Shown here: one piece after another, positions 1-64,000 of the stretch | Position numbering within the stretch: the stretch's first letter is position 1 | Layout of the letters: the number at the start of each line of letters is the position of its first letter | Assembly (NCBI GenBank): GCA_033220425.1 | Contig: CM065652.1 | Span: 1-64,000 of the forward strand | DNA: 64,000 nucleotides | DNA from: Lepraria neglecta | Lineage: Eukaryota; Ascomycota; Lecanoromycetes; Lecanorales; Stereocaulaceae | Direction: 5' to 3' | The notes under the pieces: model-generated | Databases searched by the model: none | Seen by the model: the letters and a program-made list of their open reading frames with translations, nothing else | What the model was told of the DNA's origin: nothing | Position numbers and translations under genes: made by a program

Positions 1-329
1 CGTCTCGGATGATACGGCTAATCGCCTTCTGGGTAGGAGAGTTATTCACAGCGCGGTCAACCCGATCGACGAAAGGATAGTACTCTGTATTAAGACGGTA
101 GGATAACCAGTTGGTTCGCTAGACTATCGGTATCTTGTTGATCCTCTATCGGGTAAAAACGGCATTATTATCGTTCGCCTTTTAGATATACAAGAGGTGG
201 TTAGCATCGTATTGGGGAATGATCAGTATGAGTTTAGAGGCGCGGCGTCCGGGACTTAATCCGTCTACGCGGGTTGACGCAGGATATATAGAGAGGTCTG
301 GTCGATAATGGTCCAGAGTTGTTTAACGA

Positions 330-346
330 GGGGGGGGGGGGGGGGT
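330..346. repeat. Poly-G homopolymer run
   Basis: An uninterrupted run of about 16 G sits inside copy A. The homologous place in copy B (about 16016) has only three G, so the run expanded in copy A, or reflects a sequencing or assembly artefact typical of homopolymers. Confidence 0.8.
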
Positions 347-3300
347 CCGGAATTTACATCGCTCCTAGTTACGCCCCTGACCCTATAATTCCGGCTCGTC
401 GAATCCAAAGAGGGCGCGGACTCGATCCTACCATAGGCCTAACTCGTAGTAGTAAGCGAAGAAGGCTTCTTTGCCGTTGGAGCCCGGGGCTCTCGCACGA
501 GCAATATTAGGCCGGCCCCGTGTAATCCGGGTCACTAACCCGGGCGTAAGTATACGAGAGACCATTTCGCGAGTCCTCGTCGTCTATTTGCGCGAGAAAG
601 TGTTCCTTCTATATTACCTTAGAGGGCTACTCATCTTAAACGGGGCAGGGTCCCGTCTTACGGCTTCGAATAGTATCCTTCTAGTCTCTTTTAGCGATAT
701 AGCAGCGCTTGGGGAGGATATCGAAAACTTCTAGATTATATTCCCTGACGACGAGTTGCGCGGCGAGATCCAGTGTGCGTTTCACCTAGCGTTCTAATGG
801 CTCGTACGTCTACAGTACGCAGCTATACGTGTTATAGTACTCCCGCCAAAGACTATAGAAATAATATTCCTTATTTAGGAGACGGGCGATTCGGTATCTG
901 CGGAAGGACTTCTAAAAGGCGTTATAATCTTGGGTAAGCCCAAGATTCTCGAGTACGTGTTGGGAGAAGTACGGTAGGGGCCTCCATCGCGTGAGATCGG
1001 CACGGACCCAGACCATACCGTACATATCCACGGAGCGACGATATCATAGCCCGAGGCGTATCGTCGGGGTCCCGTCCTCGTGGTCGTATCGTGGGCTACT
1101 TATCGTCCAGTCGTCCCTCTATAAGGGCCGATAGGGGAACTCCCGGGGATCGTCGCCTCCAAAGCTGAGGGCCAGGGTCTAGACGATTACCATAACCATC
1201 ACCCTATATATTTACTCTTCCTTCCACGTTATAGCTGTAAGGTCCCTAACCCCGCCCTCCAGGCGTATTATAATGACCTCGAGGTATAGGAGCTAGCGGT
1301 TGGTAGTCGCGGCGATAAACTTGAGAACCTCTACGGTTAGTAGGATCTAATAGGGGAAATAAGGTATACGTCGACGGTAAGGGCCAGAGTCGTTATTAAC
1401 TATAGTTAATGTCGGGCTTAGGGCGGATCCATCGTTGTTGATAGTATCGAAATTCATATTTCGGAAATACGTCAAGTTCATTCGGCATTCCTGTCGGGCC
1501 CTGAAGTTCGTGGCTTTGTACTCAGGAGTATTAGGCGGCGGTACGCGCCAGGGAGGAGGAGCGGGAGCGGGAGCTTCGTTATCAGATCTGTAGGGTAAGT
1601 AGGTCTCGTTATCCGACATAAGAGCGTCATCGAGCGCGTAATCGCTGAGATCAGCGGGTTAGTTACAGCGCTAGGGCCGTAGCGGGCGATAAGTGGTATC
1701 TTCAGCAGACTTTAGGGCCAGCTCTAAAGCCGGATTTTGGTCGTGTTATATTAACGAACAAGCTGCTTGTGTTTCCGTCGACGGGCGGATGATAAGCCTT
1801 TATAGTTAGCCTTATACTAGCGGTCGAGATTCGACTAGCTGAACCCTAGAGCTTCGAAATACGGGTTCTGGAAAGGCCTGTATTTCTTGAGGGGTGTATC
1901 GAATAGATGTTTAACGAGATTGTACGCTTTCGGATATACGATACCGCACTTTCGGTACGAGGTAGTTATAGGGCCGGATATCGACCGACATAGAGCCCGC
2001 ATCCCGGGTTAAGAACTACGGGTATTTCGACTCCCGGGTACAGGTAGTGCCCTGGGGGGGGTCGTAGAAGGCTTCGGCCTAATACTCCAGGTACCCGGGT
2101 TTACGGAGAAGGGTGATAGCCTGCGACGTATCCCCGATCGGGGTATCTTCCATCCCCAAAGTCCAGCTAATAGTCTCCAGGTAGGAAGTATCTATCGCGG
2201 AAATCGAAACAGTCGTCGAGATGGGCGAGGAAATCATCCCGAGCCTAGGCAGGAGTCGGGCGAGATATATAGATCTTGAGGTTATAGCCCTGGACAACTA
2301 GAAAGGGGTTCTTGAAGAGAGGGCGATCGCCGGCTTTACGGTATACCTCTCTCCAAAAGGTATCTAGATCTTAGGAGGGGATCGGGTACGACACGTTTAT
2401 AGCTTGGCCCGGAGTTAGATTATAAACTTTATGCTTCACGTAGGCCTTATAGTTAGTATCTTCGAAGCTACCGGGATAACGGGTATAGACTTAGGTATCG
2501 TAAGTTGATCGGAGTACCGGGAGGATAATATCGTCGATCTATATTTACTGGGATTTGCTACTAAGATAGTAGCTATAGTGCCTCTGCTTTTTCTTTATAT
2601 AAGGGAAGAAGATATAATAGTCGTAGTTGAAGCCAGCGCTGCTAACGCCATACCTGAGGCGGAGGTGTTTAGTTATATAAATCCGTCGCGACCGGAACGT
2701 GACGCGAGGGTCTTAGGTAATTATCTTGAGATAGGGCGGGCGGTAGGCTAGTCGGAAGCCCTGCCGGTGGACCGCCAGTATGGTGACCCGGGCTATAAAG
2801 CTATCCATGTCATAACTACGTCGGACCCACGGGTCGGTCCTCCGCTCCGCCTGCTCGAACGCCTCAGCAGATTTAGCGATACTAAGAGCCTGTTCTAGGA
2901 TATCGCTATAGCTGCGGCCTCCTAAGAGTTCCTGCCAGTCTACCTCTCGGAAATTATTATACTGACCGCGGCGACGGAGATAGGTGCCGGATTGTAGCGG
3001 AAACGGGACTCCAGGGAGATGTTCGTTAAGATAGTCGGTGTATTCGGCTAAAGAGCGTGTTCCGTTAGTGCCGATATGGTCGTTCCCTATTAGATACGTT
3101 ATTAGTCAAGTATTCAGGATGGAGTTATCGAAGGTCAGAGTCTTACTATACATATAGAGAGGTACCCAGCTGCGGTCGAGGCAGTCCTGCGCGGTAGTCA
3201 TCGGATTAGGAGCGTTGTCGGACAGGCTTAGTCCCGAGAGATCATCCTCCAGCGATACCGCGGACTCATTATACGTATCTGGATCGGATGGCCGGGAAAC

Positions 3301-5374
3301 GGCCGAGCGAGACTCGAGAGGATTATTAATATTAGGCAGGTCGCTATCGACGGGAAGGGTATTATTAATAGTATAGAGCCTCCTCGGCGATATTACTATA
3401 TAAGCACTCGCTGATACCGTCGTAGTAGAGGATTGGGATAGTAACGCTGCAGGGGATCGATTACGATCAAGGGTAGGTGTAATTAAGGTTAACGGCTGTC
3501 GCGGGGGAGAGGCCGGGAATCGCTCGGACTGGGTCGACCGGTTACCCTCCAACGCGGGGGAGGGCCGCGGGATCCTAGGTAAGTTATCGTCCTCTAACAA
3601 CGCTAAGGTATCGGTTACTATAGTTAGTCTAGAAGATATCGGATAGGAGGGGATATTAACTAAAGTTAACGTAGACGTCAAGGGAGGGATATAGACTACG
3701 GTAACCCTAGATATTAAATAGGCGGTTCGGGACGAGGCTCTTATTGGGTAACGCGACTAGGGTTAGGCGATCGGTTATAGGGTGGTATTATTGACTCCTT
3801 CTAGACCCTAGCTAATAGGGGGGTATAGGGATAGGTCCTCCTTGATGATTTGATTCAGGCCGTTACTAATACTAGAGAGGTCTATCGACTGAGAGTAAGT
3901 ATCGGTCCTGGTCGATAGTAGACTAATATTGGCGGTGCCGGAGGTTAAAGGTACTTTGGCTCGAGAGCGACTGGATCTAGGAGAGGAAGTAGTCGGCCGT
4001 TAGTAGGGGGGGACTGGATTGATACCCGGGTAATCATCCTCTACGGTAGGATTAAAGAGGGTAGGCTTACTTACAGGAGAATACTGCCGAAGAGAGCTAT
4101 CGAGTGATAGATAGCGAGGCCGACCCGGAGGGGATTCCGGTCCTAGGTTAAAGGGAGCTGGTTCGGCGGGGGTATTCGAGGGGCCAGCCCGTCTAGTAGT
4201 ACTATCCCTATTATAGCTACGTTGCGTCGCTCGTCTTGCAGCGAGTCGTTCCTCTTAGGGCTTTGCTTTGCGGCCTATCGTAAAGGAATCGTATCTAGTA
4301 GAAAATTAGTTCTAGAGGGAAGATAAATTAGGAGGTATCGGGGGAAGAAAAGAAAAGGGAAAAGGGATAAAAGGGCTAGGGGATGGTCTCGTACCTGTAA
4401 AAAAGGCGGTAAAACGAATAAGATAGACGATTTGCCTGCTCCCGACCATAATAGGCTAATTAGAGCTAGCGACATCCGTGATTACCTCCGAGGGTAATAC
4501 AGTTAAGTAACGTCTTACCGATTTCCGCCAGGGCGTAATTAGGTAGCTTAGGGAACCGGGTTAAAGGTTACATAACGGCTTATCTAGGGTGGGTAGATTA
4601 GGGCGAATCCCGGATTCCGAACACTTCGAAACCTGGCCGTTAGTAGTCGGATCCCTTTTAAGGCTTAAGGAGCTATACGAGATATATACTATTAAGGAAT
4701 ACCTCTCCTTCGAGCTCTTAGAAGGGTAGGGACAGGGTAATTAAATGGACCACCGATTCGCGGGAGGAATTTAGGGCGGATTCTCGTCCCTATAAAGTTC
4801 GCTCGGGGCCTCTAGGCTCTCTATTAGAACCGACGGCCGGGGTAACGGAGCTAATACTTACTATAGTACAGTCGGAGGGGAAGAGGAAGAAGAAGAAGGG
4901 GGAGGTAGGCGACCGCGGAGTGCTTACTATAGTTCCTTAATAAGCGCGTCCTGCTGCAGGCGAGTTGCTTATTCCTGCTACCAGCTCTGCTTTTATCGCT
5001 AGCGCTACCGATATTACCGTACTGCGTTCTTTATCCTTTTCTCAGCGGCCGTAGTTAGAGGTCGACCCATTATAGCGACCGTTAGCGGTATTCGTATAGG
5101 TAGTAGACGGACTATAATAACGGGACTGGAAAAGCTGGCAAAAGATGCGCAAGTTTCGGGGGGGGGGAATCTGCAAAGTGGTCAATTTCCCAGCGTTGCT
5201 AAGGTGACAGCGGGTCCGAGGGGGGATCAACCGATGGTGCGATCCTGATACGCGTAGGCTATTCGATCGCATATGTCGGATTGGATATATAGAGTCCTCC
5301 TGATATAAACAAAGAGGTGACGTGTTAACGGTCGCCAAAGTTAATATCCTGCCCCTACGGGGTTCCGACTGTCG

Positions 5375-5470
5375 GGCCAATCGAATCGCGAATAAACGAC
5401 ATAGCGCCCGCCGCGAGATGTCAAGCTCCAGGGGAACGCGCTATGTCGTTTATTCGCGATTCGATTGGCC
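5375..5470. repeat. Perfect 33-bp palindrome (hairpin) in copy A
   Basis: Bases 5375-5407 and 5438-5470 are exact reverse complements over 33 bp, separated by 30 bp. The arms begin GGCCAATCGAATCGCG at the outer end and finish ACATAGCGC at the loop. Copy B has a shorter palindrome at the same place (20937-20982). The right arm is the start of the 300-bp unit shared by both copies; the left arm lies at the 5' side of the degraded coding repeat. Confidence 0.9.
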
Positions 5471-5745
5471 GGCGGGATTTTAAGCACCGGCGGCCCGCCG
5501 CGTAGCCTACCCGAGGATGAATATCAACATTTTCTATCATTTTTCACCATGGAATCATCTATAACGTGATCATTCCGGGACGGTTTTTGCTAAAGAGGGC
5601 ATTTTTGGAATCGCAAGGGAAATGCGCATCTTTTATATCTACAAAGTTTTGGGATCCCGCCGACTTTTTGGTGGGCGGGAGATGGCGAAAATTTCCAAGT
5701 CCCTCGCCCGGCCACCCGTTACCCCTACCCCACCGCCCGCTATAA
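5438..5745. repeat. Shared 300-bp unit flanking copy A
   Basis: It matches 20965-21262 at about the level of the neighbouring repeat, with identical landmarks such as TAGCCTACCCGAGGATGAAT and the shared end CCACCGCCCGCTATAAT. After this shared end the two copies diverge completely: copy A runs into CCCTAA-like sequence, copy B into an NLR remnant. This makes 5745/21262 the outer boundary of the duplicated segment. It may be the promoter or 5' terminal region of the long repeat. Confidence 0.75.
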
Positions 5746-6584
5746 TTTATAATTTTATAATCCTCGAGCTCTTACACGTTAACCCTACCCCACCGCCAGC
5801 TATAATCTCTAAAAATCCTCCTATAACCCTAAATACTTACTAACTCTATTAATCTTCTATCTTATTACTCTAAAAACCCTTCTACTCCTCTAAATATTTA
5901 CTAACCCTACTAATCTTCTATCTTATAACCCTAACCCTAAAAACCCTTCTACTCCTCGGAATATTTCCTAACCCTATTAATCTTCTATCTTATTACCCTT
6001 AAAATACTTCTACTCCCCGGAATATTTCCTACCTCTATAAATATTCTATCTTATTATCCTAAAAATACTCCTACTCCCCGGCCTCTAAACCCCCCTTATC
6101 CTTCTCTATAAATATAATCCTACTCTCTAAAACCCCCTTATCCTTCCCTATAAATATAACCCTAACCCCTAAAATCCCTTTATCCTTCGCTAATCTTAAA
6201 ACCCTAACCCTTATCTATAACCCTAATCTCGACCCTCTAACCCCTAAAATCCTTCTTTATAAATTCTCTAACTCTCTAAAAAATCCTTATAACCTCTAAA
6301 TCTACTTTAACTCCTTTAAAAATTCTTAACCCCTAATAAATCCTTTTTATAAATAATTATTCCTTTTTCTATTAATCTTTCTCTTTAATTTAATTCTTCT
6401 ATATATAATTCTTAATCCTTCCTATTATTTTACCCTTTAATCTTAATTTCTATTAATTATTATCTCTAAAACCTTCTCTTCTTTTACTAATAATCTTGTT
6501 TTTTTCTAACCCTTTTTAAATTAAATTTATTTATTTTTATTTTTATTTAATCTCTATTACTTTTAATTCCTTTCTCCCTATTTC

Positions 6585-6616
6585 TATATATATATATATA
6601 TCTCTCTCTCTCTATT
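6585..6616. repeat. TA then TC microsatellite
   Basis: A (TA)n run passes directly into a (TC)n run inside the G-depleted tract. Confidence 0.8.
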
Positions 6617-6718
6617 TAAAATTTTAATCTTCTAATACTCTTTATTTAAATAAAATTTCTTCCTCGCTAAATCTTATTTCTACTTCTATTTTTCTACTCT
6701 TTTTAATTCTATATCTAT

Positions 6719-6836
6719 TTCCTCTCTATTTCTATTTCTATCTATCCTCCTTTTATTTCTATTTCTATTTCTATTTCTATTTATTTACTCTTTATTTCTA
6801 TTTCTATTTCTATTTATTCCTCTTTAATTTCTATTT
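6719..6836. repeat. CTATTT hexanucleotide runs
   Basis: Two imperfect arrays of the hexamer CTATTT occur in the G-depleted tract. The hexamer period matches that of a telomere repeat, but the sequence is not CCCTAA and a link is only a guess. Confidence 0.6.
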
Positions 6837-8261
6837 TTATTTATTCTCTTTCTCTTTCTATCTACTCTCTTTTCTTTTCTTTCTACCTTTATTTTTCCTA
6901 ACCTAAAAATCTATTCTCTCTCTTCTAATTAATATATTTAAACCCTAAATCTACTAACTTATTAAATATTCTAAAAATATTTATTACTATTTATATTAAA
7001 TCTAATTATCTACTATTTATTAAAATTAATTATAACTCTAACTTAAATTCTAATCTCTTTTAATATTATCTATATTATTTTCTTTTTTGTTTGAATCTAT
7101 TTATTTATATTCTTTTTTACCCTAATTATTTATATACTTTAAATAAATATAACTCTATCCTTTTTATAACTATTAATTAATAAATAATTATTTATTATAA
7201 ACTACTATCTAATTACTTATTAATATAACCTCGTAATACTAAATTACTCTAAAATTATTTAAATTATATCTCCTAGTTAATTAATATTATAATCCTTTTT
7301 TCTACTTTAAATAAAATTCTTTAAATTAAATCTTTTAATTATTAATTAATACTATTATCCTCTTTTTTATTTACTCTAAATTAAATCTTTTTTAAATCTA
7401 TCTCCTCTATCTCCTCTTTTACTCTTTTTAATAATTTCTATAATAATTAAATTATCCCTAATCTACTCTATTAAATTTATTATTTAAAATATTATATTTA
7501 CTCCTTTACTCTCTTTATACTTAGTCTTTTATAATTAATTCTTTAACTATCTAACCTCTATATTAATATATATCTATAAAATCTAAAACTTCTATCTTAT
7601 ATCTATTTAACTAATTATTTAATTCTACTTTCTACTACTTTCTACTCTCCTATTTAATCGTATACCTTTTAATCTATAAATTAAAACTCTATAATAATCT
7701 TTAAATAATCTTCTTTTACTCTTCTATTTTAATAAAATAATTCTAACTCTCTTTTAAAAAACTAAAACTTAAACTTCTCTTTCTATATATATTCTATTCT
7801 AATAAAGTTAATACCTTTTAATAATAACCTTCGAAAAAACTCTCTATATTTAATTTACTACTAATTAATTCTACTCTACTTAATAACTATTAACTACTCT
7901 ACTAATCTACTTTCTATAATAACTAATTTACTATTAATTTAATTTCTAACTCTAACTTTCTACCCTCTCTCTTAAACCTTTCTATTCTATAAAATAATTA
8001 AATTTAAACTATCTCTCTAATAAATATAACTCTCTCCTTATCTAACTATTTACTACTTTTATAATATCTACTACTACTCTCCTATCTAACTACTATTACT
8101 AATAAATAAAACCTCTTACTAACTACTACTACCTCTACCTCCTAATATATATTTTACTCTATCTATACTATAGCTTAATCTAATTATATTAATATATATA
8201 TATAATTACTAATAGCTTTACTATATTCTTAAATCCTTACTACTCTTCTAATATCTAATAT

Positions 8262-8890
8262 CCTAGGTAAAGGGTAACCTCGGCAATAGTTTAGTAGCTA
8301 CCTCTAGTACTATCTATTCAAGGCTATTCTAATTCTATCCTTAGATTAAAAAATAGACGACTCCTTAGCGAGATAGAGAGGGATCTAAGTTGATAGCCAG
8401 TACAGAATCCGCTGAGGACCTTTACCTGTATATCCTAGATAAAGGGTCGCCCCGGCAGTAGTTTACCGGCCACCTCTAGCACTGTCTAATTAAGGCGATT
8501 CTGATTCCGTCCTCGGATTGGAAAACGGACCACTCCTTGGCGAGATAGAGAGGGATCTAAGTTAATAGCCAGTGTAGAATCCGCTGAGGACCTTTACCTT
8601 AATATTATAGGTAAAGGGTAGACCCGGCAATAGTTTACCGGCTACCCCTGGCACCGTCTAATTAAGGCCATTCTGATTTCGTCCTCGGATTAAAAAACGG
8701 ACCACTCCTTGGCGAGATAGAGAGGGATCTAAGTCGATAGCCAGTGTAGAATCCGCTGAGGAGCTTTGCCTGGATGTCCTAGGTAAAGGGTGGCCCCGGC
8801 AGTGGTTTGCCGGCTACCTCTGGCACCGGCTAATCGAGGCTGTTCTGATACTATCCTCGGATTGAAAAACGGACCACTCCTTGGCGAGAT
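8262..8890. repeat. 172-bp satellite, array 1 (about 3.7 units)
   Basis: Units start at the word CCTAGRTAAAGGGT (or its degraded form) at 8262, 8434, about 8605 and 8778, a period of 171-173 bp. The last unit breaks off near 8890 after GGCGAGATAG, where the helicase-like pseudogene begins. Each unit includes a 7-bp stem, CCGGCAA/TTGCCGG, and the landmark GTCCTCGGATTGAAAAACGG. The same unit forms array 2 at 14004-15270. The period is not a multiple of three and no frame stays open, so it is not coding. Confidence 0.95.
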
Positions 8891-11800
8891 AGCGGCGGCG
8901 GAAACGAGGGGATCGATAAATAGGCTATATAGACTACTTCCTGTTGTATTTCACCGCCTCCTAGACGGAGGATATACTAGCTCTTCCTATGCTGCATGAT
9001 TTGAATAAGGAGCTGTAGCTGCTATTGCTGATGCTACTGAAATAGGAGTGACTGCTGGTGTAAATACTGCTGGAGGAGCTGCTGCTGTTATAAGTCTATC
9101 GGTAGAGACGGCGTCGCCGGCGCTGATATAGCGGTTAGCGGAGGGAGATCGGCTGGCTCTATCGCAGGCTCTCGTAACTGGGGGAGAGAATCCGTCGGAG
9201 CGGGTCGTTTTCTACCCCGGGGCTCAGGACTTGTCTCGAGACGTTCAGACCCGTCTATACCTGGGAAGTAGGACCTACCGTCGGCGGTACTTATAGGACC
9301 CTCCGCCGAGAGATTTGAATCATCTCCAGGCGGTACGCTATCTGATCGTCCTACCGATCCAATAGTTACTGAATCTTTACCTCGGTCCTCCTGTAATAGT
9401 TGAGCGGGCTCCTCGGCTGGCTGCTCCTCTACCGGGGGCTCCGAGGGCTCCGAGGGCGCCTCCTGCAGCCAGAGCGTATGCTATAGTAGGCTAACCCGGC
9501 GATATCGCTCGCGAAACTCCCTGATCTGCCTATCACCGTCCTGGACCAGACGCCCGTATATCGTACCGGCCGTGTTGTTCGAATGGCAAGCCTGCCGGTC
9601 AAGGGTTTGACTCGTCTCGCTGTCGGCCTCGCGATCGAAATACGTCCCCTTAGGGATAAACTCGCGCGAGATAGCGATAGCGGTGTGGCGCCAGGACGAG
9701 ATCGCCAGCGGCACCTGGAGCTCCCGCGCGGATTCCTGCCGCAGGAAGTGGGACAGCTGGCTCGGGTCCCACGTCGTCTCCGCCCTGGCCTAGAGGAATA
9801 CCGAATCCTCAGGCTAATCGTAGATAAGACGGCTGAGCTACTAGGAGAAGGGTAGAACCAAGACGAGGTATTGAACGACGACCTGGCTAAGCGCCGGGGG
9901 TAAATATCGATGGATAATCTTCAGGGATCCGCCGATGGAGTAGCCTTTATGGTACAGGGTGATAAATCCTAGTAGACCCTGCTCGATATAGATATTTCGA
10001 TAACCGCTGTGGAAGGTATTGCGGTATCGTAGACTGAATAGCTCGGTCCCCCTCGCGGGCTGCCCGCCGAGGATAAAGATTAGTATTGATAGCCGCGTTA
10101 GAAACCGTCGAAGGAGCTCCAGATACTATCGGACGCGGGCTACCTGCTATTAAGGATCCTTCGGTGGCTGACCGGCGACGCGCCGCTCTGACTGGAAGAA
10201 CTACTCGCGTAGTATACGCTGGTCCAGCACGCGATTAATAAGCTACTCCTACTACCGAGCCAGATCGTTCTGCGGCTCCTGCAGGAAGGACCAGCCGGTT
10301 TGAGCGTTAGCAGGGTTATCCCTCAGCTTACCGAGATCGAACTGTAGGATACTCGGCTCGTGCGGCTGCGGTAGGCAGAGCTCGCTTAGCTCGGCGCAGA
10401 GGGCCTCCGTTTGCTGATGTAGAAAGCCCCGAAATACTTTAATATCCAGGGTAATATCTTTGAAGGTGAGACTAGACCGATTATCCGCCCACGTGATATA
10501 GCCGGCGCTCGTCGTGTTATTCCGAATCCGTCTACCCTGGGAGCGCAAGGTAAGAATCCAGCTAAACGGCGTATAGCCGTCCCGAAGTAGGCAGCGGGCG
10601 CGGTAGGCGCGAAGTATATCAGCGGCGTGCTCTACCTTACCGGCCTCCTCGGCGTAGACGCTCGCCTGAATAGTAAGTAGCTGGGTGATTTTGACAAAGG
10701 CGGATAGGGTTGGGGTGTAATTGCAGGCGTCGTAGAAACGACCCTATCGAGCTTGGATTAGCAGGGCCGGGGGGTTAGGGGGAACGGTAGAGATTAGTTA
10801 GTAGGAGAAGGGAAGAGAGGGAGGAGCTCCGTACCTGCTTCTCGTCGATCCCTAGGATCGCTAGGAACCCGACGACGGTAGACTGGTAGATACTCTAGGG
10901 CAGGATATGCTCCAGCAGCGCCATATATAGCCGCGCGAGGACTCGGTCCAGCTTCTAACGGCGCTCATTCAACGCTTCTACGGTAACGCCCTCTCGGCCC
11001 TGAAGCCCGACCAGCGTATAGGCCTCGCGGATACTCCGCCGTAGTCCGGTATACTGATTCCGTGTCAGGATAAACGGAAAGGTCGGATTAGCCTCGTCTC
11101 TCGATATACTATTAGTATCAAGATCCTCGACGGCGGTAATAGCGGTCCAGACTTCAGGATCCGCGGTCCGGTATAAGAAGCACCGATATACGAAGCACAG
11201 CAGGCGCTTCTATACGTTCTTGTACTCCCGGTACGTCCCTTCTCGGAGCTGCGTAGTTAGCGGTTGTCCCGCCTTGGTTGCGTGGTCGGTAAACATATTA
11301 ATCATGGTCTGATCGAAGATATTGATCCGTTCTGTCAGGACCGAGGCGCGCGCTTCCTCGATAATCCGATCCAGGCTCTGGCTGAATTCGCGCAGGATTG
11401 TCTCGGTCGGTCGAGGGGGGTCGACCAGAGGCAGGATCTTCCGTAGCTCGTAGCCCTTGAGGAATTCGGCCTACCGCGTGATCCGGAGCCAGGGATTCGC
11501 CTCGGTCCGATCGGCCGGGGCGAGGATACCTAGATGATCCTGCTGCTGCTGCGCCGTCGCGATCGTCTGTAGCTGGGTTCGTACGCGCTGCTGGATCCTC
11601 GCTGTATATACAGTCTCGGTACCTATCTCGATCTCCGCGGGGATACCCGGCGGGTTCTGAGCTGGAGGGTGGGCAGCCGCAGCCGCCGCTGCTGCAGTTA
11701 TAGCAGGTTCAATGATTTCTAGGAAGAAGCTGCCGGTACCTGCGGTGAATAGCCGTTGGCAGCGAATATCGCGGTGCCATAGATCTGATTCTAATCCTCG

Positions 11801-12211
11801 GTTCCTGACACTAGCGACGCTTGGCCGCCCCTGTCCTCGGTACTTGGTATAGTTATAAGCGCTCCCGCAGTACCTTCTGAGATTCTCCTCGGAGCGGCCT
11901 ATATAGGGACGCGGGGTGGTCGAATCGCACTGGTGACATCGTAGTCCGTCCTTGAAGACGGGAATATAGGGGATAGGCGCGTCCAGGGATCGCGGGAGCA
12001 GGGATAGCAGGTCCTCGCTCAGCGCTAGAGAGACCTTGTTAGTAAAATACTATAAGACGGCCTGACGGCGGCTTGCTAGAAGGTCCGGATGGAAGCGCTT
12101 CAGATGGGCCTTGAGCCCGGGGTTAGGAACACCGCCTTGACAGCGCGTGCAAATCACCACGCGAAACGGGGTATAGTATTCAAAACATTCGATAACTCCG
12201 TCAGGCATCAT
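8891..12211 (-). pseudogene. Telomere-linked RecQ helicase (TLH)-like gene, N-terminal part, decayed
   Basis: The likely start is the Met-Met pair at 12206-12211; the frame is open further upstream to 12472 through a minisatellite. The first 40 residues hold a zinc-finger-like motif (VICTRCQGGVP then LKAHLKRFH), which I recognise from the DUF3505 N-terminal domain of fungal subtelomeric helicases. Downstream come helical segments (open piece 10252-10548), then a stretch resembling a tyrosine-recombinase-like fold with RGTELFSLRYRN and YHKGYS (about 10000-10070), then RQACHSNNTAGTIYGRLVQ (9481-9600), a motif I associate with the same family. A Ser/Pro/Gln-rich linker follows (9480-8900). The helicase domain itself is absent because satellite array 1 starts at 8890. 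Many in-frame stops of TAG/TAA type and some frameshifts make it a pseudogene. Family assignment rests on remembered motifs only. Confidence 0.65.
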
Positions 12212-12314
12212 CTCTATTAGATAGATAGACTCTCCCCTAACAGTATCTCTCTTTATTAAACAGTTATTATCTATAGCCGGATAGACTGTTAGACACGCGG
12301 ACGCGGACGCGAAC

Positions 12315-12404
12315 GCGCACGCGGACATCAACGCGCACGCGGACATCAACGCGCACGCGGACATCAACGCGCACGCGGACATCAACGCGCACGCGGACAT
12401 CAAC
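12315..12404. repeat. 18-bp minisatellite, five units
   Basis: Five exact copies of an 18-bp unit (GCGCACGCGGACATCAAC) start at 12315, 12333, 12351, 12369 and 12387. On the minus strand it reads as a six-residue repeat (ALMSAC) just upstream of the likely helicase start, so it may be leader rather than protein. Confidence 0.95.
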
Positions 12405-12545
12405 GCGCGCGTACGCGTCCGCGAAGATAGGACGAGAGGGGGTTTCAGGATCATTGATAATCGGTCCGTCAACCGCGTCGAGAGGGGTTCAGTCTAATTA
12501 CCCTATTGGTGGTATCTATAGATGGCCTGTAGGGGGTAAGAGGTT

Positions 12546-12710
12546 CAGTCGGATTAATGCTTAGCGGGTCGATCGCCAGGGGGGCTCAGTCGGATTAATG
12601 CTTGGCGGGTCGATCGCCGGGGGGGCTCAGTCGGATTAATACTTAGCGGGTTAATTGCCGGGGGGGGCTCAGTCGAATTTCCCGCCTGACCCTGAGTCGG
12701 ATTTCCCCCC
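12546..12710. repeat. 41-bp minisatellite, about four units
   Basis: CAGTCGGATTAAT words occur at 12546, 12587, 12628 and (as CAGTCGAATT) 12670, a 41-42-bp period, with G-rich runs GGGGGGCT between them. The array lies between the helicase-like pseudogene and the two-exon gene; its end overlaps the last codons of the latter. Confidence 0.9.
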
Positions 12711-13749
12711 GACCGAGCCCCTGAGTCGGATTCGGGAGAAAAGGAGCGGGGGCAGAGTCCAATTGCCCAAGACTTTAGAGAGAGAGAGATTAGGTATTAT
12801 CGGCCCCGTAGCCGAGATACCGGCACGCCCACTAGCTACCTCGTAAATAAACCGGGCACCCTCCCCTATACATTGCTGCCTCGTATTCCCGCTCCCTGTA
12901 ATCCATATGTCGGCCACAGTCAGGCCACGCCCCCGGACCGGATGGCCTTGCACCCCTCTGATAGCCGGATAGGTGGTCGATTGGGGGGTCCGCATCAACC
13001 GGATAATATGCTCGGCATTAATACAGCCAGGCTGGCTGGAGAGCCGCGGGGGTGGGGACGAGGCTAGGTAATCCGCCGGATCGAATGTGCTGCTGTAGAT
13101 ATAATACTGCTGCCCGGCCCGGGCTATCCCTACTGCGTGCCATTGGGCGAGGCCGGCGTTATCTTGGCTGGCGCTGTTCAGGTTACTGCATACCAGCGCG
13201 GCGCTGTAGGCGGTTATGGCGCGCGCCGTAGGATTCAATGTGCTACAGGCCTTATAGCTCGCCCGTTCCGATATATCAACGACCGAATTCAGGTAGCTAG
13301 ATAGAGTCAAACAAATGATTAGCCCTTAGAATATAGGGAGGGGGAAGGAAGAAAGTAAGTAAGGAGGTAAGTAAGCAGGCAAGTAAGCAAGTAAGCAAGT
13401 AAGCAAGTAGGTAAGTATACAGGCAAGCAAGTAAGTAAGCAAGGAAGCAGGCAAGTAAGCAGGCAAGCAGGCAAGTAGACAAGTAAGTAAGTATATAGGC
13501 AAGCTAGCAAGTAAGTAAGGAGGTAAGTAAGCAATATCTATCTTACCTCTGCCTCTGAGCCTCGCTGGTGTATGAAGCTACCTGCGGCCAGATGGCCGGC
13601 GGTCCAGCCAGGCCTGGAGTAGGGCTATACTGAGGGGCGCCGCTTAATCTCAGGTCGCTCAACCAGGTGCCGACTATATCAGCGCTAGTCGCCGCGGTCC
13701 AGGTAGTAGGTAGCGGTAGAGCTATAGAGGGTTGAAGAAACTGATTCAC
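12669..13749 (-). CDS. Two-exon protein of unknown function, possible cysteine-peptidase-like layout
   Basis: Exon 1 is 13749-13547 (starts MNQFLQPSIALPLP); a donor AG|GTAAGA at 13546 pairs with acceptor TATCTAG, so exon 2 (about 13299 to 12669) starts YLNSVVDISERASYK in the correct phase. That gives about 280 residues with no internal stop, unusual in this decayed neighbourhood. The intron (about 250 bp) is filled with a CTTA/CTTG-type microsatellite. In exon 2, WHAVGIARAGQQYYIYSS is followed about 85 residues later by GNTRQQCIGEGARFIYEV. The order His, then an acidic or Ser residue, then Gln-x-Cys, loosely resembles C48/adenain-like cysteine peptidases; this is a guess. The Gly/Ser tail overlaps a minisatellite and may be a run-on. 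It lies about 460 bp upstream of, and in the same direction as, the helicase-like pseudogene. Confidence 0.5.
13352..13532. repeat. Tetranucleotide microsatellite (AAGT/AAGC) within an intron
   Basis: About 180 bp of interrupted AAGT, AAGC and AGGC tetramers on the + strand fill the middle of the intron inferred for the gene at 12669-13749. On the minus strand it reads as runs of CTTA, CTTG and CCTG. This is the source of Leu/Tyr/Cys-rich spurious reading frames. Confidence 0.9.
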
Positions 13750-14003
13750 TAATATAGAAAGGGCTTAAAGGGGTTCGTAAGAAGAGTATAGACCGGAGAG
13801 TATTAAGAAGAAGAGAATAGATTTGAAAAGAAGCTTATATCGAGGTAACCGCGGGGCGGGTGTATGTTACACAAAAATCCTATAGTACTACCTAACTCCG
13901 GCTTTTCTAATTTTCAGGATAAAAACTAAATAGCTCCTTAATAAATCAAGTAGGATTGAAGTAGATAGCTAGCTAATTCTGCTTTAAACCTTTACCTTGA
14001 TAT
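13750..14003. other. Spacer upstream of the two-exon gene
   Basis: About 250 bp between the likely start codon at 13749 and satellite array 2. It may hold the minus-strand promoter; I see no clear motif. Confidence 0.4.
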
Positions 14004-15270
14004 CCTAGATAAAGGGTGACCCCGGCAATGGTTTGCCGGCTACCTCTAGTACCGTCTTATTAAGGTGATTCTAATTCCGTCCTCGGATTGAAAAACGGAC
14101 TACTCCTTGGCGAGATAGAGAGGGATCTAAGTTAATAGCCAGTAGAGAATCCGCTGAGGACCTTTACCTGGATGTCCTAGATAAAGGGTCACCCCGGTAG
14201 TAGTTTGCCGGCTACCTCTGGCACCGTCTAATTAAGGTGATTCTAATTCCGTCCTCGGATTAAAAAACGGACTACTCCTTGGCGAGATAGAGAGGGATCT
14301 AAGTCGATAGCCAGTATAGAATCCGCTGAGGACCTTTACCTGGATGTCCTAGATAAAGGGTCGCCCCGGCAGTAGTTTACCGGCTACCTCTGGCACCGTC
14401 TAATTAAGGCGATTCTGATTTTGTCCTCGGATTGAAAAACGGACCACTCCTTAGCGAGATAGAGAGGGATCTAAGTCGATAGCCAGTAGAGAATCCGCTG
14501 AGGACCTTTACCTGGATATCCTAGATAAAGGGTCACCCCGGCAGTAGTTTACCGGCCACCTCTGGCACTGTCTAATCGAGGCCATTCTGATTCCGTCCTC
14601 GGATTGAAAAATAGACCACTCCTTGGCGAGATAGAGAGGGATCTAAGTTGATAGCTAGTGCAGCATCCGCTGAGGACCTTTACCTATATATCCTAGATAA
14701 AGGGTGACCCCGGCAATGGTTTGCCGGCTACCTCTAGTACCGGCTGATCGAGGCCATTCTGATTCCGTCCTCGGATTGAAAAATGGACCACTCCTTGGCG
14801 AGATAGAGAGGGATCTAAGTTGATAGCCAGTGCAGCATCCGCCGAGGACCTTTGCCTATATATCCTAGATAAAGGGTGACCCCGGTAATGGTTTGCCGGC
14901 TACCTCTAGTACCGGCTGATCGAGGCCATTCTGATTCCGTCCTCGGATTGAAAAATAGACTACTCCTTGGCGAGATAGAGAGGGATCTAAGTTGATAGCC
15001 AGTGCAGCATCCGCCGAGGACCTTTACCTATATATCCTAGATAAAGGGTGACCCCGGCAATGGTTTGCCGGCTACCTCTAGTACCGGCTGATCGAGGCTA
15101 TTCTAATTCCGTCCTCGGATTGAAAAATGGACCACTCCTTGGCGAGATAGAGAGGGATCTAAGTCGATAGCCAGTTCTAAATCTGCTGAGGACCTTTGCC
15201 TATATATCCTAGATAAAGGGTGACCCCGGCAATGGTTTGCCGGCCACCTCTAGTACCGGCTTAGGGTTTA
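14004..15270. repeat. 172-bp satellite, array 2 (about 7.4 units)
   Basis: Units begin CCTAGATAAAGGGT at 14004, 14176, 14348, 14520, 14692, 14864, 15036 and 15208: seven exact 172-bp steps without one indel. The eighth unit stops after about 63 bp at CTCTAGTACCGGC, immediately followed by TTAGGGTTT. Differences between units are almost all C/T or G/A transitions, including CpA-to-TpA changes, so the array was homogenised by copying and later mutated. Confidence 0.97.
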
Positions 15271-15360
15271 ACATGGACGTGTTAGGCCCTTGCGAATAAA
15301 TACCAGATATCTACATCGACCGGTACCGAGATAGGCTTTAAAGGGTACGGCGAGCGAGTA

Positions 15361-15380
15361 ATATTAACTTTAGTTAATAT
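15361..15380. repeat. Palindromic site, TTAACT-NN-AGTTAA type
   Basis: One of five sites in the window with the core TTAACTNNAGTTAA, all within the two long repeat copies (the others are at about 1396, 3656, 17074 and 19174). Here the arms extend to ATATTAAC/GTTAATAT. Function unknown. Confidence 0.7.
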
Positions 15381-15397
15381 AGACTACTTCGGGCGTC

Positions 15398-15438
15398 ATA
15401 CGCGCGCGCGCATATATATACATATATATATACACACA
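15398..15438. repeat. CG / TA / CA compound microsatellite
   Basis: A (CG)n run passes into (TA)n with interruptions, then (CA)n. It lies near the low-coordinate end of copy B. Confidence 0.85.
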
Positions 15439-18400
15439 GAGGCGCGACCTCTGAACCCTCTGATTCTACTATATCTACTCGTCTGACGATAACGAATCGT
15501 CCCGTATTCCCTCTTCGGGTTCCGATTCCACCTCTCTAGCGTCCTCCCTACTATCTTCCTCAGCCAGTATATAGTGTATCTCCGCCTTATAAAAGGTGTC
15601 GTCTAAACCGTCCAGGTCCAGGTTATGGAATACGCCGCGAGGATATTTGGCCGTACGGCTGTTAGTGTTGGTTAAGGTTTGTAAGGGGCTATCTCGAAGG
15701 ATGTCCCTGATCGCCTTCTGCGTTAGTTCGTTGTTTACCGCGCGGTCTACCTGATAGACGAACTTATAGTACTCCTCCTCGAGACGGCAGGATAGCCAGT
15801 TGGTTCGCTGGACTATCGGTGTCCCGTTAATTTTCTGTCGTGTCTCTATGGTATTGCCGTCCTTCGCCTTTTAGATGTACGAGAGGTGGTTAGCGTCGTA
15901 TTAGGGGATGATTAGTATCAGTTTAGAGGCGTGGCGCCTGAGATAATATATCCAGTCGGGTTGACGCAGGATATGTTCAAAGGTCTGGTTAAAAATGGTC
16001 CAGAGTTGTTTGACGAGGGTACGGAATTTGTATCACTCCTATTTGCGCCTCCTACCCTCTAACTCCGGCTTATCGAACCCGAAGAGTGCGCGGACCTGAT
16101 CCTCCTATAGTCCTGACCTGTAGTAGGGAGCGAAGACGGCTCCTTTGCCGTTGGAGCCCGGGGCTTTCGCGTGAATGATGTGGGGCCTGGCCCCCGTAAT
16201 CCGGGTCACTAACCCGGGCGTAAGTATACAGAAACCGTTTCGCGAGTCCTCGTCTATTTACGCTAGAAAGTATTCCTTCTACTCCGCCTTTAAGGGCTAC
16301 TCGTCTTAAAGGGGGTAGGGTCCTGTATTGCGGCTTTAAACGGCCGCCTTCCAGTCCTTTTTCGCGATGTAGCAGCGCTTAGCAAGGATGTCGAATACTT
16401 CTAGATTATATTCCTTGACGACGAGTTGCGCGGCGAGATCCAGTATACGTTTTACCTAGCGTTCCACCGGCTCGTACGCCCGCTATACTATTATATACGT
16501 CTTATAATACTTACGCCAACGACGGTAGAAATAATGTTCCTTATTCAGGAGATTAGCGATTTAGGGTCTGCGGAAGGACTTCTAAAAGGCGTTATTGTCT
16601 TGGGAGAGCCTAAGGTTCTTAAGTGCGCGTATTAGGAGAAGTAAGGTAGGGGTAACCATCGGATAAGATCGGCCCGGACCTAGACTATACCGTACGTGTC
16701 TACGGAGCGACGATATCCTAGCCCTAGTCGTACCGTAGGGGTCCCGTCGTCTTCGTAGTTATCGTATTATAGGCGGCTTATTATCCAGTCGTCCCTCCAC
16801 AATAGCCGATACGGGAATATCCGGGGATCGTCGCCTCTAAAGCTAAGTGCCAGGGTACGGACGATAGCCATGACCATTACCCTATATATTTACTCGTCCT
16901 TCTACGTCATCGGCGTAAGGTCCCTAACTCCGCCCTCTAGGCGTATTATAATAACCTCGAGGTATAGGAGCTAGCGGTTAGTAGTCGCGGCGATAAACTA
17001 GAGAACCTCGGTAGTAGGCAGGATCTAATATAGGAAATACGGTATACGTCGACGGTAAGGGCGGGGGTGATTATTAACTCTAGTTAATATCGGGCTTAGG
17101 GCGGATCCGTCGCTGTCGCCGTCGCCGTCGACTATATCGAAATTTATATTTCGAAACCGCGTCAAGTCTATTCGGTATTCCTGTCAGGCCCCGAAGTTAG
17201 CCGCTTTATACTCCGGAGCGACCGGGGGCACGTGCCTAGGCGCGGGAGCGGGCGCTTCGTTGTCGGATCCGTGTGGTAAGCAGGTCTCGTTACCCGACGT
17301 AGGAGGGTTATCGAGTGTGTAATCACTGAGGTCAGGTAGTAGTGATAGTACTACTCCTTGGTTACGGCGCTGGGGCTGTAGCGGATGATAAGTGGTGTCT
17401 TCGGCGGACTTCAGGGCCGCCTGAAGCCGGATTTTGGTCGTGTTATATTGACGGACGAGCTGCTCGTATTTCCGCCGACGTGCGGATGATGACCCTTTAT
17501 GATTGGCCTTGTACTAGCGGTCGAGATTCGACTGGCTGAACCCTAGAGCTTCGAAATGCGGGTTCTGGAAAGGCCCGTATTTCTTCAGGGGCGTATCGAA
17601 TAGATGTTTGATAAGATTGTATACTTTGGGATATACAATCCCGCACTTTCGGTGGAGGTAGTTATTAGCTAGGACCGCGACAGACATGGAGCCGGTATCC
17701 CGGGTCCAGAACTAAGGGTATTTCGCCTCCTTAGTGCTAGTAGTACGTCGGGAGGGGTCGTAAAAGGCTTCGGCCTAATGCTCTAGGTAACTGGGTTTGC
17801 GCAGAAGGGTAATAGCCTGCGAGGTATCACCGACCGGGGTATCTTCTACCCTAAAGTCTAACTAATAGTCTCCGGGTAGGAAGTATTCCTCGTAGAAATC
17901 GAAACAGTCTTCGAGGTAGGTAAGGAAATCTTCGCGAGCCTGGGCAGGAGACGGGCGAGACGTATAGATCTTGAGGTCGTGGCCCTGGATGATCAGAAAG
18001 GGGTTCTTGAATAGAGGGCGATCGTCGGCTTTACGGTATACCTCTCTCTAAAAGGCATCTAGATCTTAGGAGGGGATCGGGTAAGACACGTCTATAGCTT
18101 GGCTAGGTAGCAGATTATGAACTTCCTGCCTCACGTGGGCCTTATAGTTAGTATCTTCGAAGCTACGGGGATAACGAGTATAGACTTGGGTATTATAGGT
18201 CGATCGGAGCGCAGGGAGGATGATATCGTCGATCTAGATTTGCTGCGATTTGCTACTAAGATGGTAGCTATAGTTCTTCTACTGTTTCTTCGCGCGAGTT
18301 ATCCGAGGGAAGAAGATATAATATTCGTAGTTAAAGCCCGCGCTACTAACGCTATACCTGAGGCGGAGGTGTTTAGTCTTGTAGATCCGTCTTGACCGGA

Positions 18401-19062
18401 ACGTGACGTAAGGGTCTTAGGTGATAGTCCTAAGGTAAGGCGGGCGGTAGGCAAGTCTGAAGCCCTTCCGGTGGACCGCCAGTATAGTAACCCTGGCTAT
18501 AAAGCTATCTACGTCGTAACTACGCCTGACCCAAGGGTTAGTCCTCTGCTCGGCCTGTTCGAAGGCCTCTGCGGACCTGGCGATACTGAGAGCCTATTCC
18601 GGGATATCGCCATTACTACGGCCTCCTAGGAGTTCCTGCTAGTCTACCGCTCGGAAATCGTTATACTAACCTCGGCGACGTAGATATATACCGGATTGCA
18701 GAGGAAAAGGGGTCCTAGGGAGATGTTCGTTGAGATAGTCGGTGTATTCGGCTAACGAGCGTGCTCCGTTGCTGCCGATGTAGTCGTTCCCTATAGATAC
18801 GTGATCAGTCAGTTAGTCAGTTAGTTAGTTAATTAAGTATTCAGGATATAGTTAAGGTGGCAGTCTTACTGCACGTGCAGAGAGGTGCCCAGCTGCGGTC
18901 TAGGCAGTCCTGCGCGGTAGCTATAGGATCAGGAGCTTCGTCGGACAGGCTGAGTTCTGAGAGATCATCCTCCAGCGATACCGCGGACTTATTATACCTA
19001 TCTAGATCGGATGGCCCGGAAACGGCCGAGCGAGACTCGAGAGGATTATTATAGTCAGGCGC

Positions 19063-19120
19063 GTAGTTATCGTCGTCGTCGTCGTTGTCGTCGTCGTCGT
19101 CGTTGTTATTATTATCTAAT
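19063..19120. repeat. GTC/GTT trinucleotide run
   Basis: On the minus strand this encodes a run of Asp with some Asn inside copy B. Copy A lacks the expansion at the corresponding place (about 3340-3370). Confidence 0.8.
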
Positions 19121-20936
19121 AGTAAGGTGTGGGTCACTACCGTTGGTCTTGAAAATGTTGAATAGGAGGGGATATTAACTGAAGTTAACGTTAATGTCGA
19201 AAGAGGGATACGGACTGCGGTAACCCTCGATATTAAAGAGGCTGCTAGTAACGAGGCGCTTGTAGAGGAATGCGGTTAGAGTTGGGGGATAGGATATAGG
19301 GTATTCTTATTATTATTGACTCCTGGACCCTGGCTGATATTTGGTGTATAGGATATGTCCTGCTCGATGATCCGATTCAGGCTGTTACTTCTACTAGACA
19401 GATCTATAGACTGAGAGCGGGTATCGGTCCCTGTAGATAGTAGAATGTTATTCGCGGTACTGGAGGTCGAAGGAGCTTTAGGTTAAGAGTGACTAGATCT
19501 AGGAGAGGAAGTAGTAGGCTGTTTACGGGTGACTCGATTGATACGGGGGTGATTATTATCCTCTGCGGTAGGATCAAAGAGGGTAGTAGGCTCGCTAGCG
19601 GTAGGATTCTGCCGAAGAAGGGAGCTATTCGGGGGTAATGGATGGCGAGGCTGACCAGGAGGGGATTCTGGTCCTTGGTTGAAGGGAGCTGGTTCGGCGG
19701 TGATATTGGAGGGGCCGGTACGTCTGGTAGTATTATCCCTGTTGTAGTTGCGTTATATCGCTCGTCTGGTAGCTCGTCATTCCTCTTAGGGCTTTACTTT
19801 ATAGCCTATAGTAAAGGAATCGCGGCTGGTAAGAAAATCTGTCCTGGAAGATAAAAAATCATTAATATACGTCGCGCGGTTAGGGGGGAAGAAGGAAAAA
19901 GCTGGGGTATTATCTAGTACCTATAAAAAAGGCGGGGAAACCGATAGGGTGGGCGATTTGCCTACTCTGGACTATAATAGGCCAATCAGCGCCTAAGAAG
20001 TACGTTGTTACCTCGAGTATAATCCTATTAAGTAATATCTTACCTCTTTCGGCTCAGGGTAAAAGTTAGATAGCTGGGGAAATCGGGCTAAAGGTCGCGT
20101 AACGGCTTATCTAGGGTGGTAGAGTTAGCCTGATACCGGATTCCGATCCCCTCGAACCTAGCCTGTCAGGGATCTTCTCCCTATTAGGAGTCGGGGACCT
20201 ATACGAGATATATACCGTTAAGTAGTAGCTGTTATCCTTCTTCTTCGTCGAGCTCTTAGGAGGGTAGGGATAGGGTAATTAAATGGACTACCGGTTCGCG
20301 GGAGGGGTTCGTGGCGGGTTCTCGTCCCTATGGAGTTCGCTCGGGGGGCCCTAGCTCTCTATCGGAACCGACGGCCGGGGTAATAGAGCCGATACTTGCT
20401 GCGGTATAGTCGGAGGGGAAGAAGAAGAAGGAGGAGAAGGGGGAGGTAGGCGACCGCGGAGTACTTGCTGTAGTTCCTTGATAAGCGCGTCCTGCTATAG
20501 GCGAGTTACTCGTTCCTGCTACCAGGTCCGCTTTTATCGCTGGCGCCACCGATATTACCGGGCGGCGTTCTTTATCCTCTTCTCAGCGGCTGTAGTTAGA
20601 GGTCGACCTATTATAGTAACTGGTGATATCAGCGTAGGTGGTTGACCGACTGTAATAATGGGACTGGAAAAAGCTCGCGAAAGATGCGTAAGTTTCGGGG
20701 GGGGGGGAATTCTGCGAAGTGGTTAATTTCCTAGTATTGTTGGCGAGGTGATGGCGGGTCCCGGGGCGGGAGGGATCAACTGATAGCGCGATCCGGATAC
20801 GCGCAGGTGATTCGATTGTATATGTCGGATAGGATATGCGAATATGTAGAGTCCCCCTGATATAAATAAATAGGTGACGTGTTGACGTTCAACATTAATG
20901 CGCGTGGGGTTGCGAGTTTCAGGCTAATAAGATGCT

Positions 20937-20982
20937 GTTTAAACGATATAGCGCCAAATAGAATGCGCTATGTCGTTTAAAC
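20937..20982. repeat. 18-bp palindrome in copy B
   Basis: Bases 20937-20954 and 20965-20982 pair over 18 bp with one mismatch and a 10-base loop. The inner core (ACGACATAGCGC and its complement) is the same as in copy A, with the single mismatch a C-to-T change. The outer arms differ from copy A, yet match each other within copy B. Confidence 0.85.
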
Positions 20983-21262
20983 GCTGGTCGATTGGCCGGC
21001 AGGATTTAAGCATCGCCGGCCCGCCGCTTAGCCTACCCGAGGATGAATATCAACATTTTCCTGCCATGGAATCATCCATAACGTGGTCGATCCGGCTTGG
21101 TTTTTGCTCAGGATGGCATGGTTGGAATCGGAAGGGAAATACGCATCTTTTTCGTCTACAAAGTGAAGGGATCCGCCCGACTTTTTGGCCGGCCCGAGAT
21201 GGCGAAAATGTCCAAGTCCTCGAGCGGGGCCCGCTGACCCTGCCCCACCGCCCGCTATAATG
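20965..21262. repeat. Shared 300-bp unit flanking copy B
   Basis: Counterpart of 5438-5745. It ends at CCACCGCCCGCTATAAT, directly against the TPR end of the minus-strand NLR remnant, so arrival of this segment probably truncated that gene. Confidence 0.75.
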
Positions 21263-23015
21263 CCAATTCTTGTTAATGGATCCGCTCGGCCTCTTTATAA
21301 TTGCCTTGACTGCTCAACACCCCCGCCAGATTGTTCATGCTGGTCAGCGTATTAGGATGCTCCTTGCCCAGCACCTTTTCCCTTAATGCCAACGCTTGTC
21401 GATGGATCCGCTCGGCCTCTTCGTAATTGCCTTGACTGCTCAACACTAATGCCAGATTGTTCATGCTGGTCAGCGTAGATGGATGCTCCTTGCCCAGTAT
21501 CTTCTCTGTGTTTCTAAAATGAAACGCTCGCATCTTGTACGCCTCAGACCATCGCCCTATCCTGAACAGGAAGCCTTCTATCCTATCGATCATTGTGAGT
21601 CGGACCATTGCAAATTCGTCCAGCCAGTCATGCACGAGAGAAAACGTATTAAAACCAGCCATTACATACGGCACCAACCGGAGTTGATGGCCGGGGTCTA
21701 TCTGATCCTGGGCAGTGGCATCTGCTATAAGCTCGAGGGCGAGACTGCTCAGATACCGTTGCCTGTCTATCTCCAGTCGATCTTGGCCCCATATATACAC
21801 AAGCTTATGCATGGCATAGCTCTCCTGATCTAATTTCCACTAAATCAGCGAATAATTTTGAAGCGTCCCAAATGCTGACTCCAGGTCATACACTGTCCAT
21901 TTCTGTCCGCAGAAGAGGAACGTCCGCCATATCTCATTAGGTAATGTTGTGGCCTCTGACGGTCCCACGACATGAGTAGAAGCGCTCGTAAGGACCCCAG
22001 CGCCGTCCCCGTCGAAGAGACTCAGAAAGATATCCTTAAAGTTCACAAATGCCAATAGGATAAGTAATCGGGCCGCCGCTGGGTTATGCTCTTTAATGGC
22101 CTTGAACCATGTTTCCCATGTGCTCAAAACACTTTCCCCGTAGTGGTGTATATGCTGCTTAGCCCGCTGACGGAGTAGCTCTTTCCGCCGCTGCCGGTAC
22201 TCCGGGAGATATCTCCGCATATCAGATGATAGGCGAGGCGTCACCGATATATATGAACCTGCCAGGGTGATTGCCAGGGCTAAGTATCCCAGCTCTTTGA
22301 CAATTCGAGCCACTTCTGTTATAGTGTCTTGGCTTTTCTCCTTTATCTTCGCGCATCGTTAGAACAGCTCTATCGCTTCTGATAGCTCCATATCCGCCAC
22401 TTCCACCGCATCCAGCGTTGTCATCTCCTTAGCTATTGAGCTTCGCGAGGTGATAACAATATGTACTCCAGGCGCATCAGGCAGGAAATATTCCAGGTTG
22501 ATATAGGATTTATCTTGATCATTGTCAATGGTGTCTGCACTGTCCAGAACTACTAGCTATCGCCCTTTATGACTGTAGAACCAGTGCTTGACTGCAGGCA
22601 CCGCATCTTCGACCTTTACTATCTCTTGGCCCACACTGAGGGGACGGCCATACAGTAGCCGGTAGATCTGGATGTAGTCACGCTGAATCGACTCCTTGGA
22701 TCCAGCTTCGATCCAGAATACCGCAGTATAGTCCTGCCGATAGTCGCGGATGTAGTTCAGCACCAGCTGCGACTTGCCCGCTCTACCGAGCCCCCACACT
22801 ACCAAGATCCGCACGTCTTCCACCCCGTCATCTTTGAGGTCGTGTAACTATTCTGTAATTGCCTTGATTGCTTAACACCTCCGCCAGCTTGTTTATACTG
22901 GTGAGTATAGATGGATGCTCCTTGCCCAGCATTCATGCTCCTCAACGTAGATGGATGCTCCTAGCACCCTTTCCATCAATGCCAACGCCTGTCGATGGAT
23001 CGACTCGGCCTCTAT
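21263..23015 (-). pseudogene. NB-ARC-TPR NLR remnant, truncated at both ends
   Basis: Reading down from 22823 one frame gives a P-loop (WGLGRAGKSQL; Gly to Arg at a normally Gly position), a Walker B-like LVVLDSAD near 22545, an ITSRSS motif near 22440 and GYLALAITLAGSYI (GxP-like region) near 22290. After a helical region come two and a bit TPR units of kinesin-light-chain type (EKILGKEHPSTLTSMNNLA; LSSQGNYEEAERIH). In-frame stops lie at 22557-22559, about 22359-22361 and 21840-21842; otherwise the frame is kept. The TPR array is cut at 21262 by the shared 300-bp unit. A displaced TPR-like fragment in the same orientation lies upstream at about 22850-23015, so the gene was rearranged. No N-terminal effector domain is visible. 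Confidence 0.75.
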
Positions 23016-23737
23016 GGTAACAGCTTATCCGTAGGGTGCCAATGAAGGAGTAAGAGGCGGATAATCTTGGAGCGGATGGAAGGAGGAAGAGGTCTAGGCA
23101 AAATGGTCTATTCATATAGTAAGCGACGTGTAAAGGATTTGTATGGCTTCGCAATTACCTGATTAGGAAAGGCAAGCTGCAATTGCAAAAGGCGACTTCT
23201 TATTGCTTGTTCTGATTTGTATGTAAATTTGGTAGGAAGAAAAACAGCGCGATGATAAATTGAAAAATTTTTCTGGCGCCAAGAGATTCCCAACTTTTTT
23301 GCACACGCTAAAAGAGGGGTTACTCCGAGTAGAGTCTAGTAATAAAGCTGAATAAAGCCCATTAGGCAGCAATGCAGCCTGGCAACCTTCTGTGATTTAA
23401 AATCTATCAGCGCCGCAACTTTGGTCTCAACGCTCGTAGTTTACAATCCATTCGCGAGAAGATTCTTTAGTGGTTTTGCGCTGCCCTTTATTGATTGTTA
23501 CGGCCCTGGCCTGACCTTCCATGGTCTTCCACCACTAGCCCTCTTGGGCCTAGCTCAGGGGCTGCCGTAGCCGCCCACCTACATAAATCCTCGTCGCGCC
23601 CATATGGCCTTCCTTCCTTAGATTCCATATCATCGTCTATTCTACCCCTATGACTTGACTCTAGGCCGGCCCTTGACATTGATGTAGACTTTGAAGACGT
23701 CGGGTACTATAATCCCTTCTCGATCCCTTAAGCCTCT
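23016..23737. other. Spacer between divergent NLR remnants
   Basis: About 720 bp with only short, unconvincing frames. It may have held divergent promoters for the minus-strand NB-ARC-TPR remnant and the plus-strand HeLo-NACHT gene. Confidence 0.4.
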
Positions 23738-26700
23738 GTGAAGATAGAAATAGTGGGTCTAGCATTTGGCGCTGCTAGTTTGGTGGGGTTGTATAGCGCT
23801 TGTATGGAAGCAGTTGACCGCATTGCATCCTACAGGGATTTTGGGAGGGACAAGAACCAGCTATTAACGCGATTAGGTGCCAACAAAGATATATTTCAGA
23901 AATGGGCTAAACGGGTTGGAATATCAGCGGAGGGACTGCTAGTTCCTCACGACACCCGTCTGGACGACTCAAATACGGCAAGAGTGGTCAGCCAGATTTT
24001 GACTTGCATACAAGAGCGTTTAGGAGATTCAGGCCAAGCAAAGTATAGACCATACTAGAATCAAAATCAAAATACCCTATCCGCGTCAAAGCGACTTTGT
24101 GAACCAAGCGTCCAAAGCGAACCGCAAGCCCTATTACGAAGAAGAGATAAATTGGCTTGGACCTTTCACGGTAAAAAGAATTTAGAATCTCAAGTCGTCG
24201 AGTTTGCTCGGTTAGTTAAGATACTGGATCGGCTTGTGCCTCCGTACGGAAGCTCTGACGGCAAAGACCTAAATCATTAACTCGACCTGATAAACCTTAA
24301 AGGTAGCCTGCCCTGGGAAGTGTCGGTATTTGAAGGATATAAAAATCTAACGGAGTTTTCCCATTTGCTCGTTGATTATAATATCCTCCAACGTCAGAAA
24401 GGCAAGTCTCAGCTATCGCTATCGCATTCGGCTATTAACACTCTTTAGATCAGGATCGAAAGGATGTTTTAGCATGGCTTAACCCGGTCCCGCCTAATGA
24501 CCGCTACGAAGCGTGTCGGCTGCACCGTACCCCGACCACCTGCTCATGGATCTTTTAAAAGCAGACCTACCAAGAATAGAGGTCACCTCTGTTTCCTGGA
24601 GATATAGCAAAGCTTCTCTGGCTTCACGGTCCAGCTGGTTTTGGAAAGTCTTATCTCTGCGCGGCTATTGTCGAGTCGCTGAAATATGAGGAGAGTCTGC
24701 GTATTCACCACTATTTCTGCGCATCGACATCGGTGAACTAAGACAATTCTTCAACTATCTTGAGGGCATGGATAGCGCACTTAATATCCGAAGATGATGA
24801 ATTATTAGACCTGGCATATGAAGAAATACACGGATTTTCTTTCCAGCCAAGCTATTTTTCTCTGTGGAAGCTATTTAGACGGCTGGTTTTGAATACGTCG
24901 AACTGTATATTTGTGGTGGACGGTTTGGATGAATGCGAAATATCCTCCAGTACCCCTAAAGAACAACCTAACCAGGATCGCCATACCTTTCTAGTATATC
25001 TTCAGCAATACGTCGAGAGTACTAAGTGTCGTGTACTAATTGTGAGCCGGGACGAGCCCGACATCCGTTCTCAGCTGAGTTCTTTTGGTCTACGCATAGC
25101 CAAATGTACTTTCTATGAGTATGAGATTCTTAAAACTGACGTCGATGCGGACGTTCTCGCCTTCTCTCAGAGTCTGGTCAAGGAAAATCTACGTAACAAA
25201 AGCGATGCTGACCAAAACAAGATTACTAAGCTAATGGCCGGAAAATGCGAAGGCATGTTTTTGTAGGTAGCGTTACAGGGTCGTCAGCTAAATGGAGGTA
25301 AGAGTATAAGAAAGCTACAAGAAGTTGTGAAGGCCATGCCGAAGGAGCTGGAGTCTGTATATAGAAAAGGCTGGGAAAGTATACTGAATCGGCCAGGCAA
25401 TGAGAAATCCCGCGCCTTGAATATACTTCGTTGGGCAGTGTTTGCGGCTAGACCATTGACCGTCTCTGAGATCACCGAGGCTCTTATTATTCCGGACTAC
25501 GAAGAAGATAAGGATCTACTACTGGACGAAATACCTGATTGCTATAATCGCGAATATGTATCCGATAGAATTGTTGATCTTTGCGCGTCATTAGTAGAAA
25601 TACGGGCGATACCCCGCGAGGAGGAGCTTGAGTCTCGGACTATCCATTTGAGGCACTTCTCTGTCAGAGAGTTTCTAGTAACAACAGATACTTGCGAAGC
25701 ATTATCGGATTTGCCTTATGTCTCATCATTCGATCGGGTGTTGCAAAACAATTACCTTGCCGCAATTTATCTACGGTACCTTCAATGCGAACCAAACACC
25801 GAGGCCGGCACAGTTTTGCTTCAGGAAAAGGCATTCTACGATTATGCAGCCCAGTTTTGGTATCAACACATTTCACCAGCAGGAAGTACATACTCGACAT
25901 TGATCAAATTCGTCAATGAGTTTTTGGAGCCTAAAAATACCTTCTAGGAACCATGGCGTCTTCATTTTGAGTATCTTTGGCAGCAGCAGCATTCTTCGGA
26001 AATACAGGCTGCTAATTACACCGCAAATCACCTTTACTACGCAGCGTGGTTTGGCTTAAAGGATACCGTAGACCACTTGCATCAGAAGTACACCGAGATG
26101 CTCAACGCGTTAGGAGGGACGTACGGAACGCCACTCCAAGCTGCTTGTTATACTGGTCATTTGACCCTCGTAATGCACTTGTTACGCATTGGCGCGGAGG
26201 TAAACATATCGGCAGGGCACTTTGGAAGTGCCTTGGGAGCGGCAGCTCGCAATGGTGACCTTAAGATCTGCAGACACCTGTTAGATAATAATGCTTGTGT
26301 TGATTTGACTGACCAGGGCAATCGCACTTCAGTCTACTTGGGTTCAATGGGTGGACATCTGGAGGTAGTTAAACTGCTGCTTGATCGAGGCGCCAATCTT
26401 TCAACTGCTGCTGATGACGGATGGACCCCTCTATATTCGGCATGTGATGAAGGACATCTGGAGGTAGCCAAAATGCTGCTCGATCGAGGCGCCAATCTTT
26501 CAACTGCTACTGATGACGGATGGACCCCTCTATATTCGGCATGTGATGAAGGACATCTGGAGGTAGCCAAAATGCTGCTCGATCGAGGCGCCAATCTTTC
26601 AACTGCCAGCAATAATGGATGGACCCCTCTGAACTCAGCATGTAAGAGTGGACATCTAGAGATAATCAAACTGCTGCTTGATCGAGGCGCCAATCTTTCA

Positions 26701-29700
26701 ACTGCTACTAATAATGGATGGACTCCTTTGAACTCAGCATGTGGGAGTGGATATCTAGAGGTAGTTAAACTGCTGCTTGATCGAGGCGCCAATCTTTCAA
26801 CTGCTACTGATGACAGATGGACCCCTTTACATTCAGCATGTAGTAGTGGATATCTGGAGGTAGTCAAACTACTACTCGATCGAGGCGCTAATCTTTCAAC
26901 TACTGCTGATGACGGATGGACCCCTCTATATTCGGTATGTGATGAAGGACATCTGGAGGTAGCCAAAATGCTGCTCGATCGAGGCGCCAATCTTTCAACT
27001 GCTACTGATTACGGATGGACCCCTCTATATTCGGCATGTGATGAAGGACATCTGGAGGTAGTCAAACTACTACTCGATCGAGGCGCCAATCTTTTAACTG
27101 CTGCTGATGACGGATGGACCCCTCTATATTCGGCATGTGATGAAGGACATCTGGAGGTAGCCAAAATGCTGCTCGATCGAGGCGCCAATCTTTCAACTGC
27201 TACTGATGACGGATGGACCCCTCTATATTCGGCATGTGACGAAGGACATCTGGAGGTAGCCAAAATGCTGCTCGATCGAGGCGCCAATCTTTCAACTGCC
27301 AGTAATAATGGATGGACCCCTCTGAACTCAGCATGTGATAAGGGACATCTGGAGGTAGTTAAACTGCTACTGGATCAAGGCGCTAATCTTTCAACTGCCA
27401 GCAATAATGGATGGACCCCTCTGAACTCAGCATGTGAGAGTGGACATCTAGAGATAATCAAACTGCTGCTCGATCGAGGCGCCAATCTTTTAACTGCTAC
27501 TGATTACGGATGGACCCCTCTATATTCGGCATGTGATGAAGGACATCTGGAGGTAGCCAAAATGCTGCTCGATCGAGGTGCCAATCTTTCAACTGCCAGC
27601 AATAATGGATGGACCCCTCTGAACTCAGTATGTAAGAGTGGACATCTAGAGATAATCAAACTGCTGCTTGATCGAGGCGCCAATCTTTCAACTGCCAGTA
27701 ATAATGGATGGACCCCTCTATATTCGGCATGTCATGGAGGATATCTGGAGGTAGTTAAACTGCTACTGGATCAAGGCGCCAATCTTTTAACTGCTACTAA
27801 TAATGGATGGAGTCCTTTGAACTCAGCATGTGGGAGTGGATATCTAGAGGTAGTTAAACTGCTGCTTGATCGAGGCGCCAATCTTTCAACTGCCAATAAT
27901 GATGGATATACCCCTCTATATTCGGCATGTGACAATGGACATCTGGAGGTAGCCAAAATGCTGCTTGATCGAGGCGCCAATCTTTCAACTGCTACTGATG
28001 ACGGATGGACCCCTTTACATTCAGCATGTAGTAGTGGATATCTGGAGGTAGTCAAACTACTACTCGATCGAGGTGCCAATCTTTTAACTGCCAACAATAA
28101 TGGATATACCCCTCTGAACTTAGCATGTGATAAGGGACATCTAGAGGTAGTCAAACTGCTACTGGATCAAGGCGCTAATCTTTCAACTGCCAGCAATAAT
28201 GGATGGACCCCTCTATATTCGGCATGTCATGGAGGACATTTGGAGGTAGTCAAACTGCTACTGGATTAAGGCACCAATCTTTCAACTGCCAGCAATAATG
28301 GATGGACCCCTCTGAACTCAGCATGTCATGGAGGATATCTGGAGGTAGTCAAACTACTACTCGATCGAGGTGCCAATCTTTCAACTGCCAACAATGATGG
28401 ATACACCCCTCTGAACTCAGCATGTGATAAGGGACATCTGGAGGTAGTCAAACTGCTACTGGATCAAGGCGCCAATCTTTCAACTGCCAGCAATAATGGA
28501 TGGACCCCTCTGAACTCAGTATGTGAGAGTGGATATCTAGAGATAATCAAACTGCTGGTTGATCGAGGCGCCAATCTTTTAACTGCTACTGATGACGGAT
28601 GGACCCCTCTATATTCGGTATGTAATGAAGGACATCTGGAGGTAGCCAAAATGCTGCTCGATCGAGGCGCCAATCTTTCAACTGCCAGCAATGATGGATG
28701 GACCCCTCTATATTCGGCATGTCATAGAGGACATCTGGAGGTAGTCAAACTGCTACTGGATTAAGGCGCTAATCTTTCAACTGCCAGCAATAATGGATGG
28801 ACCCCTCTGAACTCAGCATGTGATAAGGGACATCTGGAGGTAGTCAAACTGCTACTGGATTAAGGTGCCAATCTTTTAACTGCCAGCAATAATGGATGGA
28901 CCCCTCTATATTCGGCATGTCATGGAGGACATCTGGAGGTAGTCAAACTGCTACTGGATTAAGGCGCTAATCTTTCAACTGCCAGCAATAATTGGACCCC
29001 TCTGAACTCAGCATGTGATAAGGGACATCTAGAGATAATCAAACTGCTGCTCGATCAAGGCGCCAATCTTTCAACTGCCAGTAATAATGGATGGACCCCT
29101 CTATATTCGGCATGTCATGGAGGACATCTGGAGGTAGTCAAACTGCTACTGGATCAAGGCGCCAATCTTTCAACTGCCAGCAATAATTGGACCCCTCTGA
29201 ACTCAGTATGTGATAAGGGATATCTAGAGATAATCAAACTGCTGCTTGATCGAGGCGCCAATCTTTCAACTGCTACTAATGATGGATGGACTCCTTTGAA
29301 CTCAGCATGTCATGGAGGATATCTGGAGGTAGTCAAACTACTACTCGATCGAGGTGCCAATCTTTCAACTGCCAGCAATAATTGGACCCCTCTGAACTCA
29401 GCATGTGATAAGGGACATCTAGAGATAATCAAACTGCTGCTTGATCGAGGCGCCAATCTTTCAACTGCTACTAATGATGGATGGACTCCTTTGAACTCAG
29501 CATGTCATGGAGGATATCTGGAGGTAGTCAAACTACTACTCGATCGAGGTGCCAATCTTTCAACTGCCAACAATGATGGATACACCCCTCTGAACTCAGC
29601 ATGTGATAAGGGACATCTGGAGGTAGTCAAACTGCTACTGGATCAAGGCGCCAATCTTTCAACTGCCAACAATGATGGATACACCCCTCTGAACTCAGCA

Positions 29701-31074
29701 TGTGATAAGGGACATCTGGAGGTAGTCAAACTGCTACTGGATTAAGGCGCCAATCTTTCAACTGCTACTAATAATGGATGGACTCCTTTGAACTCAGCAT
29801 GTGGGAGTGGACATCTAGAGGTAGTTAAACTGCTGCTTGATCGAGGCGCCAATCTTTTAACTGCTACTGATAACGGATGGACCCCTTTACATTCAGCATG
29901 TAGTAGTGGATATCTGGAGGTAGTCAAACTACTACTCGATCGAGGCGCCAATCTTTTAACTGCTAGCAATTATGGATCGACCCCTCTATATTCGGCATGT
30001 CATAGAGGATATCTGGAGGTAGTCAAACTGCTACTGGATCAAGGCGCTAATCTTTCAACTGCCAGCAATAATGGATGGACCCCTCTGAACTCAGCATGTG
30101 ATAAGGGACATCTGGAGGTAGTCAAACTGCTACTGGATCAAGGCGCTAATCTTTCAACTGCCAGCAATAATGGATGGACCCCTCTGAACTCAGTATGTGA
30201 GAGTGGACATCTAGAGATAATCAAACTGCTGCTCGATCGAGGCGCCAATCTTTCAACTGCTACTGATTACGGATGGACCCCTCTATATTCGGCATGTGAT
30301 GAAGGACATCTGGAGGTAGCCAAAATGCTGCTCGATCGAGGTGCCAATCTTTCAACTGCCAACAATGATGGATGGACCCCTTTACACTCGGCATGTGACA
30401 AGGGACATCTCGAAATCATCCGAGTCTTGCTTAGTAACTCGATAGATCTGGGAGTTACTATAATGATGGGGGAAACTTGTTTACACCTAGCATGTCGACG
30501 TGATTTACCGGAAACGATCGATCTGCTTATGGCTTATGGATGCGATCCACTGATGGTAGACAACTATGGCCGTTCGTGTGTTGATTGGGCCTCTATGTAT
30601 CAGCCCTGTATATCGGCTATCAATTGCACACCTTTCCATGTTATGAGCACGCTGATAGCTACTTATCAGAATGTGTTAAGAAGGACTATACGCAGATTAA
30701 TTGAAGCGCTTTTAGAAAGACTAGAGTTAAGTTTCTATCGGCTAGGCCACTGCCTCGTGATTGCTGGGGATGAAAACAATGCGTGCAGAGCATTTGAGCA
30801 GGCTATAACGATTACCGGTAACGAGACTAAGCATGCAGCATTTTGTGACCGCTGTGACACAAAGGAATCTATCCGCGGCATGGATCGTTTCGTATGCAGA
30901 TCATGTACCGATGTCGACCTCTGTCAGCAATGTTTTGAGCTCTTCCGTGGAGACGAGAAGCCTTGGCGATGTAAAAGCCACGAATTTCTGAAAATTCCTA
31001 GCCCTGGATTTGTGCCTGTTTCTGAAGTGGAGACACGTACCTGGCTGTATGAGCTTCAGGTCCAATATTCATGA
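23738..31074 (+). pseudogene. HeLo-NACHT-ankyrin-ZZ NLR, recently broken
   Basis: The N-terminal 110 residues (VGLAFGAASLVGLYSACMEA, then YRDFGRDKNQLLTRLGANK) match the HeLo pore-forming/prion-inhibition domain. The natural start codon is probably the ATA at 23744, one transition from ATG. A NACHT module follows: P-loop LHGPAGFGKSYLCAAIVESL near 24615 and Walker B CIFVVDGLDEC near 24910. About 41 near-identical 33-residue ankyrin units follow (26353-30410), then a C-terminal ZZ-type zinc finger (CDRC, CRSC, DLCQQC, KSHEF; 30840-30990). I count about 13 in-frame stops (24056, 24278, 24446, 24556, 24577, 24739, 25264, 25945 and five in the ankyrin array) and one frameshift near 24445; from 24556 to 31074 one frame is kept. 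In related NLRs repeat binding drives NACHT oligomerisation and membrane attack by HeLo. The frame conservation suggests a recent death. Confidence 0.85.
26353..30410 (+). repeat. Ankyrin repeat array: 41 tandem units of 99 bp
   Basis: The distance between the first and last GGACATCT word (26353 to 30403) equals 41 x 99 bp minus 9; the 9 bp are three units shortened by one codon (near 28990, 29185 and 29381). Unit consensus: GHLEVVKLLLDRGANLST followed by a variable triplet, then GWTPLYSAC. Variation concentrates at few codons (the two residues before Gly-His/Tyr, the VV/II/VA pair, Arg/Gln before GAN, the loop before GW, and Tyr/Asn/His after TPL); the rest is almost invariant at DNA level. 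This is the signature of concerted evolution known for fungal NLR repeats such as HET-D/E WD40 arrays. Confidence 0.95.
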
Positions 31075-31314
31075 TAAGGCCGGAAACAGGTAAGGTCAGC
31101 CTTGTGGGCTGTGAGGCTGAAAAGGCGATCTTCACACTGCAGCAGCATCCAGCCATAACGATAACACAAGTCTTCCTTTACCGTTAAGACTTCATCAGAG
31201 CGAATTTCCAGAGTATCTCGAGAACTTGTCATCGACTACCTAAAGCAAAGACTTCAGAAAGTGATCAGGCAGTAAACGATCCCTACCCGCATATACGATA
31301 CGCCTTGAAAAGAG
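31075..31314. other. Short spacer between two NLR genes
   Basis: 240 bp after the ZZ finger stop and before the PNP-domain start; nothing recognisable beyond space for a terminator and promoter. Confidence 0.4.
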
Positions 31315-34192
31315 ATGAAGCATGGAGACTACACTGTGGGGTGGATATGCGCGTTGCCGACGGAGCTGGCTGCAGTGGTGGCCATGCTGGACGAGCGCCA
31401 CAACCCTCTCCTGCAGGATTCTCACGACCACAACAATTACACGTTGGGGCGGATCGGGGTGCACAACGTGGCTATTGCGTGTTTGCCGTCTGGAGTAACG
31501 GAGATTACTTCTGCTGCGATCGTGGCGAGTCATATCCGTTCTACATTTTCCTCGATCAGGTTTGGACTGGTGGTTGGGGTCGGCGGTGGAGCTCCAAGCG
31601 CCAAGAATGACATTCGACTGGGCGATGTGGTGATCAGTAAACCGGATGGGACGTCTGGAGAGGTGATCCAGTACGATTTTGGAAAAACGGTTCAAGAAGG
31701 TCGATTCGTGCGGGCAGGGTCGTTGAATCGACCACCGACTGTATTGCTCAGTGCGGTGAATACCTTGCAGGCTAAACATCTGATGGAAGAGCCGGAGCTT
31801 ACCAGACACCTGTCAGAGATATTGATGAGATATACGAGGATGCAAGTAACCGGTGCGTATCCGGGTCTACACCACGACCAGCTATTCCAGGCAGAGTATA
31901 TGCATCAAGAAGATGACGATGCGTGTACCGATTGCAACCAAGTTCACACGGTGTCTCGGTCAATCCGGAGCGACAGTGTTCCTGGGGTGCATTACGGCTT
32001 GATCGCTTCAGGAAACCAAGTGATAAGGGATGGAATAACTCGAGAGAAATCACGATAAGAGCTTAACGTGTTATGCTTTAAGATGGAGGCGGCAGGTCTG
32101 ATGGATAACTTTCCATGTTTGGTGATCCGAGGGATATATAATTATGCCGATACGCATAAAAACAAGCGTTGGCAGCCTTATGCGGCGGCGTATACGAAGG
32201 AGCTCCTCTGTGTTATACCAGCTAACCAGGTAGTCCGCACCCGCCCCATCGGGGAGACGAGTGCACTAGAATGTGAGTAGATTCTCACAAGATTTACGGC
32301 TTGATATATACAGGAGAAGGAGGAGATGACAGATCAGAGTACTAGAATTATTCCTGTTAAGATAGGAGGAAGAATTGAAGATTAGACTTTTCTGAATAAT
32401 TAAGAGACAATATGGGACCGTAGACTCAGTATAGCGCTAATTCGCCTGAACAGCTCAACACCCTCCAATCAAAGCTGTGTTTACGGTGCCATTTCGAAAA
32501 GATAACAAGTTTGTGGATCGAAAACTTATCTTCTCGCAAGTCGAGGAGCATCTTCGTCTGTATCATTGTGCATCGCTGAATAGGATGGGAGGCGTTGGTA
32601 CTGTCACTCCTACGGATGGTTCCGTATCCATGCTGACCAAGGTTATTAGAAAATCTCAGATCGCTATCGAATACGCTTACCGATTTCGATAGTCTCACCC
32701 ACAGAGTCACGTCTTCTGGATATATATAGCCAATTCAACGCAGTTTGTGCAGGCATACCAAGATATAGCACGAAAGCTCAGACTCCCTGGTTGCGAGGAC
32801 TCGGATGTCAATCTATATGAACTTGTCTCCAAATGACTTGATGAAGATGATAGCAGCGGATGGCTCATGATCTTGGATAACGTGGATAACGCTGGTCTCT
32901 TCTTCCGTTCCACTGATGTGGATATATTATCTGCTGATACGGACCCAACGCAGAGACTTCTCGCTGATTACATTCCGAAGAGATTCGATTCTAAAAGGTT
33001 ATTGATTATTACTACAAGGAGCAGAGATATAGGAGAGAATCTAATCGATGGAGAGTCGTGTATCGACGTACCGCCATTCTCAATTCAAGAAGCCGAATCG
33101 CTATTGCAACTTAATGCTAAGGATGCTCTTAACCGTTGCAAGCCGGATATTATAAGAACGCTGCTAGATGTCCTGGGATGTATTCCACTAGCTATCACCC
33201 AGGCTGCGGCTTTTATCAAACGCAATCGAATGTCCGTCCAAGGCTATCTAGCCGCCCTTGAAAAGGATAATCAGAATATGACGGATTATCTGAGCCAGGA
33301 GCTTCAAGATGCTCGAAGGCCGCGGGGTTTTCCCAACTCTGTCTTCCGAATATGGAAATTATCCTTTGACTAGATCTTGGCGCGGGAACCTTAGACGGCA
33401 AAGCTACTATCTTTGATAGCGATGCTTGATCCATAGCGGATTCCAGAGAATCTGTTGCGACCGCTGGCCGAAAGAGATGTAGATTTCAGAATGGCACTCG
33501 GTACGCTTGATAGGTTCGCCTTAATTACTCAAGAGAGTAGAAGAGAGACATATACAATACACCTACTCGTGTAAGTATCCGTATACTACTGGCTCGAGCA
33601 AAGGAAGGAGAAAGCAAATTATATAAGCCGAGCTTTGCAGCTATTAGCGAAGGAGTTCCCGAATGGTAAGCATAAGTATAAAGAGAGGTGTGAATCATTG
33701 CTGGCGTATGCTCAAGCGGTGTTATACTATAATTGTGTATCAGAAGATGATCTCAGACACCGCGGAGCCCTTCTTTATAACGTTAGATGGTTTAACTGGC
33801 GGCAAGGTAGATATATCTCTGCGTATCAAGAAGTCTCCGAAGCATACAAAATCAATCAAGAACAATTAGGGAAGATGCGACTACTATATTAGATAGTCTG
33901 TCTTTGCTTGTATTGGTATTTCGGCATCAGGGGAAGTATAAGGCGGCCGAGGAGATGAACCGACAAGCGCTGGCAGGATATAAAAAGGTGCTGGGAGTGG
34001 AGCATCCCGACACATTGAACAGCGTTTACTGCCTTGCCTACCTATTTCACACTTAAAAACGATACGATGATGCGTCTATTCTCTATCTTAGAGCTTCAGC
34101 AGGCTTTTCGAAGGCGTTAGGTCCAGACCATCCTACAACACAGAACTGCTCCCGGCATTATTCGTCCATGATTCAGAAAATGGAAAGCTAGG
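31315..34192 (+). pseudogene. PNP-NB-ARC-TPR NLR, broken paralogue
   Basis: The first exon (31315 to about 32275) encodes a purine/uridine phosphorylase-like domain: YTVGWICALPTELAAV, the glycine loop VGVGGGAPSAKNDIRLGD and [26 protein letters not shown] domain follows: VPFRKDNKFVDR near 32490, RMGGVG and, after a degraded intron, KSQIAIEYAYRF; SGWLMILDNVDN; IITTRSR; GCIPLAITQAAAFIKRN. The C-terminus keeps little more than one TPR unit (KYKAAEEMNRQALAG near 33940) before the terminal LGPDHPTT segment, against ten in the intact paralogue at 56017-60029. In-frame stops interrupt it (for example 32056-32058, just after FR near 32690, 33371-33373 and several beyond), and the P-loop intron has lost a splice-site G. 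Same orientation and domain order as the intact copy. Confidence 0.85.
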
Positions 34193-34857
34193 GCAGAGAC
34201 GTGGGATAGTCAGAAGAACATCTCTATACCTGTGCTCTAGCAGTTCTGTAGTTATTAGGATATAGTAATTATGGCATGAAGATTCTGAACTAGCTCGGAG
34301 ATCATGTGCAAAATGGAAGCGATAACGTTGCCCCATGCCTTATCAAAGTAGTCTCTATAGTCCATCCAAGCAATATTCTTGATAAATCCAGTGGACCATG
34401 CTTCAACAGAACCAGTTATAGGTAAACCACACATTTGCCTCACCTCCACTCAACCTAGTGACATTTCTGCTTGATACAGGTGGAGTCGCTGTCCAATTCA
34501 CAGAAAGCCCTCGTATTTTGGGATCTTGATCTGTGCTATCAAACGGAATGATTTTTGGGATCGGCTGATGAGCAATTTCGGCTACCGTCTCCAGCAGCAG
34601 CGGGAGCTCCCGGGACTGCCGTGCTCCTACCGTCGATTGCAAAACCATTGGCGGGAACGCTAAGGCACTTTTGGGGTACCCCACCACACACCAAATTTTG
34701 GTGGCAGAAGAGGTATATAGAAAGTGTTGCGTTGTCTCTGCAGTAGTGCTCATGTAGTCTTCCTAAAACGGCAAAGATGAAGCCGCCAGTGCCCCATATA
34801 TGGTGTTTTGCCTCCCCCCCGCGCTCGTAGACTGTAGACCTCACTGTCGCTGTCGCT
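34193..34857. other. Spacer with one weak minus-strand frame
   Basis: An ATG-started minus-strand frame at 34753-34403 (116 codons; MSTTAETTQHFLYTSS) meets a possible donor GGTGAGGC near its end, but I recognise no family and no second exon is convincing. Otherwise this is the upstream region of the gene at 34858. Confidence 0.25.
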
Positions 34858-37266
34858 ATGGGCCCCAGAAAGCGTCGTTCTAGTACGTTTGACAGGCCTG
34901 CTGCCGTCGATAGAGAGCCTGCTGTCGCCTAGACACCTCGCCGTCTGACCCTGAAGCCTCCTGCCCCTGCTGCTGCTGCTGCTGCTACTGCTGCCCCTCA
35001 GACACCTGGACGTCTGACCCTCAACCCGCCAGCCCCCCCATCTGGACGGCTGGTGCTGAAGCCACCCCAGGCACCTGAGCAGGCTGAGAAGCGTCTACGG
35101 CCGCCAAAAAAGGATGGCAAGGCAGCTCCTCAACGAGCTTTAAAGCCAGCTGCTACGAAGGCCTCTAAGAAAGCTTCTTAACCAGCAAAGCAGCCCTCCC
35201 CAGAGCCCGAGCAAAGCCCCCCTAGTAGTATAGACGAATCTTTGCATGCTCTCCGTACATCCCACTCAAGTATGCCTCCGCCACCTGTCCGGTCTAGCCT
35301 CTTTTCAAGCCAGCAGTCGTCCTCAGCGCTGTTCCTCAGGGCGAGAGCTTAGAAGGCAATTGATTTGGTGCCAGATACACCATCTCGAACGTCTATAGCC
35401 TCATTTCGACATGATCTGCTCGATGAGGATGACGATTCTGATGGAGCTGCGCCCGAGACTCAATTGTCCAACGCTCAGACGTATTTCAACACCCAGCAGC
35501 CCCTAATAAGACGCTATTCGTCTGAAAGCCTGTTCGTAGGCGTCGAAGGTGAACTGAATAAGAGGTGGACGCAGGCTAGGAAGGATATATCTCGTAGGGA
35601 GGACGTTTTCGGTGAGGGTGAGGAGACTCCAAAGGATGTCGATATCTCACAATCTACGGCTGGTCAGCAATCCCACGGTTCTACTACAAATAAGAAGAAG
35701 GGGAATGCAAATTCGACACACCTAGCTAGTGAGGACGAGCTCGAATCGCCAGGACGTGTTACTTTCAAATATAAGCTTACTGTCAGGTCGTTCTGGGAGA
35801 AAGACACCCAAAGTTCGATTATTCGCAGCCAGACCTTCCGGGATTATACTGTCGATGGCAGTAACAGCATCCTTATTAGAACTATATATAATCAGCAGAA
35901 GGAATTCGCCGCTAAATGGGCTATAGAGAGAGGCCACGCCTGCTTTCGTGTCTCAGTCCAAGCAAGACCATTTTATGAGAAGCTTACAGGGCCGAATCGA
36001 CGTTCTACTACCGCCGAGACGCAGCAGGACTGGTATAGTGTTGAAGACGAGCTTCGGGAGTGGCAGAAGGACGGAAAGAAGGGCCTACAGGTGGACCTCA
36101 TATACCATTGGGCCCGTAACAGCACTGGGGAGATCCCTGCAGTTGGCAAAGCAGCTGAGAAGAAGCCTGGGATGACTGTTTCAGGAACAGCAAGAGGCTC
36201 TACACATATCCTAACCAATAGGCTTCTTGGGGAGATGGATGAGACGAATACAGAGGAGCCTTGGAGGCAAAAACAACAGGAAATACACAATCGATGGGCT
36301 TGTAAAAGTTCTGTATGCAGCAATATGGGCCACTATTGCTATTTGCATAAGGGCGAGCATATACCCTTCCTTCCAAGGCAGTCAAAGATGTGGGCAGCTG
36401 CTATCCTAAGAGATACTACAGGTCGAATGAGTGACGACGAGCCTCCTGCGTCCCTACTTATTGAACTACAGCAGACGCAGAAGAAGGAGACTCGTAAAGA
36501 AAAGAGACGGCATACCACTGAGACACCTACACAGTCTACAACTATACCTGCTTATCCTACTATAGGAGGGCAGTTTGGACAGCCACCGCCTTTGTATCCC
36601 TATGGATATAACTTCCAGCCTGGCTTTCAGCCACTGATATCAGGATCCCAGTCGCTGAGAGACACGAGAACGTCAGATCTGATCAAAGAACTACGCTCCA
36701 GAGACGTGGATCTAACTGAGACAACTACTCGGCCCCCTCGCTCGATCTCTCGCTCAGTTACAGCAATACCAGGCCTTTCGTCCTATCGAAACAGTAGCCC
36801 TGTCGAAGGCGAACTGGCCGAGTTCGTTGGATGGCTAAGCAAAAAGCACCCCGAATACATAGAACAATATGAGGAGGCTAAGGACGAGCTTATGAATCAG
36901 GGCTATACTACAGATATCATACAAGCCTGGAAGAATGATGAGCATGAGGAGCAGTGGCGTAAGCTTGGTATCAAGCCTGGGATTGGCCGTCAATTGGCTA
37001 GAAACGTCAGTAAATGGGGCCGTGAGAGGCAGGTTCAAACGACTCCTTATGTTGGAGGTCTAAGAAGAACTCTCCCATTATCACCACCGCGGCGGGGTCT
37101 AGCAAGCAGGCCTCAGCACACGTCCCATAAGCAGGGACATATAATTCCGTCTGTTGAGACGAAAGCTTATGAAGATGAGACCCAGGATGATGATCTGGAG
37201 ATATATGAGCAAGATCTATACGGTGGAGAGGATCTTGGAGATCTAGATTGTTTTGCAGAGACCTGA
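34858..37266 (+). pseudogene. Uncharacterised fungal family with small Cys/His cluster, three N-terminal stops
   Basis: One frame of 803 codons runs from the ATG at 34858 (MGPRKRRSSTFDRPAA) to 37266, interrupted by stops at 34930, 35179 and 35350; the last 633 codons are clean. The N-terminus is Pro/Ala/Lys-rich and includes a duplicated segment in which the first copy reads TAGACACCT where the second reads CAGACACCT, so the first stop is a CAG-to-TAG change. The middle has RVTFKYKLTVRSFWEKDTQ, then a Cys/His cluster (WACKSSVCSNMGHYCYLHKGEH, shortened here to its Cys and His spacing C-x4-C-x5-C-x4-H). The C-terminus has a helical SAM-like stretch (ELAEFVGWLSKKHPEYIEQY) and an acidic tail. I have an impression that such proteins are multi-copy in fungi, possibly mobile-element cargo, but cannot name the family. 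Confidence 0.55.
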
Positions 37267-38920
37267 ATCTATATATAGCCTAGATTGCAAGCTTTCCCTC
37301 TTATTATATATATGATTAGTGTTCTCACTCCTGAAGCTATACACACCGGCACAAGTGGATATGTAAATAGATGCTTGGGCGGTCTAACGCCAGGGCTAGC
37401 AGGCCTAGAAAGGCTACAACAGGTGCCCCAGCGCTAGAAAACTCCCATGCCTAGGCGGCATAGACCTGGAGTGTAGATAGGCTATATATAGGCTATGTAT
37501 AAGGTGCGGGTGGGCGGGAAAGAACTGCTATGGCTCTGAAAGAGATGAACTCGACTGAAGAGCCAACTGCTGGTGGGATGCTCATACAAATAGTGCTCTC
37601 AGGAAGCACGAATCTCTCGCTATGGCCCATGGTCATGGCGCATGGCTGAAACCGCATCTGATCATGAGACACACTAACCCACAGTCCCGCTGTAGCGAAT
37701 TATGGAGGTCTTGGCATGGTTTCCTATGTCTATATATACAGAGCACCGCTCACCGCTTGGAGCGTTGTGCTTAACTCATCTGTTGTACTTGATTACATGT
37801 GATAGATCTCTTAGGCTAGGCACTGAGCATATATTATCTGATTATATACCAGACCTGCTTAGCAACACTGGAAGCCTGCTTCCCTCTCTCACATCTTGTT
37901 GCACCCTCATCCCCATTGAGAATAATCCATATACGATACCGGTACGCACGGTTCGTAACACCTAGCCCCGCAAGTTGTCTTAATTTGGCTTTGGATGCCT
38001 ATATACACCTTTCGAAGATCGATAACATGAGTAATTAATGAAGCTTGGCTTGCACCGTCCTATCACAGCCGAGGCGTGGTGTCATGTACATTTCCGTCTG
38101 GATCACATTAAGTCCGCATAGAATTTGGCTGGCGCACCTTACCCGAGGAAGCGTTGGGATTGCCGATCTTTCTGTTTGACACGAACATGTCAGATGGTGT
38201 TACCGACCTTCAATGCCTCCTTGAGCTTGCGCAAAAACGTGCCAGGCGACGAGGCACGTATAATTTATTTCCGGTTCTCTAATTGTTGGATGCTTTTGGG
38301 CAACAGACTACGACCGCAAAAATCTCCAACAATATTGGACAGCAGCTCAATTGCCATGAAACACCGTATATGCATTGAGTACATACAGGAGCATGTTCAT
38401 TTCGCCGTGCTTGGAAGACGTTAGGTCAACCAGCGCGACATTGATGAGCACGTCTTTCCGATAACCTCACAAACAGGGAAACAAAACAAAGATGAGATTC
38501 TTGTGAGCGCGGAACTTTGGCCTTGGTAGGTTAAGCACTCGAGGCTCTGATGGGCGGAAACAATACAAAGTAACACGGAACAGCTTGACAAACAACAACG
38601 TTCTTGGACCTTTCTTGGCGAGCTATCATCGTCTCCATTCTTTAGACCTCATTAGGGAGGTATTCAGACCTCCGAAATTTTAGAAGGGATTTCTGGATTT
38701 GAGAAAATTTGAGCAGCTTCCCATGAAAATTTGGTGGCGACTCGCTCAAATTTCCTCAAATCCAAAATCTAATTCTTCAACTTTCCCGAACCCTCGACCT
38801 CCGCCCAAAAGAATCTTCCATCGCCCAACGAAATCACGAGGGTAGAGCCACTGACCCTAGTACAGGAGTAACTTGGTGCTAACAACAATATCAAAGGACC
38901 TTACCTAAAAGGAGCCGTTA
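37267..38920. other. Gene-poor spacer
   Basis: 1.65 kb with short frames only (37702-37965 and 38125-38424), none with recognisable motifs. It contains one hairpin (38695-38763). Confidence 0.4.
38695..38763. repeat. Imperfect 20-bp inverted repeat
   Basis: GGATTTGAGAAAATTTGAGC at 38695-38714 pairs with GCTCAAATTTCCTCAAATCC at 38744-38763, with a 29-base loop and one mismatched pair. It could be a decayed foldback element end, an RNA hairpin or chance in AT-rich sequence. Confidence 0.7.
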
Positions 38921-41100
38921 TTGTGATGCCATTTGGGAAAGATGACGATTTTGTCGTGCGAGAAGAAGTGATCAATAATATCGATGAGTGCTTTTCGCGC
39001 AATACGTCCTCGCACCGAGTTGCTCTAGTAGGATTAGGTAGGTTGTAGTTGTTTTGGCTTGGTTTCAACCTGACAAGGAGCAGGAAATCTCAGATTGCGA
39101 TTGAGTACGCATATCGACTGAGAGCCAGGGCACCGACGAACTCAATCTTTTGGGTACAAGCCAACAATGCCGCTCGACTCGAATAAAGCTTTCGGGAGAT
39201 TGCCATTGCGGCGAAACTACCAGGGCTAGATGATGCTAAAATCGACATCCTGGGCTTTGTATCACGATGTCTTGGTTCAAGCGATAGAGGTGACTGGCTC
39301 ATGATCGTTGACAATGCTGATAATTCAAGCGTCTTCTTTGGGACAAGTCCAGCTCCACTGAATGAGATTGAGAAGCCAGAGTCATCTACCTCAGTCTGAG
39401 CGATGCATGTTACTGGTCACGTCACGAGATAGCAACATTGCGTTTCTGCTCGTGGGGAAGGAGGAGAGCATTCTTTCGATAGGCGCAATGGGGTTGCAAG
39501 ATACGAACGCGTTACTGACAAAGAAGTTGCCCAACGATGATTCGAAGTTAGAGGATGGGACTGCATTGATCGAGACTCTTGAATACATTCCATCGGCGAT
39601 CACTCAGGCCTCTGCTTACATTGTCGTCAAGTCTCCGCGCATGACAATTACCAAATACTTGCAGATTTTCCGCGACAACGAAGCCAATCAGGTGTCCCTA
39701 TTAAACAAAGACGGTGGAGATTGAGGAGAGACCCTAACGTCCCTAACTCTGTCATCACAACATGGCAGATTTCCTTCGACTAAGTCAAAGTATAGAACGA
39801 ACTGGTAGCTGAGATTTGTCTACAATGTCCATGCTCGATCGACAAGGTATTCCAGCATTGTTTGTTGGGAGAGAGCGGCAGCAAATCCCTCATGTTTGAA
39901 GATGCTGTGGGAACATTACTGGAATTCTCATTCATCAAGGAAGAGAACGTAGGGGCCGTGTTCGCGATGCATCGACTCGTACAACTTGCCACCAGAAAAT
40001 GGCTCGAGCTATATCAAACGACTGAGAATTGTAAAGAAAAGGCAGTCGGCGTACTCTCGGATCATTATCCCGATGGAAATTACGAAAACTGGAGTAGATA
40101 TGAGCTTCTTGAGCCCTATGCACAGATCATCTTCGGTTACAAATACTCTTCTCAACATTGTCGACTTCAGCAAGCTCTAGCCTTCTACAATGGTATACTT
40201 CGGTATAAGGTAGATATGAAGTAGCGAATAACAGGATTGACGCGGCAGTCAAAATCAGAAAGGAATACCTGGATATAGATAGTCTGGACATAATGAACAA
40301 GCCTTGATCAACTAGTGACAATATATTGTCATCAGGGATTGTAGAGCAAGGCCGAGGAGCTGGGGAGACAAGTCTTAGAGATGTCGGAGAAGGTCATGGG
40401 GCTTGAAGATTCAGCGACACTTAGTTTCATGGCCAATTTGGCGGCAACCTATTTATTACAAGGACTGTAGAAGGAGGCAGAAGAGATGCAGGTACAAAAC
40501 TTAGCAACCAGTAAGGAGTTACTGGGTGCGGACTATCCTAATGTGCTAATCAGGATAAGCAATTTGGCAATCAACTACTGGAGCCAGAATAGGTTTGAAG
40601 AGGCAGAACAATTGGCTCTTCAGATTGTGGACATAAGCAAGGCGGTACTCGGAGTCGAGCATCCTAGAACACTTTACAGAGTGAGGATTCTGGCGTTGAC
40701 CTTTCAATCTTTGGGTAAGTTGAAAGAAGCCGAAGAAATGCAGCTGGAAGTTCAAGAAATACAAGGAAAGATTCTCGGAGCACGGCACCCTGAAACTCTC
40801 ACGACCATGGCCAATATGGCCTTTGCCCATAGGAAACTAGAACTGTGGTACGTGGCAGAAGTGCTGAGCTTAGAGGTTTTAGAGACGAGCAGAGAAATTT
40901 TGGGCGTAAATCATCCTAACATCTTGAGTAGCATGCACAATCTGGCCCATGTTTACAAAGGTCGGGGCCGTAAAGCTGACGCCATCCAACTGATCAGGAC
41001 TGTCATCGATCTCCGGACTCAAACAATCGGGGCCACTCACTCACACATGCTGAATTCTATCAATTCTCTGAACGTGTGGTTGGAGAGTGAGGAGGAGTGA
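38921..41100 (+). pseudogene. NB-ARC-TPR NLR, broken
   Basis: It opens with VMPFGKDDDFVVREE and VALVGLG at 38922-39035, a degraded intron of about 50 bp within the P-loop, then KSQIAIEYAYRL (39092) and SIFWVQANNAARLE. Walker B-like GDWLMIVDNADN is near 39295, LLVTSRDSN near 39412 and EYIPSAITQASAYIV near 39590. TPR units of kinesin-light-chain type follow, spaced about 42 residues (LGVEHPRTLYRVRILALTFQ; LGARHPETLTTMANMAFA; LGVNHPNILSSMHNLAHVY), to a stop at 41098-41100. The TPRs are divergent from one another, unlike those of the 56017-60029 gene. Stops and shifts interrupt it about seven times (for example near 39184, 39722, 39781 and 40222). No N-terminal effector domain is visible upstream; it may have been lost. 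Confidence 0.75.
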
Positions 41101-41984
41101 GTCCCATGCAAATGCACGATGTGCTAAGCGATACGAGCCTCAGTGCCGCCACGCGTTGTGTCACAATCGGAGACACTGGAACGAGCAGAGCTCAAGACGA
41201 TCACTGAGTGTGCCAAATATCAGGTCTCCGCCCCTCCAAGCCAGGTCCATCTCCTCAACAGGTTTCAATTTGTGCGAAGCTTCATGGATACTAGTACCAA
41301 TGATATTTGCGATGCAGAGTAGAAACCATCGGTACTGTCTACCATGTTGAGATACCCCTTTTCGAATTCCCAGGAGCCCATAGCTCCATAGCTCCACCAC
41401 CCCAGTCATCGAAACACCGTATCCAACGCCGACCTAATCGAGCGCATCAACAACCCCGACACGGAAGACTGGGTTTGATTACCCTGGCCGCCTGAGGCTC
41501 ACAGCCTCCTTCAAGTGTCTTACTCTCCAGGGATTGGCTTTTGAAAGAGGTCAAGTTCTCGTGAGGAACACTTTCTGCTTCTTAGTTTGAAAGGTGGGGG
41601 GTTCGATGCTAGCTTCGCACCTCGATCCTCTCCTTATGTTTCTTGGAATATTGGGTCTCTGAAGATGTCGTGGGGCTATGAAATGGAGCCAGCGTTCTCG
41701 CAAACCCGTTCTAGTGTCAGCTCACTGCAGCAATGAACGATCTTTGGAGATCTTCCGTTTCTACTCTCCCACCGCTCGCTCAAGGACTAAGGCATTGATA
41801 TCTCAACTCCTGTGTGGTTGATTGGGATCAACGAATTCAGGTATTGCCTGGACTTGACCAAACAGTTGCTCATTTATTACCTGCTCCTCAATCTGGCAGG
41901 GCGCTTTGGCATCCATGTACGCATCATCGGAGGTGTGCAGGCTTCTGCAAAACTATCAATGTAAAATGTGTAATACTACAGGAA
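41101..41984. other. Spacer downstream of the ligase gene
   Basis: About 880 bp without recognisable genes; overlapping short frames only. It is the convergent tail region between a plus-strand NLR remnant and the minus-strand ligase gene. Confidence 0.4.
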
Positions 41985-43799
41985 TCACAGCTTAGCCTTC
42001 ATGCCCTTCTCCTCTCCCTCCTGCGCCTGGATCTTTAGCAACCGTCTCAAGATCTTCCCACTCGCGCTCTTCGGCACTTCATCCACAAACCTGACACCAC
42101 CTCTCAACCTTTTATGATTCGTAACCTTCGCCTGCAGCCACTTCATGATATCCTCTGCCGTCTTCGGGCTGCCTTCAACGCCAGGTTTCGGCACAATGTA
42201 CGCTCTTGGCACCTCCGTCGCTTGGTCCTTGTTGTAGATTCCGACAACTGCAACATCATTGACCATCGGATGGCTGATCAGTAGCCCCTCCAATTCCGCA
42301 GGCGGCACCTGGAAACCCTTGTACTTGATCAACTCTTTCACTCGATCCGTAATGTAGAAATTCCCACCCTTGTCCTGATGCCCCACGTCACCCGTCTTGA
42401 AGTAGCCGTCTGATGTGAGGGCGTTCTTGGTGCCTTCAGGGTTGTTATGGTAGCCTTTGAAGATGTTGGGACCTTTGATCCAGAGCTCGCCTGTCTGGCC
42501 GATTGGGAGTTCCTTCTCTTCTGGTGACACGTATTTTGCTGTTTGGTTAGGGAGGAGGGTACCGACTGAGCCGATGGTCTTGTCCCAGAGTTCCCATGGC
42601 TGTGATGCGTTATTCGCATGTCCGCTGTAGCTCCATGCTAGACATCACTTACCTGTGTATGTGTGGAAGGACTCGTCTCACTGAGCCCGTAACCTTGCTT
42701 GATAGGCACTTTCAGCCGCTTGTAGACCGCTTCCACCAGCTCTTGCGTCAAAGGTGCGGCTCCCGAGCTGAGCATGCGGAGGCTACTGAGATCGTATTTG
42801 TCAATGATGGGATGCTTGCCGAGAAGCAAGACGACAGGAGGAACGACGTAGGCGAAAGTAACCTTCTGGTTTTGGATAATGGAACAGAACTTCTCAATCT
42901 CGAATTTCGGCATGACGACGAGAGTGAGACCGGCGTAGAGACTTTGGTGTATTAAGCATGTCAATCCTGTCATGATGTTAGCAAATCCAAACCTGACAAG
43001 CTCGAAGATCACTCACCGTAGATGTGGAAGAATGGTAGGAATGCCAGTATGTTATCTCCTTTACCATCTATCCCGCCATTCCAAGTAACATTGCCCGCCT
43101 CGCCAGCCTTCAACATCAAGATGTTCGACACGATATTCTCATGAGACAGCATGACGCCCTTCGGATGTCCCGTCGTGCCTGAAGAATACACCAAAAATGC
43201 AAGATCTTCCTTGGGGTTCATCTTGACCCTGCGGGATCTCTGGGTCCTCGAAATCGGCCGTATTGAGGTAAATTTCTTGAAGGTGAATGACTCGTCCCTC
43301 TCATCGCCCATTAGGATGATCCTGTTCTGGGGTATCCCAACCTGCTTAGCAGCCTCAATCGCAGTCTTGTGGAAGGGTTTCTGCGTGACCAACGCCTTTG
43401 CGCCTGAGTCTTTCAATTGGAAAGCCAATTCGTCTGCTGTGTAGCCTGGATTCGCGGGAGAAATGATCCCACCGGCCCAATGGGTGCCCCATATGACTGC
43501 TGGCGTGTCGATGCAGTTGGGCGTGAAGAGTGCTAGGACATCTCCTCTGTTCCATTCCCATTGTGATCTGAGGCCCTTGCCGAAGTCAATGGCTGTGCTT
43601 TTGACCTGTTCGTAGGTGTAGAATCTGCTTGTGTCGGCATCTCTGTAGATTACTGAGACTTGTCAGCTAAATCCCTCAGCCAATGGGCATGTTGCTTACT
43701 CTTGTCGTCAGGAAATGGCCTGTCATTGCGCTCAAATAGGAAGGCCCATAGGTCTGCGTTTGGGACGTCGATTTTCGGGTATAGTGATTCCGTAGGCAT
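41985..43799 (-). CDS. 4-coumarate-CoA ligase-like acyl-CoA synthetase, peroxisomal
   Basis: Four exons: 43799-43700, 43652-43017, 42966-42653 and 42599-41985, giving 1665 bp and 554 residues; all three introns are 47-53 bp with GT-AG ends. The start MPTESLYPKIDVPNAD is typical of the family. Adenylation signatures are complete: LVYSSGTTGHPKGVMLSHEN (AMP/phosphate loop), GYGLSETSP, GYFKTGDVG, KELIKYKGFQVPPAELE and KSASGKILRR with the catalytic Lys. The protein ends KAKL, a type 1 peroxisomal signal (AKL). It should activate a carboxylic acid (phenylpropanoid or fatty acid) with ATP to an acyl-adenylate and then the CoA thioester; the substrate cannot be read from sequence. It diverges from ATP11 over a 333-bp shared promoter. 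Confidence 0.92.
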
Positions 43800-44132
43800 T
43801 GTGGGCTAGAGAGATCATGCAAAGCCCAGCTTTATTTGTAGGATCGTGATGTGTAGTTGTGCGAGTAGTGCAGAAGTCCAGGAAAGAGGAAGAGCAGGCT
43901 GTTGTAGGCATTGTGCACGATGATGTCGCCTGCGGCATTTGCGGCGCGGGGAAAAAGAATTGAAGGCACGGAACGCCCGAGTTAGAGTAAAAGAAATTGC
44001 GCTAACTCAATTGGGAGTGCAATCGGAGTGTCGGCTTCTCCATCTTCGGCCATACATCGATCAAGCATCACGTGTCATTACGATTGATTTCTTTCTGGTG
44101 CGGCCCTGCTGCGGGAGGATGGTTCTGGATTA
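43800..44132. promoter_or_regulatory. Divergent promoter between the ligase gene and ATP11
   Basis: Only 333 bp separates the two start codons, so both promoters must lie here. No TATA box or known operator stands out. Confidence 0.6.
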
Positions 44133-45108
44133 ATGGCAGTGTTCAGACTTCCTGTACTCCGTCATGCCTTCGGAAATGGACCCCCTCAGTATCTGAGAGG
44201 CACGCAAAGACGTTGGGCACAGGTCCACGATGTGCGCTTTCTAGTGACACATCGAGAGCCTGGTAGGGTGATTGAGAAATACAAGGACAAGCTGCAGCAG
44301 AAGGCGAGACGGTAAGTAAGAGTTGACATGCCTACGAGACTGCGAGACTAACGCCATGGGTAGGGAGGGTCTCAAGGACGTCGACGAGCTGAAAGCAGTC
44401 TATCAAGACAAGATCAAGACTGAAAGAAAGACAGCTTTGGCTCCTACTACATCTCCAGCATCATCATCAGCCTTCCCAACTCCACCACCTCCGCCCCAAC
44501 CCTCCACATCCACCACTAGGCCTACACCATCAAACAAATCATCCAACCCACCTGGTCTCAAGACCCTCTCCTCCTACATCGACATCGCCAAGACTCTCGA
44601 GCTCCCTCAGAAAGAGATAGAATACATCTGGCGACTCCGGCACGCCCCCGACCCTCAATCTCTCTGCGCAATCATCCCTCAATCCACCTATCGCCGCATC
44701 GAAGCCACTGCGCGACGGCATCCACAGTTCATCTTACCGCTACCAAGGGAAGGACAGGGTGCTGAGATACATTTCCTGCAATGGACATTCCCGTCTCCTA
44801 CAACAACTACCGTTCTGTTCACGCACTTGGCGGAATACAAGCTGAGAGGAGAGTACGCGCAGCCACACACGACGGTCACGCATCATTTAGATCTTGCGAA
44901 TCCGAAGGGATTGATACTGTTGCAGGGGACTGTGGTGGATGGAAGAGGAATCACGGTGGATGAAGGGAAGTGGCTGTTGATGTGTCTACAAAAATTCTAT
45001 GGTGGTGAGGAGAAGGTGGAAAGGAAGAAGCTGCTTGAGCAATTTAGCCAAGGGGATGTTGGATTCAAGATGGAAGAGCTGCTTGAGGAGGCGGAGAAGA
45101 TAGTGTGA
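44133..45108 (+). CDS. ATP11: Mitochondrial F1-ATPase assembly chaperone Atp11
   Basis: Two exons, 44133-44311 and 44364-45108, joined over a 52-bp intron (donor CG|GTAAGT, acceptor GGTAG), give 307 residues. The first 35 residues (MAVFRLPVLRHAFGNG, then RGTQRRW) are Arg-rich without acidic residues, as in a mitochondrial presequence. A Pro/Ser-rich linker follows, then the conserved core: LKTLSSYIDIAKTLELPQKE, IEYIWRLRHA, FILPLPREGQGAEIHFLQW, ILLQGTVVDGRGITVDEGKW and LMCLQKFYG. In yeast Atp11 binds the free F1 beta subunit in the matrix and prevents its aggregation before assembly; the same role is expected here. Length and motif order match the family, and no breaks were seen. Confidence 0.93.
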
Positions 45109-45393
45109 GGCATGACAGAGGTTTGTGGAAGTTACACCGGGGGTCTTGGGTCTTAGCTGGTCTAAATGATCCTCGGTACTATGGGCAGGTCACAATGAGG
45201 AGTAATCATATCACAAGTCACGTCACAGGTCAGAGCACAAGTAAGAGAAGGTTATTGCATTGCTATCTCATGGATGGAATGTTACCAATCTCTGCCCGAA
45301 CCTCCGATTGACGCACGCGAGGCTCCTAGAGCATGATAGAGCTCCCGCATGTAGACACGATGGGTGCGTCTAGATTAGATGGATCAAGAAGAA

Positions 45394-45960
45394 TTAGGCT
45401 TCCATCTCCTTGTCGTGATCGGGATGTGCCGGATCATCATGCTTGTCGTTGTCCTTTTTGCTGCAGTCACGCAGCGTTTGCTTACCGCTATCCTTACCCG
45501 AGCCCTTCGTGGATGTTTCACCACGAGTGGAAGAACCACCAGCAGGCTTGCGAGAGCGCCCGCCACCAAATCCACCGCCAAAATGACTACGGCCAGCCAT
45601 CTGACCACGCTTCCCCCTCCTCCATTTGCCACATGACGCTCAAGGCGTTCCCTCGTAAATCTTATGCGATTCATGACCGCAAGGTTGCGCTCATTAGTGC
45701 GCTGTGCCCGCTTTTGGCGGCATTCCACAGTCTAGTGCGATTTGGAACTGCAGAAATTGCAGGGTTGACGGCACTCACCAGTGTGCTTCTTGCCACAGCG
45801 CTTACGTTTTTTGAGCTCCTTGTGCTCACCCTTGTGCTTTCCGCACCAACACCAGTCGTCTAGACCATCTAATAGCAAGCACACATATGTGATGTTGTCG
45901 GGGGCTTCTCGCCGTCCCCTCGGCCGCCCACCGCCGCCTGGTTCATCTGCTGCGTGATTA
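45394..45960 (-). CDS. Possible small Cys-rich zinc-knuckle protein (exon structure uncertain)
   Basis: The minus strand reads LDGLDDWCWCGKHKGEH, then KRCGKKHTGECRQPCNFCSS near 45860-45735, a dense run of Cys and His with zinc-knuckle spacing. Downstream an ATG-started frame (45600-45394; MAGRSHFGGGFGGGRSRKPA) has an RGG-like start and a charged His/Asp-rich end. The two pieces are in different frames and a stop lies between them, so either an intron is missed, these are two genes, or the gene is decaying. I cannot fix start or splice sites. Confidence 0.35.
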
Positions 45961-46029
45961 CGTCCGCCATCTGTCCATCTGTTAGCATAGGCAGTAGTTA
46001 GCAGAATGGTAGGAATATGCGATGCTTGA

Positions 46030-46115
46030 TTTGACAGTGATGGTTGCTGTCAAATGTGTATGTGTATAGTGAAGGTTGCTGTCAAATGTGTGTGTGTGTG
46101 GGTGTGCGGTGAAGG
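46030..46115. repeat. Imperfect direct repeat with TG microsatellite
   Basis: Two copies of GGTTGCTGTCAAATGTGT followed by TG-rich runs and GTGAAGGTTG occur within 85 bp. Confidence 0.75.
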
Positions 46116-46639
46116 TTGATCATGGAATTTCTGAGTCGTGCGCGGTTGATAAAGAAATTCTCTTTAGCGCGTTTTCACTCGTCGTGAAGTCGTGATGACC
46201 ATGGCGCCAGGAACAGATGAAACAAGATATCAGCGCTAGCCAAATAGCTGAGCATGAGGTACGGGATTTCTGGGCTTTCTTTGACAATTCGGAACGCTGT
46301 CTGAGTCCAAAGGTATACTTTGGGAGCAAAAACGCAAGCCCTGTTCCAGACATGTTCCTCGACACTGTCTCTTTGTGCGAGTTTCCTTCCGGTAGCTGCG
46401 TAGGAATGTTTCCCCTCGTCCAGACATGTTATCTCAAAATTTCACAGACTTAATAATGTTTGATTTCTTGCTCTTTCTCCATCAAGTCTCCTCTCCTTCC
46501 CGTACTACAGAGTCAACACATCAGCTCAATCGGCCAGGCATGTCCACAATACTGTCTCGTGCTACATTCAACTTCACGGATTTGCCCGCTTGCAACCTGC
46601 GAACAAGAATGCTCTATTGGCCTTGGTACGAAGAATGAT

Positions 46640-47174
46640 GGACGATTTCCAACGGAATCCAGCCGCTCGGAAATACATCTCGATACGCATGAATCACATG
46701 ACTTTGCAGACTACCCCAGCGACAATGAGAGTAGCTTGAATCAGGCGGAGCTGACTGGCCAGAGGATCTGGACTGGGTTCTATCGTCTTGGCCTTGCTCG
46801 ACCACTTACGCAGCCTTCGCTCGGGCGGATCGTTGATGGTGGAAGTACGCGGGTGGAGCGAGAGTCCCGACATCCTGGTCACCGAACAAAATTATCCCCT
46901 CATCTCAGTCACGCATGGACGGATAAATCACGAGTATAAGTCAGGCGCTTTTCTCCTCTCTATTGCGGATGGACACCATATCATCGTTGACGGCAAGACA
47001 ATCGTTGATCGATGCAAGATACGGAATCGCGACACAAACCTTACCATTGGTGAGCTGGACTACCGGCTCGCGCTTGACAAGCCGAACAACGACGATGAAC
47101 ATTGGAAGCGGTTGAAAGACTATCAGTCGTTGTTCGTACCTCAAGAAGGGAAGTGGCCACAAAGAGATGACTGA
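46640..47174 (+). pseudogene. FHA-like domain fragment, frameshifted
   Basis: One frame reads WTGFYRLGLARPLTQPSLG near 46770 and another continues SPDILVTEQNYPLISVTHGR, INHEYKSGAFLLSIADGHH and RDTNLTIGELDYRLAL to 47174. The order (entry strand, R-like start, S-x-x-H-G-R, then a glycine-bounded hydrophobic end) matches the FHA-like phosphopeptide-binding region I associate with a fungal kinase family. The two pieces are in different frames, so a frameshift (near 46830) or a missed intron separates them; no kinase domain is seen downstream. Low-confidence family call. Confidence 0.4.
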
Positions 47175-47517
47175 TCTACGGCGGAAGAAGCCAGGAGATG
47201 TGCGAAGTAGGATTCTGGTGACTAATGTTGAAGTCCTTGTGCAAGAGCTTCATGGTAGAAGTCTGGTAATGAAGATGGGCACGTAGCCTGTTGTTCCTGG
47301 CTCGTGCTTGAAAGCACGCAGAAGACAGACGACTCAGAGGGAGATTCAGGGATACCATATTCGCTTCCCACAGGAATGCAAAGTCTGAAAAGCTGAGTCA
47401 ATGGATCCGATTGACGGATGAAGCTTATTTGCTCGATCTGACTCACGAGAAGAACTCCGTGCCTATCAACCTTTTCTCTTCACTCTTTCCGAGAGATATC
47501 ACAGGTTGAGTGCAACA

Positions 47518-48229
47518 ATGACCACTATGATTGACAAGGACATCGGACTTGGAACCCTTGGGGGCTTGCCCCTCGAGATCCGGTTATCAATCTGGGAAGA
47601 ACTCCTCCACTTGGCCTGCTTGCGCGAGCCCGTCGTTCCTTCCACGCCGTGGCAGTATAGTCCGTAGATATACCCTCACCGGCATCGAATATCTCTAAGC
47701 TAACGTAGCCCCAGGAGCTAGTTATGGAGACTACGGATGCTCGCTCTATGCTTTCAAATGCTATGACCATTTCAGCCGTTGTATCAGCACGATTTTCGAC
47801 CACATCACCGATTTTCACCGCTCCTCCCCTGATGTTAAAGTCGACTATGGACGAACGTTTCTCTCATCGCGCCTCTTTCATTTCACGTGCACCTATCAAC
47901 TGGAGAATTTCCTGGATCAGCTTTCAGAACCAGAAAGAATCTGGCTCCATTACATCTCCATCACCATCTTTACAACTTGCGACTGCTGCTCGTGGAACGA
48001 GACCATCAATGACAACATTTGGACTAAACTATTCGAACGTCTACCTCCAGCTCTAAGACATGTCTCCTTTGAGCTTGGGCGTGGGAAGTTCCAAGGCGAA
48101 GTAATCGCCACTTACAAATCCTATCCACAGAGGTGGGCAAGGGGCGGAAATAGCAAAATAGATGAACGGACGGTTCTACGCAGAGTCGCGCCGGATGTAT
48201 TGGTCAAGAAGGGTTTTCCCGCTGGTTGA
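47518..48229 (+). CDS. F-box/2EXR-like small protein
   Basis: Exon 1 (47518-47654) encodes MTTMIDKDIGLGTLGGLPLE and IRLSIWEELL, the Leu-Pro-x-Glu-Ile-Arg pattern of fungal 2EXR/F-box-like N-termini. Joining at GT (47655) to AG (47720-47721), with a branch-site-like CTAAC about 20 bases before the acceptor, continues in phase with YGDYGCSLYAFKCYDHFSRC and PALRHVSFELGRG to a stop at 48227-48229: 645 bp, 214 residues without internal stops. An adjacent frame stays open to 48359 (ICPGATTRMTDQRYLELSIP), so a second intron or a late frameshift may exist and the true C-terminus is uncertain. Function unknown; relatives are usually poorly characterised. Confidence 0.5.
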
Positions 48230-48359
48230 CGTTCTTAGCAAGATAGTTAAACGAATATGTCCAGGTGCTACGACTAGGATGACGGACCAACGGTACTTGG
48301 AGCTTTCTATACCGGAGCAGGGAGATTTCTGGAGGGCACTTCAGGACTTTGAAGCTTGA

Positions 48360-49343
48360 TCCTTTAGAAGACAGGAGTTTCTAGTCTCATATCCGATATT
48401 CTTGCATCTTCCAATACGTAAAGAAGCTCTGATCATGTGAAATTGATATTCACTGACTAATGATTTGGCCAGATTCTTGACCCATCAGTTTCTCTTGCAG
48501 CTCGGTTTAAGCCGTTGACGGAGCTACAAATGACATCCTTTGAGCTTCACAAAAGTGTACACTTGACATGAGTTCTAGCTTACTACCCCTCGAAGTGTCA
48601 ATTTGAGACTCTAGGATTTTCTTTGTTTGACTAACGTTGGTTTCCTATCCTTCCAAAGGGGACTGCTACATGGACTGCCTCGAGTCATTTCGCCTTCGGC
48701 AACACAACGTCGCAAGATTTTGGCCAAAGTCTCCTGCACAATCACATCATGTAGGATCAAAATTGATCAATCATGAGACGCTAGAGTTCACTCCTCAATC
48801 ACCATGACTGGGTACTGGACGTCTCGAAGGGTAATGCGCCAGGATTCGTATCAAGATCATGCTCCGCTAGAGTGAAACGATTGCCATACTTGGCTTCAGA
48901 AAAGCCCAGATTGATTTGAAAATAGGACTTTTTGCTCGAATTCCGACTCGGAAGTTGATCCACAAATGTCGAAATTTCACCATGCACTCCGGATCTTGCT
49001 TAACAGATTCGAAGAATTGCAAAAGTTGGGCCAAGGTGGACTGCAGAACGGGACTGCCCTGATCCAAGTCACACTCTTGCTGCGTACTTATGCTTTCGGG
49101 GTGTGTTGAGATTTGTTGTCATTTTTTTGGCTTTTACTTTGCTCATGATATGGCCAGACAAATGGTCGTGTTTTAGTTGCTCAAATGTCCAAACGCACGA
49201 AGATTCCACACTATGCTGTGTATGCCATCAGCTCCCGATATTCCCCTTCCACAAATATGCACCCTCCATCACATGTCCATCACATGTCCATCACATATCC
49301 ATCGACAGCCACAGGCTATGAACTCTCGTCCAAGGCCTTGCTT
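48360..49343. other. Spacer
   Basis: About 980 bp; only short frames without motifs. Near 49260-49300 a 12-bp word (CATGTCCATCAC) repeats about three times. Confidence 0.4.
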
Positions 49344-50092
49344 CTATTGCCGTCTCTTCAATTCCGTGCCATTCGCCATTCCATAAAGCCATTTCAGTGC
49401 CACAGTATTCGCAGTCATGGTCACGGCACTCAATATGAACAGCCCTATCCTGCCGTACAGCCCAAACATGCCAAAGATGGGATACGGGTAGAACCCATTG
49501 TGCTCAAAACACTTTTGTACCCAAGGCCAGTACAACACCGCGAACGCACTGCTCAGCCCCATTGCTTGCGTCACTGTTACTCTCCACGGCGGACTCAACA
49601 ACAAGAAATCCACCACCAGCAGCACCTGAGGTATAGCATGAAAGCTCAAGTCCGCGAACAGCGGCAGTTGTGCCCAGTCCGGTATCACCAAGTCCTTATC
49701 AATGACCCTCAAGCTCCAGTAGAGCATGCCAACCAGCACTTCGAGAGGCGTCGAACATATTGACAGCGCATTCTTTATGTGAAACAGACGTGTAGAGGAT
49801 GTAAGATCAGCCAAGGCGCCGGCTGTGAAGGAAAGGGTAGCGATGGTAAGGCCGATGATGGTGAGGTATTGAAAATGCCAGCCATAGGAGTCATTGATGG
49901 GTGTAGGATTGTCGACGAGCCAGATGTAGGAGAAGGTGAAGGAGGAGAGGCCGAGGAACTGGGATCATTTGTCAGCGTTACTGTTTCGGAAATGGGAGTC
50001 GGGTGTTTGCATGCGTGGATGAGAGCAGAGAAGCCATAGAGGGATGGGGATGAAAGTCTCTGGAGAGCATGTTTCCTAGGGCTTTCTGCCAT
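49344..50092 (-). CDS. FAR-17a/AIG1-like integral membrane protein
   Basis: Exon 1 (50092-50015) encodes MAESPRKHALQRLSSPSLYG and FSALIH; exon 2 (49958-49344) continues FLGLSSFTFSYIWLVDNPTP, INDSYGWHFQYLTIIGLTIA, and so on to TELKRRQ. Total 230 residues, usual for the family, with about six hydrophobic spans. The intron of 56 bp starts with GC rather than GT (GCATGC) and ends CCCAG, with CTGAC as a branch site; the resulting junction agrees with remembered relatives, and no GT in this region gives a workable intron. Animal members (AIG1, ADTRP) are threonine hydrolases for FAHFA lipids; the fungal role is unknown. The gene looks intact and lies in the gene-rich part of the window. Confidence 0.85.
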
Positions 50093-50197
50093 GTTGTTAT
50101 TGTTAAGATGTCATTCTTGGCTCCTGGTGTGGCGCTCGTATTGTCATGTCTTGGCGATCTAATCTAATCTCGCCCGTTGAATTTCGGGGCTGGCGGT

Positions 50198-51567
50198 CTC
50201 GTCAAGAACAAAAAAAAATTCACCGGAAGGGTCCCGGAACGCTAGCTCCGGAGTCGCCCGGAGATACCATTAATTAGGCGCTAATTACGCTATTTACATG
50301 ATTTACCAGCCTGTACGCGCCCCCTTGCCCTCTATACAGTCGCGCAGTCTCTGGAGCATACTATGGACCTGCTCATCAATATTTGAGATAGTAACCTTCT
50401 CCCAGCCCTCCAATAGCAGCTCCATTAGAGACTGCTCGTTGAAATGGGGGCGTTTCTGGACGTATGCTTTAGGCGCCTGCCAGCAAGTCTCTATGGGGGC
50501 AAAATCGGGTGACCCAGCGCAGTTGAAGTACGTCTCCAGGCCATAATCCTTCTTCCAGCGCGCTACGGGGTTGTTTTTCTTAGCAGTAGGGCCCCCACCG
50601 TGCCCCGAATCACCGTCCTCTTCTAGTACAAACTTGTCCCCCCGGCGGATCCGTTTTTTAACTTTGGGCTCCAGAATTTGGTTAATATAGACCTTATGGC
50701 TCATCTTTCCGTTGCTATTCGTAGGGACCTTATAGAATATAAGTTTTGACTTGAAATTCCACCCAATTGCCGCCCATGCATGTACTCGTCGGCGCTCTTT
50801 TGGGGGGAAGGGTCCCGGTGTTGGATATTATCCCGGCAATATCGCATAGGTGTCCCCCTCTTTCGCGCTATGCATAGGTGCCCTTCGGGGCCATAACCGG
50901 CGTATACTTCGTCGCTAAAGCGTATATTTTCCCAGTCCTCCGGCTTAGGGTATTTGGCGTACATATCCTCCACCCACTTCTCGCTGTTTTTGCATCAGAC
51001 GCTCCGGGAGGTGCTCTTTCAGCGCCGAAAGGTACTTGCTACAGGTCAGGGCATCGCGCATAGTCCGCTAAAGGGTCTTCCCGGAGACCTCGACGTCCAT
51101 AGCCCAAGATATAGCGTCCCAGGGCATCCCTTTAGCCTCCATTTCAAGCCTATTTTCTTCTAATAAGTGGTCCGTCTCCCGGACGTCAGCGCCGGTAAGC
51201 TTAAGGGGTCGACCCCGGGTCTTATTGTAGCCCTCTCGGTGTTGTTTAGTCCGTGAGGGTACGCCCTCGTTGACGATACTACGCCCGGGGCGCTCCTCAA
51301 TACCGAAGAATGTAAACATTTCGCGGTCTGAATAGGTGATGCCTTTGGCGGTAAGGTACTCGTGTACGCGCTGGACTCTAGCCCTTTTGGGGGTGTCGTA
51401 GATGGTGTTATGGGGCTTCTTTTGGCGATACTTTCGGGGCTGCTTTCGGGTGACTCTGCCCCTTTATGTGGTGGTTGAATGGGGTTGGATAATTTAGGGG
51501 CTCGCTTAGGGGGCTCGTTTATGGGGGCCGCCCGGAAAAACATGAACTTTTTTTTGTTCTTGACGAG
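50198..51567 (-). mobile_element. Degraded Tc1/mariner-like DNA transposon
   Basis: Terminal inverted repeats of 25 bp (50198-50222 and 51543-51567) begin CTCGTCAAGAACAAAAAAAA and differ by one base. Between them the minus strand carries pieces of an IS630/Tc1-type transposase: a helix-turn-helix-like WDAISWAMDVEVSGKTL near 51090, first catalytic Asp in NIRFSDEVYAGYGPEG near 50910, second in VLEEDGDSGHG near 50620 and the Glu in SPDFAPIETCWQAPKAYVQ near 50510. The pieces are in different frames, so the transposase is broken. GCGGT flanks both ends as a direct repeat (50193-50197, 51568-51572), instead of the TA expected for this superfamily. Length 1.37 kb is close to a full element. Confidence 0.8.
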
Positions 51568-52065
51568 GCGGTCTGGAGTCGGTCGCACGACCCTCCGTGG
51601 TAGTAGCTTCTTCCCACGCTGTCTCCTGTCTTTACGAAGTTCCTGCAAGCCATTGGGACCGTCCAATTGACAGCTTGGCACCTGGTATAATTAGGAAAAG
51701 ACCGTTTGAGTTTACTCTTTTGCGCAACATTCTTCGAGGCTTCTAGACCGTCCACTAATGCAGCCTGGCACACTCTTATCACTGGCACTGTCGCCTCGAC
51801 TTTCCACCCCACGAACGCCTCTGCCATCTCGAGCTGTGTTTTCTCCAATACAAGTTCTTCTGCCTGAGTTGAAGGAAACCGAGACGGTCAAGCACTTTCG
51901 CGCCCTCTTTCCCATCGTCACCCTCGGAACGATGAAGTCTACCCCGCAGGGACGATGAGTGGAAAGTGAAGAGACCAATTGGACAACCCCGAGCGCGCTA
52001 CTAGACGCCCCCACCTTTGACTGTGAACGAGCTACGTCTCAAGCTACATCGAGGTTTCCAACGCC
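51568..52065. promoter_or_regulatory. Upstream region of the Zn2Cys6 gene
   Basis: About 500 bp between the transposon and the start codon at 52066. Overlapping short frames on both strands show no family. It should hold the promoter and 5' leader. Confidence 0.4.
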
Positions 52066-54637
52066 ATGCCCCGACCAAAGAAACCCGGAGGTGCCGAGCC
52101 AAAGAAGCGCAGTCGCAACGGATGCTGGTAACAATCCGATGACCTTGACCGTAGCCTAGGCTGACTGAGGTGAATAGGCCATGCAAGACCAGAAAGATAA
52201 AATGCGGAGAAGAAAGACCTAAATGTCAGAACTGCGAACGCCAAGGAGAGACGTGCGATTACAGCATACGACTCAACTGGGAGGGTCGGTCGAAGAGGAA
52301 GTCGAGTAACGAGACACAAGCTCCAGTCAACCTCTCCAGTCCGCCCCTCAAACGAGAAAGCTCGGGCTCAGCAGTCTCAGATGGTGGATCTACAATCAGA
52401 GGGCACAGCCCGAATCCAATGGCCAGCTTCATGGATGAATTGACACAATACGGCCGTCCCAATTCTGCCGGCTTCTACCCGTCTCAGACTTCACCATTCA
52501 GAGACCACATATCGACCGCGCAACTCTCGCGTATCCGAGACCAAGCCACTGGACCATACCCATCTCCAGACTCCAGCATGGAAAGCCCTCCTCTGATCAA
52601 CGCTACAACACAAATGGCATACGGCGGCCATCAACACTCCCTATCCAACCCCGAAATGCCTCCTCCATTCCAGAGCCCGCAATTCTCAATTCAAAACCAG
52701 AACAATATACGCGGGACACCATCGCCAGCATTTGGGGATAACAGAGCAAAGAAGATGCGGCTCAGTCCTTCTATGGACAAGCCAGACTTCTACTCCAGAC
52801 CTCAAGGTTTCAGTCCCAACCAATTCGCTACTGCCAACCAAAATATGGGCCCTTTGATCTCTCCGCCCGCCTTGCGATACCAATCCACCAGTCCTTCAAA
52901 CGCGAGCGTGCGGGTCCCGCCTACACCGGCAGCTTCATCCATAGCATCCGAGGACGTACATCAATCAATGTCTGGACCTTCACCTCAACCAGGACCATCT
53001 CCACAGCCTCCACCACAAGAATCTTCAGACTTCCGCCGCTTGTCAGTCAAGTCCCTCCTCTCCGAAGATTCACCAGCCGATTCTGGCAGCAGCAGTGATG
53101 GTGTCTTTCCAGGGAAGCTTAACACCTCAAGCTTCGACAGCTCTCAAAAAACGACTTACGGAATTGACAGGGGCTTTCCAGACCTCGACACGCCCAGGAA
53201 CAATGATCTGATTGCGCTGAACGGCATGACACCAAACATGGGGTCAGCACATCTGGAGACAGATAATGACAACAGTGATTATGGATTCTCGGGATATGGC
53301 TTCGGTCTGAACAGCACGGATGGCTTTCAGGAAGGCGCGGCTTATTACAACAAACCTGTCACCGTCGAAATTTCCAGATCATTCGAGCCATTACCCGACA
53401 TGCTTCGAGACAATCCAATGAATCTCCTCTACTTTCACCATTTTGTGAACCACACAGCAAGAATGCTAGTTCCCCATGATTGCTCGGAAAATCCTTTCAA
53501 GAGCATTCTACCACAAAGTGAGTACATCCGCAGTAGGCATGTCCAGCCCTTAGCTAACTTTAGTGCGTAGTGGCTGTCCGGAATACCAACCTACTGCACC
53601 TCCTACTAGCATATTCGGCTAGCCATCGCTCAAAAGTGCTGAAGCATCCTGAGCCAGCCAACCGAATTGCAATCTGGGTCCAGGATGTCTTTCCCGCACT
53701 GCGCCAGGCTCTCGTTGACACAAACACTCAAATTTCCAACAGCAACCTCGCCACTGCCATTATGCTAGCCTCACTACAGATACTCAACCCTAACACATTC
53801 GCACACTCCGTACCATGGCAAACGCATCTGCAGATAGCCCGGACAATGATATTGAATCGGGGCGGTGCAGTCGCTGTGCGTCGAAAAGACAAAGCATTCT
53901 TCTTCCTCATACGATGGTTCGCCTATCTCGATGTCCTTGGCAGTCTCAGTGGCGGCAAATACGATCAGCCTCTCTTCGGCGGAAATTACTGGGTACTGGA
54001 TACATCTCCCAGCGAGCAAGACTTCCAAATAGACTGTCTCCTCGGCTTCACTAGTCGCCTCGTCACTATACTCGCCAAGATTGCTACGCTAGCTAAAAAA
54101 TGCGACGGCGAACGCATAGACTCCAACGGCAACATTCGACCAGACTGGTATCCCTCACCGGAAGATGTGGAGGCGGCAGAGACGCTGAAAGCTGGCTTGG
54201 TGGAGGCGAGAAAATTCCGCTACCAAGGATGTCCGCACCGACGAACCAGCACTCAGATTGAAGATAACTCATACGCGGTCGAACTCGTCACAACAAACGA
54301 AGCATTCCACCACGCAGGTCTGATCCATGTCAACCGACGCATCCTAGGCAGACCATCTGATGATATGGAGGTGCAGTTCGCCATTCGGGAAATCGTGCTA
54401 GGCTTGCACAAAGTCCGCAAAGGAGGTACTGCTGAAGGATGCTTGTTGTTTCCAATGTTCACGGCTGGGTGCGATGCGAAGATTCGGGCTGACAGGGACA
54501 TTATCATGGAGAGGATTACGAGAATGGAGGGTCTGGGAATGAGCAATATCAAGAAAGCGAGGACGCTTATGGAGAAGGTTTGGGAGACTGGGAGGCCGTG
54601 GGAGAGTTTGGTGACTGGGGATTCATTCTTTGGATGA
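52066..54637 (+). CDS. Zn(II)2Cys6 transcription factor with fungal_trans_2-like domain
   Basis: Three exons: 52066-52127, 52178-53517 and 53571-54637 (introns 50 and 53 bp), 822 residues. The first intron splits the DNA-binding domain; after joining, the binuclear cluster reads NGCWPCKTRKIKCGEERPKC then QNCERQGETC, all six Cys present with normal spacing. A long Ser/Pro/Gln-rich disordered segment follows (residues about 60-400). The C-terminal half, from FEPLPDMLRDNPMNLLYFHH onward with HLLLAYSASHRSKVL and the acidic helices after it, resembles the fungal_trans_2 regulatory domain. It should act in the nucleus; targets are unknown. The basic N-terminus MPRPKKPGGAEPKKRSR may serve as nuclear signal. 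No breaks were seen. Confidence 0.92.
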
Positions 54638-56016
54638 GCATGGGAGATGCGTTCTTTCTGTGAACTTACATTGAGGATCCGGTAGATATGGTGGCAAAAT
54701 TCTTGACGATCTGATGACTTATGCAGCAGGATGGTTTAGCATGGCGTTGATGTGACTCGTTGATACGTGACAGATACCCAACTACATACCGAGCCATAGA
54801 CAAAGGCAAAATAGAAGTCAATGATGATGATGCTATGAATGCGATCTATGTTGAAATCGCAAATGCTCTTTGTTGTGCTTTGCTTCTTTTGTTGCTCTCG
54901 CTATCAGAATGACCAAAATTATGTTCTGCATCTCAATCGATCCCCTACTTGACTTGCAGGTGATAAAGAAGGCTAGAACGGCGCTCTTAGCAAGCTGGCA
55001 GCTGGGACAAATGAACGACATCGGAGCTGATGATAGACTGTTTCTGCATGAAACGAAGCTGAGCACATGAACTTCGAAGCCAAGGCGAGCATTGGACTTG
55101 CTAGATTCGTGTCTAGATTCCGGCTTTTTATGGCAACCGGCGAGGATGCCCAACGGCTAGACATTCGAAAAGCTCGATTCGGTTAGCTTCATCGCGAGGC
55201 GATGCTTTTGTTTTGTGTGACATGAAAAATCTCTATCAACACAACAACTCCGCTACCCTCCTCTTACAACCCACATCTCCCATCCACCAACTCTTTCTCA
55301 CGCCATCATTTTACTGTCCCAGCATCTTCATCCTATTGTACTCAATGCATCTTCACGAATGACCACAAGTTCCCTTCGACAGCAATACGCCATAAGACAC
55401 GGTAAGTTGAAGCTGTTCGTCATACCTACGCAGTTCGTCAGTATACATTATGGATACTATATCGCGTTCTCTTCAGCGGACCGTAGCAGTTCTTCCTTTA
55501 CCACCTTTCTGTAACGCCAGGTTTCTCCTACTAGAAGAACGTAAATTCTGAACTCGAAGCGATAGCTGGACCCGTACCTTGTTCGAGAACATCAATGGAA
55601 TACATGAGATATAGTTCCCGCAAGTCGCGCAGTCACTGACCTATCTGACGAGCAGGTTATGGAGGAAGCTCGCGGGATTGGCTGAGCCTCTAGCGTCCTT
55701 CAACCCCGTGGCAAAAACGCCAAGGCCTGCGAGGCGTGCCAGCTTCGTTGAGCATAGCCTTCTACACCATCAACCTGATTATGACCTGTCCACCATATTT
55801 TAACTCAAATTCCTCCATGCATTTCGAAAGGTCAGGTTTTGATTTGCAAGGTCAAAGATGATCGCCGCCTCATCCCACTTTTCTCTCTATCAAGGCTCCA
55901 TATACTGTTAGACGACGCCTAGTAGGGATTCGCAAGCTTGAGAAGCTGCACGATCGATCACAACCTTATCATCAGCGCTGCAATTCACGAGGACATATTG
56001 AAAAACCTGATAAGGT
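54638..56016. other. Intergenic region upstream of the intact NLR
   Basis: 1.38 kb without recognisable genes; short frames on both strands near 54830-55160 show no motif. CT-rich stretches around 55250-55330 resemble fungal promoter sequence. Confidence 0.45.
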
Positions 56017-59000
56017 ATGCGTCGTCAGGACTACACGGTAGGATGGATCTGTGCGGTGCAGACGGAGTATGTGGCCGCCTGTGAGCTGCTAGATGAGGAG
56101 CACCCGTCACTACCGACCGATTCCCCTCACGACGACAACGCCTACACCCTCGGTCGCATTGGCGATCACCATATCCTCATCGCATGCCTTCCGAAAGGGA
56201 GGTACGGCATCGCCTCCGCCGCCAGTGTGGCCAAAGACATGCTGCGTAGCTTCGAGTCCATCCGGATCGGATTGATGGTCGGCATCGGAGGGGGGGCGCC
56301 TAGCGACAAGCATGATATCAGACTCGGTGACATCGTGGTCGGCTGTCCCATGCACAGAAAAGGTGGTGTGGTTCCCTACAACTTTGGCAAAGCGATCCAA
56401 GACCAGGAATTCGAGCGAACCGGGTCGTTGAACTCGCCGCCGACGGAACTGTTGACGGCGTTGACTAAGCTGAGCGTAAATCACGAGAGGAAGGGCAGCC
56501 ATATCGCTGAGTCGGTTCGAACGATGATCACCAAAAATCCAAGATTGCGAGGGAGCTACCAACATCCGGGCGCAGAGTATGACAGGTTATACGAGTCAAG
56601 CTATACTCACCGTGGCGGTGATCACAGGTGCGAGATCGGTTGTGATAGTACATCTCCGCCGCTCCTCCAACGATCACGGCGAGATCTTGACCCGGACGAA
56701 CCGGTGGTATACTACGGCCTTATTGCATCAGCGGACCAACTGATGAAAGACGCAATTGCTCGGGATCGGCTGATTAAAGAGCATGATATCCTATGCTTTG
56801 AGATGGAAGCGGCAGGGCTCATGAATGATTTCCCATGCGTTGTGATTCGAGGCATTTGCGATTACTCGGATTCACATAAAAACGATAGGTGGCAAGGGTA
56901 CGCGGCGGTCACGGCGGCGTCGTATACCAAGGAACTTCTGTGCATTATTCCAGGACATCAGATCGCCCGCACACAAAAGGCGACTGCAGAAATGGGTGAG
57001 TAGCCTGTAGACATTTACTACATTGGCCCCTGGAAGGAGCAGGTCTGGAAGTTGATATCACTTCTTTACTATGAGGGAAAGAGCTCGATGGGAATTGCGA
57101 AACTGTTTTCTTATTAGTCTATAAGTAAATGCTAGATCACAGAATTATATAGCGCTGACCTTCCCCATGATGATTTTAGTCAAACCTCTCTTCTCCGTAC
57201 CATATGAAAGAGATAACAACTTCGTTGACCGAAAAGATATCTTCGTTCAGATCGAGGAGCAGCTTCACATACATCACCGCGCTTCGTTATGTGGAATTGG
57301 AGGAGTTGGGTATACTTTCTCCCTCACAGACTCTCACATATGCTGACAACAGTGGCAGGAAATCTCAGATCGCCATCGAGTACGCTTACCGGTTTCAGCA
57401 GTCTCGACCGCAGGGTCATGTCTTCTGGGTGTACGCAGCCAGTTCTAGTACATTCCTGCAAGCCTGTCACGATATTGCACGTAGCCTGAGACTTCCTAGG
57501 TGTGACGACCCAAAGACCGATCCATGTGAACTAGTCTCCAAATGGCTCAAGGAGGAGGACCGTAGTTGGCTTATGATTTTGGATAATGCCAACAATGAAG
57601 AGTTCTTTTTCCCTTCAACTAAGCCCGATACACTACCTGCTACTGTTATACAAACTCAAAGACCTCTGATATACTATCTTCCAAGCATTTTGGATTCTCA
57701 GAAATCATTACTCGTTACGACAAGAAGCAGATTGCTAGGTCAGGATCTTGCCCACGGAGAATGTGTTGAGACGCCGCCATTTTCATCTCAAGAGGCGAAA
57801 AAATTATTAACGTCGAAACTGAAAGGAGCGGGGGGCTCCTTCGACGTGTCCAGTACAGGAAGGCTACTGGATATCTTGGGATATATTCCGCTAGCCATCA
57901 CGCAGGCTGCTGCCTTTATAAAGCGCAATCGAATGACCGTCCAAGGCTATCTGGCAGCCGTTGAAAAGGACAAGCAGCACATGACGGATTATCTAACCCA
58001 GGAGCTTCAAGATCCTCGAAGGCCGCGTGGTTTCCCCGACTCCGTTTTCCGAACATGGAACTTATCCTTTGATCAGATTCTGACGCAAGAGCCCCAGACG
58101 GCGAAGTTGCTATCACTCATAGCGATGCTTGATCCACAACGGATCCCAGAGAAGCTGTTACGACAGTCTGTTGAGAGAGACGTGGATTTCAGAATGGCCA
58201 TCGGTACGCTTAATGGATTCGCTTTGATCACTTCACAGATTGGAGGAGAGATATACGCGATACACCCACTCGTGCAAGCGTCTGTACACTACTGGCTCGA
58301 GCAGAGGAGCGAGAAAGCCGGCTACGAGAGCCAAGCTTTGCAGTTGTTAGCAAAAGAGTTCCCGAACGGTGAGCATGAGCACAAAGAGACGTGTGAATCA
58401 ATGTTGGCCCATGCTCAAGCGGTGTTATGCTATAACTGTGTATCAGAAGATGATCTGGGACACCGCGCCGCTCTCCTCACCAACGTGGGAAGGTTTAAAC
58501 AGCGGCAAGGCAGATATGCCTCTGCGTATGAGGAAGTCTTTAAAGCATATAAGATCAATGGAGAACGGTTAGGGGAAGTTGCCACTACCACATTAAATAG
58601 TCTGTATTTGCTTGCATGGGTGCTTCAGGAACAGGGGAAATATGAGGCGTCTGAGGGGATGAACCGACGAGCGCTGGAAGGGTATGAGAAGGTGCTAGGA
58701 GTCGAGCATCCATATATACTGCCCAGTGTCAATAATCTAGCATTTGTCCTTTATTGCCAGGGGAAGTATAAGACGTCCGAGGAGATGAACCGGCGAGCGC
58801 TGGAAGGGTATGAGAAAGTGCTGGGAGTCGAGCATCCCGACACATTATCTAGCGTCGATAATCTGGCATTGGTGCTTCGAGGTCAGGGGAAGTACGGGGC
58901 GGCCGAAGAGATGAGCCGACGAGCGCTGGAAGGAAGAGAGAAGGTGCTGGGAGTCGAGCATCCCCGCACATTAATCAGTGTTAGTAATCTAGCACTCGTG

Positions 59001-60029
59001 CTTCGACACCAGGGGAAGTATAAGGCAGCCGAGGAGATGAACCGACGAGCGCTAGAAGGAAGAGAGAAGGTGCTGGGAGTCGAGCATCCCGAGACATTGA
59101 TTAGCGTCGATAATCTGGCATCAGTGCTTCGGTACCAGGGGAAGTATGAGGCGGCCGAGGAGATGAACCGACGAGCGCTAGAAGGGTATGAGAAAGTGCT
59201 GGGAGTCGAGCATCCCGATACATTGACCAGCGTCAGTAATCTAGCATTGGTGCTTCGAGGTCAGGGGAAGTACGGGGCGGCCGAAGAGATGAGCCGACGA
59301 GCGCTGGAAGGAAGAGAGAAGGTGTTAGGAGTGGACCATCCAGAAAAATTAACTAGCGTCGATAATCTAGCATTGGTACTTCTCTGCCAGGGGAAGTATA
59401 AGGCGTCCGAAGAGATGAACCGACAAGCGCTGGAAGGAAGAGAGAAGGTGTTAGGAGTGGAGCATCCAGAGACATTGACTAGCGTCGATAATCTGGCATT
59501 AGTGCTTCGGTACCAGGGGAAGTATGAGGCGGCCGAGGAGATGAACCGACGAGCGCTAGAAGGGTATGAGAAAGTGCTGGGAGTCGAGCATCCCGATACA
59601 TTGACCAGCGTCAGTAATCTAGCATTGGTGCTTCGAGGTCAGGGGAAGTACGGGGCGGCCGAAGAGATGAGCCGACGAGCGCTGGAAGGAAGAGAGAAGG
59701 TGTTAGGATTGGAGCATCCGGACACATTAACTAGCGTCGGTAATCTAGCATTGGTGCTTCAGGACCAGGGGAAGTATGAGGCGGCCGAACAAATGAACCG
59801 ACAAGTGCTAGAAGGCAGAGAGAAGGTACTGGGAGTCGAGCATCCCGACACATTGATCAGCGTTCATGATCTTGCCTACCTATTTCATATTCAACAACGG
59901 TACAACGATACATCTATTCTCTATCTCAGAGCTTCAGCAGGGTTTTTGAAGACGTTGGGCCCGGACCATCCTACAACTCGGGCCTGCTCCTCTCACTATT
60001 CGTCTATGATTCACGAAATGGAATGCTAG
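56017..60029 (+). CDS. PNP-NB-ARC-TPR NLR, apparently intact
   Basis: Exons 56017-56995, 57180-57309 and 57359-60029 (introns 184 and 49 bp), about 1259 residues. Residues 1-320 are a nucleoside-phosphorylase-like domain: YTVGWICAVQTEY, phosphate loop MVGIGGGAPSDKHDIRLGD, purine/ribose site [20 protein letters not shown] and CDYSD. NB-ARC follows: SVPYERDNNFVDR, P-loop GIGGVGKSQIAIEYAYRF (split by intron 2), LMILDNANN, LLVTTRSR and GYIPLAITQAAAFIKRN. The C-terminus has ten near-identical 42-residue TPR units plus degenerate ones at each end. In fungi such proteins are proposed incompatibility or immune sensors, with TPRs as recognition surface and NB-ARC as oligomerisation switch; related PNP-type effector domains can act on nucleotides. 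The first splice is inferred from frame and the VKPLFSVPY motif. Confidence 0.9.
58621..59880 (+). repeat. TPR array: ten 126-bp tandem units
   Basis: QGKY occurs ten times at 42-residue spacing, with the unit pattern QGKYEAAEEMNRRALEG, REKVLGVEHPDTLTSVDNLA, LVLR. Units 5-6 and 8-9 are almost identical to each other in DNA as a pair, indicating a block duplication of about 378 bp. Codon differences cluster at a few positions (the two residues before QGKY, Tyr/Arg before EKVLG, and the residue after HP). Confidence 0.93.
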
Positions 60030-60111
60030 ACTAGAGAAGTGATGGATTACAGGGCAGAAGGTATTGTTTATTGAGTTGATTGAAGAAGAAGAAGCTATTT
60101 ATATACATTTA
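60030..60111. terminator. Likely 3' untranslated region of the NLR
   Basis: AT-rich 80 bp between the NLR stop and the foldback element; the element insertion lies so close that it may fall within the transcript's tail. Confidence 0.35.
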
Positions 60112-60771
60112 TTTGCCTCAGTACCTCAGACGTGCCAAGCTACCCCCCCGGCTAAGCCCCTATCGGGTTAGCCGTTGCTGACTCCGCAGCTGGGGGGCGG
60201 CACGTCTGAGCGCAAACTTCCGAAAAATCGGCAGCTTTTCGATTTTGGTATGAATGAGTGTGTACAAACCCATCAAAACAACCACCAAAACTATCGATTT
60301 GAGTCTCAAAAAGTATACTCGGAGCGAGATTTCTACTATTTAAATACAATCTTTACTTTCTACCGTGGGATTAAGGCGTGCGGATAAGTAAATAACGCGT
60401 CGACCAATTTTACAAACAGAACATTTTTCTGCTTAAGTGATTTTTTAATTTATATGAGTATTCTATCAGAAACCCCCATGCGAACTTTCGAAGCACCACG
60501 AATTTCGAGAATCTTTACGTATAATACGTAATCGCCGTAGTCAGATCTCGCGCCGAGCGTTGAGTATAGGAGCAAGGGTATCGTAGTTAGAATTTTAGTA
60601 TTTGGCGCCGTGTTTTTAAGGAGTTTACAAGCAAAGGAACGAAAGTTTGCGCTCAGACGTGTAGAGACCTGGCTGCGAAGTCAGCAGTCGCTAACCCGAT
60701 AGGGGCTTAGCGAGGTCTCCGGCCAACCCGCAGGGGGCTTGGCAGATACACGTCTGAGGTACTGAGGCAAA
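60112..60771. mobile_element. 660-bp foldback/MITE-like element
   Basis: Ends are 23-bp perfect inverted repeats (60112-60134 and 60749-60771; TTTGCCTCAGTACCTCAGAC inwards). The inverted similarity continues to about 60218 and back from about 60640, with the word CACGTCTGAG facing both ways at each end and a second hairpin GGCTAA(C)CCC/GGGGCTTAGCC in each arm. CATTTA is directly repeated just outside both ends (60106-60111, 60772-60777), a likely target-site duplication. No coding sequence inside. Non-autonomous; the parent element is unknown. Confidence 0.8.
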
Positions 60772-60815
60772 CATTTATTTTATAAAGTTAGTGGCTGACT
60801 AAGCAATTTCCAATA

Positions 60816-62656
60816 ACGTAATCTACCCCCTAGTTGGCCACACCCCCTAGTTGGTGCCTCCCACGAAAACGCGACTTTCAACAAAACACCAAAATGCCAC
60901 CCAACCACAAAAGCGATCAGGAAGCTAGAATTCTTCAAGCCATTGAAGCTATTCATGATAATACATCTCCAAGTATACGCGCCGCAGCCCGCGCCTACGA
61001 CGTCCCTCGCTCAACTTTAACCAATCGTCTCGGTAGACAGCCAACGCGCTAATAATCCCAAATAGTAAATCGAAAGCTCCTCCCTACGGAAGAAGAAGCC
61101 CTTCTTCAATAGGTTCTATCTATAGGCGAACGGGGGTTTCCACCCCGGATCTCTGCTGTACGCAAAATGGCTGATATTCTTCTTTCGGCGCGCGCTGCAT
61201 CCCCTATCGATACGTTACCCACTATAGGCGAAAATTGGGTCCGCAAATTTATTAATCGTCATAAGCAGCTTTAATCGAAATATACACGGAAGTATAACTA
61301 CCAACAGGCCTTATATGAGGACCCTAAGGCTATAAGTGACTGGTTTCGACTTGTGAAGAACACGCGGGCGAAATATGGCATCCCGGACGAAGACGTCTAC
61401 AATTTTGACGAAACGGGGTTCCAAATGGGGGTTATAGGCAGTGCCAAAGTGGTGACAGGGTTATAAAGAGCCGGGAAAGCATTAGTTATACAGCCAGGGA
61501 ATCGAGAATGGGTGACAGCCGTGGAAGCTATCAACGCCAGTGGCTGGGCCTTACCTCCTATGATCGTCTTCGCAGGCAAGATGCATCAGGCTGCGTGGTA
61601 TAAGGCCCTGCCACCGCAGTGGACGATTGCTGTTAGTAAAAATGGATGGACCACTGATAAGATTGGCCTGATTTGGCTCCAGACCGTATTCAATGAATAC
61701 ACAAAGGCCCGTACGGTTGGGCGGTATCGACTGCTGATCTTGGACGGCCATGGAAGCCACGCGATCCCCGAGTTCAATCGATTCTGCCTGGACAACGCGA
61801 TTATAACTTTATGTATGCCACCGCATTCGTCGCATCTGCTACAGCCATTAGACGTCGGCTGCTTTTCGCCGCTGAAACGCGCGTATGGACATCAGGTGGA
61901 AATCTATATGCAGCTTGGACGCAACCATCTCGATAAGCTCGACTTCTTGGAGGCTTTTAAATCTGCCCGCGCAGCAGCCCTAAACTTATCAAACATCTGC
62001 AGCGGATTTGCTGCAGCTGGATTGGTGCCTTTTAATCCTGAGCGAGTCCTTTTGCGTCTCCAGCTTAAGCTATAGATACCCACCCCTCCTGCATCGGAGA
62101 CGGCTATAGCAGCCCGCCAAACCCCTAAAACACCCTACACCGTGGCTCAATTAGCTCAGGAATATACTACAATTAAGGGATTACTAAAACAGCGTTCGAA
62201 AAGCCCCCTAAGTCCGACGGAACGGGCGCTGAAGCGGGTAGTCAAAGGGTGTCAAATGGCTATGCATAACGCTGCACTTTTAGCCAGCGAAATCAAGGAT
62301 CTGCGGGCTATGAGTACATGTCAAAAGCGCAAGCGAGAAACTCCTCGCTTATATATAGCTAGTGGGGGGGTTCTGACTGCGGAGGAAGGATAAGATCGAG
62401 TTAAAAGAGCTCAAGTAGCTGATAAAGCTGTTTTAAGCGGAGTTGCTGCGCAAGCTTCTGGCCGCGCGCTACCAAGATGTAGTATGTGTAGCTCGCTGGA
62501 GCATAATGCCAGGGTATGTCCGACATATATAGCTTGATTTCTAGTTATAAATAGCTTAATTCTATAGAAATTTGTTGATATTTCATACGTTAGTTGCATT
62601 TCAGGGTAGAGCACTGGCCAACTAGGGGGTGTGGCCAACTAGGGGGTAGATTACGT
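60816..62656 (+). mobile_element. pogo/Fot-like DNA transposon, full length, inactive
   Basis: Perfect 39-bp terminal inverted repeats (60816-60854 and 62618-62656; ACGTAATCTACCCCCTAGTT inwards) flanked by TA on both sides (60814-60815, 62657-62658), the target duplication of this superfamily. Each end contains CCCCCTAGTTGG twice. Length 1841 bp. It lies 44 bp from the foldback element. Confidence 0.93.
60894..62537 (+). pseudogene. pogo-type transposase (HTH + DDE_1), seven in-frame stops
   Basis: One frame of 548 codons from ATG 60894 to TGA 62537. N-terminal helix-turn-helix: SIRAAARAYDVPRSTLTNRL (psq/CENP-B type). DDE_1 catalytic core: first Asp in VYNFDETGFQMG near 61405, second in LLILDGHGSHAIPEF near 61735 and third in LLQPLDVGCFSPLKRAY near 61845 (DD35D-like). 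The C-terminus ends with a zinc knuckle, CSMCSSLEHNARVC. In-frame stops lie at 61050, 61053, 61110, 61272, 61464, 62073 and 62391, with no frameshift, so decay was by point mutation only. It would have cut and pasted the element between the 39-bp ends. Confidence 0.9.
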
Positions 62657-64000
62657 TAAGAAGTCTGATAATTTAGGCGCATGCACGGTTTGCACCATTA
62701 ACAGTGTTGAGGTCAATCGATATCCGAGGCTATCCACAAGCTATATATCCCCGGTTCCAAGCGTAGAGACAAGTCTTGCTGAGGCTTCCGGCTTCCTTGC
62801 ACCTCAAAATACTAGTCATTAGGATCGATGATCGAGGACAGAATTGGTACGTCGGCCGGCACCAAGATGAGGGTTTCGATAACCTAGTATATCTGTGGAT
62901 GTATATCCTCCGCGATCGTATCAATAAACCCGGCGGACTGAGCGTCGTTCATCCGTCGTTTAGTAGCGTTGAAATGGCAAGTGGTAGAGTGGAGCAAGCG
63001 CTATGGGATTTCTTCATCTCGAGATGCTCGAGGATTCCACTGGCGAGGATAATGTTGATACTAGAGATCACCCATGGCTCCAACGACAACGGCCACCACC
63101 ATAGGAGCTAACGACGGTGTATTGGAGACCGACTACACTCTCAGCGGCGAAAGAGATGGGGCTACAGACGGTGTTTCACAGCTCAGAAAGCTAACATGAT
63201 ATCTTACTTAGTATTTATTGTCAGGCACGCATTGAAAACATGATTTTCCATAGGTATGAGGCTTTGGTGCATACACACATGCCTGATTATGACGCCTTCA
63301 TACCTGGTATTATCGGTACAGCGAGTGTGCTTCTCGCGGAGAAGAGTTGGTTTCAAGAATCCTTTCCATGTTACATACAAAATTCAATAGCATTCTTGAT
63401 TGAGAGTTAGAGCCGGGAACACGGAGTCTGATTTTGATCTACTTCTGACGGGCTACCTTTCTCGTATATCTGGCAAAAACCAAACGCAGTACGTGAGCAT
63501 AGCCAGCCATATTATACTCTATTCTATCAATAGCTGCCAGTATATATAGCTCGTACCCAGTAAGCAGCATTCACCCCACTTTATCAGCCTCCAAACTCGT
63601 ATATTCTGAAAGTTCTCAAGTCTACCGCTCGCCTGTCCAATGCTCAGCTGATTCGTAGTAGCAGCAGTAGCCATCTCGCTCTGTAAGCAGTGTATATGCT
63701 TTTTGAATGTATTTTTGCCGTCAAAGCAGTACACTCTGCGCTCCTCCAGCTTGTAAAACCATCCAACATCATCGCTTTAGACCATGAGAGCATCATGCAC
63801 TCTGCTTAATTCGCTTCAAAGATTACCATTCTCGAGGTCTTGACAAGCCGCGTCGACACCAAACCTCGAGAAACGTCTTTGCCATAAAGTCCGTAAGCCA
63901 ACTCTCTCGACGCATCAACATGATCTTTTTGTGCGCAATCAGGCACAGTAGATACTCGAGAGCTAGAAAATTCAGCTGGAAATGGCATGATTCGTGTCAA
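62657..64000. other. Right-hand end, nothing recognised
   Basis: Short frames only: + strand 62776-63111 (MLRLPASLHLKILVIRIDD) and a minus-strand frame open at the window edge, 64000-63806 (ending LVKTSRMVIFEAN). The latter could be the end of a gene continuing beyond the window, but shows no motif I know. Confidence 0.4.

Follow-up and report, generated by a model that had tools for sequence, protein, structure and literature searches.

RIP-inactivated in both of its copies: a HeLo-NACHT-ankyrin-ZZ receptor gene with a very long ankyrin array in Lepraria neglecta

Fungal NLR genes in which a NACHT domain is followed by near-identical ankyrin units are known from a 2014 survey of 198 fungal genomes; the ankyrin protein with the most conserved repeats named in the available text of that survey has 21 of them, and the variable, selected sites were placed by Dyrka et al. 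in the hairpin and the inner helix (PMC4986451). Repeat-induced point mutation (RIP) is a fungal defence directed at duplicated sequences. RIP of duplicated NLR genes is known from Podospora, and the accessible portion of that report gives thresholds for RIP duplicates of approximately 80% identity and approximately 1 kb (PMC1805685). In the RIP-killed Podospora genes the CA/TA ratio was 3.2-3.3 in the WD repeats and 0.03-0.1 in the NACHT parts, and the escape of the WD array is attributed by the authors, in the same excerpt, to exchange with active genes (PMC1805685). According to the available part of a study of NLRs in the Sordariales, RIP is expected to clash with NLR duplication (PMC12258605). 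Paoletti et al. (2007) left open whether RIP spares the repeat arrays of NLR genes that it has inactivated, and the pair of genes described here bears on this question.

The window, that is, the whole stretch of DNA analysed, comprised 64,000 bases (bases 1-64000 of contig C7), and the genome searched comprised 42.0 Mb in 11 contigs. The window contains a gene with a closely related copy on a second contig, C9 (101,624 b). The features were located as follows.

17126..34629, + strand: block duplicated on C9 (C9:14142-32624), approximately 90% identical (blastn, two overlapping pieces, 90.6% and 89.6%)
23744-31074, + strand: whole gene (HeLo, NACHT, winged-helix-like region, 41 ankyrin units, ZZ)
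23744..23746, + strand: start codon position, ATA in the C7 copy and ATG in the C9 copy
23756..24247, + strand: HeLo domain (PF14479), one TAG in frame
24402..24448, + strand: predicted 47-b GC-AG intron in the interval between HeLo and NACHT; the frame runs on across it in both copies
24613..25086, + strand: NACHT NTPase domain (PF05729; PF24883 on the open part), one TAA in frame
25402..25683, + strand: winged-helix-like region (PF22939, 24 bits, below the cut-off of 27)
26353..30402, + strand: ankyrin array of 41 units (38 of 99 b, 3 of 96 b), TAA in units 20, 25, 26, 27 and 35
30403..30501, + strand: diverged ankyrin unit 3' of the array
30829..30942, + strand: ZZ-type zinc finger (PF00569, 25 bits, cut-off 21.4)
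31072..31074, + strand: terminal stop codon TGA

The architecture proposed in the initial annotation, a HeLo domain, a NACHT domain, a long ankyrin array and a ZZ finger, was borne out by the coordinates and by all of the domain matches. The HeLo profile (PF14479) scored 65.3 bits on 23732-24055 in a Pfam search; in a genome-wide profile search in which stops were read through, it reached 77.2 bits on 23756-24247, an interval that includes one stop; the best-matching solved chain for this part was the small s (HET-s) protein (2wvn_A, E 7e-4). The NACHT profile PF05729 scored 35.5 bits against a cut-off of 26.7, one stop being read across, and NPHP3_N (PF24883) scored 36.7 bits in the Pfam search. 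The C7 gene therefore has the NACHT domain, the N-terminal effector (HeLo) and the C-terminal ankyrin repeats by which fungal NLRs are recognised. Genome-wide, where 28 HeLo matches (PF14479, the sole HeLo family scanned) and 55 NACHT matches were recorded, a HeLo domain was located less than 3 kb from a NACHT domain in the C7/C9 pair only. A frameshift near 24450 was also considered as a candidate and was ruled out; the apparent change of frame from HeLo to NACHT is explained by the predicted 47-b GC-AG intron, which would preserve the frame in both copies.

Tandem Repeats Finder placed the array at 26353-30410 (period 99, 41.1 copies, score 4754), and cutting 26353-30402 in frame gave the same 41 units that had been counted initially. 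The array scored 819.6 bits with Ank_2 in the Pfam search and matched many solved ankyrin proteins, for example 4gpm (OR264). At the ZZ end, the best-matching solved chains were the ZZ domains of plant BIG (E 1.4e-4) and HERC2 (E 7e-4). This end had been described as an unusual cap, but it is not a unique one, since ankyrin repeats followed by ZZ recur in the genome. Beyond C9, the region 3' of the array had one clear relative with 37% identity (C7:2869565-2870035), in which ankyrin repeats are followed by the same TPR-like helix (below the Pfam cut-off) and then by ZZ; two further genome matches were obtained (E 1.5e-4 and 3.1e-4). Ankyrin repeats also adjoin ZZ on C3 (1058024-1058658) and C2 (5182737-5183356), and the ZZ matches in the genome listing numbered seven, including the C7 gene. 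In the literature on ankyrin and NACHT, the ZZ term was absent among the matches listed.

The reading frame of the C7 gene is interrupted by 12 in-frame stops, all TAA or TAG. Seven of these (four TAG and three TAA) lie 5' of the array and five are TAA codons at codon 12 of array units; the stretch 3' of the array has an open frame. When the winged-helix region was used in a genome search, one close copy was found, on C9, with 93% protein identity; the other 28 of the 30 matches showed 22-36% identity, with the next-best at 28%. The duplicated block of approximately 17.5 kb contains the whole NLR gene and portions of two neighbouring genes. The C9 gene has an intact start codon and 25 stops, 15 before the array, nine within it (five TAA and four TAG) and one TAG after it, and its array consists of 51 units, all of 99 b except for one of 96 b, with a mean protein identity of 75.8%. 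Three of the 5' stops are common to both copies, so some of the damage may predate the duplication.

The four non-array stretches of the C7 block (17126-23745, 23746-26352, 30403-31073 and 31074-34629) were aligned with C9. There were 749 mismatches in 13,414 columns, comprising 736 transitions and 13 transversions, and at least 594 of the transitions were at CpA/TpG sites. In the 5' part of the gene, which aligned over 2,607 columns with zero gaps, C9 was changed where C7 was intact at 55/151 CpA sites, 45/157 TpG sites and 15/415 sites at which C does not precede A; the reciprocal values, for C7 changed where C9 was intact, were 11/107, 6/118 and 0/398. The stop occurrences in the two genes totalled 37 (12 in C7 and 25 in C9, with the three aligned ones counted twice), none of which was TGA. 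The same restriction was seen at unit codon 12 of both arrays, where 10 of the 29 CAA/TAA codons were TAA and where CGA occurred 63 times and TGA never. As expected of a RIP duplicate, the second copy exceeds approximately 80% identity and approximately 1 kb, and the C-to-T and G-to-A changes favour CpA. Because transitions dominate, CpA and TpG are preferred and the stops are limited to TAA and TAG, RIP evidently struck both copies. The C7 gene is accordingly a pseudogene inactivated by RIP, and so is its twin on C9. It lacks the open reading frame of an intact allorecognition (het) gene, and from its sequence no full-length product should be expected.

Both arrays were also marked by RIP. 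In C7 the CA/TA ratio was 0.85 in the 5' part and 1.09 in the array, and in C9 it was 0.42 and 0.56, respectively; the corresponding TG/TA ratios were 0.88 and 1.51 in C7 and 0.50 and 0.99 in C9. In the control region, bases 38001-48000 of C7, these ratios were 1.79 and 1.86. Since the array values lie below the control and above the 5' parts, the arrays did not escape RIP, although by these ratios they were somewhat less affected than the 5' parts. At six unit positions of CpA type (codons 12, 14, 17, 29, 30 and 32, judged by eye to be independent of unit type, with codon 2 excluded), 73/214 sites were changed in C9 and 27/169 in C7. The CpA sites changed in the flanks were, besides those of the 5' part given above, 14/34 in C9 and 0/20 in C7 for the 3' part. 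Four TpG-type unit positions were changed at 17/182 sites in C9 and 1/143 in C7, as compared with the 45/157 and 6/118 of the 5' part. When CpA and TpG were pooled, the values were 90/396 (C9) and 28/312 (C7) for the array and 100/308 (C9) and 17/225 (C7) for the 5' part; array and flank counts are not identical measures, as the flank counts omit sites altered in both copies. The bias of damage towards CpA over TpG was greater in the arrays than in the flanks, a strand bias that counts against the RIP account. A DNA search with ten units, in which very common words were skipped, gave 12 matches and revealed no third array with such units; because all 12 were within the C7 and C9 arrays, this search of the genome brought no active donor to light.

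The initial annotation had also proposed that the repeats are shuffled, and comparison of the two arrays upheld this proposal. When RIP-type differences were disregarded, 20/41 C7 units had an exact counterpart in C9 and 29/41 a counterpart with at most one change; for C9 units the values were 33/51 and 41/51. If one breakpoint per unit was permitted, 40/41 C7 and 51/51 C9 units were explained with at most one change (32 and 38 exactly), as against only 16/200 and 20/200 pseudo-units assembled codon by codon. The arrays are thus mosaics of common pieces. Their order is largely different, the longest collinear block being 5 units, and C9 units 25-40 follow mainly a 4-unit period. Some common order was nevertheless retained: with one change permitted, the longest common order was 18 units (shuffles reached at most 15; 0/300) and 14/40 neighbour pairs were kept (shuffles at most 8). 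With exact matches, 6/40 neighbour pairs were kept (shuffles at most 3), and the longest common order of 10 was not significantly different from the shuffle mean of 8.5, as 52/300 shuffles reached 10. Because the arrays were reordered while the flanks carry approximately 0.1% transversions (the 13 noted above), we infer that exchange between units was faster than point mutation other than RIP. Either this exchange took place since the duplication or the copies descended from different alleles; both fit the data.

There was no significant sign that RIP-marked units had been copied. In C9, 2/57 same-type pairs were identical including their RIP states (expected 1.13; reached by 59/500 permutations), and in C7 the value was 1/11 (expected 0.18; reached by 83/500 permutations). 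The spread of RIP differences exceeded that of most permutations, being reached by 45/500 and 18/500, which is a hint at best of such copying. It is unlikely that these heavily re-ordered arrays continued to exchange units past the first RIP hits, with damaged units being copied and RIP changes feeding recognition diversity in active relatives. If they did, the pair would represent a natural test of a recognition array under RIP.

A related proposal is that RIP regularly supplies arrays of this kind with recognition diversity, as discussed for WD repeats (cf. Paoletti et al. 2007), and that the present pair is an extreme case. RIP-type changes do yield amino-acid variants between units (H/Y, S/L, A/V and Q/stop); at surface codon 32, where H is changed to Y, 11/16 such C9 codons were TAT. 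RIP-type changes also accounted for 42% (C7) and 45% (C9) of the pairwise unit differences, values that are upper bounds because some CTG/CTA variants follow unit type. However, at codon 32 the change was found in 0/9 C7 codons, and the same process created the stops at codon 12 (10/29) and codon 24 (four in C9). We therefore regard this proposal as improbable, if still the best placed of the alternatives.

The second alternative is that of a working, fast-evolving recognition gene with a shuffled and selected array, in which the stops are errors or are bypassed. The C7 units had a mean pairwise identity of 84.4% at the DNA level and 78.3% at the protein level, and 40/41 were distinct at the DNA level. 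The claim that their variation is limited to a few surface codons was correct in that transversions cluster at surface-type codons, but the amino acid varied at 20/33 unit codons (9/33 were invariant) and synonymous variation was high. Selection was assessed at seven candidate codons (20, 21, 22, 24, 28, 32 and 33 in unit numbering), which were picked once the variation was known and which presumably map, from ankyrin topology, to the hairpin and inner helix. With all changes included, the ratio of pN in the candidate codons to pS in the whole unit was 1.04 in C7 (0.95-1.15) and 1.07 in C9 (1.01-1.14; 60 bootstraps over units), so that synonymous variation was equal to that at the candidate codons, in effect what had been set out beforehand as refuting this reading. 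Because RIP cannot make transversions, and transitions, many of them RIP-type, abound at the synonymous sites, the analysis was carried out with transversions only. The ratio was then 4.1 in C7 (3.1-5.5) and 4.5 in C9 (3.6-5.3; 60 bootstraps), and transversion pN in the candidate codons exceeded that in the other 26 by 15-fold in C7 and 32-fold in C9; over all codons, transversion pN/pS was 1.24 (C7) and 1.23 (C9). By that criterion the claim of selection at the variable codons fails unless transitions are left out.

These transversion ratios, together with the mosaic arrays, are what favours a working gene. Against this, the seven codons were chosen post hoc, and a six-codon set fixed in advance, corresponding to the randomised positions of designed ankyrin proteins, was reached by 614/20,000 random sets in C7 and 322/20,000 in C9. 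Within the candidate codons alone, pN was lower than pS whichever changes were counted (ratios of 0.37 to 0.66), with fewer than three synonymous sites per pair. Moreover, the start position of the C7 gene lacks an ATG, its 12 stops all belong to one chemical type and it bears the RIP signature of a mutated duplicate block. A working, selected gene is very improbable, and for the C7 copy this reading, which the initial annotation had favoured, is largely refuted. Gradual decay of an unneeded gene by ordinary mutation, without RIP, would account for a broken gene close to a contig end, but is hardly credible and is contradicted by the mutation spectrum. Indels and transversions would be expected, whereas 98% of the changes were transitions, CpA was preferred approximately tenfold in the 5' part of C9, and there were no TGA stops and no indels in the 5' alignment.

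The locus is thus very probably a HeLo-NACHT-ankyrin-ZZ fungal NLR (STAND) gene that was duplicated in a block of approximately 17.5 kb and then inactivated by RIP in both copies. By analogy with related receptors, the intact ancestor would have sensed a ligand through the concave surface of the ankyrin array; this would have led to oligomerisation of NACHT and, in turn, to cell death through membrane damage by the HeLo domain. The array may have been diversified by unequal exchange and selection on surface codons, either prior to the duplication or in separate alleles.

Three points make the locus of interest: its array is very long, that array was not spared by RIP, and variation within it has to be tested in a RIP-blind way. 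In a RIP-competent fungus much of the variation among near-identical array units can be RIP-type, and claims of selection on such arrays consequently need a test, such as the use of transversions only, that is blind to RIP.

Set beside described systems, the C7 gene is a very long, inactivated representative of a receptor class that is already known. Its N-terminal HeLo domain is related by sequence (2wvn_A, PF14479) to that of HET-s/HET-S, but belongs here to a NACHT-ankyrin receptor gene. As in the fungal NACHT-ankyrin NLRs with highly conserved repeats, so far as the available text of the survey describes them (PMC4986451), NACHT is followed by near-identical ankyrin units, the variable sites are in the hairpin and inner helix and unit number varies among copies. 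The present genes differ from these in having 41 and 51 units rather than 21, a HeLo effector and a ZZ end, and in being dead; the array has approximately double the length of the longest conserved ankyrin array named in that text. Highly conserved NLR repeats are those in which protein identity exceeds 85% across 100 aa or more, a level that neither array reached, although the unit identities given here (78.3% in C7 and 75.8% in C9) include RIP changes and differ from the survey's own measure. The NWDp1 and NWDp2 genes of Podospora anserina, as presented in the accessible part of their description (PMC1805685), are likewise duplicated NACHT-repeat genes that were both inactivated by RIP; their CA/TA ratios are skewed and their stops numerous. 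Their repeats are WD40 repeats, without HeLo or ZZ, whereas those of the Lepraria pair are ankyrin repeats. The WD array escaped RIP in Podospora; in this genome, where the search for another array of these units was negative, the ankyrin array was hit.

The load of repeat-induced point mutation (RIP) was unevenly shared between the two copies of the duplicated block (17126-34629 on this contig, C7, and its counterpart on C9, a second contig of the same genome). Alignment of the two copies revealed a heavier load in the C7 copy at 17-21 kb and in the C9 copy at 22-34.6 kb. The left part of the block additionally matched C9 stretches in inverted orientation; these matches may account for the switch in the more-mutated copy.

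Codon 31 (TGT) of the ankyrin units was TAT in none of the 92 units of the C7 and C9 arrays, and TpG sites other than codon 31 did carry changes in the C9 array. This absence may reflect chance, strand bias or old selection.

Two broken frames flank the NLR pseudogene within the block:

21273-22847, broken frame with TPR repeats (Pfam scan)
31309-34056, broken frame, phosphorylase-NTPase-TPR-like (by eye)

On visual inspection, the frame at 31309-34056 resembles a phosphorylase-NTPase-TPR gene; a Pfam scan of two stretches of it gave no match.

The contig start (1-20000) had a strong RIP-type dinucleotide skew (CA/TA 0.23, TG/TA 0.34). At 6001-8000 G+C was 17-24% and GC skew approximately -0.9, the + strand being poor in G; degenerate CCCTAA-like repeats (5.8-6.2 kb) adjoin this stretch. 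A tandem repeat search found two arrays of one 172-b repeat, both of which also have C9 matches:

8257-8892, 172-b tandem repeat array
13988-15258, 172-b tandem repeat array

Two open frames were present further along the contig:

56014-57003, open PNP_UDP_1 frame
57180-60029, open 949-aa frame with TPR units, following the former

The 949-aa frame carries approximately 10 near-identical TPR units of 126 b, and the two frames together (56014-60029) may form a single NLR-type gene that is intact and carries a conserved TPR array.
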